NCBI GenBank assembly: GCA_021816625.1
Contig: JAKAXM010000016.1
Location: forward strand, 2,978 to 51,206
Direction of reading: 5' to 3'
DNA: 48,229 nucleotides
Origin: Pseudomonadota bacterium
GTDB lineage: Bacteria; Pseudomonadota; Gammaproteobacteria; Acidiferrobacterales; Acidiferrobacteraceae
Numbering within the stretch: position 1 is the first letter of the stretch; every line of letters starts with the position of its first letter. The position numbers were made by a program, and so were the translations under genes. Below, piece after piece: positions 1-48,229 of this stretch. The notes beneath the pieces were generated by a model. The model worked only from the letters and a program-made list of their open reading frames with translations, was not told where the DNA came from and searched no databases.

Positions 1-1650
1 CGGATAGGTGCTGCCGTCCTTGCGTCGGTGTTCGGTGTTCAGGGTGACGCGATCGACCTTGTGTTCCTTTAGCGGCCGCAATATGTCTTCGATGTCTTGC
101 TCGGACATATGGGGTTTTATCATCACCGGCGTAAGCCCCTGGAGTTCGGAGATGGAGTAGCCGAGATTGCGCTGGGCCCCCGTGTTCGCGAATAGGAACC
201 GTTGGGTCTGTGTATCGAACATGTAGATCTCGTCCGACGACTCGTCTAGGATCTTGGCAAGCCGGCCCAGCATGTCATCGCGGCCTTTGCGGGCCGTCAC
301 ATCCTCCGCAAGGAGCACCACATAATCCAGGGTTTTGTCCGATCGCCGCACGGCCCGCAAGGTCATATGGACATAGACAGGCCGCCCATTCTTGTGGATA
401 TAGCGCTTATCCAGGACCGTCGCATCGAGGTCCCCGGCCCGCATACTTTCGAGGAGGCGCCGATTGTCGGCTAGGTCGTCTGGATGGGTAAGGTCCGCCC
501 AGGTCTTTTGCAAAAGCTCGTCGCGCGTATAGCCGAGCATCGCACAAAGGGCATCGTTGACCTCGAGCCATTGCGCTTGCGAACTTGTGGCAGCCATGCC
601 GACGGTGGCCTGTTCGAAGTAGGCCCGAAAGTGGCGTTCGCGCATCTCAAGCGTGGCCTGCGCCCGGCGCCGCTGATTATCTTGATCCATCGCGTCGAGC
701 GCGAACGACACGGCACCCGCCATGTCTTGGAGGATGGCCATCGTGTCCTTGTCGAAAGCGTGTTTTTGACCATGGTAGACGGTAAGGACCGCAAACGGGC
801 ATCCGCCTCTGACTATAGGAAACGATCCGGCCGACTGGAACCCAAAGGCGGCTGCACTCGCCCGCCAGGGTGCCATCATCGTGCTATCGTTAAAATCGCC
901 GACGATTACCGGCCTTTGTTCGCGGTAGGCAGTGCCGCTTGGTCCGCGGCCCTCCGGGATATCACGGGACGCGGACACGCGCAGGTCTTTGATGTAGTCA
1001 AGGCCCGCGCCGTGGTTTGCGACCACCTGGACCGTCTCGTCGTTTTCCACGATGCCGATCCAGGCCATGGCCACACCCCCGAGGTCCACGGCAGTCTGAC
1101 AGGTCAGGGCAAATAGGGCGGGCGCATCGCGGACGCGGCGTACGCCGGCGTTGACGGCACTCAAGGCTTGGTAGAGTTGGGTCAGCCGCGCGATGCGCGC
1201 CGCGGAGCGCCGTTCCGGCCCCAGGTCTTGCAAGGAAATCACATAGCGCCAAGGACCTTTGTGGGGCCAAGGCCTCGCGTAGGCCCTGAGACAGGAATCG
1301 AAGGTGCCGGAGGCCGTGCCTTTGTCGGGACAGTATTCAATCGGCTTGCCGATCGCTGGGTCTGCGGGGAAGCCCGGGAGCACGGCCTCTATCGGTGCGC
1401 CTACCAGGGTCTTCGGCGATTGCCCAAGCAGTTGCGTGGCGGCGGGGTTCGCGAGCGCGATCCGCCCCTCTTGCGTCACGCAGAGAACCGCCTCGGTCAG
1501 ACCCTGCAATGCATCGTGGACACAGGCGTCGGGTGTGTCGAGGCTTACGCGTTGCGGGTTGCGATACCCAAAAAGATCGCCGAAGAAAGCGGCGAACCTC
1601 GCGCGCGCCGTCATGGCAGTGCGTGCCCGCGTGCTTCCGTGACTGGGCAT
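1..1650 (-). CDS. multidomain PAS/GAF sensor protein (partial, C-terminus outside window)
   Basis: An open frame runs from an ATG at 1650 to the window edge without a stop, giving about 550 residues. From the N-terminus I see a PAS-like segment (about residues 45-100, with VLCVTQEGRIALANPA), a GAF domain (about 150-310, with the signature GPSGTAYREQRPVIV), a PAS domain (about 335-450, with MLGYTRDELLQKTW and a PAC-like end LLAEDVTARK) and a second canonical PAS domain (from about 458, with IYMFDTQTQRFLFAN and NLGYSISELQG). Such stacks usually sit upstream of GGDEF/EAL or histidine kinase output domains, which would lie outside the window. No membrane segment is visible, so it is probably a cytosolic redox or ligand sensor. 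The ATG at 1650 has no strong ribosome binding site, so the start is uncertain. Confidence 0.85.
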   Translation of the reverse strand, partial: MPSHGSTRARTAMTARARFAAFFGDLFGYRNPQRVSLDTPDACVHDALQGLTEAVLCVTQEGRIALANPAATQLLGQSPKTLVGAPIEAVLPGFPADPAIGKPIEYCPDKGTASGTFDSCLRAYARPWPHKGPWRYVISLQDLGPERRSAARIARLTQLYQALSAVNAGVRRVRDAPALFALTCQTAVDLGGVAMAWIGIVENDETVQVVANHGAGLDYIKDLRVSASRDIPEGRGPSGTAYREQRPVIVGDFNDSTMMAPWRASAAAFGFQSAGSFPIVRGGCPFAVLTVYHGQKHAFDKDTMAILQDMAGAVSFALDAMDQDNQRRRAQATLEMRERHFRAYFEQATVGMAATSSQAQWLEVNDALCAMLGYTRDELLQKTWADLTHPDDLADNRRLLESMRAGDLDATVLDKRYIHKNGRPVYVHMTLRAVRRSDKTLDYVVLLAEDVTARKGRDDMLGRLAKILDESSDEIYMFDTQTQRFLFANTGAQRNLGYSISELQGLTPVMIKPHMSEQDIEDILRPLKEHKVDRVTLNTEHRRKDGSTYP

Positions 1651-1722
1651 TGATTGTTGGGTGTCTTGCAAGTAACGGCAAACGACCGGGGCACCCAGCC
1701 CGCGATCGAAGGACCACGAGAC

Positions 1723-1750
1723 TCCATAGGCATAAACGTGCCTCGGTCAA
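1723..1750 (-). promoter_or_regulatory. possible sigma-70 promoter for the PAS/GAF sensor gene
   Basis: On the minus strand TTGACC (1750-1745) is followed after 16 bases by TATGGA (1728-1723). This would start a transcript near 1716, about 65 bases before the ATG at 1650. Seen in sequence; function inferred. Confidence 0.4.
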
Positions 1751-1931
1751 ACATTGTTCACGCCCGCTGTCTCGGTTTTACAAGCATCTACGTGTTACGG
1801 CAGCCTTCTTGCGAGTGTGGCACGCACAAAGGCCTTGTCAAGAAAGCGTGTCGCACCACAGGCCAAGCCGGCCGTGGATGCAGGGGCGTCCTGCCGCTCA
1901 GCCGGTGCCCGCGGTAAGGGGCATTGGCATT

Positions 1932-1959
1932 GGGGGGCCTCTATGCGTATGCGCCCCCC
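1932..1959. terminator. GC-rich hairpin downstream of yajR-like gene
   Basis: GGGGGGC (1932-1938) and GCCCCCC (1953-1959) form a perfect 7-bp stem with a 14-base loop, about 20 bases beyond the stop of the MFS gene at 1980. There is no U-tract, so this could be a weak or Rho-assisted terminator. The rest of 1651-1979 shows only the promoter given above. Confidence 0.35.
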
Positions 1960-1979
1960 GGGCCCGCGGCGATAGTCGG

Positions 1980-3422
1980 CTAGCCGCGCAGATAACGGCC
2001 GACACCGGTCTGTGCAGGTGCCTCGATCGGTGCGAGCTCGGACCGGGCGAAGGCTTGCAGCGCGCTTTCGTCAATGCGGGTCCGATCGATTTTCAGATAG
2101 GCCACCCCTTCGTCTTCTGCGACCAGCACTTCGGCGACGCCGGGGATAGTGGCGAGCGCGGCCTGGAGGGTCTGCTGAGACCGCTCCCGGGACGGGCTGA
2201 TGGGGAGGACGTAGCTCGACAGATAGGGGGGCTCGTTCATGCGTACCGCGACTAGGAACCAAATCATGATGAGCCCGGCGCTCGTGAGGATATCGCCGTT
2301 GATACCCCACACACCGTAGATGGCGCCGCCCACCGTACCGCCCGTGAACACGCCCAGGAACTGGGATGTCGAGTAGGCCCCCATGGCAGTCCCTTTCTGA
2401 TCGACAGGTGCGACCTTCGCGACCAGCGATGGGATGGTGGCCTCGAGGACACTAAAGGCCGTAAAAAACACGAGGAGTCCTATGGCCATGGCGATCAAGG
2501 ATACATCGGCATAGACGTAGGCCAGATTGGCAAGCCCCAGGACCACGATGGCGCCGAGCAGGATCTGACGCATCTTGCGGCGCTGCTCGGCGATGATGAT
2601 GAAGGGAATCATCAGGAGAAACGCAAGGATCATGATCGGCAGATAGAGCTCCCAGCTGCGATTGACCGGCACATGCGTGATGCTTGCAAGTAGCACCGGC
2701 ATCACGACGAAGTTTGATGTGAGGACAAACTGCATGATGAAGATGCCGAGGTCGAGCCGCAGGAGCTCTGCATTTTTTAGGACCTTGGTTAAGGACGCCG
2801 CGACCACCGTGGTGTCGCGGTGGGACAAATGGGCGCGCGGGTTGGGTATAACGCCGATCACCACGCCCATGGCCACGAGGCCTAGGCCCGCGGTCGTCCA
2901 GAATATCCCGGAGACGCCGATCCAGCTGTTCAGCAAGGGGCCAAGAACGAGGCCGATCGTAAAGGCAACGCCGATGCTGACGCCGATCGTCGCCATGATC
3001 TTAGTGCGATGCTGTTCACGTGTCAGGTCGGCGGCCAGCGCAAGTACAGTCGATGACATGGCCCCCGAACCTTGGAGGGCGCGCCCGACGATGATCCCTA
3101 TGATGGTATGCGCCGTTGCGGCAACGATGCTTCCAGCGATAAAGACCGTGAGCGCGATCAGCATCACGGGTTTGCGCCCGATACGGTCGGATAGCCGTCC
3201 CAGCGGGATCTGGAACGTGGCCTGCGCGAGCCCGTAGATGCCCATCGCAAGCCCGATCAAGATCGGGGTATGGCCCCTTAGTTCTGTACCGTAGACCGTA
3301 AAGACCGGAAGGATCATAAACAAGCCCAGCATCCGGACCATGTAGATCGCGGCCAGCGAGTAGGCGGTCCGTCGTTCCTGCGGCGACATCTTGCTATCGA
3401 ACGCTACTGACTGATCTGACAT
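1980..3422 (-). CDS. yajR: MFS transporter, YajR-like with C-terminal YAM-type domain
   Basis: A 480-residue major facilitator protein with about 12 hydrophobic helices, expected in the inner membrane. The cytoplasmic loop motif A is clear (GRLSDRIGRKPVML, about residue 97), as is a motif around GRALQGSGAMSS in helix 4. After the last helix a soluble tail of about 70 residues (from roughly 405, including IPGVAEVLVAEDEGVAYLKI) resembles the ferredoxin-like YAM domain of E. coli YajR, which most MFS proteins lack. The substrate of YajR is unknown and I do not assign one here; proton-driven drug or metabolite efflux is the family expectation. The gene stands alone. The ATG at 3422 has GGAGG upstream at a slightly long spacing. 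Confidence 0.85.
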   Translation of the reverse strand: MSDQSVAFDSKMSPQERRTAYSLAAIYMVRMLGLFMILPVFTVYGTELRGHTPILIGLAMGIYGLAQATFQIPLGRLSDRIGRKPVMLIALTVFIAGSIVAATAHTIIGIIVGRALQGSGAMSSTVLALAADLTREQHRTKIMATIGVSIGVAFTIGLVLGPLLNSWIGVSGIFWTTAGLGLVAMGVVIGVIPNPRAHLSHRDTTVVAASLTKVLKNAELLRLDLGIFIMQFVLTSNFVVMPVLLASITHVPVNRSWELYLPIMILAFLLMIPFIIIAEQRRKMRQILLGAIVVLGLANLAYVYADVSLIAMAIGLLVFFTAFSVLEATIPSLVAKVAPVDQKGTAMGAYSTSQFLGVFTGGTVGGAIYGVWGINGDILTSAGLIMIWFLVAVRMNEPPYLSSYVLPISPSRERSQQTLQAALATIPGVAEVLVAEDEGVAYLKIDRTRIDESALQAFARSELAPIEAPAQTGVGRYLRG

Positions 3423-3895
3423 GGGTGGCGGCTACCTCCGGTAAACCGAGATGGGGGACGGGTCTCACGTTTTGCGCGTAAGCTTATCATGAAATAGCAG
3501 GGCACCGCGCCGACGCGCGGCTGACGCGGCGCGGTTTCTGTGTGAGGCGGCGGTAAGGTCTAAAGGGGCGCCGTGGGGCACTGCAGCCGGCTCTAGGGGG
3601 CGGCGGACGTGCCACCCTGGGGGTCCCTGTGCACGCGGGGGGCTCACGGTCTATGGGGGTTTAGGCGCGTCGTCTACGGGACCGCGTGTATGCCCGTCAG
3701 CCGGCATGGTCTCATCCGGCGGTCTGTCCCGGCCGCTTTCGGAAGGACGGGGCGTGCGGCCACTTGGCTGGACAATGCCGACTGGGGGTGGGTGTGCGGT
3801 GGGACCTGAGGCTTGGGTGTTAGGGCCGTCGTCCCCTCTGTCGGTTTGGGCCCGATTGGGGTTTGCCGGGGCGGCCGTAATGTGATGGAGGCGGT
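3423..3895. other. intergenic region between divergent yajR-like gene and cdd
   Basis: 473 bases that must hold the promoters of the two divergent genes. Long open frames here lack family features and are antisense to the deaminase. I see no convincing -35/-10 pair, RNA gene or repeat. Confidence 0.5.
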
Positions 3896-4339
3896 ATGGT
3901 ACATGATGAGAACGGTACGATGCAGGATGAGATCGCGCGCTTGCGGGCCGTTGCGGAGCAGGCCCTGGTCCATTCCTATGCGCCTTACTCGCAATATCCC
4001 GTGGGGGCCGCGGTCATGACGGTCGCAGGAGAGATCTTTGGCGGATGTAATGTCGAAAACGCGGCCTTTCCCCTGGGTCTGTGTGCCGAGGCCAATGCCA
4101 TAGGGATCATGGTCGCGGCCCGTGGCCCTACCCTGATACGTGCGGTGTTGGTCGCGGTGGCGGTTACCCCCCGGGCGTGGCCGTGTGGCGGTTGCCGGCA
4201 GCGTCTCCAGGAATTCGCGGCCGAGGGCGCCATGGTCCACGCCGTCGGTGCCGATGGGCACGTGTTGAGTAGGCCGCTTGCCGTCCTCTTGCCGGAGAGT
4301 TTCGGTCCGACAAACCTCGGGCATTCCCACACCGAGTGA
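3896..4339 (+). CDS. cdd: cytidine deaminase
   Basis: A 147-residue zinc-dependent deaminase that hydrolyses cytidine and deoxycytidine to uridine and deoxyuridine in pyrimidine salvage. The length fits the small homotetrameric class. The N-terminal substrate-binding segment (SYAPYSQYPVGAA), the catalytic CAEANAI motif with Cys as zinc ligand and Glu as proton shuttle, and the second zinc motif PCGGCRQRLQEF are all present. GGAGG at 3887-3891 supports the ATG at 3896. The gene is single and converges on the phosphoesterase gene. Confidence 0.95.
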   Translation: MVHDENGTMQDEIARLRAVAEQALVHSYAPYSQYPVGAAVMTVAGEIFGGCNVENAAFPLGLCAEANAIGIMVAARGPTLIRAVLVAVAVTPRAWPCGGCRQRLQEFAAEGAMVHAVGADGHVLSRPLAVLLPESFGPTNLGHSHTE

Positions 4340-4405
4340 TGGCCATGGCGTCATACGATGAGCCCCAATCCTGAACGGCGGCAGCGGCCGTCATTCAGGG
4401 ACAGG

Positions 4406-4450
4406 GCCCGCCGCGCGCCCGGCGACGGGCATGGCGGCGGGCATGGCGGC
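4406..4450. repeat. inverted repeat and 12-bp tandem repeat between convergent genes
   Basis: GCCCGCCG (4406-4413) pairs perfectly with CGGCGGGC (4435-4442). Overlapping it, GGGCATGGCGGC is exactly duplicated head to tail at 4427-4438 and 4439-4450. The position between two convergent stops suits a bidirectional terminator, but no U-tract is present. Confidence 0.5.
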
Positions 4451-4460
4451 ATCCGCAGTC

Positions 4461-7235
4461 TTAAGGCGCGGCGCTCGCCCCAGCCTCATAGGCGGCCAAG
4501 GGTGCGCCGTGCGACCGGGCGTAGCGTGCCAGATAGCGCATCTGTGCCTCATAAGCCGCTTGGCCGCGGGCTGCGATCCATTCCTGGCGCATTTGTACGG
4601 GGCCTGGGACCTTAAGGAGCGTGGTCGGGTCGTAGGCCTCGCGGGGCGGTGCCGCATGGGCGCCGTGGATGTCGGTATGGGCCTTATACCAGCGCGGTGA
4701 CAGGACGTGGCCGGTCGCCCCCGCTTCGCGGCGCAGCAAGGTGTAGTGCGAGCAGACCCCGGCGTTGAAGGTGACGGGAATCCGCGACGCCAACACCGGC
4801 GTTTGCGCAAAGTCGGGACGGGGCGTCCATAAACCTCTGAGCACCCCGGCGTTCTGGTCCCATTGCGACAGCGGCGGCAAGCCGAAGATCGCCTCGGTCG
4901 TTTTTAGGATGTTGACCTGCGAATACGGGTGGGTGTCGAGCCGTCCACGTTTGACCCACGGCCCGACTGCCAAGGCGAAGGTGCGGTGGGCGTTGATGTG
5001 ATCGGCGCCGGACTGCGCGTCGTCTTCGGTCAAAAAGACCACCATGTGACGCCATTGGGGGGTCGTCGACAGGTAGTGAATGAAGCGGGCGGTGGCGAGA
5101 TCGTTGTTTGCCACATAGTAGTTCGGGCTGTAGTAGCAGGGTTTGCGGCCGGCTGTGTGATCGTCCGGCAGCCAGATGTAGATGAAGTGAGGGAAGGCCT
5201 GGCCCGGGTGGGCCTTGAGCCAGTGAACGGCAAGCTGCGCGCGCCTGGTATCGAGCAGCATGCGATCCCAGCCCGGGAAACTGGTCGCGAGATGGGCCTT
5301 CATCGCCTTTGATATGGCGCCTTGGCGGGCGCGTGCCACGAACTCGCCGAAGTCCTCGAACGAGACGCCATGATTCAAGAGATCGTTGAAGAGAAAAAGG
5401 CGCGCCGGGTAACTGATCCATGGGTTCGACCAGCGGCCCAGGGCCGACAGATTTTCGTAGATCGCGTAGGGGTTATCGATCCCCAGGGGTAGGCCGCCTG
5501 TGCCCGTGGCCCCGCCCGGGACCAAGGACTGGGTCCAGCCCGGATTCGGGACGAAGCCGCGGTGCGAATAGTATTCGGGCCAGGTCCTCTGCACAAAATC
5601 GGAATCCGAGGCGGCGGTGGTCCACTGGTGTCCTTGGGCGGTCACCTCGCCGTCAGCCAGAAACTGCGCAAACAGCGTATAGCGTTGCGCCAGGGCGTAG
5701 AGGTTGGGCAGTTCGCGCGGCCCATACAGATCGAGATGGGGGTCGGCATAGGATCCCGCCTGCCGGTATTTCCCGAAGTCCTCGTCGAAGGTCTTGTTTT
5801 CGCGCAAAATAAAGACGACATAGTGGATGTGGCGGCGGAGGAAGGCGATAGTGGCGCGGTCGCGCCGTACCCGATCCGTGCGCGCCCGTCGCGTGAAACC
5901 GTCATGCCGTAGCGCAAGCCGCGTCCAGCCGGGGAGCTTTGCCGTGAGAGCCGAGAGCGATACCTTTTGGATCAAGCCGTCCATCATGTCGCCGACCCAC
6001 TGATGATGGATGTTCGGGCCGGACCCCAGGCCTTTGGCGGCCACCACATAGAGGGCGTGGGCGTCGGCCGTCACGGCCGTTGGGTACCAGCCCGTGGGGA
6101 TAAGGCCTTCACGCCGCCCGGAACGCAAATCGAAGACGGCGACATCGTTATTGCCGGCGTTGGCGACGAACAGCCGGCCGCCGGTGATGGCAAGCCCGTC
6201 GGGATAACTTCCCGGGGGTGCCCCCGGGTAGGGGCTATCGTCGAAGGTACGTACGATGGCAGCGGTCGCCGTATCGATCTCGACGACTCGATCTACGTTG
6301 GCAAGGGCTACCAGGACATCAGGGCTATGGGATCGTGCGGCGAGCGCGGTCGGATGGAGGCCGGCTGCGCTCGCCGCCGCCCGGGGTCCGAGCGGTATGA
6401 CGTGGGTGAGACGCAGGCGATGCGGATCGACCACGGCGATGGCGTTGCTGCCCCAGAGGCTTACGGCCAGCGATCGCCCCCGGTCGGCGAGCGCCATCGC
6501 GTAGGGGTAGGGTCCGACGTTGAGGTAGCGGACCCGGCTCGTAGCAAGATTGATGCGGGCGAGACTATTGGCGAGCAGACCCGTGACGAAGAGATGCTGG
6601 CCCCGTGGCCCCAGCACGACATCATCGGGGTAGAATCGTCGGGGCGTTCCGACATGGTGGCCCTGGTAATGGTAGGGGTATTGATCCTTGGGAAAGGGTT
6701 GCCAGGTCACGGAGTAGCGGCGGACAAGCACGGGGCGCCCGTTCTGGACCCGGAAGGCTAGGACGTCATTCGTATATCCGCCGGCGGCGTAGTAGACGCC
6801 GCCGGGACCGGCGACCAGTCCCTGAAAGAGATTTTGATGTCCGACTGCGAGTACCCCGCCCCTGTGGGCCGGGACCCCTTGGTGGGATCCGCGGTAGACG
6901 GCGAGCGCACCCAAGCGTTGCAGCGATCGCGCGCCGTAGAGCGTCACGGTTTGGGCACGGGTCGCGCCGTTTGCGAGCACCAGCAGGATCTTGCCCGAGA
7001 CCGTGACCGCGGTTGCGAAGTTGGGCGTGCCGTTGATCGTCCCCACGGGACTTGCGACCCGCCCCGTGGGCAGCACGTGCGCGTAGTCCGCGCGATTTCC
7101 GGCATCTATGGTCACTGCCCGATCCACGTCCCGGATGTTCGTCGTGGGGTGTCCGAATGCACCCTGACTGGCCGCGAGGGTGCACAAGCCCACGAGCCAT
7201 GATTCCCGACGTCCGTAAAAGCGCCTGTTTGGCAT
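4461..7235 (-). CDS. secreted beta-propeller (YVTN-type) plus phosphoesterase protein
   Basis: 924 residues from the ATG at 7235, chosen because GAGAGGA lies 6 bases upstream and because it directly precedes a signal peptide (RRESWLVGLCTLAASQGAFG). Residues about 30-430 consist of repeated blades such as YPYAMALADRGRSLAVSLWG and YPDGLAITGGRLFVANAGNN, typical of YVTN/Lactonase-like propellers. Residues about 460-850 match the PF04185 phosphoesterase family (phospholipase C/acid phosphatase-like): ENKTFDEDFG, GEVTAQGHQWT, LPDDHTAG and TEDDAQSGADH supply the usual metal-binding Asp, Glu, Asn and His. The protein is probably periplasmic; the substrate is unknown, with phosphate ester or phospholipid hydrolysis as the family expectation. 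The gene is monocistronic. Confidence 0.85.
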   Translation of the reverse strand: MPNRRFYGRRESWLVGLCTLAASQGAFGHPTTNIRDVDRAVTIDAGNRADYAHVLPTGRVASPVGTINGTPNFATAVTVSGKILLVLANGATRAQTVTLYGARSLQRLGALAVYRGSHQGVPAHRGGVLAVGHQNLFQGLVAGPGGVYYAAGGYTNDVLAFRVQNGRPVLVRRYSVTWQPFPKDQYPYHYQGHHVGTPRRFYPDDVVLGPRGQHLFVTGLLANSLARINLATSRVRYLNVGPYPYAMALADRGRSLAVSLWGSNAIAVVDPHRLRLTHVIPLGPRAAASAAGLHPTALAARSHSPDVLVALANVDRVVEIDTATAAIVRTFDDSPYPGAPPGSYPDGLAITGGRLFVANAGNNDVAVFDLRSGRREGLIPTGWYPTAVTADAHALYVVAAKGLGSGPNIHHQWVGDMMDGLIQKVSLSALTAKLPGWTRLALRHDGFTRRARTDRVRRDRATIAFLRRHIHYVVFILRENKTFDEDFGKYRQAGSYADPHLDLYGPRELPNLYALAQRYTLFAQFLADGEVTAQGHQWTTAASDSDFVQRTWPEYYSHRGFVPNPGWTQSLVPGGATGTGGLPLGIDNPYAIYENLSALGRWSNPWISYPARLFLFNDLLNHGVSFEDFGEFVARARQGAISKAMKAHLATSFPGWDRMLLDTRRAQLAVHWLKAHPGQAFPHFIYIWLPDDHTAGRKPCYYSPNYYVANNDLATARFIHYLSTTPQWRHMVVFLTEDDAQSGADHINAHRTFALAVGPWVKRGRLDTHPYSQVNILKTTEAIFGLPPLSQWDQNAGVLRGLWTPRPDFAQTPVLASRIPVTFNAGVCSHYTLLRREAGATGHVLSPRWYKAHTDIHGAHAAPPREAYDPTTLLKVPGPVQMRQEWIAARGQAAYEAQMRYLARYARSHGAPLAAYEAGASAAP

Positions 7236-7455
7236 TGCCGTTCCTCTCTTGATCCGTGCGCCGGATCGCGTTCGCCACGGCGCAGGATAAACCGTCATTA
7301 TGGCGATTCCATGGCAACGGCACCCCCGGATCATGGGCGTATGCCGAGGGCGGCCCCATCATCCTGGAGCCGCCATTTTTTAAACCCCATAAGGCCAACG
7401 ATCCGTGCCAAGCGTGTGCCATGGGCCGTTATGCGCAATAGGGGGAGCGGCGGAG

Positions 7456-7489
7456 GCGCGCGAACGGCGTGAGTCTCCCGTTCGCGCGC
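7456..7489. repeat. perfect 12-bp inverted repeat (possible terminator)
   Basis: GCGCGCGAACGG (7456-7467) and CCGTTCGCGCGC (7478-7489) are perfect reverse complements around a 10-base loop. The element lies about 55 bases beyond the tag stop on the minus strand. It could terminate tag transcription, although no T-tract follows. The rest of 7236-7544 shows nothing recognisable. Confidence 0.55.
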
Positions 7490-7544
7490 AGGGTGACGCA
7501 AACCGGTTCCGGGGCCTGCAAGCCCCTGGAGGGGGGGCGCCTTC

Positions 7545-8174
7545 CTAGGCCTTGCCCTGGTCGGGGCCGCATAAGGCCCGATGTCGGTGGCAACTCGTCA
7601 GGTGGTCATTGACCATGCCGCTTGCCTGCATGAAGGCATAAACAATGGTCGGACCGCAGAACCGGAAGCCTCGGCGCATGAGGGTTTGGGACATGGCCTG
7701 CGATTCCTCGGTCGCGGTGGGGACGTCTTCGCTGCGTTGGAAATGATTCACACGGGGCCGCCCTCCCAGAAAGCCCCAGAGCAGCGCCGAAAAGCCCGCC
7801 TCTTTCTCCATGATGTCAAGCCAGGCGCGCGCCGCAAGCACGGCGGCCTCGATCTTGGCGCGATGGCGCACGATCCCGGTGTCTTGGAGCAGGCTATCGA
7901 TCTTGGATCGATCGTAACGGGCGATTATCTCCGGATCGAAGCCGTCGAATGCGCGCCGGAAGTTCTCGCGTTTACGCAGGATCGTGATCCAGGAAAGCCC
8001 CGCCTGGAAGCCGTCAAGCACGAGTTTTTCAAAGAGCGCGCGGTCATCGTATTCTGGGACGCCCCACTCCCGATCGTGGTAGGCGATGTACAGCGGGTCG
8101 CTCTTGGGCCAAGGACAACGAGGCGTCTCATCGACGGGCGCGGGATTTTTGGGGGGGAAGGGTGGGGGCGACAT
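7545..8174 (-). CDS. tag: DNA-3-methyladenine glycosylase I
   Basis: 209 residues; excises 3-methyladenine from alkylated DNA as the first step of base excision repair. Strong Tag signatures: CPWPKSDPLYIAYHDREWG near residue 20, GFQAGLSWITILRKRENFR, LLQDTGIVRHRAKIEA, and RRGFRFCGPTIVYAFMQASG with VNDHLTSC at the end. The N-terminal Cys and His and the C-terminal His and Cys match the structural zinc ligands of E. coli Tag. A proline-rich extension of about 18 residues precedes the conserved domain, so a slightly later start is possible although no better ATG is seen. Stands alone. Confidence 0.95.
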   Translation of the reverse strand: MSPPPFPPKNPAPVDETPRCPWPKSDPLYIAYHDREWGVPEYDDRALFEKLVLDGFQAGLSWITILRKRENFRRAFDGFDPEIIARYDRSKIDSLLQDTGIVRHRAKIEAAVLAARAWLDIMEKEAGFSALLWGFLGGRPRVNHFQRSEDVPTATEESQAMSQTLMRRGFRFCGPTIVYAFMQASGMVNDHLTSCHRHRALCGPDQGKA

Positions 8175-8473
8175 AACATCATGCTAACCACTGACCGGGC
8201 CTGTGTCGACGCGTTGTGGACACGGACATCTGGCCCGCATCCCCGGGTACCAAGGCATCCTTTGGGTCGCGCCCTCCATTGGGGTGGCCAAGGCGGGGTC
8301 ATGCCGGCGCGCATCCATCGTTCGTCCCTATGCAACAGTGACGCTACCCTCGGAGCTGGATAGAATCGAGAGGGGCACGGCCCGTGTATCCCGCGTTCAG
8401 CATCTGGCAAGGCCCAGCCGGCCCGCCCACACTAGACATCGGCGTCGGCCAGGGATAGGAGGGTTTGAACAGG

Positions 8474-9007
8474 ATGGTTGCGGATAGGGGAGATGAGATA
8501 TTTGCCGATGAGCACGACAGCGCCGAGCTCGCCGCGCTCGTCAATGATGCCTATCGCGGAACGGGTCGCGTGCAGGGCTGGACCAGCGAGGCGCATTTGC
8601 TCGGTGGCCAGCGCATCGATGCCGATATGGTAGCGGACCTTTTATGCGCCCAAGATAGCTATATCGTGGTACGCCGCGACGCCGCGGGTCTGGCCGCCTG
8701 TCTCCATGTGCGCCGCGTGTCTACGACCCAGGTGGATCTCGGGCTGTTTGCGGTGCGCCCCGACTGCCAAGGCCGCGGCGTCGGCGGCCGCTTGCTCGCG
8801 GCGGCCGAGGCCTGGGCACATTCCGTTCTCGGGGCGTGCCGGGCCGAGATCACGGTGATCGGTTTGCGCGAGGACTTGGTGGCCTGGTATAGGCGCCGAG
8901 GTTATTGTTTCACGGGTATGCGGCGGCCTTTTCCCTACGGCGATGCGCGCTTTGGCCACCCCCGGCGGCCCGATCTCGCGCTGGATGTCATGAGTAAGGC
9001 GCTGTGA
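8474..9007 (+). CDS. GNAT family N-acetyltransferase
   Basis: 177 residues from the ATG at 8474, preceded by AGGAGGG at 8457-8463; an in-frame TTG at 8465 is too close to that site. The acetyl-CoA binding motif A is clear (LFAVRPDCQGRGVGGRLLAAA, with the R/Q-x-x-G-x-G/A core) and motif B follows (WYRRRGYCFTGM). The protein transfers an acetyl group from acetyl-CoA to an unidentified amine. The closing segment (FPYGDARFGHPRRPDLALDVMSK) resembles GNAT proteins of unknown substrate. No partner gene is adjacent, and the upstream 300 bases (8175-8473) show nothing definite. Confidence 0.85.
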   Translation: MVADRGDEIFADEHDSAELAALVNDAYRGTGRVQGWTSEAHLLGGQRIDADMVADLLCAQDSYIVVRRDAAGLAACLHVRRVSTTQVDLGLFAVRPDCQGRGVGGRLLAAAEAWAHSVLGACRAEITVIGLREDLVAWYRRRGYCFTGMRRPFPYGDARFGHPRRPDLALDVMSKAL

Positions 9008-9029
9008 GCCGAGCTGTGGCCGGCCCTCA

Positions 9030-9749
9030 TCACGCGGTACGGTATGGTGTAGCCCCTGTAGGACAGGGTCCGAGGTCGTTTATTGAGACGTGGCTGCCAC
9101 GGGCCTTGGCCAGCGCCTGAACGAGGGCGAGTCCGGCGGCGTCGGCCGAGGGCCCGTAACTCATGACCCCGTCCTGGTGGCCGCCCATTACGATAAGCCC
9201 CGTGCTGCGTGCGGTGAATGTGAGGATGGCGTGCACGGCGCGCGCCATGTCGGGCGTGCCATAGGCGGCCTTGGGGCTGGTCATGGCGAGATCGAGGGCG
9301 CCGGCGCGTGACCATATCTCCGGCGAATGCGCGTGAAATACGAAGTGCACGCGGGGTTCGAACTGATAGAAGACGGCGTGGGTGAGGGACTCCGATGAGG
9401 GGGGGCAGGGACCTTCGGCCTCGATCCAATTGGCATCCAGGTTCCAGCCGGTCACGAGTCCGTAATCGCGCGGGTTGAGCGCGGGCTTATGCCCGGTCTG
9501 GGTCCCCGTGATGATGAAGCCCGATCGGCCATGGGGCCGGTGATCGAGGCGTTCGCTCACGTTCCCAAAGCCTGATACGGGTTCGGATCCCGTCGGGCCG
9601 ATCAGGTTTAAGTCGAACAGGATCTTGCGCCATGCCTGTAACACCGTGAGGCGGGCGGCCGGCAATGGCGGCGTCCGGTCGTAGTGGAGATTGAATTTGA
9701 TGACGCCTTCCGTCTCCGTGCCGGGAGGCGCGCCGTCTAGAATTCCCAT
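9030..9749 (-). CDS. class II aldolase/adducin-family protein
   Basis: 239 residues. The family includes zinc-dependent sugar-phosphate aldolases and epimerases such as L-fuculose-1-phosphate aldolase. Visible signatures are SGFGNVSERL near residue 60, the phosphate-loop-like TGTQTGHKP, SSESLTHAVFY with the family Ser-Ser-Glu, and VFHAHSPEIW with the paired His metal ligands; a third His may be supplied by MGGHQDG. The substrate is not deducible. The start overlaps the end of the outer membrane protein gene by 13 bases, so the two are co-transcribed and probably translationally coupled. The first 20 residues are not family-like. Confidence 0.8.
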   Translation of the reverse strand: MGILDGAPPGTETEGVIKFNLHYDRTPPLPAARLTVLQAWRKILFDLNLIGPTGSEPVSGFGNVSERLDHRPHGRSGFIITGTQTGHKPALNPRDYGLVTGWNLDANWIEAEGPCPPSSESLTHAVFYQFEPRVHFVFHAHSPEIWSRAGALDLAMTSPKAAYGTPDMARAVHAILTFTARSTGLIVMGGHQDGVMSYGPSADAAGLALVQALAKARGSHVSINDLGPCPTGATPYRTA

Positions 9750-10546
9750 CCGGCCCCCACGCCCCAGTAATGGCGGTAGCCTCCCAAGGCCCCTGACAAT
9801 CGCTGTCCGATCTCGGCGTCGACCTCGATGCGGCGGCTGATGAGGTATTGGATCCCGGCATCCGAGTCGGAGCCGCTTCCTTGTCCGTAGCCCGTGTGGC
9901 TTTGTTCGACGACCTCGATGTAGGCCTGCCAGCGCGGATCGATAAGCCAGGTTGCCGTAAGGTCGGGATTGATGCTCGTGTACCGGCGGCCCGTGTTGTC
10001 GTAGAGATGGGTGATGCCGAGCATGAGCCCGAGTGAAAACGCGCGGGTGACCGTGTAACCTACGATGCCGTTGACGGCAAGGCCCCAGCCGTTGCTGCCC
10101 CCCCGGCTATTGGGCCCCCCGGGGACCGTGACAAGCGCCTCTCCCGTGTATATCCAGCGACGCGTGTAGCCCCATTCGTGCTTGAGGCCCATCACCGTCG
10201 CGCTGGCATCGGTCTCGCCACCATGTTCGTTGGCGGCGTAAGTGGCGTTGGGCGGCAGCAGCACGAACTCGTTCGCATCGGGCAGTCCGAAACGCAGTTC
10301 CGCCTGCGGAAAGGTCTGGCGCGTGCCGGCCGCGGTGTTTTCGTGGGCGTAGCCCATCTCTATGATGGCGCGGCCTTTGGGCACGACACAGGCGCTATCG
10401 GCAACCGTCGGCCGATCGAGCTCTGCCAAGAGACCGGATGGGCCCGTACAAGGGTTGGTTGGGGGCAGTGCCGACAAGGTCGCTTGCGCCGCGGCTGTGA
10501 GCGATAGGAGCCCTAAGCCCATGAGAATGATTGGGGTAAAGCGCAT
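9737..10546 (-). CDS. outer membrane beta-barrel protein (MetA-pathway/transporter-like)
   Basis: 269 residues from the ATG at 10546, selected because it opens a signal peptide (RFTPIILMGLGLLSLTAAAQA) and has GGAGA 6 bases upstream. The mature part alternates polar and hydrophobic residues, is rich in Gly, Tyr and Trp, and ends in a C-terminal aromatic (GVGAGWEF), as outer membrane barrels do. Segments such as RTFPQAELRFGLPDANEFVL and SGSDSDAGIQYLISRRIEVD resemble the Phenol_MetA_deg/transporter family. Two Cys occur near the mature N-terminus (NPCTGP, DSACVV). The cargo is unknown. It is upstream of, and overlaps, the class II aldolase gene. Confidence 0.75.
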   Translation of the reverse strand: MRFTPIILMGLGLLSLTAAAQATLSALPPTNPCTGPSGLLAELDRPTVADSACVVPKGRAIIEMGYAHENTAAGTRQTFPQAELRFGLPDANEFVLLPPNATYAANEHGGETDASATVMGLKHEWGYTRRWIYTGEALVTVPGGPNSRGGSNGWGLAVNGIVGYTVTRAFSLGLMLGITHLYDNTGRRYTSINPDLTATWLIDPRWQAYIEVVEQSHTGYGQGSGSDSDAGIQYLISRRIEVDAEIGQRLSGALGGYRHYWGVGAGWEF

Positions 10547-10703
10547 GGGTTGTCTCCGGACTTGTGGGAATGGACTCTGAAAGGGGATGATAGAGGAAGA
10601 GTCTGATTTTTTCATTACGTGAAGAGGCAGTCAGGACCCCTTGCTGCACGTGTCGATTCTTCAGAAGGACCTCCGGGCTTTGATATCTGTGTAGGAGACG
10701 CGC

Positions 10704-11090
10704 TTGCGCCTGATTCAACAGACCACGACGCAGAGTTGTGATGAATGCGTGGCGCGCCTGAAGGCGGCCGCCGCCGCATTGCCGATGGGCGTGGTGGCCC
10801 ATATCAATGGCCAGGCCAATGCCGCCAAGCAGGGTCTAGCGGTGGCCGGTGACCAGATCGTCGAGATCTTTCGTCCGGATTTCGCCGTGCGCGTCTGGCG
10901 GGCCTGCCGGCCGGCGGGCTTGGATATCCCGATCCGTGTTCACGTCTACCAGGATGGCGACCATACGATCGTTGCGTACCGTGCCCCTTCGCAGGTGTTT
11001 GCCCCCTACGGCGTCGCCGAACTCGATGTTATCGGAGCGGAACTCGATCCCATCTTTGCGACCGTGATCGAGCGGGCGCTGCGCCCTTGA
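10704..11090 (+). CDS. DUF302-like domain protein
   Basis: 128 residues. AGGAG at 10693-10697 lies 6 bases before a TTG at 10704, which is therefore the likely start; no nearer ATG fits. The pattern matches DUF302-type small domains: a C-x-x-C near the N-terminus (SCDECVARL), a central IPIRVHVYQDGDHTIVAYRA strand pair and a C-terminal helix (LDPIFATVIERAL). Many DUF302 proteins occur in sulfur oxidisers, but their biochemical function is not established. No signal peptide, so probably cytosolic. It is divergent from the outer membrane protein gene across a 157-base gap. Confidence 0.65.
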   Translation: MRLIQQTTTQSCDECVARLKAAAAALPMGVVAHINGQANAAKQGLAVAGDQIVEIFRPDFAVRVWRACRPAGLDIPIRVHVYQDGDHTIVAYRAPSQVFAPYGVAELDVIGAELDPIFATVIERALRP

Positions 11091-11283
11091 TTCGTCCGCA
11101 CCCGGAGGCCATGGCCTTAAGCGATAATCCAACCCCGCCCGCCCACTGTCCTGGCGACCGCCGGTGACCGTGCTTCGGCTCGTTTACGACGCCCGCCGGT
11201 CCGTTGGCGACGGGTGTCCAAAGGCACCTGGGATACCTGCCTTCCCTGTCGCACAATAGGCTCAGATCCCTGAGGTGTCATTC

Positions 11284-12489
11284 ATGATTTTTCCGGTATT
11301 CATGGTCCTGTATGCCCTGGCCCATATCCTGATCTGGGTGGTGTTGTCCAAAGGCTTTGTCCTCTCCAGTGCGAGCAAAGGTTTTCTGGCCCTTGTGCTG
11401 GCGGCTCTGGGCATCACCCCGATCCTCGCGCGCCGGCTCGACCGGGGCGGTTGGACCCGGGCCGCCCAGGTATTTTCCTGGGTCGGCTATACCTGGGCGG
11501 GGCTTGTGCTGCTCTTTGTCATGGCAAGGATTGCAACCGATGGGGTGTTGGGGCTTGTCTTTGCGCTGGCCGGGCAACCGCCGGTGGCTACGGGTCGCTT
11601 ACTGGCGATCGCTGCGACCTTGGGTCTTACGGCGATCCTTGCCCTTTATGCCTTCATCGAGCGGTCGCGGGTGCGTGTCGAGACGGTCACGTTGCCCACC
11701 GCCAAGGAGTTGGGGGTGACTGGGGTGCTGCGTATCGCGCAGATATCCGATGTCCATATCGGTTCTATGAATGGACGCCGCCGCATCCAGACGCTGTTAC
11801 GACGCCTTCAGGAGCATGAAGTGGATCTCGTGGTGTCGACGGGCGACTTGATCGATTCGCGGGCGGGCCTTGCCGTGCCCGTTACGGCGCTGCTCGCCGA
11901 ACTCAAGCCCCGTCTCGGCAAGTTCGCGGTGTTGGGCAATCACGAGTGCTATGCCGGTCTTACGTCCTCACTTGCGTTCATGGAGCGCTGCGGATTTGTC
12001 GTCTTACGCAACGCGGCCGTGACGCTTCCGGGGCTGCGGCTGGTCGGCGTCGATGATCCCGTAGCCGGCCGCGGGACCGACCTTGCGAAGGCCGAGATGC
12101 GCGCCTTGCGTAATGGCCCTGCGGGAGCCTTCACGGTGCTTTTAAAGCACCGCCCCGATGTCCTGCCGGCCTCCGACGGTCACTTCGATCTGCAGCTCTC
12201 CGGACACACCCACAAGGGCCAGATCTTTCCGTTCGGCTTTCTGACTCGTCTCTACTATCCGGCCCATGCGGGGCTTTTCCATCTCGCGCGGTCCTACCTC
12301 TACGTGAGTCGGGGCACCGGGGCCTGGGGGCCACCGTTTCGACTGTTGGCGCCCCCGGAGATTACCCTCTTTGTCATTGGTGCAGACCTGCCGGCGCCGC
12401 GTAGTCAGCCCATGCCAATCCCTGTCGGTGAAGAGGAGGCCGAGCGTCCCGTGACCGTGACCGCCTATAGCAGCGACCGGCGTTCCTAG
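11284..12489 (+). CDS. membrane-anchored metallophosphoesterase (YaeI-like)
   Basis: 401 residues from the ATG at 11284, 8 bases after GAGG; a GTG at 11275 overlaps that site. About four hydrophobic helices occupy residues 1-120. The calcineurin-like phosphoesterase domain follows with ISDVHIGSMNGRR, VVSTGDLIDSR, LGNHECYAG, LLKHRP and LSGHTHKGQ, which together give the dinuclear metal-binding set. The order TM region then catalytic domain is that of the YaeI/YkuE group, whose members act on phospholipid-type substrates such as lipid A or UDP-sugar lipids; the specific substrate here is unknown. Gene stands alone and converges on the kinase gene. Confidence 0.85.
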   Translation: MIFPVFMVLYALAHILIWVVLSKGFVLSSASKGFLALVLAALGITPILARRLDRGGWTRAAQVFSWVGYTWAGLVLLFVMARIATDGVLGLVFALAGQPPVATGRLLAIAATLGLTAILALYAFIERSRVRVETVTLPTAKELGVTGVLRIAQISDVHIGSMNGRRRIQTLLRRLQEHEVDLVVSTGDLIDSRAGLAVPVTALLAELKPRLGKFAVLGNHECYAGLTSSLAFMERCGFVVLRNAAVTLPGLRLVGVDDPVAGRGTDLAKAEMRALRNGPAGAFTVLLKHRPDVLPASDGHFDLQLSGHTHKGQIFPFGFLTRLYYPAHAGLFHLARSYLYVSRGTGAWGPPFRLLAPPEITLFVIGADLPAPRSQPMPIPVGEEEAERPVTVTAYSSDRRS

Positions 12490-12496
12490 GGCTGTG

Positions 12497-13654
12497 TCAC
12501 GCGGGGGGCAGGCCCAGACGGCCTGCGGCCATCGTCGGCGGTTTTATGGGGATGCGGATCCAGAAAGTGGCGCCCCGTTCGGAGTTGTTGCGCACCCCAA
12601 TGTCGCCCTGGTGGAGACCTACGAGTTCCTTGCAGATCGCAAGCCCAAGCCCGGTGCTTTGCTCATTGCCGGTCGGCTTGTTGCTGAGCGCCCGATAGGG
12701 CTGAAAGAGCTGTTTCTGATCCTCTCCGGAAAGTCCCGGCCCCTCGTCGATAATCTCACATACGATCTCGCCGTGCTCGGCGAACGTCGACACCATGACC
12801 CGGGTCTTGGCCGGACTGAACTTGATGGCATTGCCGATCAGATTGTCTAGGACCTGCAGAAGCCGCAGTTCGTCGGCCAGGATATGCGGGATTCCGGGAG
12901 AAAACTTGAGTTCGAGTTCGATGAACTTTCCGTGGGCATAACCCAGGTTATGAGCAACGGCCTGGCGCACGATGGCCCCAAAGTCCGTGGGCTGTTTTTG
13001 GAGATGGATGCGTCCGGCGCGGATCGCGCCCATGTCGAGCAGCTCACTGATGATTTGCTGCATATATTTGCCGGTGTCGATCAGGAGATCCAAGGCCGAC
13101 TGGTCGTCGGCAGACATCGGGCTCCCCGTCGCCGCTTGCGCCCGCACCTGGTTTGCGACGTCGAGCATCAACATGATCGGTTTCTTCAGGTCATGGCTTG
13201 CCGCGCGCAGGAAATGGTCGTTGACGTCCTTCAGGGCCTTTAGCGTGATCTGGGTGCGGACCCGCGCGCGTACTGTGGCCGCGTCGAAGGGTTTCACCAC
13301 ATAATCGTTGGCGCCGTCGCGCAAGGCGGTGACGATATTGTCGCTATCGGCCGAGCCTGAGATGATGATTACGGGCAGATTGAGCGGCGAGCGTTCCGCG
13401 CGAATGGTATTCAAGAGGCTTAGGCCGTCGATCGTGCCCGGCAAGTGCAGGTCCAAGAGGATCAGGTCGAAGTCGGCGTGCGCCAATTTATCCATGGCCT
13501 CACTTGCGTCTGCGGCCAATTGTACGGCGTAGCCGTCGCGTCGTAAGCCGATGGCGAGTCCGGCGCGCAGGCCATCGTCATCGTCTACGACCAGGACCGT
13601 GCGTTTGGGGGCGTCGGAGCGCTCCGCAGGCCCGTCGACGACTGCGTAACTCAT
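12497..13654 (-). CDS. response regulator-histidine kinase hybrid (REC-HisKA-HATPase)
   Basis: 385 residues from the ATG at 13654, chosen because the receiver domain begins shortly after it; a longer upstream open frame lacks domain character. Receiver domain residues about 18-135: VLVVDDDDGL, the phospho-acceptor Asp in LILLDLHLPG, and conserved Ser and Lys in IIISGSAD and DYVVKPFD. HisKA follows with RAASHDLKKPIM as the phosphorylated His box, then the ATPase domain with N box NLIGNAIKFS, G1 DEGPGLS and G2 TGLGLAI. There is no membrane segment, so it is a soluble kinase fed by an upstream kinase acting on its receiver. No cognate regulator is adjacent. Confidence 0.9.
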   Translation of the reverse strand: MSYAVVDGPAERSDAPKRTVLVVDDDDGLRAGLAIGLRRDGYAVQLAADASEAMDKLAHADFDLILLDLHLPGTIDGLSLLNTIRAERSPLNLPVIIISGSADSDNIVTALRDGANDYVVKPFDAATVRARVRTQITLKALKDVNDHFLRAASHDLKKPIMLMLDVANQVRAQAATGSPMSADDQSALDLLIDTGKYMQQIISELLDMGAIRAGRIHLQKQPTDFGAIVRQAVAHNLGYAHGKFIELELKFSPGIPHILADELRLLQVLDNLIGNAIKFSPAKTRVMVSTFAEHGEIVCEIIDEGPGLSGEDQKQLFQPYRALSNKPTGNEQSTGLGLAICKELVGLHQGDIGVRNNSERGATFWIRIPIKPPTMAAGRLGLPPA

Positions 13655-14101
13655 GATCGGTGGTCCACCATTGTCGAGCCCTCTGTCATTGAAGGATAGC
13701 CGACGCCCCTGCGCTGACAAGGGCGCCCGGTGGGCCGCGACCGAGTCGGTCCAAAAATCGCTATGTCGCGGACGCGCGCCTCCCCGCGGCCCGCGCCACG
13801 AATTACCCATATTGCCATGGGTAATCATTAGCTTGCGTAGTATCGCGAACGCCCCCTGCGGTGCCTGTGGCGGCCGCGATGAGCGGGTGGGGGGATGCGC
13901 GGTGGGGCCGTCTGCTGGGCGGCAGGTCGACGGCAAGGATTCCGACCCCGTCCGGCCTGCTCTAGCGACCACGGACAGCTGGTTCGAGGTCCGCGCGAGA
14001 CCCGGGGGTGACCCGGGGTACCCTTGAAAAAAGCGCGGCGCAACAATACCGGCCGCCTGCCGGCCGCACGCTCATCTCAGGCGACGTGTTGTCGGCCCGG
14101 A
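13655..14101. other. intergenic region between bioA and the hybrid kinase
   Basis: 447 bases upstream of the kinase and downstream of bioA, both on the minus strand. On that strand a short stem GGCCG-gcagg-CGGCC (about 14074-14060) is followed some 20 bases later by a run of six T (ending near 14030), a weak terminator candidate for bioA. No gene seen. Confidence 0.4.
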
Positions 14102-15454
14102 TCACATACCGGACAGCACGTCCGCGATGGCCGCAGTCAACACAGACAGATCCTCCGGGCTTATGACGTAAGGGGGCATCACATAGACCAGCCGGCCGAA
14201 CGGACGCAACCACACGCCGGCGTCCACGAACCGCGCCGTAAGCGCCGCGAGCGTGAGGGCTTCGCGGGTCTCGACGACCCCGATTGCGCCTAGCACCCGC
14301 ACATCAGCGACCGCGGCAAGCCCCCGACAGGCCCCGAGCTCACGAGCCAACTGGGCGCCAATCCTGCTCACCTGGGTCACCCAATCGCCCGTGGTCAGGA
14401 GATCGATGCTGGCCACGGCTGCCGCGCACGCGAGCGGGTTGGCCATGAACGTCGGCCCATGCATGAGGCAGCCGGCTTCACCATGCCCGATCGCCGCGGC
14501 AATCTCGGCTGTGGTCACGGTTGCCGCAAGTGTCATGTAGCCCCCGGTCAGGGCCTTGCCCAGACACAGTATGTCCGGTGTCACGGAGGCGTGGTCGCAG
14601 GCCAGAAAGCGGCCGGTACGACCGAAACCCGTCGCGATCTCGTCGGCGATAAGCAGTACTCCGTGGGCATCGCACAAGGCGCGTACCTCACGTAGATACT
14701 GCGGGTGATAAAACCACATCCCGCCTGCGCCTTGCGCGATAGGTTCCAGGATGACCGCCGCCAGTTCGTCTTTGTGGGCGGCGATTAGGGCGGCGAACTC
14801 GGCGATGGCCGATGGCTCCCAGGGGGCATCGAAGCGGCATGCAGGCCGAGGGGCGAAGACCTGTTTCGGGACGAGACCGGAAAACAGACGGTGCATGCCG
14901 GTTACGGGGTCACACACCGACATGGCTGCGAACGTGTCCCCATGGTAGGCCCCGCGTAAGGCGAGCAGACGGTGCTTGGCGGGGCGCCCGCGCGCCTGCC
15001 AATACTGGACCGCCATCTTGACGGCGACCTCGACGGCCACCGACCCCGAGTCGCATAGAAAGACCTTTTCGAGGGCTGCCGGGGTTAGATCAACGAGCCT
15101 GCGTCCGAGATCGATCGCCGGTCCATGCGTGAGCCCCCCGAACATCACATGAGCCATACGCTTAAGCTGTGCGCGTACGGCGCGATTCAAGGCCGGGTGA
15201 TTATAGCCATGGATCGCCGCCCACCATGAGCTCATGCCGTCGATCAGTTGTCGCCCGTCAGCCAGCCTAAGCCGCACGCCATCGGCCGCCACCACGGGCC
15301 ATACGGGAGCGCCAATGCCCGCATAGGGATGCCAGAGGTGGTTTTGGTCGAAGGCCAAATCGCGCGCCCAATCACGGGACTTGGACCTGCGAGCCCGGGC
15401 ATGAGCGGGGGCCGGCGACTTACTATGCGCGGTACACGTCATGTCGCCGCGCAA
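14102..15454 (-). CDS. bioA: adenosylmethionine-8-amino-7-oxononanoate aminotransferase
   Basis: About 450 residues. Uses S-adenosylmethionine to aminate KAPA to DAPA in biotin synthesis. BioA signatures include QNHLWHPYAGIGAP, GMSSWWAAIHGYNHP, CDSGSVAVEVAVKMAVQYW and RGAYHGDTFAAMSVCD, with the PLP Lys in LCLGKALTGGY after DEIATGFGRTG. The conserved Trp-Trp and the Tyr of AYHGD distinguish it from ornithine-type class III transaminases. A TTG at 15454 has GAGG 5 bases upstream, while an ATG at 15442 has a poorer site, so the start is uncertain by four residues. It begins 12 bases after the ilvD stop, so the two are probably co-transcribed. No other bio gene is in the window. Confidence 0.95.
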   Translation of the reverse strand: MRGDMTCTAHSKSPAPAHARARRSKSRDWARDLAFDQNHLWHPYAGIGAPVWPVVAADGVRLRLADGRQLIDGMSSWWAAIHGYNHPALNRAVRAQLKRMAHVMFGGLTHGPAIDLGRRLVDLTPAALEKVFLCDSGSVAVEVAVKMAVQYWQARGRPAKHRLLALRGAYHGDTFAAMSVCDPVTGMHRLFSGLVPKQVFAPRPACRFDAPWEPSAIAEFAALIAAHKDELAAVILEPIAQGAGGMWFYHPQYLREVRALCDAHGVLLIADEIATGFGRTGRFLACDHASVTPDILCLGKALTGGYMTLAATVTTAEIAAAIGHGEAGCLMHGPTFMANPLACAAAVASIDLLTTGDWVTQVSRIGAQLARELGACRGLAAVADVRVLGAIGVVETREALTLAALTARFVDAGVWLRPFGRLVYVMPPYVISPEDLSVLTAAIADVLSGM

Positions 15455-15466
15455 GCCAAGCCTACC

Positions 15467-17146
15467 TCACGCCCCATCCGTCACTGCGCCCAGGCTCGCC
15501 GATGACACGAGGCGCGCGTATTTAGCCAAGATCCCGCGGGTATGGCGTGGCGGGGGAGGTGTCCAGAGCGCGCGACGGCGCGCGAGCTCTGCCTCGGGCA
15601 CATCGAGATGCAAGAGGCGCCGCTCGGCGTCGATAACCACCGTGTCGCCATCGGTCACCAGTGCGATGGTACCGCCTATGGCGGCCTCGGGCGCCACGTG
15701 TCCCACTACCATGCCATAAGTGCCGCCGGAGAAGCGTCCATCGGTAACGAGCCCCACGCAATCTCCGAGCCCCTGACCGACGAGTGCTGCGGTGGGGGAG
15801 AGCATTTCACGCATCCCCGGACCACCGCGCGGTCCCTCGTAGCGGATCACTACCACGTCACCAGCCGCTATGCGCCGTTCCAGGATGGCGGCCATGCATG
15901 CCTCCTCGGAGTCGAATACGCGCGCCGGACCCGTAATCCTCGGGGCCTTGATGCCGCTGGTTTTGGCAAGGGCTCCCTCCTCGGCGAGATTGCCTTTGAG
16001 AATTGCGAGATGACCATGCGCGTAGACTGGTTGTGCCCAGGGTCGAATGACATCCTGGTCTGCGCGCGGGTGTACGGGCACATCCCGCAGCACCTCGGAG
16101 ATCGTTTGCCCGGTGACAGTCAGCGCGTCGCCATGCAAGAGGCCCTGCGCAAGCAACATCTTCATCACCTGCGGCACTCCGCCGGCGCGATGCAGGTCGG
16201 TGGCTACGTAACGGCCCGCTGGCTTCAGGTCGCACAGAACCGGCACACGGCGGCTGAACACATCGAAATCATCGAGCGTTAGTTCCACGGAAGCGGCGTG
16301 TGCGATCGCCGGCAGGTGGAGGACGGCATTGGTGGAGCCGCCCAGCGCCATGAGCACCGCCAGTGCATTCTCGAAGGCCTTGCGCGTCAGGATGGCGCGC
16401 GGTAGCCGCCGCGCCCTTATGGCTTCGACCAGTACCTGGGCCGACTGGGCAGCGCTATCGGCCTTGTCGGGACCCTCGGCCGTCATGGTCGCGGAGTACG
16501 GCAGACTCATTCCCATGGCCTCAAACAAAGCCGACATGGTGTTGGCGGTGTACATACCGCCGCACGACCCGGCGCCGGGGCAGGCTTTGCGCTCGATCTC
16601 CTGTAATTCCCGGTCATCGATCGCGCCTGCTATGTGCGCGCCGACGGCCTCGAAGACGCTTACGATGGTCAGATCTTTCCCGTCATGATGGCCAGGTTTG
16701 ATCGTGCCTCCATAGACGAAGACCGCCGGGATGTTCAGTCGCGCGATGGCGATCATGGCGCCTGGCATGTTCTTGTCGCACCCACCGAAGGCCAGTACGC
16801 CGTCTAGGCTCTGGCCGGCACACACGGTCTCTATCGAATCGGCGATCACCTCGCGCGACACGAGGGAGTATTTCATGCCCTCGGTACCCATGGAGATGCC
16901 ATCCGATATCGTGATGGTCCCGAATATCTGGGGCATGGCCCCGGCGGCCGCCAGTGCTGCCTCTGCCCGTCCAACGAGAGGCCCAATCCCCATATTGCAC
17001 GGCGTAATAGTGCTGTGGCTGTTGGCTATCCCTACGATGGGCTTTTTGAAATCCCCATCACCAAATCCGGTGGCGCGCAACAAGGCGCGGTTGGGTGCGC
17101 GTTCGATCCCGGTTGTCACGACACGGCTTTTGTGGTTGTCAGACAT
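15467..17146 (-). CDS. ilvD: dihydroxy-acid dehydratase
   Basis: 559 residues from the ATG at 17146, preceded by GGAG at a normal distance. Dehydrates 2,3-dihydroxy-isovalerate and the 3-methylvalerate analogue in valine, leucine and isoleucine synthesis. The three Fe-S ligand cysteines are visible in [21 protein letters not shown] and [17 protein letters not shown]. The C-terminal IlvD/Edd motif [20 protein letters not shown] is also intact. Length is normal for the bacterial [2Fe-2S]/[4Fe-4S] enzyme. First gene of an ilvD-bioA pair. Confidence 0.97.
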
Positions 17147-17344
17147 GGTGGTCTCCGAAAAACAATGATCGAGCTTTGCGCGGCTTCGAGCTGGACGGTC
17201 GGCGGATACTCCGCCGTCGACCGGCGCCCATGCGTGTCGCATCAGGGGGCAGGTGCCATGCGGTGGTCTTGCCGGCGCGCCAGGCGTTGCGGCGCCTGCA
17301 TCCGCGCTGATTTCCTACTCTGAGATGTAGAGTCTCCATGGGCG

Positions 17345-18229
17345 CTAGGGGTTACAGATAGCGCAATGGGCTGGATCAGCCTGCGCGCGGTCTTCACGCT
17401 CGCGGGTCACCCGGTGGCCGCATTTGAGGCAACCATGGACCTCGGCGCGGCTCTCGCGCGTGGGGGCCCCGCACGCCTGACAGGGCAGACCCTCAATCGT
17501 CTCCACCATCCAGAACCCGGGCGTGCGGCAAACCGGGCATAAGGACGCCAAACGTCGGCCGAGGTCGACGGCGGCGAGCCGGATATTGACGAGGCGCGTG
17601 GGGTTTGCGTAGGCCCGCAGATCGACCTCCACGAATACGCGCCCGCGCAAGGACTGCGCGGCGGCCTCCTCATAGGCCGCCTTGAATCCCGACCATTCGG
17701 TGATCCCTTTGCGGATACGGGTGTCACTGTCGTGGTCGGGTCTTAGGACCAGATGATGGTCGGGAAACCGTACCGAGTGCGCAAACCGTTCGGCCTCCTC
17801 CCGGCTTGCGGCCAAGATCTGGGCGCTATTGGCCCGGCCCTGCGCCATGCCGACGACCTCGAGTCGCAACAGGTCATCGACAAAAACCAATAACTCGATG
17901 TTCCAGGGAGCCATCCCCGCAAAGGGATCGAGAGTGAAGGAGCCCTCGCTGCCAAGCCCTATACGCAGCCCCGAAAGTTCCATGCCGATACGCGCTTTGC
18001 GGCGCGCCGCTTCGATCTGGGTGCCGGCACGCGGTATATCGCGCGCGAATGTCCCGAGGAGATCGGTATCGTATCCCGTCACCCGCTCGACTAGGCAACC
18101 GACGCAACCCTCAAGGACAGGGGCTACGATGTGCTCCTTGCCGTGCTGGGTCAAAAAGGCGATGCGCTGTCCCCGGTAGAGGCTTGGGTTTGGCGAGACG
18201 TAAGCCGCTAGGTCCCCGTCCCGGCTCAT
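17345..18229 (-). CDS. DUF6671-type protein with C-terminal zinc ribbons
   Basis: 294 residues. Family of unknown function, recognised from the N-terminal RIAFLTQHGKEHIVAPVL, the central FARDIPRAGTQIEAARRKAR and SEGSFTLDPF, then EVDLRAYANPTRLVNIR. The last 70 residues carry four Cys pairs (CPVC, CQAC, CLKC, CAIC), enough for two zinc ribbons. No signal peptide or membrane segment. Its ATG overlaps the stop of the 77-codon upstream gene as ATGA, so translation is coupled. DUF6671 assignment is from memory of the family pattern; the function is unknown. Confidence 0.75.
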   Translation of the reverse strand: MSRDGDLAAYVSPNPSLYRGQRIAFLTQHGKEHIVAPVLEGCVGCLVERVTGYDTDLLGTFARDIPRAGTQIEAARRKARIGMELSGLRIGLGSEGSFTLDPFAGMAPWNIELLVFVDDLLRLEVVGMAQGRANSAQILAASREEAERFAHSVRFPDHHLVLRPDHDSDTRIRKGITEWSGFKAAYEEAAAQSLRGRVFVEVDLRAYANPTRLVNIRLAAVDLGRRLASLCPVCRTPGFWMVETIEGLPCQACGAPTRESRAEVHGCLKCGHRVTREREDRAQADPAHCAICNP

Positions 18230-18459
18230 GACGTCTTCTTCCGGCGCCCGCCAGCGGCGCCTGGGTGGACACCACGTCTTAGACCATCGGGGTCGATCCC
18301 GCTCTCGAAATGAATCACCACAGGAGCCCTCGCACGTGCCGACTCGGCCAGCGCCAACACCGCACGCGGGAAATCCGGCTCAGTGAGACTGACGGCGCCG
18401 ACTGCATAGCCGTTGCCGTGCACGCGTCTTAGCGTGTCTTTTATGGCGTGCAACGGCAT
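18226..18459 (-). CDS. short ORF resembling N-terminus of class II fructose-bisphosphate-type aldolase
   Basis: 77 codons. Residues 1-52 look like the first helix, strand and helix of class II ketose-bisphosphate aldolases (NGYAVGAVSLTEPDFPRAVL, then APVVIHFES, compare the family pattern NGYaVgAFN...apVI). The remaining about 25 residues are basic and unrelated, and the catalytic His and Lys regions of a full enzyme of about 300 or more residues are absent. GAGG lies 7 bases before the ATG, and the stop overlaps the DUF6671 start as ATGA. It may be a remnant retained as a leader for DUF6671 translation, or a genuine small protein. Catalysis as an aldolase is not expected. Confidence 0.55.
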   Translation of the reverse strand: MPLHAIKDTLRRVHGNGYAVGAVSLTEPDFPRAVLALAESARARAPVVIHFESGIDPDGLRRGVHPGAAGGRRKKTS

Positions 18460-19037
18460 GATGAATCCTCAAACCCCCTCGGCTTAGACCGTCGCGTGCT
18501 GCCGTCTGCGGATCACAACGTAGCGAAAGAGAACGTAAAGGATGGTATGGCGAAAGGGAACTCAGTATTAATTAAGGTCGACATTTATTGTAGTTAATGA
18601 TCGGCGGTCCATACTCGAACCACTATGGCTCGTCGCGGCGGTCGCCTGTCATCGCCATGACATGCGCGGAAAAGATGCCGCCTCACGCGGCCGCTTTACC
18701 CCCTCGGGCCGCGGTGGGCCCCATCCTTAAGATGGCGGCGGCCATCTCTGCACAATATCTATGCCCTGGTTGCTTGCTCTTTGGTGCGGGTCAGCGTGGG
18801 CTCGCGCCTCGACTCGCTCTCACGCTGCTTGTGCGCAAACGCGGTCGTAATATCTGTTTTTGCGCGGAACAGGGTAGGCAGCATCGGCGGCACACAGGCA
18901 AGCGATGGCGCAGATCGCGGGCCCCGAGGGGCGGGTGGGGGTGTCATCTCCAATAATGCCCGCAGGCCCCAGGGTATGGTGGAAAAGTACGCCCCGGTGC
19001 ACTCAGTGGTCAGATGCCGGCGGGTCTGCGAAACGCG
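18460..19037. other. intergenic region, AT-rich patch
   Basis: 578 bases. An AT-rich stretch at about 18566-18602 (TATTAATTAAGG, TTTATTGTAGTTAATG) stands out from the surroundings and probably holds the promoter of the minus-strand 18226-18459 gene. Short open frames on either strand lack family features or good ribosome sites. No RNA gene is recognised. Confidence 0.45.
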
Positions 19038-20063
19038 TTACCCGTCTATCCAGAATGAATAGTCCATCTTAAGGAACTCTTCGTAAGGCAAGTAGTGCGA
19101 GGAATCCGATGAGAAGCTCAGGCTCACCATGCCATTGAACACGTTGACGGTGCCGGTGCGCAGGTAAAACCGCCCTTCCATCGACCGCAGCGTTCTCATG
19201 TTGTCGAGGATGTCCCGTACGCGCTCGGCCGGAACCAAGGCATTTGTGGGGTAGGGGCATTTCGGATAGGCAAGACAGATATCCGGGTTGGTCAACTCGT
19301 TTATCGCAAGCAGGCGATACCGGAAGGGATCGTCAACTACCCAGACGACCGCCTGGCTGCTCGAGAAGTGCAGCATCACATGATAGACGCCATGGACCAG
19401 AATCAACTCCTCCATGACGCGGATGACGGTGTCGATTTGCGCATCCATTTTACTCGGAAGTCGCGCCGCCCCCGACGGCGCATCCGCCCGTGGATAATCG
19501 GCATCGACCCGCCGGGGACGGCGCGGATCCTCATAGAGCGCCTGCGCCTGCGGCAACTCGCGCAATGCGAAATCGGCCCCCACGAAACCCAGCACCTCGC
19601 CGCTTGCGGCGCGCACAAACTGTATGGCGGTCAACGAGGGGCGCAAGGCGCGCAGGCTGATATAGGCGGCGGACAGCACGAAATCCGTCGCCTGGGTTCC
19701 GTCACCGAGGTCTCCCCACTGCTGGTAGTGCTGCCCACGGCTATTCGTCAGCGCGTCCCGTTCGATCATGGCCTCCCGGACATAGGGACGATCCGACCGG
19801 TCGCGCCCAAAGTGTTCCTCCAGCAAGCCGTCACGGCTCATGTTGGCGGTGATCTGCCGTCCCTGAGCATCCAAGACATAGAGGAACTTACAATAAGGCA
19901 CGGAGGGGAAGGCGGTCTGCAGGGCGGCCTCCATGGTCGCGCGATCGCCCCATACCTGGGCACAGCGATCGCTCAAGGCGCGCAGGGGCTTGTACAGGGT
20001 CCTGGTCAACAGGTTGCGCTGTTGCGCGACTGTACCGTGCAGGGATTCTGATGGTGTTGCCAT
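19038..20063 (-). CDS. PDC/Cache-type sensor-domain protein without output domain
   Basis: 341 residues from the ATG at 20063, with GGAGG 8 bases upstream. Residues about 55-180 look like a PDC (PhoQ-DcuS-CitA) fold: KFLYVLDAQGRQITANMS followed by FGRDRSDRPYVREA, then a second strand set ending in FVRAASGEVLGFVGADFALR. This pattern is normally extracytoplasmic in chemoreceptors and kinases, yet no signal peptide or membrane helix is present and no kinase, GGDEF or MCP domain follows. The C-terminal 130 residues (with LVHGVYHVMLHFSSSQAVVW and MDYSFWIDG) are not recognised. It may be a soluble ligand-binding regulator; partner unknown. Confidence 0.65.
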   Translation of the reverse strand: MATPSESLHGTVAQQRNLLTRTLYKPLRALSDRCAQVWGDRATMEAALQTAFPSVPYCKFLYVLDAQGRQITANMSRDGLLEEHFGRDRSDRPYVREAMIERDALTNSRGQHYQQWGDLGDGTQATDFVLSAAYISLRALRPSLTAIQFVRAASGEVLGFVGADFALRELPQAQALYEDPRRPRRVDADYPRADAPSGAARLPSKMDAQIDTVIRVMEELILVHGVYHVMLHFSSSQAVVWVVDDPFRYRLLAINELTNPDICLAYPKCPYPTNALVPAERVRDILDNMRTLRSMEGRFYLRTGTVNVFNGMVSLSFSSDSSHYLPYEEFLKMDYSFWIDG

Positions 20064-20469
20064 GATTTTGCCCTCCCAGTGCGCGCGGGCGCCGGCATCG
20101 AGGGGCGTCCCGCCTACATTAATGGTCCAGTGTAATCCAAAAAATTCACCCGTGGCCGTATGGCTTACGGTCGTGACCCCGCCTACGCCCGGGGCCGGCT
20201 CTGGCCGAACGAACCTTCCCCTTGGCAAGCGGTGGGCGCGACCCGTGACCTGCCACAGGATGGCCGTTGTGGCCGATGGTAACACCCGCGCGTAAGGGCG
20301 TAGGGTGGATCGTGCCCATCGACTGGCATAAACCGCCGGTTTTGGGGGCTTTTGCTTTCGGCGTTTCCCAATTACAGGCGTCATTGCCGGCAAGAGGCCG
20401 CCGCCGGTGGGCGACAGAAGGCCCTGGCCCTCTGCCGCCCGGCTACGCGGCCTGTCCGACTCTTAATGA
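20064..20469. other. intergenic region between PDC protein and dabA
   Basis: 406 bases, downstream of dabA and upstream of the PDC gene, both on the minus strand. An AT-rich segment near 20116-20150 may hold the PDC gene promoter. No clear terminator or gene. Confidence 0.4.
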
Positions 20470-22974
20470 TTACGGATGAGCGTTCCCGGCCGATGTCACC
20501 GCGCGCCATTGCCGATCCAGTCCTCGACGATAAATACGGCCCTCATCGTCGATCTGAAAGAGATGCAGCCAGGCATTCTCGACCAATTGGCGAACCAGGG
20601 CATTGCCGGCTATGACCTCGTCCATGGCGGCTTGCGGGGCCTCTATGAAGACGTTGAGGCGCATAGGCTCATGCATCCAGCGATGGCCGTCGTGCAGCGA
20701 TTGTATGGCAAGTCCCACGCGTAAGTCTCCGCCGTTGCCCTCCAGTACGCCGATGGACCCGCCCACCACGTTGTGCAGGACCTTGTTGCCGCTACCGAAA
20801 CGGGTGTTGTCTACGACTGACCCGTAGTACTGCATGTTGATCCAGTTGCCGACCACCATCGGTGCACTCATGATGAGAGCCAACGTCTTGAAGTCGACGT
20901 CGTTACGCCATGTGTAGTCGTGGAGAAAGGCCCGGCCCCCGAGATCGCAATGGGCCGTCCGGGCGCGCGGCGCGGCTATGAAGGCGGCATTGTTGGCGAG
21001 CGCCCACTCGGGCCGCACCTCGGCCCAATCCCGCGTGCGCCGCTTGATGTCCGCGTCCACGCGGCCCTCCGGCAGACCGCCGATCCCGAGCAAGGTGGAC
21101 CGCTCCATGCGCGTAACCTGACCGGCTGCCTTCAACCACGCACGCAATTGCTGCAGATCATCGGCATGCGAGGATGGCAGGCTCGCCGTGTCTAACAGCG
21201 TCACCTCATCGGTGGTCGTATCGTGCAGACCGGCCACGAACCAGGTGTCGGCAGGAATGGAGACGCCCTTTTTTGCGAGTCCCTCGCGCGTCACCGGGTC
21301 GTTGAGCAAGGCGGCTGCGGTGCGCGCACTGGCCTCGCCTGTCTGGCCCGCGCAGGCCCCGCAATCGAGCGCCGTGGCCTGCGGATTATTGACAGTGGTG
21401 CTGCCGTGTCCGACGAGCACCACGAGCCGCGCGAAATCGCGAATCATGCCCATGTTCCGCAGTACAAACTCGGCGACCCCGGGCCGGTCAGTGGCCGGGA
21501 TCCCATGCGCCGCGCAGTCTCCGTGAGCCCGATCGCCGACGAGCTTTGGTCCCAAGCTCTTGCGAGTCTTGTCGTCCAAGCCCCGGGCGTCTGGGTGCGG
21601 GACGGTACGTGTCCAGCCCATGCTGTCGCCGAACATCTTCGGACCATAGAGGAGGCCTGCCGCCTCGACGAAGGTAAAGCACGACGAGGCAGATGTCTTG
21701 AAGGCCTTCCAGGCATCGGCGGCACGCAGCCGCGCATGGCGCTTGGCCACCAGCGCCTGGGTCTGCCCCGGATCGCTATCGGCGACATGTTCGCCTATCC
21801 GATAGGAGGGATTGAAAAGGATAGGCAGATGCCGTTTGGCCGCCGGCGCGCCAAGCGGCTGGTATTCCATCAATATCCCGAAGAATCCGGCGAACCCACC
21901 GGTGCGTGCAACCGGGGCCACGGTCTCGAAGGCGCGCCGGAAGATCTCGGAGCGCACATCGATGCAAAAGATTGCATGCACGGGGGGGCGCCCCTGGGGC
22001 GGCGTTAATGCCGGGGCCGCCGTGAGTGCGCCGACCAGCGTCCGCTGATAGGCAATCTCAAAGGCCGTCTGCAGCAGGGCATCGGTCTCGGTGGCGACCG
22101 TTGGCGGCTGGGCCAGTGCCCGTGCGGCGTTACTGCCGTCCGTAACCATGGCCTGGTACCAGCGCGCCTTCAGGCGCTCACTGAACCGGAGCTTATAGAG
22201 CAACGCATCCCAGCACACGCGAATGGCCAGCAGATCTTGGATGGTGTCGTCTTGGCCACCGGAGAGCTCGGCCTGCCAACGTTTGTAGCGCGCCCAGCCC
22301 GCCCATCCGCCCACGCTCAAAAGCGCGGCATGCAGATAGTCGTCGGTCGCTGTCTCCGGCACCGCAAGCTGCCGCAAGGCCCAGCCGATGGCGCGCCCGG
22401 CGTGGTCGGGGAGATCGTCCACCGCCTCGCGCACGCCGCGCAGGCCCACGGTCCGGGGGTTCCGGTCGAGCCGCGTGAAGGCGCGCCAGCCCTTATAGAG
22501 ACCCTGCCCCCGCCATGGCATGGCCCACAATGCCTGGCCTTCGTCGAAGTAGGCGGCGCAATATTGGCTGATCCGCTCCAGAACGAAACTCGGCCACTCT
22601 TGGTGATCGAGCTCCCCCAAAATGTCGGTCACCAGGGCCAATGGTTCGGGCGAGGGCGGCGACGGCTGGGCCAGGGCCTCCTCGAGGGTCGCCAAGTCCC
22701 AGGGGCTTCCCGTTTCGCGCAAGGCGGCCGCTAGATCGGCGCGCGTGATGCGCCCGCTTGCGATGTGCTCTTTGTAAAACGCCCGCGGCATGGTCAGGCC
22801 CCGGCCCGCGATCCGCTTCAGGGTCCTATCGGCCTGCCAGAATGGCTGATCGGCTAGACCGAAGTAGGGGTTGACCGCCACGAAGCTTTTCAGTGGCCAT
22901 AGTGGCGCGATACGTCCGCAGGCCTGGTCGATCCGTGCCTTCAGCTCCTTATCGATATCCGTGACTGTGATCAT
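20470..22974 (-). CDS. dabA: inorganic carbon transporter subunit DabA (DUF2309)
   Basis: 834 residues from the ATG at 22974; a longer in-frame extension overlaps dabB and is rejected. DabA is the cytosolic, carbonic-anhydrase-like half of the DabAB energy-coupled inorganic carbon pump of chemolithoautotrophs. The beta-CA-like zinc ligands are visible: Cys and Asp in FCIDVRSEIFRR, His in VLVGHGSTTVNNP and Cys in ALDCGACAGQTG. Early landmarks are WPLKSFVAVNPYFGL and, late, MQYYGSVVDNTRFGSGNK and IQSLHDG, all typical. The start overlaps the dabB stop as ATGA, so the two are translationally coupled. Confidence 0.96.
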   Translation of the reverse strand: MITVTDIDKELKARIDQACGRIAPLWPLKSFVAVNPYFGLADQPFWQADRTLKRIAGRGLTMPRAFYKEHIASGRITRADLAAALRETGSPWDLATLEEALAQPSPPSPEPLALVTDILGELDHQEWPSFVLERISQYCAAYFDEGQALWAMPWRGQGLYKGWRAFTRLDRNPRTVGLRGVREAVDDLPDHAGRAIGWALRQLAVPETATDDYLHAALLSVGGWAGWARYKRWQAELSGGQDDTIQDLLAIRVCWDALLYKLRFSERLKARWYQAMVTDGSNAARALAQPPTVATETDALLQTAFEIAYQRTLVGALTAAPALTPPQGRPPVHAIFCIDVRSEIFRRAFETVAPVARTGGFAGFFGILMEYQPLGAPAAKRHLPILFNPSYRIGEHVADSDPGQTQALVAKRHARLRAADAWKAFKTSASSCFTFVEAAGLLYGPKMFGDSMGWTRTVPHPDARGLDDKTRKSLGPKLVGDRAHGDCAAHGIPATDRPGVAEFVLRNMGMIRDFARLVVLVGHGSTTVNNPQATALDCGACAGQTGEASARTAAALLNDPVTREGLAKKGVSIPADTWFVAGLHDTTTDEVTLLDTASLPSSHADDLQQLRAWLKAAGQVTRMERSTLLGIGGLPEGRVDADIKRRTRDWAEVRPEWALANNAAFIAAPRARTAHCDLGGRAFLHDYTWRNDVDFKTLALIMSAPMVVGNWINMQYYGSVVDNTRFGSGNKVLHNVVGGSIGVLEGNGGDLRVGLAIQSLHDGHRWMHEPMRLNVFIEAPQAAMDEVIAGNALVRQLVENAWLHLFQIDDEGRIYRRGLDRQWRAVTSAGNAHP

Positions 22975-24629
22975 GGTTGCACCTCGTGTGAAGGATCCTG
23001 AGCCAAAAGCCGGCGACGTTGACCAATCCCGCCGGGCGTCGGCCCCAGGCCGCGAACGAACTCGGTCAACAGGCTGTCGGCATAGAGACCGCCATAGAAG
23101 TGGACGTAGGCGGCGCGCCCCAAGGCGGTTTGCGACAGGCGCGGCAGCAGCTGTTGAATGAAGAGCAGGGCCAGGAACGCGAGGCCGATCACCACGAGCA
23201 AGATCTGCTGCGCGATATCGGCATGCAGGGGCTCGGTCGGCACGCTGGTCCCGAGGAGACGGACGAAACCCATGTGGAGTGCGAAGTAGGCGACGGAGAC
23301 CAGGGCGCTCAAACCCGCCATGCGCAGGAGCAGACCACCCCTCGCACCGTCGCGGGCATTCAAGGCCTGCAATAGGAGCTGGGTCGTGCCCACGGCCAGG
23401 ATCGCCGCCATGACGATCAAGGCCGGCTGGCGCAGGAGACCTGCCCCGAACGCGGCCCCGACGCCGAGTACCATGAGGATCGCGATCACAAGCCCGAGCA
23501 GCGCCCGTTCGATGGTCGCGGCCATCGACACGATGGGTTTGGGCGCCCGGAAGTGTTCGACGACGCTCCCCGACGACAGGAAGGCGTGGGCCTTGTACAC
23601 GGAGTGCGCGATGATGTGCAGGACCGCGACGCTGTAGAGGCCGAGTCCGCATTCCATCAACATGAAGCCCATCTGCGCGCAGGTGGAATAGGCAAGGGCC
23701 CCCTTGATGTTGGTCATGGTCATCATCGTGAGCGAGGCCACCACGATGGACACGAGGCCGACCGCTGCTAGCACATCCCCGGCCCATCCCGCCTGCACCA
23801 TGAGCGGGCTTGCACGCAGGACCAAAAACGCGCCGGTATAGATGATGCCGGCATGCAGCAGGGCCGACACCGGGGTCGGGGCTTCCATCACCTGTATGAG
23901 CCAGCCATGGGACGGGAACTGCGCGCTCTTTAAAATAGCGCTTAACGCGATGAGCGCAGCGGCCGCTCCTAAGGCCTCCGGCAGCGGACCCCCGCTATGG
24001 GCCAAGGCCCGGGCGATACCCGCCCATTCCGTCGTATGGAGCGTGCGCACAATTAGGGCAAAGGCCGACAAGAGACACGCGTCGGCAATGCGATGAAGCA
24101 GATACTTCTTGCGGGCGGCGAGTACCGCGCCGGGCCGGTTGCGGTAAAAGGCGAGGAGCTCGTGGAGGCAGAGACTGGTGACCACCCACGAGACCCAGAA
24201 GCCCCACACATTGCCGGCCACGATGAGGGTCAAGAATGACCCAAGCGTCAAGGCCAACCAGCGGTGAAAGCGGCCTTCATGCTCATCACCATCCATATAG
24301 GTCTTCGAGAAGCGCGCCACGATCATGCCGACGAAGGCCACCAACGTCAGCATGATGATCGTGAGGACATTCACGTCGCTGCTGATGGCAAGCACTCCAA
24401 GGTGCGCCGGCAGGTGGAGGCTTAGGTAGGTCTCGGACCGGGTGGCACCCATGCCATAGGCGACGGCCGCCAGGATCGCGCAGCCGAGCGCGAACCACGC
24501 AGCCCCTGTCGTCGCAGCCCTCATGAGCCGCGGATGGCGATCGGCGCCTATCCCTACGACGAGGCCCACGGCCAAAAGCGGCCAGGGCGCAACCAACATA
24601 AACCGCGATGCCATTTCCGCGATCATCAT
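22971..24629 (-). CDS. dabB: inorganic carbon transporter membrane subunit DabB (NuoL-like)
   Basis: 552 residues from the ATG at 24629, with GGGAGGTG just upstream. A proton_antipo_M-type membrane protein with 13 or more helices, related to NuoL/MrpA, which conducts the cation that drives DabA. Conserved helix-loop features include LHELLAFYRNRP, ILKSAQFPSHGWLIQVMEAP (functional Lys and His), PTPVSALLHAGIIYTGAFL, STCAQMGFMLMECGLG and HSVYKAHAFLSSGS. First gene of a dabB-dabA operon on the minus strand. The AT-rich block at 24820-24880 is the likely promoter zone. Confidence 0.95.
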   Translation of the reverse strand: MMIAEMASRFMLVAPWPLLAVGLVVGIGADRHPRLMRAATTGAAWFALGCAILAAVAYGMGATRSETYLSLHLPAHLGVLAISSDVNVLTIIMLTLVAFVGMIVARFSKTYMDGDEHEGRFHRWLALTLGSFLTLIVAGNVWGFWVSWVVTSLCLHELLAFYRNRPGAVLAARKKYLLHRIADACLLSAFALIVRTLHTTEWAGIARALAHSGGPLPEALGAAAALIALSAILKSAQFPSHGWLIQVMEAPTPVSALLHAGIIYTGAFLVLRASPLMVQAGWAGDVLAAVGLVSIVVASLTMMTMTNIKGALAYSTCAQMGFMLMECGLGLYSVAVLHIIAHSVYKAHAFLSSGSVVEHFRAPKPIVSMAATIERALLGLVIAILMVLGVGAAFGAGLLRQPALIVMAAILAVGTTQLLLQALNARDGARGGLLLRMAGLSALVSVAYFALHMGFVRLLGTSVPTEPLHADIAQQILLVVIGLAFLALLFIQQLLPRLSQTALGRAAYVHFYGGLYADSLLTEFVRGLGPTPGGIGQRRRLLAQDPSHEVQP

Positions 24630-25950
24630 GAAACACCTCCCGTAGATCTGCTTGATCCTGCCTGTGCCACGATTCGAACCTCCCGCGTGATTGTGTTTGC
24701 CCCGGCGTTCACGGTGCATGAACGCAGGGCGCCTCGTGCGGGCGCACTCCTCGCACACCCTGGGGCCTTGCCGGCGCCCGTTGAGCGCTCACCCCTACGG
24801 CACGAGCCCACTCTATAGGCCCGATCTTATAACGGACACTTAATGTTTCAGATCCTAACTATTTACCACAGTGAATTATTATGGCGGCACGAGGGCAGGT
24901 TGCGGGCCCACAAGGACCGTACCCCTCCAGGTGCCGGCCGGTGGGCGCTGGCATTGAGGTAAAGTGCCGGGCATCCCAGGGAAGCGCCACGGACAGGATC
25001 AGCCTAGCCACTACGGGGGCGTATCCCCCCCGTGTATTGGGCCTTGTGATGCGGGCCCGACCACATGGCCTGCGCGTCCCGATGGAAGGCGCCAAGAGCG
25101 CCGTCACCCACTCGGTGCGCAGTCCAAGACATCGTGCTGGTTTGCGTTTCTGGGGTCCGATCGGCCGTGTGGTGTCCGCGCCCTCTCGCCGCTGGCCTTA
25201 CGCTCATGTCTTGTCTGCGCTACCTGCGCTCATAGACAAGAGTCGTCCAGATGTGGTTGGTCCTCTTATGGGTCCGGGCGACAATGATCACAAAAGCTCT
25301 GCGATAGCCGTGCAGTCTCTTGCTTTAGGTATCTGGACCCTTCTGGTAAGGGCCATGCCATGGAGATCTGTGAATCGAGATGCGTGCCGGAACGAACCGC
25401 CGCGCACCGGATGCCCTCCGATGCGCACTCTGCTGGCTGCGCCCATGGGTGGACTCCGGACCCAGAAAGGCCGCAAGCTCCCGCCTCGGTTGCAAGATTT
25501 TCCGTTACGACTGGGACTGGGGGCCAGTAGCCCCCTGACCCGACTCCCTCCATCCTTCGAATCTACCGGCGAATCTACCGGGGGCACCGAGGCAGGGCCA
25601 TGGGTTTGGGCAAGGCCGCGCAGCCAGTTATCGAGTGCTACGATCTCGCCCTCCAGGAACACGAGTTCCGACATGCCCACTGCGACCTGCAGCCTGCGTC
25701 TGCGGCTCGCCCCGTTTTGCGTATGGTGCCGAGTCCCCAGCAGCGCCTGGCCACGCGGCGGACCTACAGGATTTGGTAGTTCATCCTCGGCGCATAAGGA
25801 GGACGTGACCGCAGACACCGTGACCCTCGCGACCGCGGCACCCTGTCTCCTGGGCCGGCCCCTCTTCAGTTCTTCTTAAAACCGTCCTCCCGTCCCCCGC
25901 TCGATCTGGAACGCCGACCGGCATCTCTTTCGTGTCTCTCCCAACCCACT
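24630..25950. other. 1.3-kb gene-poor region between dabB and kdp
   Basis: No recognisable protein. Open frames exist on both strands (up to 332 codons, 24881-25879 plus), but their composition is Arg/Ser/Pro-rich with no domain pattern, and the minus-strand frame 25288-25818 has only one protein-like stretch (MSELVFLEGEIVALDNWLRG). Local structures are an exact tandem repeat of a 12-bp unit CGAATCTACCGG near 25557-25580 and a 6-bp stem hairpin at 25519-25535. It may be the decayed remains of mobile DNA, but no terminal repeats or transposase motif were found. Confidence 0.5.
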
Positions 25951-25953
25951 GTT

Positions 25954-25990
25954 ATAGCAAATAAAAATAAACTGGCATGCCGTTTGCTAT
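25954..25990 (+). promoter_or_regulatory. sigma-54 promoter with flanking inverted repeat upstream of kdp operon 1
   Basis: TGGCATGCCGTTTGCT (25973-25988) matches the sigma-54 consensus TGGCAYG-N4-TTGCW, with exactly 10 bases between GG (25974-25975) and GC (25986-25987). Transcription would start near 25999, 40 bases before the first start codon. An 8-bp perfect inverted repeat, ATAGCAAA (25954-25961) and TTTGCTAT (25983-25990), overlaps the -12 element. The sequence between is AT-rich, as expected of a regulatory site. Confidence 0.75.
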
Positions 25991-26038
25991 ATGGGCCTTG
26001 AGCGGACTTTCCGCGGCAACCTAAAAGGAGACACGGCG

Positions 26039-26131
26039 ATGGCATGGGTCTATGGCGGGGTCATTGTGGGGTTCTTCCTGGTATCGATCGGTTTTGCGGG
26101 GTTTTTGGAGCGCCTGCGGAGCGGTCTATGA
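26039..26131 (+). CDS. small single-helix membrane protein upstream of kdpF (operon 1)
   Basis: 30 codons. AAAGGAG upstream gives a strong ribosome site for the ATG at 26039. The product is one hydrophobic helix (GGVIVGFFLVSIGFAGFL) followed by a short basic tail (ERLRSGL). Its stop overlaps the kdpF start as ATGA. A similar small protein holds the same position in operon 2, which argues for a real gene. Perhaps a further small subunit or assembly factor of the Kdp pump; function not established. Confidence 0.65.
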   Translation: MAWVYGGVIVGFFLVSIGFAGFLERLRSGL

Positions 26132-26220
26132 GTCTTTTTGTCTGGGCAGCGCTTGCACTGGGGGCCGGTCTTTTTGTCTACCTCCTCGTTTTCTTGTTGA
26201 ACCCGGAACGTTTCCTATGA
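26128..26220 (+). CDS. kdpF: K+-transporting ATPase subunit KdpF (operon 1)
   Basis: 30 codons encoding a single helix ending in the KdpF-like motif LLNPERFL. KdpF is a lipid-like stabiliser of the KdpABC complex in the inner membrane. Identified by size, the C-terminal N/H-P-E-R-F pattern and position immediately before kdpA. Start and stop overlap both neighbours by four bases (ATGA). Confidence 0.85.
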   Translation: MSLFVWAALALGAGLFVYLLVFLLNPERFL

Positions 26221-27974
26221 AAATGGCTATAGAATCGTTGTTCGCTGTGATCGTGGCAGCATTGGTTTTAGGCGCGCCGCTTGGTCGCTACATGGCTCGT
26301 GTCTACGCGGGTGACACATTCTGGGTGACCAGATTCCTAGGCCCTATTGAAAGACTGATTTATAGCCTATCGGGTGTCCGTCAGAATGATGAGATGGACT
26401 GGAAGCGCTACGCCGTAGCGCTCCTAACTTTCAATTTCTTCGGTATGCTCTTTCTGTACGGACTGCTGTTGTGGCAGGGAGATCTTCCATTGAACCCTGC
26501 ACATTTTTCGGCGGTGACACATGCCCTTGCATTCAATACGGCGGCAAGTTTCGTCACCAACACCAATTGGCAGGCCTACGGCGGCGAGTCGACGATGAGC
26601 TATCTGTCCCAGATGCTCGGACTTACTGTGCAGAATTTTCTCTCGGCGGCTACCGGTATCGTCATAGTCCTCGCGCTAATCCGTGGGATTGTGCGGGCTA
26701 AGACCCGTCATGTGGGCAATTTTTGGGTCGATATGACCCGCACGGTCCTTTACGTGCTCTTGCCCTTGTCGGTCGTTTTGGCGATCGTCCTTATGGAGCA
26801 GGGCGCGCCACAAACTCTTTCTCCCTACGTCCATGCTCATCTGATCGCGCCTTTTACCAGCGGCAAGGCCCGGATTGCGGCGCAAACCATTGCCCTTGGC
26901 CCCGTCGCTTCCCAAGAAGCTATAAAACAGCTCGGCAACAACGGGGGCGGTTTCTTTAACGCCAATTCCGCGCATCCTTTCGAAAACCCGACAGCATTTA
27001 CCGACTACCTGCAGATGGTTGCCATGATCCTGATACCGACGGCCCTTGTCTTTATGTTCGGGCGCATGGTGGGAGATAGGCGTCAAAGCGGCACGATCAT
27101 TGCCGCGATGCTGATCCTGTTTGTCCCGTTGGCGCTTGCAAGCATGCGTGCGGATCTTGCCAACAATCCGCTTTTGCGCGGTCTCGGAATAGCCAGATCA
27201 CACAGCACCCTGTATGACGGCGGCGGTAATGTGGTGGGCGTCGAGGATCGGTTCGGTGTTGCCAATTCTGCACTATTTGGAAGTCTCGCGACCGCCACGT
27301 CCACGGGTGCGGCAAATAGCGCTTATGATTCTTTCATGCCTCTCTCGGGGCTCGTGAATCTATGCTTTATGCAGCTGGGGGAAACGGTTTTCGGGGGCGT
27401 GGGAACCGGACTTGCGACCATGTTGGCCTTTGTAATCTTTGCCGTTTTTATCGGCGGACTCATGATTGGTCGGACGCCAGAATATTTGGGCAAGAAGATT
27501 GAGTCCTTCGAGATCAAAATGGTCTCACTATCAATTCTGATCATGCCCCTTTTAGTGTTGATCGGGACATCAGTGGCCGTTGATTTTGCCGCGGGACGCG
27601 CGGGCACCTTCAATCCGGGACCCCACGGCTTCAGTGAAATCCTTTATGCCTTTACCAGTACCGCTAACAACAATGGCAGTGCGTTTGGTGGTTTGAGCGC
27701 CGACACGACGTTTTATAACGTGGCTACCGGTCTGTGCATCCTTTTTGGGCGCTACTGGAGTTATCTTCCGTTGCTCGCTTTGGCGGGAGCACTTGCAAAT
27801 AAGCAGAAATTACCTGCGAACGCAGGCACGTTGGGCGCACATGGTCCTTTATTTATGGGCCTTCTGATTGGCGTGATACTGCTTGTTGGTGCCTTGAACT
27901 TCTTCCCCGCGTTGGGTTTAGGTCCCATCGCCGAGCAGCTTTCCCACGTCCACGTTTTGGCCCATGCGCGCTAA
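26217..27974 (+). CDS. kdpA: K+-transporting ATPase subunit KdpA (operon 1)
   Basis: 585 residues; the potassium-channel-like subunit that binds and passes K+ into the pump. Start at 26217 overlaps the kdpF stop. The four pore-loop regions are recognisable: [39 protein letters not shown], the third near [20 protein letters not shown], and [13 protein letters not shown]. In the second loop the usual TNGGG reads NNGGG. Gene sequence appears less GC-rich than operon 2. Family signature [12 protein letters not shown] is intact. Confidence 0.96.
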
Positions 27975-27984
27975 AGGAGAGGGT

Positions 27985-30054
27985 ATGAAGGGGAATGTTA
28001 CCACGACGCCTAGCAGACTAGCCTGGGGTCGTTTGTCCAAGGAGGCGGCGGTCGACAGTTTTCGCAAGCTTACGCTACGTCACCAATTGCGGAACCCTGT
28101 TATGTTCGTCGTCTATGTCGGTGCGTGGCTCGTTCTCGCGCTTTTCGTACGCGACCTGGTAAGCGGCAGTGGGGGACAGTCCTCGTTTACGGGCTCGGTC
28201 GATGCCTGGTTATGGTTTACATTGCTCTTTGCCAATTTTTCGGAGTCGCTTGCCGAGGGTCAAGGTAAGGCGCAGGCAGCCAGTCTGCGTCAGGCGCGCC
28301 ATGAAGTATCGGCCAAGCGCTTGCAGCAGGCCGCGCGCAACAGCCCATTTGAGGTGGTGGCCGGGGCTGCGCTGCGGTCCGGCGATTACGTCCTGGTGGA
28401 AGCGGGCGATATCATGCCATCGGATGGCGAAGCGGTCATTGGGGTGGCGGCGGTCGATGAAAGCGCGATAACAGGCGAAAGCGCCCCTGTTATCCGTGAG
28501 GGCGGCGGCGATCGCAGTGCTGTAACGGGTGGTACGCAAGTCTTGTCGGATTGGCTCATCGTGCGCATCACCGCGGCGGCCGGGGACACATTTCTTGATC
28601 GTATGATTAAGATGGTTGAGGGTGCGTCGCGTCGGAAAACGCCAAACGAAATCGCTTTGGGTATTCTTTTGGTGGTGTTGACGCTCGTATTCCTGGTCGT
28701 CACCATAACGTTATTCCCATTCTCATGGTACGGTGTACATTATGCTGCGCACAACGGACGTGTCGTTGGCATAACGGTGTTGGTGGCCCTGCTCGTCTGC
28801 CTCATTCCAACGACTATAGGCGCATTACTGCCCGCGATCGGAATCGCGGGCATTATGCGTCTTCTGCGGGCTAATGTCGTGGCTACCTCGGGACGGGCAA
28901 TCGAAGCCGCAGGCGATGTGGATGTGTTGTTTCTGGACAAGACTGGGACGATCACCTATGGCAATCGGCAAGCGGCAGCCTTCTATGCAGCCGAAGGTGT
29001 CCCCTTGCCACGGCTCGTTGCCTGTGCACGCCACGCGTCCTTGGCAGACGGCACGCCGGAAGGCAAGAGCATTGTGGCCCTCGCCGAGACGCAATACGGG
29101 ATGCAAGGCTTGGGACAGCAAGAGGCGGGGACGCTGATACCGTTTAGTGCCGATACGCGTATGAGCGGCGTGGATGTAGCGGGGCGGCGTATTCGCAAAG
29201 GGGCCCCCGATGCCATCCGCGCATGGATCAGCAATCTGGGCGGAGACTGGCCGGCCGGTCTCGGCGAAGTCATAGAACAAATCGCAAGTGGTGGGGCAAC
29301 CCCGCTTGTCGTCTGCGAGGACGAGGATGTCCTGGGCCTTGTGGAACTGAAAGACATCGTAAAAGGCGGCATAAAGGAGCGATTTGCAGCTCTGCGTAAG
29401 ATGGGCATTCGCACGGTAATGGTGACCGGCGACAACCCGCTGACAGCGCGCGCCATCGCGACTGAGGCTGGGGTCGACGATTTTCTTGCGGAGGCCAAGC
29501 CCGAAGCAAAGCTCGCCCGCATCCAGGAGTATCACAGTCGAGGACACATGGTAGCGATGACCGGAGACGGGACCAACGACGCTCCGGCACTCGCGCAGGC
29601 CGATGTCGCGCTGTGCATGGCAAGCGGTACGCAGGCGGCGCGTGAAGCCGCCAATATGGTGGACCTTGATTCGAATCCCACTAAGCTTCTGGAGATCGTA
29701 GGGATTGGAAAACAGCTTCTCATGACTCGCGGATCTCTCACGACGTTCAGTGTTGCAAACGATGTTGCCAAGTATTTTGCGATTATACCGGCAGCCTTTG
29801 TCGGCACGTATCCGGCTCTTGCGGCCTTAAACGTTATGGATCTGAGTTCGCCGCGTCATGCAATCCTGGCGGCGGTAATTTTCAATGCCGTGGTCATACC
29901 GCTGCTCATACCGCTTGCTCTGCGTGGTGTCCGCTATAAAGCGGCCTCCGCGAAGGAGCTTTTGCGGCGCAACATATGGATCTACGGCGTCGGGGGGATT
30001 GTCGCTCCGTTTGTCGGTATTAAGCTGATCGACCTCCTTTTAACTTCTATGTGA
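27985..30054 (+). CDS. kdpB: K+-transporting ATPase ATP-binding subunit KdpB (operon 1)
   Basis: 689 residues from the ATG at 27985, which has AGGAG upstream; an earlier in-frame ATG at 27964 overlaps kdpA. P-type ATPase that energises K+ uptake. All catalytic motifs are present: TGES ([13 protein letters not shown]), the phosphorylated Asp in [12 protein letters not shown], nucleotide-binding KGAPDA, and the hinge [17 protein letters not shown]. Transmembrane helices lie near residues 30-75, 210-275 and at the C-terminus. Confidence 0.97.
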
Positions 30055-30066
30055 GGGCCACTATTT

Positions 30067-30666
30067 ATGATGGTGCGTGATATGAGGGCAGCAGGGATGC
30101 TGTTTGTTGCAATGGCGGCAATCACGGGTGTGATATACCCTTTGGCCATGCTGGGCGTCGGAGATATAGCCTTTCCGCATCAGGTTCATGGCTCGCTTGT
30201 GCGTTACCGGGGTCGGGTCGTGGGGTCGGTGCTCATAGGGCAGCGCTTCCGCGGCCCCCGCTGGTTCTGGGGGCGTCCGTCCGCCACCGCGCCCATGCCT
30301 TATAATGCAGCGGCGTCGACGGCATCGAACCTAGGCCCCACCAATCCCGTGCTCCGCGCGCACGTTCAGGCACGCATCGAGGCGTTGAAGGCCGCAAACC
30401 CCCGCGCCCATGGCCCCGTTCCCGAGGATCTCGTGACCTCGTCTGGAAGCGGTCTTGATCCGGATATCAGTATCGCCGCTGCTCGTTATCAGGTGCCACG
30501 GGTGGCAGAAGCGACCGGTTTTGCGAGAGGACGCCTCGAGCGCTGGATTGCGCGCGCGACTGTGTCGCCGGCCGCGGGTTTCATGGGGGAGCCTGTTGTG
30601 AACGTTCTGAAGCTCAATTTGGCGATCGCCCGGGCGCGGTTGGCGCAGCGAGCCAGGGGGGGGTGA
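30067..30666 (+). CDS. kdpC: K+-transporting ATPase subunit KdpC (operon 1)
   Basis: 199 residues, one N-terminal membrane helix and a periplasm-facing domain. KdpC signatures include GSLVRYRGRVVGSVLIGQRF, the FWGRPSA segment, ASNLGPTNPVL, and TSSGSGLDPDIS followed by a C-terminal VNVLKLNLAI. It stabilises the KdpAB complex and supports ATP binding. It starts 12 bases after kdpB. Confidence 0.96.
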   Translation: MMVRDMRAAGMLFVAMAAITGVIYPLAMLGVGDIAFPHQVHGSLVRYRGRVVGSVLIGQRFRGPRWFWGRPSATAPMPYNAAASTASNLGPTNPVLRAHVQARIEALKAANPRAHGPVPEDLVTSSGSGLDPDISIAAARYQVPRVAEATGFARGRLERWIARATVSPAAGFMGEPVVNVLKLNLAIARARLAQRARGG

Positions 30667-30818
30667 GTGATGTGCGGGGGTCCCGGCGCTCAGGCGGCCG
30701 GGCGGCCGGTGGCCCTAGGAGAGGATGATCCTTTCGTGGTAAATTGCGCCGTTCATCGGGCAGCCTTCACCGTTTTTCCCTTACCTGGTGGCTGGATGGG
30801 GACGGTGGCGCGGCGGTT
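30667..30818. other. gap between the two kdp operons
   Basis: 152 bases. No sigma-54 element with GG-N10-GC and a good -12 half was found, and no clear -35/-10 pair or strong terminator. Operon 2 may depend on read-through from operon 1 or on an unrecognised promoter. Confidence 0.4.
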
Positions 30819-30944
30819 ATGAGGGGTGGGGTGGTGTTTTGGATCATGGGGGTGGCCTTCGTTTTGGTTTACGCGGTCCTCGCGGGCCTCGTACGGTTTT
30901 CGGAATCCATCGTCCGCCCTCCCGAGGGAGGGGCGCGTGATTGA
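30819..30944 (+). CDS. small single-helix membrane protein upstream of kdpF (operon 2)
   Basis: 41 codons from the ATG at 30819 (GTG alternatives nearby); one helix (WIMGVAFVLVYAVLAGLV) and a tail RFSESIVRPPEGG. It shares with the operon 1 counterpart the helix pattern F-x-LV-x(3)-[FL]AG-[FL] followed by Arg, and the position before kdpF. The stop overlaps the kdpF GTG by eight bases. The ribosome site is weak. Confidence 0.5.
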   Translation: MRGGVVFWIMGVAFVLVYAVLAGLVRFSESIVRPPEGGARD

Positions 30945-31017
30945 TGTCTTGCTAGGGCTCGTTGTGCTGGTTGCGGGCTATCTGGTCTATGCCATTCTGC
31001 ACCCCGAGCGGTTTTAA
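30937..31017 (+). CDS. kdpF: K+-transporting ATPase subunit KdpF (operon 2)
   Basis: 26 residues from a GTG at 30937, preceded by GAGGGAGGGG. A single helix ending GYLVYAILHPERF, a close KdpF match. It lies 3 bases before kdpA. The start is inferred since no ATG fits. Confidence 0.85.
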   Translation: MIDVLLGLVVLVAGYLVYAILHPERF

Positions 31018-31020
31018 GGC

Positions 31021-32769
31021 ATGACGGCCTCTGCTGTGTGGCAGATCGTCCTTACGCTGCTCGTAGCCGGCGGCCTCAGTATTCCGCTCGGACACTATAT
31101 CGCGCGCGTGTTTTGCAACCAGAAGACGTTTTTGGACCCCATCCTGGACCCGGTCGACGCGCTCATATACCGCTTAATAGGCCGGGACGCCACGGGCCAG
31201 GCCATGAACTGGCGTGGTTATGCTGCCAGCATGTTGTGGACGAATGTCCTGATGGGGCTCGTCATTTACGTCCTTTTGTCTGCCCAAGGACATCTGCCGC
31301 TCAATCCCTTGCATTTCGCAGGGCTCAACCCCTTTCTTGCCTTCAATACCGCGGCAAGTTTCATTACCAACACGAATTGGCAGAATTACGCGGGGGAGTC
31401 AACGCTGTCGCTTTTTAGTCAGATGGCGGCGATCACCTTCCCTATGTTTACCTCGGCTGCGACCGGATTCGTCGTCGCGATAGCGTTTTTCCGAGCCCTG
31501 TCGGCGAACACGAGCCAGGGTGCGAACCTCGGCAATTTCTATCGGGATTTCGTGCGCGTCTTGACGCGCCTCCTGTTGCCGGTCTGTCTTGTCGTTACAC
31601 CCATCCTCGTTTGGCAGGGGTCCCCGGACACCTTGACGGGCATGGTCGTAGCCCACGGCCTTCAGGGGGGCGTCCAGCACATTCCTCTCGGGCCCGTCGC
31701 GGATCTTGAGGCCATCAAACATTTAGGGACAAACGGCGGCGGTTTTTACAACGCGAACTCCGCTCATCCTTTTGAAAACCCCACCCCTCTGTCAAATCTC
31801 ATAGAGACCTTGCTTATGATGGTGACGCCCATGGCACTGGTCGTTACCTTCGGGCGCATGGTGGAGAATGCGCGACTCGCACGGGTGATGTACGGCGTGA
31901 TGGCCCTTATGCTGGTGACGGCGCTATTCATAGCGGTCGGTGCCGAGCAGGCGGGGACTCCGCTTTTGACCCACGCTGGGATCATGCAGGCCCCAGGGCA
32001 CGGCCAAATGGGCGGGAACATGGTCGGTAAAGAGGTGCGCTTTGGCATCACGCAAAGCGCCATCTTCGATACGGTGAGTACGGCCTTTACGACCGGTACC
32101 GTAAACTCGATGTTGGATAGCTACACGCCCATGGGCGGAATGGTGTCGCTCGTGCAGATGATGTTGAACTGCGTATTCGGCGGCAAGGGCGTGGGGGTCT
32201 TGAATTTTCTCATGTACGGCATCTTCGCTGTATTTATTGCCGGACTCATGGTGGGGCGTACCCCCGAATTCCTCGGGAAAAAGATCGAGAAGCGCGAGAT
32301 CGTGTTGGCCTCCCTTGCGCTGCTCGTGCACCCCATCATTATCTTGATACCGACCGCCTGGTCCCTGCTCGCGCCTTACGGTGTGAGCTCGCTCGGCAAC
32401 AGCGGATCCCACGGCCTGTCCGAGGTTCTCTACGCCTTTACGTCGGCCGCCGCCAATAATGGGTCGGCCTTTGCCGGCCTAAACGGGAATACTCCCTGGT
32501 ACAACGTGACTTTGGGGCTTGTCATCTTGTTTGGTCGTTACGCCTCCATTATTTTCATGCTGGCTCTCGGAGGATCCCTGGCCGCAAAGCCGGCCGTGTC
32601 GGAAACGGTCGGCACGCTCAAGACCGATACGATGCTCTTTGGGGGATTTTGGCTTGCGACCATTGTCGTCGTGGGTGCGCTGACCTTTTTCCCGGTACTG
32701 GTGCTCGGGCCGATCGCCGAAGTTTTTGCGCTCTACGCGCACCACGCCACGGCGGGGGGGTTGCGGTGA
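31021..32769 (+). CDS. kdpA: K+-transporting ATPase subunit KdpA (operon 2)
   Basis: 582 residues, paralogue of the operon 1 KdpA. Pore motifs are [40 protein letters not shown], the third around GMVSLVQMMLNCVFGGKG, and TSAAANNGSAFAGL; here the second loop keeps the canonical TNGGG. Family motif GRTPEFLGKKIEKREI is present. The two KdpA proteins differ at many positions, so this is not a recent duplication. Confidence 0.96.
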   Translation: MTASAVWQIVLTLLVAGGLSIPLGHYIARVFCNQKTFLDPILDPVDALIYRLIGRDATGQAMNWRGYAASMLWTNVLMGLVIYVLLSAQGHLPLNPLHFAGLNPFLAFNTAASFITNTNWQNYAGESTLSLFSQMAAITFPMFTSAATGFVVAIAFFRALSANTSQGANLGNFYRDFVRVLTRLLLPVCLVVTPILVWQGSPDTLTGMVVAHGLQGGVQHIPLGPVADLEAIKHLGTNGGGFYNANSAHPFENPTPLSNLIETLLMMVTPMALVVTFGRMVENARLARVMYGVMALMLVTALFIAVGAEQAGTPLLTHAGIMQAPGHGQMGGNMVGKEVRFGITQSAIFDTVSTAFTTGTVNSMLDSYTPMGGMVSLVQMMLNCVFGGKGVGVLNFLMYGIFAVFIAGLMVGRTPEFLGKKIEKREIVLASLALLVHPIIILIPTAWSLLAPYGVSSLGNSGSHGLSEVLYAFTSAAANNGSAFAGLNGNTPWYNVTLGLVILFGRYASIIFMLALGGSLAAKPAVSETVGTLKTDTMLFGGFWLATIVVVGALTFFPVLVLGPIAEVFALYAHHATAGGLR

Positions 32770-34835
32770 GCGAGACGGCGGTCCCTGGCGCGGCGGTGAG
32801 CACGCCTGGGCGTCCGGGCAACGCCCATCTCGTGCGGCAGGCGACCGTCGAGTCTCTGAAGAAATTCCGACTGGCCGTCCAAATCCGCAACCCCGTCATG
32901 TTCATCGTGTGGTTGTCGATGTTCGTGACGTTGGCCCTAACGTTCGATCCGGATCTCTTTGGAAAGAGCACCGCTAGTGCTGCCTATAACGGCCTTGTCA
33001 CCGTTATCTTGTTTTTTACGGTCTGGTTTGCCAATTTCGCGGAGGCGCTGGCGGAGGGGCGGGGCAAGGCACAGGCCGATACCTTGCGACAGACCAAGAC
33101 CGACGTAACGGCACGGCGCATCGGTCCCGGCGGGGCCATCGAGGTGGTCGCGGCCGGGGCCTTGCGCAAAGGCGATCGTGTCCGCGTGGAACGTGGGGAT
33201 ATCATCCCGACGGACGGTGAGATACTCGAAGGCATTGCCTCGGTCGATGAGTCCGCGATCACCGGGGAGTCGGCCCCGGTTTTGAAGGAGCCGGGCAGTG
33301 ACACGTCCTCGACTGTGACGGGGGGGACGCGCATCCTTTCCGATTGGCTCGTTTTCAAGGTCTCGGCCGATCCCGGGCATACCTTTCTTGACCGCATGAT
33401 TCATCTCGTCGAAGGCGCGAAACGACAAAAGACCCCCAATGAGATTGCGCTCACGGTTTTGCTCGCGGTGCTTAGCCTCATCTTCGTGGTGGTGGTCGCA
33501 ACCCTAAAGCCGCTTGCCGCATTTCTTCATATCCACCTCGATGTCGCTACCTTGATTGCCTTGCTCGTGGCCTTGATGCCCACGACGATCGGTGCCCTGC
33601 TGTCGGCTATCGGTATCGCGGGGATCGACCGCGCGACCCGCTTCAATGTACTCGCTATGTCGGGCCGGGCGGTTGAGGCGGCAGGTGATGTGCAGACACT
33701 GATTCTGGACAAGACCGGCACCATTACCATGGGTAATCGGCAGGCGACCGAGTTTGTGGCCTTGCCCGGGCACTCCGCAAGCGAGGTTGCCGCGGTGGCG
33801 TTGGCCGCGTCTTGGTACGACACGACTCCGGAAGGGCGGTCTATCGTCGCCCTCGCGGTGACACAGGGCGCCAAGCACGACCCGGCGTGGGATACGGCGC
33901 AGGCCGTGGAGTTTAGCGCGGAGACGCGCATGAGCGGCACGAACTTGAGCGATGGCCGCAAGGCCCGCAAAGGCGCGGTGGCGGCGGTCGCCCGCTATGT
34001 TCAAGACGGTTTCAAGGCTGTGGTGCCGCCGGAACTGAAGGACGCCGCCGAGCTCGTTGCGCGACAAGGGGCGACCCCGCTTGCGCTGGCGCTCGATGGC
34101 GATGTAATCGGCGTGATCGCCCTGGCCGATGTCTTAAAGCCTGGCATGCGCGAACGTTTCGCGCATATGCGCGGACTCGGTATCAAGACCATCATGGTCA
34201 CGGGTGATAACCCGATCACGGCGCGGGTGATCGCAGAACAGGCGGGGGTCGACGATTTTGTGGCCGAGGCCAAGCCTGAGGACAAGATCCGCGTCATCCG
34301 CTCGGAACAGGCGCGGGGCCGGCTTGTGGCGATGACCGGAGATGGTACGAACGACGCGCCGGCGCTCGCGCAGGCCGATGTGGGGCTTGCCATGCATTCC
34401 GGTACGGTGCCCGCGAAGGAGGCCGCGAACATGATCGATCTCGACTCGGACCCGACTAAATTGATCGACGTCGTGGCGATCGGCAAACAGCTTTTGATTA
34501 CGCGGGGGGCATTGACGACGTTTTCGATAGCCAACGACGTCGCGAAATATTTTGCGATGCTGCCGGCCATGTTCATGCTGGCCTTGCCGGGCGTCTCGGA
34601 ACTCAATGTCATGCATCTGGCGACCCCGGAGAGCGCCGTATTGTCCGCGCTCATCTTCAACGCCATCATCATTCCGTTTTTGATACCGCTCGCGTTGCGT
34701 GGCGTCCGCTTCCAGCCTGCGACGGCCAATGCGATGCTGGCCCGTAACGTCGTCATTTACGGTCTGGGCGGACTGATCGTGCCGTTTCTCGGCATCAAGA
34801 TCATCGATCTCATCCTAAGTCCGTTGTTGCGTTAG
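32766..34835 (+). CDS. kdpB: K+-transporting ATPase ATP-binding subunit KdpB (operon 2)
   Basis: 689 residues from a GTG at 32766 whose bases overlap the kdpA stop (GTGA); the frame could be extended upstream but that part overlaps kdpA. Catalytic motifs: [32 protein letters not shown] in the nucleotide domain, [18 protein letters not shown]. Same length as the operon 1 KdpB but clearly diverged, for example near the N-terminus and in the nucleotide-binding domain. Confidence 0.97.
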   Translation: MSETAVPGAAVSTPGRPGNAHLVRQATVESLKKFRLAVQIRNPVMFIVWLSMFVTLALTFDPDLFGKSTASAAYNGLVTVILFFTVWFANFAEALAEGRGKAQADTLRQTKTDVTARRIGPGGAIEVVAAGALRKGDRVRVERGDIIPTDGEILEGIASVDESAITGESAPVLKEPGSDTSSTVTGGTRILSDWLVFKVSADPGHTFLDRMIHLVEGAKRQKTPNEIALTVLLAVLSLIFVVVVATLKPLAAFLHIHLDVATLIALLVALMPTTIGALLSAIGIAGIDRATRFNVLAMSGRAVEAAGDVQTLILDKTGTITMGNRQATEFVALPGHSASEVAAVALAASWYDTTPEGRSIVALAVTQGAKHDPAWDTAQAVEFSAETRMSGTNLSDGRKARKGAVAAVARYVQDGFKAVVPPELKDAAELVARQGATPLALALDGDVIGVIALADVLKPGMRERFAHMRGLGIKTIMVTGDNPITARVIAEQAGVDDFVAEAKPEDKIRVIRSEQARGRLVAMTGDGTNDAPALAQADVGLAMHSGTVPAKEAANMIDLDSDPTKLIDVVAIGKQLLITRGALTTFSIANDVAKYFAMLPAMFMLALPGVSELNVMHLATPESAVLSALIFNAIIIPFLIPLALRGVRFQPATANAMLARNVVIYGLGGLIVPFLGIKIIDLILSPLLR

Positions 34836-34853
34836 GGCGCTAAAGGAGAGTCC

Positions 34854-35510
34854 ATGTCGCATCCCTTGGCTACGGCCCTACGCTTTACTCTCATCACGTG
34901 GCTTTTATGTGGCCTCGGTTATCCCTTGGTCGAGGTCGCGATAAATCAGGTCTTGTTTCCAGCGCAGGCCAATGGCAGCCTCATCCGTGTGCAGGGGCGG
35001 GTGATCGGGTCGCGGCTCATCGAGCAGGCCTTCACGGGTCCCCGGTGGTTCCACGGCCGGCCGTCTGCCGTACACATGAACCCCACGCAATCGGGGGCCT
35101 CCAATCTCGGACCTTTGAGCCGCCGCTTGGCCCGCCATCTCGCCCGCCGCCGGGCCCGGCTCGTAGCGCAGCACCCAAGCCTTGCCGGACGCAGGCTACC
35201 TGCCGACATGATTACGAGCTCCGGTTCCGGTCTGGATCCCGACATAAGCCCGGCCAACGCCTATCTCCAGGCTCGCTGGGTGGCTCGGGCGCGGGACGTG
35301 CCGCTGGCCAGGCTGCGGGCGTTGGTCGGCCGTCACATCCAAGGGCCCTGGCTTGGCCTTTTTGGTCAGGCCCGCGTCAATGTGCTTGCGCTCAATCTCG
35401 CCCTAAGCCGCGTCGGCCATACGCGGCGTGCTAGGATGGGCATGGACAGACCCGAACGCGGTCATCGTGGCCGCCGGTCTGTAAGAGGCCATGAACGAAC
35501 CTCAGGCTAA
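34854..35510 (+). CDS. kdpC: K+-transporting ATPase subunit KdpC (operon 2)
   Basis: 218 residues; ribosome site AAAGGAG just upstream. N-terminal helix (LITWLLCGLGYPLVEVAI), then GSLIRVQGRVIGSRLIEQAF, RWFHGRPSAVHMNP, ASNLGPLS, ITSSGSGLDPDIS and VNVLALNLAL. A basic tail of about 25 residues extends past the usual end and overlaps the start of the kdpD-like gene by 20 bases. Confidence 0.95.
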   Translation: MSHPLATALRFTLITWLLCGLGYPLVEVAINQVLFPAQANGSLIRVQGRVIGSRLIEQAFTGPRWFHGRPSAVHMNPTQSGASNLGPLSRRLARHLARRRARLVAQHPSLAGRRLPADMITSSGSGLDPDISPANAYLQARWVARARDVPLARLRALVGRHIQGPWLGLFGQARVNVLALNLALSRVGHTRRARMGMDRPERGHRGRRSVRGHERTSG

Positions 35511-36660
35511 GCCGTCTTCCTCTGAAGAGGACATCCTAAAGACCCTCAAGGAACGTGCCGCGGGCCGACTGAAAATCTACATTGGCTCGGCGGCAGGGGT
35601 GGGTAAGTCATACCAGATGCTTCTCGAGGCCCAGCGCCTGCGCGCCGAAGGCATCGATGTCGTCCTGGGGTATATCGAGACCCATGGGCGGGCCGAAACG
35701 GCGGCGCTCGTGGGCGATCTCGAGAAGATCCCCTTGCGGCAAATCCGGTATCAGGAGCGGGTCTTTGACGAAATGAACCTGCCCGCGATCCTGGCTCGGC
35801 GCCCACAGCTCGTCGTGGTAGACGAACTTGCGCATTCCAATATCCCAGGCACCGAACACCCCAAGCGTTACCAGGATGTCGAGGACATTTTGAAGGCGGG
35901 GATCAATGTTATATCCGCCGTCAACATTCAGCACATCGAGAGCCTAAACCCCTACGTCGAGCGCCTTACGGGCGTCAAGGTGCGCGAGACCATACCCGAC
36001 CGCGTCCTTGCACTGGCAAGCGAGATCATCAATATAGACCTGTCGGTGGAGGATCATAGGGAGCGGCTGCGGCGCGGGAAGATTTATCCAGCCGAGAAGG
36101 TCGAGAGCGCCTTGCGGGGTTTCTTTACTCCTGAGAATCTCGCGGCCATGCGCGAGATGGCGCTACGCGAGGTGGCAAGCAAGGTCGAATACCAGACCGA
36201 GGAGCAGAGGCTCTTGCGGGAGGCGGGCCCTTTGCGGCGGCCGGACCGCGTGATGGTGTGCCTGGGACCGGACCACGCCGCCAATGTGGCCCTATTGCGG
36301 CGCGGCGCACGGGTCGCCGGTCGTCTCAATGCAGACTGGTTTGCCGTCACGGTCGTGCGCCCGGAGCTTGCCCCGGGCATGGCGCTAAGCCCGGTCCGTA
36401 AGGAATTTTTGAAGCTCGAGCGCCTTGCCGAGGAACTGGGCGCCCAATTTCGGGTGTTAGAGGCCCATAGCGTCCTCGACGCCCTCGTAAGCTTTGTCGA
36501 GGAACACGGGATTACCATGGCCTTGTTCGGCAAGAACCGGCATGTGGGCTGGCGCTTGCGGATGTTCAAATGGCTCACGCTCGAGTTTTTGAACCACACG
36601 GATGGTGTCGATGTGCAGATCGTTGATACCGCTGAACGAGACATTTCCGGGCGCCATTAG
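35491..36660 (+). CDS. kdpD: stand-alone KdpD sensor domain plus universal stress domain (no kinase)
   Basis: 389 residues. Residues about 25-235 are the KdpD family domain with Walker A GSAAGVGKSYQM (near 32), Walker B LVVVDELAHSNIPGTEH and INVISAVNIQHIESLN. Residues about 245-385 are a USP-type domain (DRVMVCLGPDHAAN to FGKNRHVGWRLRMFK). The four-helix DUF4118 region, GAF, HisKA and ATPase of full KdpD (about 890 residues) are missing; the gene ends cleanly at a stop, followed 8 bases later by a separate histidine kinase. It probably senses cytosolic K+ or nucleotide and controls that kinase, or binds nucleotides such as c-di-AMP as USP domains of some KdpD proteins do; this is inference. 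Confidence 0.9.
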   Translation: MNEPQAKPSSSEEDILKTLKERAAGRLKIYIGSAAGVGKSYQMLLEAQRLRAEGIDVVLGYIETHGRAETAALVGDLEKIPLRQIRYQERVFDEMNLPAILARRPQLVVVDELAHSNIPGTEHPKRYQDVEDILKAGINVISAVNIQHIESLNPYVERLTGVKVRETIPDRVLALASEIINIDLSVEDHRERLRRGKIYPAEKVESALRGFFTPENLAAMREMALREVASKVEYQTEEQRLLREAGPLRRPDRVMVCLGPDHAANVALLRRGARVAGRLNADWFAVTVVRPELAPGMALSPVRKEFLKLERLAEELGAQFRVLEAHSVLDALVSFVEEHGITMALFGKNRHVGWRLRMFKWLTLEFLNHTDGVDVQIVDTAERDISGRH

Positions 36661-36668
36661 GACATATC

Positions 36669-38474
36669 ATGTTGAGATCCCTTAGCAATCGCCTCATTCT
36701 TGCCATATTGGCCCTGGTCCTTTTGCTCGGGATCCTAGGGGCGCTTTTGGTGACGCGTATAAGCCGCTTGGGGGATCTCACGGATGTCGTCTTACAGGCC
36801 AATGCCGAGTCGGCTGCCACTATGAGCACGATGCGTAGCGCCGCCTCCCTTTATAGGCTCGCCGGTGATCCCAAGGCGCAGGCGCGCGTGGTCAAGCATT
36901 TTGCCGATGCGGGGCGGCGTTTTGAGGGTGCAACCCGGGGTCTCGGTCTCAGTCAGGATTTCAGCCGCCTCAAACAGGCGTGGCAAGCCTACAGGCAGGC
37001 GCCGAGCCCTCGAACCCTCACAGTCGTTGATGGCGACCTTCACCATTTGAAGGGGCGCCTGCGGCAGGCCCTGGCGCACCGCGAGCGTCATGCGATTGCT
37101 GCGATTAAGGAGCTCACCATATTTGCCGCGCTCGGCCTTGCGGCCTCCTTGCTCGTTGTGCTGATTCTGTCGGTGTTGATGGTGCGCCTCATATTGCGTC
37201 CCATGCGTCAGTTAGCGCGCAGCATTCACGACCTGAATCCCTCGGGCCTGCACCGCGAACTGGAGCGTTACGGACTGTCGGAATTCGATGACCTTACGCG
37301 GGAGTTCAACGGATTATTGCGCCGCCTCGAAAAGCACGAGCGCATCAGCACCGACAAACTTGTGTACGAAAACGCGAAGATCGACGCGCTCATAAATTCC
37401 ATCGATGACGGCCTTGTCCTCCTCGATCGCCAGGGGAAGATCCTGCACGTCAATTTCATGGCGGGCATGCTTTTGCAAAGTGAACCAAGCGATCTGCTCG
37501 GCCGCAATATCAACGATCTCAATATTGCTACCCGCTTCTATATGAATTTGCGCAATGCCCTCGTGTCGTTGCGCCGGGAGGAGCAGGATGAGCCACAATA
37601 TAGCCGCAATGAGTTCTCGCTCACGATCCGTGGTCGCCTACACTCCTACATATTGAAAACGGTACCATTTCGCGATAAGGGCCGTGCGATCATCGGGCTT
37701 ATTGTCGTGCTACAGGATGTTACAGAACTCCGTCATGCTGAACACCAGCGTAGCCAGCTCTTGGCAACCCTGTCTCATGAACTGAAGACGCCGCTTACGA
37801 GCCTCAGTCTCAGTGTCGGAACGCTCTACGAAACGGCGCAGCAGGAGAATTATCCTAGTCAGATTCGCCAGTTGCTTGATGTCGGCAAGGAGGAGGTCGC
37901 GAGGCTGACCATGCTGGTCGAGGACCTCCTGGATGTTTCGCGGCCCGACGCCATTCGTACGAGCATAGATTTAAAGCGTCTCGAATTATGCGAGTTTCTG
38001 CGGCGCCAAGCCCATTCCTTTCGTTTGCAAGCCGATCTCCAGGATGTGGATCTCGTCGTAAGCTGCCTGCCAGAGATTGCGCTGAACGCCGACCCTATAA
38101 AGCTCGGCTGGGTCTTCAATAACCTTTTGTCAAACGCCTTGCGCCACACGCCTGCGCACGGCCAAGTGACAATATCCGTGACGCCCGCCAATACTGACGA
38201 GGTTTTGATCGAGGTTACCGACACGGGCCGCGGTATACCTGCCGAAGAATTACCGCGTATCTTCGAGTGGTTTACGCAAGGCGCCTCCGACGCGTCTGGT
38301 TCCGCCGGGATGGGTCTTGCGATCGTCCGCGAAATGGTCGAGGCCCATGGCGGGCAGATTACAGTGACATCAAAGGTCAACGAAGGGACACGTTTCCGGA
38401 TCAACCTGCCGCGCCATATGACTGAAGCCGATCTCCCCTTACAGCCCGTAGTCCCAGCGCCACCGGGCGCTTAG
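36669..38474 (+). CDS. membrane histidine kinase (HAMP-PAS-HisKA-HATPase) of the kdp cluster
   Basis: 601 residues. Helix 1 at about 8-28, a periplasmic segment of about 110 residues, helix 2 near 152-175, HAMP (about 176-230), PAS (about 245-360, LINSIDDGLVLLDRQGKILH), HisKA with the phosphorylated His at 370 (LSHELKTPLTS), and an ATPase domain with NNLLSNALRHTP, DTGRGIP and GMGLAIV. The phospho-relay partner is probably the NtrC-type regulator downstream, and the signal may come through the KdpD-like protein encoded immediately before. It is not the KdpD kinase half: it lacks the DUF4118 four-helix bundle. Confidence 0.93.
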   Translation: MLRSLSNRLILAILALVLLLGILGALLVTRISRLGDLTDVVLQANAESAATMSTMRSAASLYRLAGDPKAQARVVKHFADAGRRFEGATRGLGLSQDFSRLKQAWQAYRQAPSPRTLTVVDGDLHHLKGRLRQALAHRERHAIAAIKELTIFAALGLAASLLVVLILSVLMVRLILRPMRQLARSIHDLNPSGLHRELERYGLSEFDDLTREFNGLLRRLEKHERISTDKLVYENAKIDALINSIDDGLVLLDRQGKILHVNFMAGMLLQSEPSDLLGRNINDLNIATRFYMNLRNALVSLRREEQDEPQYSRNEFSLTIRGRLHSYILKTVPFRDKGRAIIGLIVVLQDVTELRHAEHQRSQLLATLSHELKTPLTSLSLSVGTLYETAQQENYPSQIRQLLDVGKEEVARLTMLVEDLLDVSRPDAIRTSIDLKRLELCEFLRRQAHSFRLQADLQDVDLVVSCLPEIALNADPIKLGWVFNNLLSNALRHTPAHGQVTISVTPANTDEVLIEVTDTGRGIPAEELPRIFEWFTQGASDASGSAGMGLAIVREMVEAHGGQITVTSKVNEGTRFRINLPRHMTEADLPLQPVVPAPPGA

Positions 38475-38521
38475 GATTCGAGGTGAAAGCCTTGGATCTG
38501 TGCGGCTAAAAAGGGAGCGTT

Positions 38522-38632
38522 ATGGGCATCATGCGCTGGCCGCGCCGCGTATTATTTTGGAGTATGCCCAGTCCTTGGTGTGCCAAGCGCGGGTGGGTCT
38601 TGGGCCATGGCGCGGCCGACGCATTGTGCTGA
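38522..38632 (+). CDS. possible small ORF between kinase and regulator
   Basis: 36 codons with a good ribosome site (AAGGGAG) before the ATG at 38522, in a 180-base gap. The product would be Trp- and Arg-rich (MGIMRWPRRVLFWSMPSPW at its start) with two Cys. No family recognised; could be a leader peptide or chance. Confidence 0.25.
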   Translation: MGIMRWPRRVLFWSMPSPWCAKRGWVLGHGAADALC

Positions 38633-38656
38633 CTTTGATGGGAGATGGTACCGTCA

Positions 38657-39829
38657 ATGCCTTCCGTTCTGATTGTCGATGATGATCGCAAGATTCGTCT
38701 TACGCTCAGCATTTTCCTCGAGCGTCGCGGTTACCGGGTCCGCGACGTCGCCTCCGTAAAGGCCGCATTGACCGCATTGAAGGAGTTTCGTGCGGATATT
38801 GTCCTGTCCGACCTCAAGATGGAGGGCGAAAGCGGGATAGAGCTCATAGCCGCTCTGAGGGCCGATTATGCGGCGATCCCGGTAATTATTATGACCGCCT
38901 TTGCGAGCGTGGAGAAGGCGGTCGAGGCGATAAAGATGGGGGCTGCGGATTTTATCGTAAAGCCATTTGCCCCAGCCGAGATCGAGCAGCTCCTGGCGCG
39001 CACAGTGCGTATTCAGGGTCTGGAGGCAGAGAACCGGAATCTGCGGGCGGTTCTTGGCCAAAACGACATCCTGACGCGGTCCGAACCACTGCGTCGTATT
39101 TTGGCGATGGCCGAGCGGTTTGCGAAGAGCGAGGCGACCGTTCTCGTATTGGGCGAGAGCGGAACCGGTAAAAGCATGATAGCGCGGCGGATCCATGCGG
39201 CAAGCCCCCGCAGTCAGGGGCCGTTTGTGGAGGTGAATTGCGCAAGTCTTGCCGAAACCCTTCTTGAGAGCGAGCTCTTCGGGCATTGCAAGGGGGCATT
39301 TACGGGCGCCCTGAAGGACAAGATAGGGCGCCTGGAGGCAGCCGACGGGGGGACACTTTTTCTAGACGAAGTCAGCGAGTTGTCGCCAGAGGGCCAAGCC
39401 AAGCTCCTCCGTTTCCTTCAGGACAAGGTTTTTGAACGAGTCGGCGACCTGACGACGCGTGCCGTCGACACACGAGTCATCGCAGCCACCAATAGGAACT
39501 TGCGTGATTTGGTGTCCGGGAAGGGGTTTCGCGAGGATCTGTATTACAGACTTAATGTTGCGGAAATCTCTATGCCGCCCTTACGGCAGCGCCGCGATGA
39601 CCTACCCGTTCTGGTCGAGCGGTTTCTGGCGCAAGCGGCGGCCCGCAATGGCCTTTCGTCGATTCCGGTTCTCGATGATGAGGTCAACGCGCAGTTTGCC
39701 CGCTACAATTGGCCAGGTAACGTTCGGGAACTTCAGAATGTTATCGAGCGTTGCGTCATTTTGGCGGGCGCGGGACGTATCACCATGGAACATCTTCCTG
39801 ATCGGTTATTAACGTACCCGGCGTCCTAA
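38657..39829 (+). CDS. sigma-54 activator response regulator lacking DNA-binding domain
   Basis: 390 residues from the ATG at 38657 (an ATG at 38645 touches GGAG). Receiver domain 1-115 with VLIVDDDRKI, phospho-acceptor in IVLSDLKMEG and FIVKPFAP. AAA+ domain about 130-375: Walker A LGESGTGKSM, the sigma-54 contact loop KGAFTGALKD, Walker B GGTLFLDEVSEL, FREDLYYRLNV and the C-terminal WPGNVRELQNVIERCVIL. It ends at LPDRLLTYPAS without the Fis-type helix-turn-helix that NtrC proteins carry (family length about 440-480). So it can presumably activate sigma-54 RNA polymerase, but binding to DNA must be indirect or from solution, as described for FlgR and CtcC-type regulators. Last gene of the kdp regulatory set. 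Confidence 0.93.
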   Translation: MPSVLIVDDDRKIRLTLSIFLERRGYRVRDVASVKAALTALKEFRADIVLSDLKMEGESGIELIAALRADYAAIPVIIMTAFASVEKAVEAIKMGAADFIVKPFAPAEIEQLLARTVRIQGLEAENRNLRAVLGQNDILTRSEPLRRILAMAERFAKSEATVLVLGESGTGKSMIARRIHAASPRSQGPFVEVNCASLAETLLESELFGHCKGAFTGALKDKIGRLEAADGGTLFLDEVSELSPEGQAKLLRFLQDKVFERVGDLTTRAVDTRVIAATNRNLRDLVSGKGFREDLYYRLNVAEISMPPLRQRRDDLPVLVERFLAQAAARNGLSSIPVLDDEVNAQFARYNWPGNVRELQNVIERCVILAGAGRITMEHLPDRLLTYPAS

Positions 39830-39878
39830 GTCCTGGCAAGTTTCTCATGAGGCTCACTCAGTCTCGAGGATCCGGTTC

Positions 39879-40715
39879 TTGAAGAAATTATTGCTCGCGG
39901 CGCTGGCGACGGCGGTCCTGCGCGGGATGGCGAATGCCCACGATGTGCAGGCGGGGAGTCTTCGTGACAACCTGTCTGCGTCCTATCAACTGATGGATCT
40001 GCATTATGCAGAGCCGAGTGATACGTGCGCCCTGGCAGTGTGCACGAACGCGCCCGAGGCCAGTTACTTTGACCGCGAGTCCGGCTATATAAACGGATTT
40101 CGCCTGAGCGCCTCCGGGCTTATGTGGAAAGACCGCATTTACGGGCATGTGGACTACGAGAGGGCGAGCGGGTATATCCTCTACCGGGGGTTTACGCAGA
40201 GCGGTACGCCTATCCCAAACGGCGTGTCGGGCGCCGTAATATCCGATTATGCCGCGCGGCTCGGCGCAGCCTTTGCAAGCGGCGACTTCGTGGCCGTGCC
40301 ATTCGTGGAGTACGGGCATCATGCCTGGCATCGGATCCTCGGGGCCGGGACCGCGCAGTCCTACACCGAGGATTATCGTCATGATTACGTGGGCCTCGGC
40401 GCGCTTTTGCAGGTGGAATTTACGGCGGCGCTGGCCGCTAGCATCTACGCGATGGCCGGCCAAACGGTGAACCCGACCATTACGGTGCCGGCCTTGGGTT
40501 TTGCGCAGAGCCTGGGTTCATCGGCGCTCGTCAAGGTGGGCGCAACCGTGGACGTGCGACTGTCTCGGGCGATGGGTTTGTATGCCGGGGTACGATATAC
40601 CCGGTTTTCGTATGGACAGAGCGCGCCCCAGCAATCCGGCGGTCTTGTTATCATGGAGCCCCAGAGTGATACGGTGATAGCGAGCTATGAGGGCGGCTTG
40701 CGGTTTTTCTTCTAG
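39879..40715 (+). CDS. outer membrane beta-barrel protein
   Basis: 278 residues from a TTG at 39879, 8 bases after AGGA. Signal peptide KKLLLAALATAVLRGMANA. The mature protein has alternating strands (YGHVDYERASGYILYRG, GLYAGVRYTRFSYG) and ends in GGLRFFF with terminal Phe, typical of BamA-inserted barrels. Two Cys (CALAVCTN) near the N-terminus may form a disulfide. It starts 50 bases after the regulator, so it may be read with the kdp regulatory genes; no family or cargo is recognised. Confidence 0.75.
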   Translation: MKKLLLAALATAVLRGMANAHDVQAGSLRDNLSASYQLMDLHYAEPSDTCALAVCTNAPEASYFDRESGYINGFRLSASGLMWKDRIYGHVDYERASGYILYRGFTQSGTPIPNGVSGAVISDYAARLGAAFASGDFVAVPFVEYGHHAWHRILGAGTAQSYTEDYRHDYVGLGALLQVEFTAALAASIYAMAGQTVNPTITVPALGFAQSLGSSALVKVGATVDVRLSRAMGLYAGVRYTRFSYGQSAPQQSGGLVIMEPQSDTVIASYEGGLRFFF

Positions 40716-41223
40716 GCGCGAGCGTTTGTTTTTCGCGCTCTGGCCGGACGACGGGCTGTGCCAACGGTTGGCGGATCAGGCGCGCGCGTCGCAGGGCATA
40801 AGGCTGCCCGCATCTGGTTACCACATGACCCTTGCCTTCGCAGGTGAGGTCGACGCGAGCGGCCGCCGCGCCCTGCAAGAGGGGGCCGCTCGCGTGTCGG
40901 TAGGGGCGTTTCGCTGCGTCCTGGATCAGGTGGAGTATCTGGGTAGCGGCACGGTCGAGGCGCTGGTAAGTGCCCATCCGCCGCCCGCACTCCTAGCGCT
41001 TGCCGATCGCCTCGCGGCGCTGGTGGCAGCGAGCACCGGGCGGACTCGCGGGGGGCCGTTTCGGCCGCATGTAAGCCTAGCACGTGGCAGCGCAAGGCGA
41101 TCGCCCGCGCCACTCGCCTGGCCGATCAGCTGGGTCGTTCAGGCCTATGTGCTGTGCCGGTCACAGGGGGCCACGGGCTGTTATGATGTCCTGGAGCGAT
41201 GGCCCTTGCGAACGGAAGGCTAG
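40687..41223 (+). CDS. thpR: RNA 2',3'-cyclic phosphodiesterase (2'-5' RNA ligase family)
   Basis: Up to 178 residues. The two HxTx/HxSx catalytic motifs are visible: YHMTLAFAG and PHVSLARG, around the typical N-terminal RLFFALWPDDGL and DQVEYLGSG. The conserved fold begins at residue 14, so the true start could be the TTG at 40726 rather than the ATG at 40687, which overlaps the barrel gene by 29 bases. It opens 2',3'-cyclic phosphates to 2'-phosphates. The C-terminal half is shorter than in E. coli ThpR by little. Confidence 0.9.
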   Translation: MRAACGFSSRRERLFFALWPDDGLCQRLADQARASQGIRLPASGYHMTLAFAGEVDASGRRALQEGAARVSVGAFRCVLDQVEYLGSGTVEALVSAHPPPALLALADRLAALVAASTGRTRGGPFRPHVSLARGSARRSPAPLAWPISWVVQAYVLCRSQGATGCYDVLERWPLRTEG

Positions 41224-41290
41224 GGCTACCGGGGGCGCCCCTGGGCTTTGGACCAGACAAGCCGGGGCTCGCTCCTGAGGGTGGGTGCAT

Positions 41291-41917
41291 ATGCGGCTCT
41301 ATGATGTCTTTCTGACCTTTTTTGTCGTCATCGACCCCGTCGGTCTCCTGCCGCTATTTGGGGCCTTGACGCAAAACGCGACCCCGGAGTACCGGCGGCG
41401 CATGGCGATAAAAGGTGTTCTGATCGCGGGCGGTATCCTGTTTTTCTTTGCCCTGAGCGGTTTTGCCTTGCTGCGCGTGCTGGGCATCGGCCTGGCGGCG
41501 TTTCGCATCGCGGGTGGGATCTTGCTGTTTTTGCTGGCGATCGATATGGTGTTTGCGCGGCACTCGGGCCTACGCTCGACAACCCGTCGTGAAACCGAAG
41601 AGGCGCAGGAGCGCGCCGACATATCCGTGTTTCCCCTGGCCATACCGTTGCTAGCCGGACCAGGGGCCCTTACGAGCCTGCTGCTCATGGTGTCGGCGGC
41701 CCATGGCGATATGATCGAGGTAGGTTTGCTGCTTGCTATACTGACCTTGGTACTGGCGATTGCGCTTTTGGTGTTGCTGGCCTCCGTGCGCATTCTGGCG
41801 CTCGTCGGGGAGACCGGCGCCAACGTGGTGACGCGCCTTTTGGGGGTGCTACTGACCGCCTTGGCGGTCCAGTATGTGCTCACGGGGGTGCGCGTGGGTC
41901 TGCTCAATCATCCCTGA
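41291..41917 (+). CDS. MarC family integral membrane protein
   Basis: 208 residues from the ATG at 41291, 10 bases after GAGG; a GTG at 41285 is an alternative. Six hydrophobic helices with the family motifs FFVVIDPVGLLPLF near the start, RIAGGILLFLLAIDMVF and FPLAIPLLAGPGALTSLLLM. MarC proteins were once linked to multiple antibiotic resistance but their transport role is unsettled. It is 9 bases ahead of the next gene, so co-transcribed with it. Confidence 0.9.
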   Translation: MRLYDVFLTFFVVIDPVGLLPLFGALTQNATPEYRRRMAIKGVLIAGGILFFFALSGFALLRVLGIGLAAFRIAGGILLFLLAIDMVFARHSGLRSTTRRETEEAQERADISVFPLAIPLLAGPGALTSLLLMVSAAHGDMIEVGLLLAILTLVLAIALLVLLASVRILALVGETGANVVTRLLGVLLTALAVQYVLTGVRVGLLNHP

Positions 41918-41926
41918 AGGAAGAGG

Positions 41927-42304
41927 ATGGCCGTGACGTACGTTCGGGAAATCGACGGCAATCGGGAACGCGAATTGGTCGTGATCGCCTACGCGCTGTA
42001 CGCCGTTGGGTTTTTCGGCATGTTGCTGCCGAGTATCCTCGCGCTCATTCTGAACTATCAGCGTCGCGACAAGAGTGGGCCCTATTACGGCAGCCATCAT
42101 CGCTGGATGATACGGACGTTTTGGTGGGGCATTTTGTGGGGTGCCTTGAGTCTCCTCTTGTTGTTCGTGGTCGTCGGTTACGCGATCCTGGTGGCCTTGA
42201 GTATCTGGTGGGTGTATCGCCTGATCCGGGGCGCGCTGGCCTTGGCCGACGATGAGCCTATGCCGCCGAGTTCCCTGCAGGTCACCAGGCGCCCGGCGGC
42301 CTAA
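41927..42304 (+). CDS. small membrane protein, DUF4870-like
   Basis: 125 residues with a good GGAAGAGG site. Three hydrophobic helices (LVVIAYALYAVGFFGML, FWWGILWGALSLLLLFVVV, then a last one) around a conserved cytoplasmic YYGSHHRWMIRT. The pattern resembles DUF4870/Tic20-like proteins; function unknown. It ends in a soluble Pro-rich tail. Confidence 0.7.
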   Translation: MAVTYVREIDGNRERELVVIAYALYAVGFFGMLLPSILALILNYQRRDKSGPYYGSHHRWMIRTFWWGILWGALSLLLLFVVVGYAILVALSIWWVYRLIRGALALADDEPMPPSSLQVTRRPAA

Positions 42305-42369
42305 CCGGCCATGTGTTCCGGGCCCCGGGGTAGCCGCGCGCTCGGGGTGTCCCGGACCGCACCCGTTTC

Positions 42370-42399
42370 TTGTCTATTCCCCACCGAAATTGCTACACT
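42370..42399 (+). promoter_or_regulatory. possible extended -10 promoter of the hemerythrin-GGDEF-EAL gene
   Basis: TTGTCT (42370-42375), an 18-base spacer and TACACT (42394-42399) preceded by TGC. Transcription would start near 42406, leaving about 110 bases before the GTG at 42518. No riboswitch pattern is recognised in that leader. Confidence 0.45.
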
Positions 42400-42517
42400 C
42401 GGAGTAGGTGTTTTGGTGTCGCCGTGGCCCGAAGTGGATTCCGGCGACCATTGCGGCCTCGCGGTCGCCGGCGGGGCTCTGAGGGGCGAACGCGGCCCCA
42501 TAAACGGGTCACTGAGC

Positions 42518-45208
42518 GTGAGCATCTCGATACCGGAACTCAAGTGGACACCGTCCCTGGACACGGGACTCGCCGTCATGGACGACGACCACAAACGGCT
42601 CTTTTCCCTCTTCAATGGCCTCGCTCGGTCGGCAAGTCGCGGTATCTCGAACACACACCTGCACCAGTCGCTCGATGAGCTCACCGATTATACGGAACGG
42701 CATTTTCGGGAAGAACTCGTGCTCATGCAGCGTTTCGGTCTCGATCCTGCCCATTGCCGCATGCATCTTGCGGCGCACCGTAATTTCATCAGCTTTCTCG
42801 ATCGCGCCCGAGCGCTGGCGGCCACCGATCCCGCGGATACCTTGCTCGACATCCTGTCGTTTTTGTCTCATTGGCTACTGACCCATGTCTTCGGGATGGA
42901 CGCGCAACTCGTAGCGCAGATCCAGATTGTGCGCGGTGAGCGGCGCAGGGCCCAGGACACAGACGGCGCAGGCGAGGTGCAAGACGTGCTGGTGTCGGCC
43001 ATCGCGCAACTCTCCGATGCCCTGGGTGAACGTACCTTCCGTTTGTCCGCGCAACGGCGGCGGCTGACCGATCTCCAGAACCTTTACCAGGCGCTCGTGG
43101 TGTCGGCAGATGTCTTCATCAAGGGCAACCATGAGCAGGAGATGTTACAGAGTCTATGCGCGCGGCTGTCCTGCACGGTCTTTCACACGGCTTGGATCGG
43201 GAGACCGGGACGTGACGGTATCTTCGAGATCCTGGCGATCGCGGGGCGCGGCTCAGCCCAGGTTCAGGAGGCGCGGCCGTGCCTCACCCAAGCCGACACG
43301 GCCTCGCTCGTCGTCCAGGCCTGGCGTAAGCGCAGCATCGTCGTGGCCAACCACACGCTGGCCGAGCCCACCCTTGCGCCCTGGCACGAGACGTTTGCCA
43401 AGAACGAATGGCACAGTCTCATCGCAGTCCCGATCAATCGGGCCGGCAAGCTCTGGGCGGTGTTGGCGCTTGCGTCACCACGCCGTGACACCTTTGATGA
43501 GCAGACTGTGGACCTGTGCGCGCGCATCGCCTCGCTTTTGAGCCACGGTCTAGATGAGCTCGATTTAAAGACCCGCATCCAGATCATGCAGTCGCAGGAG
43601 TCGCGCTCCGCGCGCACGGACGCCCAGACGGGCTTGCCCAACCGGCGGGCCTTCAACGAAAGGATGGAAGCGGCAGTGATGGGCGCGCGCGCGGACCGGC
43701 GGCTGGCCGTGGTCATGATGGATCTCGATGGTTTTAAGCCGATCAACGACACCTACGGGCATGAGACCGGGGATCGCATCTTGGAGGTCTTGGCGCGGCG
43801 TTTACGCCAGGGTTTGCGCGAGGGGGACTTCGTGGCCCGCTGGGGCGGCGACGAGTTCGTCGTGCTGTTGGAGGATTGCGGCAGTGAGGCGGAGGTGGAT
43901 GCGGTGCTCGACAAGCTCGGGGCGCTGGTCGGCGAACCCATGGAACTACCCGGTTTGCCCACCCAAGTCCTGCAGGTGAGCGCCGGTGTTGCCGTGGCTT
44001 GCGCCGATCAGATCAAGGACGCCGACGAACTCGTGCGTTGGGCCGATCGCGCCCTGTATGACAGCAAGGAACATCGCGGCGACCGCTTGCGTTTCTGGTC
44101 GCGCTACGGCGTACCCACGCCGCGACGCCAGCGCCGGGGCCAGGTACTGCTGCGCGAGCATGGTTTCGATGTCTTGTATCAGCCCGTGTTCGACTGCCGT
44201 ACCGATCCCCCATGCCTCGTGCGCGTGGAGGCGTTGCCACATGTCCGCGATGAGCAGCAGGGCCATCTATCACCGACGGAATTCCTGGCCGACCTCGACG
44301 GCGAGGACCGCCTGCGTCTGACCAAGCGCCTGCTGGCCCAATGCCTGGCCGACATGGCGCAGCTCGACGGTCGCGGGCGACCTCTGGCCATGTCGCTCAA
44401 TATCGACGCCGCGTCCCTTACGGAGGGCTTCGTTGCCTGGTTTATGAAGGCGTTGGCGGAGGCGCAGGCCTCGGCGGCACGGTTTACGCTCGAGATCTAC
44501 GGGGGCGGAGGCCCGTTTGAGGGGCAGGGTGGCTTGCTTGGGTGTTTAAGTGAGCTCCGTGCATCCGGCGTGCGCTTGGCGCTTGAGGATGCCGGCAGTC
44601 TCTACTCGTCCTTGCTGCGCTTTAAGGATCTGCCCATCGATGAGATCAAACTGGATCAGGCCTTCGTGCGCACCCTCGAGGATGGCCCGGAAGGCATTAT
44701 ATTCATAGGGGCCTTTAGCGATCTTGCCCGCAGTTTGGGCATGAACCTCATAGTCGAGGGGGTCGAGACCCCCGACATCCTCGATGCCGTATCCGTTCTG
44801 GGCCTCGCGTTCTTGCAGGGCTATAGCCTAGCGCGACCCATGCTCCTTACGGATCTCACGGCGTTTTTAGACGCAACCCGTCCCGCCACGAGTCCGCGGC
44901 CCGCGACTTTGCTCGGTGTCTATGCACGCCAGGTGCAGCAGGACCAGGCCTTGCGCCGGCACCGGCAAGCCTCCGATTTCTGGGCTGCCCCGCGCCCCAC
45001 GCTCGGGCCGCGTCCGCTCACGGATGATCTCGCGCGGCTGGGCGTGCCCCGTGGGGATCCCCTGCATGCCCTGCACGAGGACTATCATCGGGCCTGTGCC
45101 GCGTGGCGTGATCAGGCCGGCCCGGGCGGTGATGACGCCATCGAGCGGGCCCACCGGGCCTTGCTGGGGGGCATTGCGCGCGCCTACCAGAGCCAGCGCC
45201 GCGGGTGA
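42518..45208 (+). CDS. hemerythrin-GAF-GGDEF-EAL cyclic di-GMP protein
   Basis: 896 residues from the GTG at 42518 (the hemerythrin domain starts a few residues later; a TTG or GTG at 42413-42416 is the alternative). Hemerythrin residues about 5-135 carry the iron ligands in DDDHKRLF, YTERHFREE, HLAAHRNF and HWLLTHVFGMD, so an O2- or NO-binding diiron site is likely. GAF-like region about 190-370. GGDEF domain about 370-530 with DAQTGLPNRRAF and intact WGGDEF (near 444). EAL domain about 545-785: the EAL triplet is present (VRVEALPH), and SLNIDAA, KLDQAFV and EGVETPD, but the acidic motif LEITE reads LEIYGG and DDFGTGYSS reads EDAGSLYSS. Likely an active cyclase with a doubtful phosphodiesterase. 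Confidence 0.92.
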   Translation: MSISIPELKWTPSLDTGLAVMDDDHKRLFSLFNGLARSASRGISNTHLHQSLDELTDYTERHFREELVLMQRFGLDPAHCRMHLAAHRNFISFLDRARALAATDPADTLLDILSFLSHWLLTHVFGMDAQLVAQIQIVRGERRRAQDTDGAGEVQDVLVSAIAQLSDALGERTFRLSAQRRRLTDLQNLYQALVVSADVFIKGNHEQEMLQSLCARLSCTVFHTAWIGRPGRDGIFEILAIAGRGSAQVQEARPCLTQADTASLVVQAWRKRSIVVANHTLAEPTLAPWHETFAKNEWHSLIAVPINRAGKLWAVLALASPRRDTFDEQTVDLCARIASLLSHGLDELDLKTRIQIMQSQESRSARTDAQTGLPNRRAFNERMEAAVMGARADRRLAVVMMDLDGFKPINDTYGHETGDRILEVLARRLRQGLREGDFVARWGGDEFVVLLEDCGSEAEVDAVLDKLGALVGEPMELPGLPTQVLQVSAGVAVACADQIKDADELVRWADRALYDSKEHRGDRLRFWSRYGVPTPRRQRRGQVLLREHGFDVLYQPVFDCRTDPPCLVRVEALPHVRDEQQGHLSPTEFLADLDGEDRLRLTKRLLAQCLADMAQLDGRGRPLAMSLNIDAASLTEGFVAWFMKALAEAQASAARFTLEIYGGGGPFEGQGGLLGCLSELRASGVRLALEDAGSLYSSLLRFKDLPIDEIKLDQAFVRTLEDGPEGIIFIGAFSDLARSLGMNLIVEGVETPDILDAVSVLGLAFLQGYSLARPMLLTDLTAFLDATRPATSPRPATLLGVYARQVQQDQALRRHRQASDFWAAPRPTLGPRPLTDDLARLGVPRGDPLHALHEDYHRACAAWRDQAGPGGDDAIERAHRALLGGIARAYQSQRRG

Positions 45209-45222
45209 TCGGGGGACGCCGT

Positions 45223-45253
45223 GCCCCCGGGCTCGCCGTGACGTCCCGGGGGC
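45223..45253. terminator. bidirectional terminator-like hairpin
   Basis: GCCCCCGGG (45223-45231) and CCCGGGGGC (45245-45253) form a perfect 9-bp stem with a 13-base loop, exactly between two convergent genes. No long U-tract on either side. Confidence 0.55.
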
Positions 45254-45269
45254 TGTCTCTACAGATCCC

Positions 45270-47051
45270 TTAGGTTGCGGTTTCGGCCTTGCGCGGGGCT
45301 GGCCAGGGCGCATATCCGGGGTTCGTTTCGACCCCGATGAGACGCGGCGTATAGGCCGTTTCGACGTGGATCGTCTTTTTGTCGCGCAGGTATTCCGTGA
45401 CCACATCCCAAATCTTCTTGCCGGGATGCCGAGGGCGATAGACGTCCGCCCAGCCCGAGACCGTATAACGTTTATTGGCCTCTATCGGTTTGCCGTTCAG
45501 CAGCCGCATGTCCGAGATTCGGTGGCCGATGTTGCGGTTGGGTGACATCGTATAGGTAAACCCGCCCACCCGCACCATGTCGCCACCCTGCTGGTAGTAG
45601 GGGTCTTTATTGAAGAGATTGTCGGCGATCTGTTCGAGCGCGCTTTTGAGTTCCTTACCCGTATAGGTGTCAAGCGTCGTAGCAGGGTAGGTGATGGCGG
45701 TCTGATTCATCACGTCCTCGAACGTGATGGCCTCGCCGGGCAAGAGGCTCGTCCCCCACCGGAAACCGGGTGACAAGGCGAGCTGTGCCCCAGAGACCGC
45801 GAGCTGGGCATCGATGATTAACTGATCGAAGGTGCCGTTGAAGTTGCCGCGCCGAAAGAGCAAGCCGTCGCTGACCGCGAGCCGTTCGCTCAATTTTTCC
45901 TGATAGGGCGCGCGTACCTTTTCGATGTAGGCGGCCATTTCGGGATCGGCCGGGAGCAGGTTCGCAAATACGGGCATCAGACGCGACCGGTAGCCGCGTA
46001 CGCGCCCGCCGCGAACGTCGAGGTCCAGGACCAACAGGAATTTGGTGTTCGAGCCCGAATTGAATACGAGCGTCGTGCCGCCGCTGTTGCGCACGGCGAC
46101 CGGCTCGGCCTCGGCGTCGTGCGTATGGCCGCCTAGGATCACGTCGATGCCGTGCACTTGGTGGGCCATCTTCAGGTCTACGTCCATGCCGTTATGCGAG
46201 AGTACGGCGACCACCTGGGCCCCCTTGGCGCGCACCTCGTCGACTGTCTTTTGCATATGACTCTGGTCGATGCCGAATTGCCAGTCCGGGACCATGTAGG
46301 CCGGGTTGGCGATCGGGGTGTATGGGAACGCTTGACCGATGACCGCCACCGAGACGCCGTTCAACTCCCGGAGCATGTACGGGGTGAAGACGAGAGAGCC
46401 CCACGTCGAATCGTTCACGTTTTGCGCGAGGAACTCGATATGGCCCTTCAGTTCCGTGGCGATCGCCTCTTTGACGCGCTTGGCCCCGTATGTAAATTCC
46501 CAGTGCGCGGTCATGGCGTCGACGCCGAGGAGCTTTTGCGCACCGATCATGTCCCGGCCTTCGGTCCATAGTGATGTCGCTGATCCCTGCCAGGTGTCTC
46601 CCCCGTCGAGGAATAGGCTGCGGCCGGCACGGGGCCCGCGAACCTGCTTTAGCAGGGTGGCAAGATGGGCAAAGCCGCCGATCTTACCGAATCGGCGCGA
46701 GGCCTCCGTGAAGTCGAGATAGGTGAAGGCGTTGGCGCGGCGCCCGCCAAAGGGCACCTTGAAGTATTTGAGATAGTGCTCCCCGACCAGGTGCGGCGGC
46801 CGTCCCCACGCCGGACCTACGCCGATATTGATGTTCGGTTCACGAAAATAGACCGGCAGGAGTTGCGCGTGGCAGTCGGTCATGTGCAAAAGGCTCACGT
46901 TCCCGTAGACAGGCATGTCGTAGAGGTGCGCGGCCGCGGCGTCGGTGTTGTCGCTGCCATGCAGGCGCCTTAGGTCGCAGCCCGTAAGCCCGGCGCCGGT
47001 CGCTCCGGCTACTGCCAACATCTGCAGGAATTCTCGTCGTGACAAGCTCAT
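45270..47051 (-). CDS. soxB: thiosulfohydrolase SoxB
   Basis: 593 residues with AAGGAG before the ATG. SoxB hydrolyses the sulfone sulfate from SoxY-bound thiosulfate intermediates in the periplasmic Sox pathway. Tat signal SRREFLQMLAVAGATGAG (residues 4-21) runs directly into LTGC at 22-25, a lipobox. The 5'-nucleotidase-type metal sites are visible: HMTDCHAQLLPVYF, FLDGGDTWQGSA, AQNVNDS, VLSHNGMDVD and LGGHTHDAEAE. The C-terminal half holds LSPGFRWG and QTAITYPATTLDTYTG as in SoxB. It is separated from soxA by about 190 bases and a terminator. Confidence 0.97.
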   Translation of the reverse strand: MSLSRREFLQMLAVAGATGAGLTGCDLRRLHGSDNTDAAAAHLYDMPVYGNVSLLHMTDCHAQLLPVYFREPNINIGVGPAWGRPPHLVGEHYLKYFKVPFGGRRANAFTYLDFTEASRRFGKIGGFAHLATLLKQVRGPRAGRSLFLDGGDTWQGSATSLWTEGRDMIGAQKLLGVDAMTAHWEFTYGAKRVKEAIATELKGHIEFLAQNVNDSTWGSLVFTPYMLRELNGVSVAVIGQAFPYTPIANPAYMVPDWQFGIDQSHMQKTVDEVRAKGAQVVAVLSHNGMDVDLKMAHQVHGIDVILGGHTHDAEAEPVAVRNSGGTTLVFNSGSNTKFLLVLDLDVRGGRVRGYRSRLMPVFANLLPADPEMAAYIEKVRAPYQEKLSERLAVSDGLLFRRGNFNGTFDQLIIDAQLAVSGAQLALSPGFRWGTSLLPGEAITFEDVMNQTAITYPATTLDTYTGKELKSALEQIADNLFNKDPYYQQGGDMVRVGGFTYTMSPNRNIGHRISDMRLLNGKPIEANKRYTVSGWADVYRPRHPGKKIWDVVTEYLRDKKTIHVETAYTPRLIGVETNPGYAPWPAPRKAETAT

Positions 47052-47197
47052 GGGCGTCTACTCCTTGTGCGATCTCAAAAGTGGGTACGGGATCGGCTTG
47101 CGCCCCCCCGCGGGGCGGACGTAAGGTGCGCGCGCCGGCCGTGGATGTTAAGGGTGTGCCGTTGGGCAAGAGACGCAAGCGCTTGTGCTTATATTCC

Positions 47198-47228
47198 AAA
47201 AAACAAGGCCGTCACATGACGGCCTTGT
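47198..47228 (-). terminator. intrinsic terminator after soxA
   Basis: ACAAGGCCGTC (47203-47213) and GACGGCCTTGT (47218-47228) form an 11-bp perfect stem with a four-base loop. On the minus strand it is followed by six T (47203-47198), a textbook Rho-independent terminator 14 bases after the soxA stop. Confidence 0.9.
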
Positions 47229-47241
47229 GCTGTGGTGTCGC

Positions 47242-48078
47242 CTAGGGACGTTGGCTTGGGGCGCTGAGAGGTAGCCCCGTGTTCATGTACATCTGATAGA
47301 ACTCCAAGTCCCGGTACTCGACGCTCTCCGGTTTGAACGGGGCTGCACCGACTTTCTTGTTGCAGCCCTGATAGCGTTTGGCCAGGGTCCCAAGCGTGCC
47401 CCATGCGGAGCGGTAAGCCGGGAAGTCCACCCCTTGGCCCAGCGCGGCGCTTATGATGTTACCGCGCAGGCGACGGCCCGCATTCCAGACATGGCAGGTG
47501 GCGCAGGAGAAATTGAGCTGGCCGCGCCGTGCCCAAAAGAACCGTTCACCGGCATGAAAGGCCCGAATTGCCCCCGGGGAGTCGATCGTGACGGCGACCG
47601 GCTGCCCGTAAGACAGATGCTTTACGTAGGCATCGATGTCGGCCATGGGTCCGGTCGTCACGTTTTTGTACGGCGCTGCGCCATTACGGACCCGGCAGGT
47701 GTTGATGTCCATGACGAGCGTCCGCACCTCTTTCGTGGCCGGATCCCAATAGGGGTAGTGCGTTGCGATACCTACACCACCGTTTTTGAAGCAGTCGGCG
47801 TAGGTCTTGCCGTCTTTGAACGGCGTGTTCCAAAGCCGCTTCCCGCGGTCTAGCGCAAAGGTATACGACGGGAACTCCATGATCTGTTTCCACTGGGCGC
47901 GGAGGTTTTTCGCAGCCGGCATCGCATACACCCCATTGGCGTAATCCTTGAACGGGACGTTCGGGAAACGTTTGTGGAAATAGGCTTGGAATTTCAGCAT
48001 GTCCGATTTCGGGCTCGCCTGCGCCATCAGGGGCACGCACAGGGTGGTGGCAAGCACGAGACTCGTTATTGTCTTCAT
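47242..48078 (-). CDS. soxA: sulfur oxidation c-type cytochrome SoxA (monoheme class)
   Basis: 278 residues with signal peptide TSLVLATTLCVPLMAQAS. SoxA with SoxX forms the periplasmic cytochrome that attaches thiosulfate to SoxY. One heme site, NFSCATCHVWNAGRRLRGN, is present; the first heme site of diheme SoxA is replaced by YADCFKNGGVG with a distant Cys (DINTCRV), typical of the one-heme class. The catalytic Cys is in RYQGCNKKVGA. GAGGAG precedes the ATG. It follows soxZ by 26 bases. Confidence 0.97.
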   Translation of the reverse strand: MKTITSLVLATTLCVPLMAQASPKSDMLKFQAYFHKRFPNVPFKDYANGVYAMPAAKNLRAQWKQIMEFPSYTFALDRGKRLWNTPFKDGKTYADCFKNGGVGIATHYPYWDPATKEVRTLVMDINTCRVRNGAAPYKNVTTGPMADIDAYVKHLSYGQPVAVTIDSPGAIRAFHAGERFFWARRGQLNFSCATCHVWNAGRRLRGNIISAALGQGVDFPAYRSAWGTLGTLAKRYQGCNKKVGAAPFKPESVEYRDLEFYQMYMNTGLPLSAPSQRP

Positions 48079-48103
48079 ATCGTTCTCCTCGTGAGAGTCC
48101 CGC

Positions 48104-48229
48104 CTAACTCACATGCGTCTGGGCGTGCCCGGTCATGCCCTCGTTGTCGATCCAGTCGACGGTGACGAGATCCCCGGATTTGGCGTGGATGAGCTTTACG
48201 GCGATGAGCGGATCCTTGGAGATCGCGAT
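48104..48229 (-). CDS. soxZ: SoxZ, sulfur carrier subunit (C-terminal 41 residues, partial)
   Basis: The open frame enters from the right edge and ends at TAG (48106-48104). The residues ISKDPLIAVKLIHAKSGD and TVDWIDNEGMTG match the end of SoxZ, which pairs with SoxY to carry the thiosulfate-derived sulfur. First gene of the soxZ-soxA transcript that is visible; soxY and soxX would lie further right. Confidence 0.85.
   Translation of the reverse strand: MAISKDPLIAVKLIHAKSGDLVTVDWIDNEGMTGHAQTHVS

Follow-up and report, generated by a model that had tools for sequence, protein, structure and literature searches.

Kdp is the textbook KdpDE operon. Desulfovibrio vulgaris, which belongs to a different phylum from the bacterium considered here, possesses DVU3334, which we take to be a regulator of the sigma-54 type. 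DVU3334 regulates its own kdp operon (DVU3334-3339), with KdpD split into a sensor and a kinase protein, and predicted sigma-54 promoters are marked among the targets covered by that study; the targets of DVU3334 were mapped by DNA binding and its motif is conserved, and thus DVU3334 binds DNA (PMC3333781). Sigma-54 activators of another kind are (i) FlgR of Helicobacter pylori, which governs flagellar genes and exerts its effect through contact with the closed complex and not through attachment to DNA (PMC3930126), and (ii) CtcC of Chlamydia, about 4% of sigma-54 activators being devoid of a DNA-binding and/or a signal domain (PMC3162934). As regards KdpD, its N-terminal serine kinase domain phosphorylates KdpB and shuts the pump in other bacteria, and stand-alone KdpD-Usp proteins, which have the N-terminal KdpD domain without a histidine kinase, are thought to phosphorylate KdpB; they occur mostly in species without KdpE and are taken to act on the pump only (PMC11018627). 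Acidophiles are believed to build up a protective membrane potential by taking up K+ (PMC9062700, PMC8886135). In Acidihalobacter aeolianus, a regulator of the sigma-54 type is mentioned close to kdp, and the arrangement of kdpD and kdpE is much like that of Escherichia coli (PMC9062700). For Acidithiobacillus, it has been suggested that its kdp genes were acquired by transfer, the donors being Acidiferrobacter-like bacteria (PMC8886135).

In this study, a window of 48,229 nucleotides (the whole stretch of DNA analysed) from a member of the Acidiferrobacteraceae was found to carry two kdp operons in tandem (kdpABC1, 26217-30666, and kdpABC2, 31021-35510), followed by genes for KdpD, a histidine kinase and a regulator (Table 1). 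This locus has the KdpFABC pump and the N-terminal domain of KdpD in common with the canonical KdpD/KdpE-kdpFABC system of E. coli (PMC11018627), and differs from it in having a KdpD without the kinase module, an NtrC-type regulator, no KdpE that could be found and a predicted sigma-54 promoter. It resembles DVU3334-3339 in its similar wiring, with a split KdpD and a probable regulator of its own kdp operon (PMC3333781). However, DVU3334 binds DNA, whereas the present regulator is devoid of a DNA-binding domain, as are FlgR and CtcC. Of 17 relatives from the genus and family, 14 show the order kdp, short KdpD, kinase, regulator on a single contig of the fetched DNA (in this count, the regulator of G012 lies in two frames, the loci of G003 and G009 are split over contigs and that of G011 is cut off; G numbers denote genomes and L numbers loci).

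Table 1. Features of the kdp locus within the analysed window.
Feature	Position	Strand	Sequence	Remarks
IHF-like box	25942..25954	+	CAACCCACTGTTA	YAA-N4-TTGATW, 2 mismatches
Inverted repeat, left arm	25953..25961	+	TATAGCAAA	not conserved; taken as accidental
Sigma-54 promoter (predicted)	25973..25988	+	TGGCATGccgtTTGCT	-24 TGGCATG, -12 TTTGCT
Inverted repeat, right arm	25983..25991	+	TTTGCTATA	contains the -12 element
Predicted transcription start	25998..26000	+		placed some 12 bases beyond GC, as is usual for sigma-54
First small ORF, operon 1	26039..26131	+		30 aa, hydrophobic; AAAAGGA at 26023-26029
kdpF-like ORF	26128..26220	+		30 aa; named by reading, not family search
kdpA1	26217..27974	+		PF03814 3e-232, TIGR00680
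kdpB1	27964..30054	+		TIGR01497
kdpC1	30067..30666	+		PF02669
Element ahead of kdp operon 2	30733..30759	+	TTCGTGGTAAATTGCGCCGTTCATCGG	recurs in the genus, by eye
kdpF-like ORF, operon 2	30937..31017	+		by reading
kdpA2	31021..32769	+		family profile search
kdpB2	32775..34835	+		TIGR01497
kdpC2	34854..35510	+		family profile search
Kinase-less KdpD	35491..36660	+		389 aa; PF02702 4e-89; Walker A-like GSAAGVGKS
Separate histidine kinase	36669..38474	+		601 aa; HAMP-PAS-HisKA-HATPase
NtrC-type response regulator	38645..39829	+		394 aa; REC-AAA+ (GAFTGA)-lid, no HTH

The surroundings of the locus yielded several further observations. Upstream of kdp, on the reverse strand (20470-24758), lie a gene for a DabA inorganic-carbon transporter and a Proton_antipo_M (DabB-like) gene, and downstream of the regulator, on the forward strand (42311-45208), a hemerythrin-GAF-GGDEF-EAL protein of 965 aa is encoded. 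A pattern scan found a receiver-histidine kinase hybrid-like protein (named by reading) within the kdp stretches of 6 of 15 relatives' loci (L163:124-1287, L159, L155, L169, L167 and L172), and an 85% identical match to it is present in the window at 12533-13615 on the reverse strand, about 12 kb from the kdp promoter.

The first-pass annotation had placed a near-consensus sigma-54 promoter ahead of kdp operon 1. Within TGGCATGCCGTTTGCT, GG (25974-25975) and GC (25986-25987) are indeed separated by 10 bases, and the stretch 25973-25988 has this GG-N10-GC arrangement in the context TGGCAYR-N4-TTGCW. It is the sole match to TGGCACGN4TTGCW with at most one mismatch on both strands of the 48 kb window. 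With up to three mismatches, 72 matches were counted in the window against 80.5 expected, and therefore only near-exact sites are informative. In the whole genome (2.19 Mb), the exact pattern TGGCAYGN4TTGCW occurs four times and its reversed version twice, while a laxer sigma-54 pattern gave eight exact matches against four for the reversed control. A single near-exact site is thus within genome-wide chance, and the case for a promoter has to be made from its place and its conservation. Counts only about twice those of the reversed control would also agree with a chance sigma-54 look-alike, in which case sigma-70 would transcribe operon 1 and a KdpE-like protein, its gene lying elsewhere, would control it. 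The kdp operon of E. coli uses sigma-70. Its control by KdpDE (PMC11018627) likewise speaks for that alternative.

As for its place, the site is followed after 50 bases by a 30-aa ORF, and this ORF, the kdpF-like ORF and kdpA1 successively overlap by ATGA. ORFs resembling the first one were seen by eye upstream in relatives; it is conceivable that its product is a small extra Kdp component or a leader peptide. Transcripts made with sigma-54 usually start about 12 bases past GC. A hairpin at the corresponding mRNA 5' end (26003-26015) was considered and rejected (mean z of -0.29 over 15 promoters, compared with -0.30 over 75 control windows). The -24 element also shares bases with a small palindrome, GGCATGCC (25974-25981). 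A simple scan of 25400-26500 found no sigma-70-type site, although only 0.3 would be expected by chance.

Conservation was surveyed in 18 genomes of the family (its own, 13 others of the genus and four from two other genera) by scanning up to 1.5 kb upstream of the fetched kdpA frames, with GG and GC fixed and at most two mismatches. A sigma-54 site was found in 15 of the 17 upstream regions of first or only operons that were scanned (13 with at most one mismatch). Two regions lacked it, that of G012 and that of G003, whose contig leaves only 363 bases to scan; the first operon of G007 starts at a contig edge and falls outside the test. The site of G003 is located on another contig, whose promoter region shares 663 of 814 aligned bases with the corresponding region in G005. 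Hence, 16 of the 18 family genomes have the site in front of their first or only kdp operon, one lacks it and one falls outside the test; the scan of homologous upstream regions for the -24/-12 motif, which the first-pass annotation had proposed, shows the motif to be conserved. GGCA and TTGCT are invariant across the 15 kdp promoters compared. Additional matches with two mismatches besides the main site are few (in G006, G014 and G016). For G002, G005, G006, G009 and G014, in each of which a single operon was in view, the kdpA frame begins 527-923 bases downstream of the site, and the link of the site to kdp is therefore less direct there. The second kdp operons (counting kdpA2 of G007 and leaving out the cut kdpA2 of G011) have the site in 0 of 9 cases, and a sigma-54 promoter ahead of operon 2 as well is thus ruled out; when longer stretches were scanned, G007 gave a single site with two mismatches, far upstream (3.9 kb scanned), and G012 gave none (6.7 kb scanned).

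Two sets of controls were applied. Among 1500 Markov-shuffled 1-kb kdp upstream regions, a site turned up in 13 when up to one mismatch was allowed and in 138 when up to two were. At kdp loci outside the family, of which about 1.1 kb was scanned, the corresponding counts were 1 of 72 and 8 of 72 (Fisher test of family versus outside, 2e-11 and 1e-9, related genomes being counted as independent). As a separate observation, two relatives possess a third kdpA on the reverse strand (L154:4036-5868 and L170:6844-8580), 69-70% identical to kdpA1, with a sigma-54-like site (two mismatches) 407 (L154) and 500 (L170) bases upstream; no kdpB or kdpC was found near it in the 11-15 kb fetched.

A chance look-alike would hardly be found in 16 of 18 genomes, given the shuffled and outside-family controls. 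Moreover, the KdpE-like regulator that it calls for was not found: none of the three PF00486 (OmpR-type) proteins of the genome could be identified as KdpE, two of them being PhoB and OmpR (above the NCBIfam cut-off) and the third having no family match at 1e-20. Together with the result of the sigma-70 scan, this makes control of operon 1 by sigma-70 very improbable. Judging from the sequence, 25973-25988 is a real, conserved sigma-54 (-24/-12) element preceding kdp operon 1.

An 8-bp perfect inverted repeat overlapping the -12 element had also been annotated. The repeat and the overlap were confirmed, but the arms are 9 bp long, with a spacer of 21. Such a structure might be an operator, a repressor or regulator binding TATAGCAAA-N21-TTTGCTATA and blocking or positioning the sigma-54-polymerase at -12, and the perfection of the arms and their overlap with the promoter are what this proposal has in its favour. 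Nevertheless, a partner of the -12 flank was absent from all 15 other kdp promoters (the best having 6 of 9 arm bases within 40 bases upstream) and also from two paralogous sites; the TTGCT part of the right arm is conserved, as the -12 element. Perfect 9-bp repeats with a spacer of at most 30 begin at 38 positions of the window (8-15 in five shuffles), so one such repeat is unremarkable, and the regulator linked to kdp is devoid of a DNA-binding domain with which to occupy it. The suggested operator is therefore not borne out by homologous upstream regions, and we consider it most improbable; since the repeat is not conserved, we read it as accidental and without a role.

The sigma-54 activator that had been reported at the end of the same locus is indeed encoded there (38645-39829), with REC and AAA+ domains, Walker A and B motifs and GAFTGA, and RpoN is encoded in the genome. 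A Pfam scan found no C-terminal HTH in this regulator, which suggests an activator without a DNA-binding domain and not a classical enhancer-binding protein. Orthologues from 16 of the 18 genomes were aligned, leaving out G011, in the assembly of which the regulator was not found though the sigma-54 site is present, and G012, in which it is split over two reading frames (L168:14163-15336). All 16 stop just after the AAA+ lid and are 65-85% identical, and since they end at about the same place, shortening by a local frameshift is ruled out. The REC phospho-acceptor and the Walker residues are kept among them, and the loop reads EAFTGA in one (G013). G012 is also the sole genome without the site; its split frame may be real decay or an assembly error, and because this assembly is 77% complete, the joint loss is merely suggestive. 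Among 369 genomes of the class, with at most five first-look candidates scored in each, an orthologue at E<=1e-115 was found in only two, both of this genus. The regulator can be tied to kdp by gene linkage, by its absence together with that of the site in G012 and by a shared distribution, both being restricted to one lineage among the genomes searched.

The genome contains nine PF00158 matches, six of them strong. HTH_8 is present in all five other strong activators and not in the kdp regulator (the three weak matches being left out). This distinguishes the present case from FlgR of H. pylori (PMC3930126): with five HTH activators in the same cell, the selectivity of a regulator without a DNA-binding domain must come from elsewhere. 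The regulator could also have its target elsewhere, and one of these five activators could work at the promoter in its stead.

The DNA further upstream bears on this point. An AT-rich tract runs from an IHF-like box to the -24 element. The consensus of IHF is WATCAAN4TTR, which corresponds to YAA-N4-TTGATW on the opposite strand. With at most two mismatches, 13 of 15 promoters have this box at -31/-32, counted from the T of TGG, and the copy in G003 (one mismatch) brings the total to 14 of 16; the 11,640 position tests gave only 11 further matches, some overlapping the same site. When the last 45 bases were shuffled, the box appeared at the fixed place in a mean of 0.24 and a maximum of 2 of 15 promoters. 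The copy in the window has two mismatches among nine fixed positions, and such matches number 126 in the window against 140 expected; as they are as common as chance predicts, it is only the fixed position that constitutes evidence. Both ihfA and ihfB are encoded in the genome (above the NCBIfam cut-offs). Classically, an IHF box serves to loop an enhancer-bound activator to the promoter, and insofar as it is tied to looping, it is a poor fit with an activator that has no DNA-binding domain.

Accordingly, the promoter may be real and yet driven by an HTH activator bound upstream, with IHF looping, or by mixed rings of such an activator with the kdp regulator, which alone would be insufficient. 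The five HTH_8 activators and the fixed IHF-like box, a classical part of looping promoters, speak for this, as do mixed activator rings, which are known with FleT in Rhodobacter sphaeroides. A motif sampler run on 14 promoters (G013 being excluded as a near-twin of G001) adds a little: at -250..-40 (relative to 25973 in the window), a shared pattern scored 208.8 bits, above all 20 shuffled controls (185.4-195.7). However, this pattern (16 bases, ending in about CCGAG) is weak, non-palindromic and scattered over places and strands, and looks unlike an enhancer; it is inflated by relatedness, and kinship together with the gene upstream in some genomes may be its cause. At -150..-33, the observed score was reached by 4 of 20 controls, whereas the promoter itself was found by the sampler at once (316.5 versus 169.8-181.3). 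Considering also that the regulator gene is linked to kdp and, in the genomes searched, confined to the lineage, we regard an upstream-bound activator as unlikely.

The sensor encoded at the locus was compared with known KdpD proteins. Its best NCBIfam match is KdpD_non_kinase (373.7 bits, under the model cut-off of 550); it ends at 389 aa without the kinase module, so that the fused histidine kinase of the KdpDE system is lacking, and a Walker A-like motif, G-X5-GKS, is retained in it. Among 73 loci outside the family, KdpD is at least 840 aa long in 58, shorter in three and beyond the stretch in 12, and it is thus a long protein there wherever it could be seen. Elsewhere in the class, 3 of 42 KdpD matches are short, besides two of the genus. 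Short KdpD proteins of L205 and L207 stand beside regulators with OmpR-type tails (by reading), and L206 lies at a contig edge; no such regulator was seen at L208 and L209, which were fetched as well. A general gammaproteobacterial module of non-kinase KdpD and sigma-54 regulator was also considered and is unsupported, two of the three further short-KdpD loci having a regulator of another type.

The explanation that we favour as a whole, and consider likely, is that the sigma-54 promoter drives kdp operon 1, that the linked regulator acts on it from solution, that IHF aids and that the repeat is idle. Operon 1 is probably switched on by this neighbouring regulator without a DNA-binding part, and we infer activation from solution by analogy with FlgR. 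Low K+ or membrane stress would lead the histidine kinase to phosphorylate the regulator, which would then form an ATPase ring and open the RNA polymerase-sigma-54 complex with no need of an enhancer site, while IHF bound at about -51 would bend the DNA and help to hold the polymerase at the promoter. The kinase-less KdpD may mainly act on the pump rather than on transcription, given its Walker A-like motif and the phosphorylation of KdpB by this domain in other bacteria. It is also possible, though we lean against it, that the locus forms a dedicated enhancer-free switch in a genome that otherwise has several ordinary enhancer-binding proteins. In that case, loss of the DNA-binding domain from the regulator would predate the diversification of the family, and the promoter would be chosen by its core and an IHF bend against the polymerase, IHF being a specificity or recruitment element and not a looping aid.

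Under the favoured explanation, operon 2, with the sensor genes, would be transcribed from a different promoter, which would supply the sensors before induction. Most genomes of the genus (own genome, G001, G004, G005, G007, G008, G010, G012 and G013) have, by eye, an element read as TTCGTGGTAnATT some 300 bases before kdpA2, which was not seen in the two other genera. Its recurring form is TTCGTGGTAnATTttGCCGTTyATCGG, and its copy at 30733-30759 is perhaps the promoter from which operon 2 is transcribed along with the sensor genes.

In the accessible portions of the open-licence literature, no report of a sigma-54 kdp promoter in this lineage was recognised. Sigma-54-type control of a kdp system with split KdpD has a precedent in D. 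vulgaris, and what would be new here is a regulator without a DNA-binding domain. An acidophile-related lineage appears to have rewired kdp to sigma-54 with split sensing. This offers a natural case for asking by what means an activator that lacks a DNA-binding domain is directed to its promoter amid several other sigma-54 activators, for which the family provides 16 promoters and 16 regulators for comparison.
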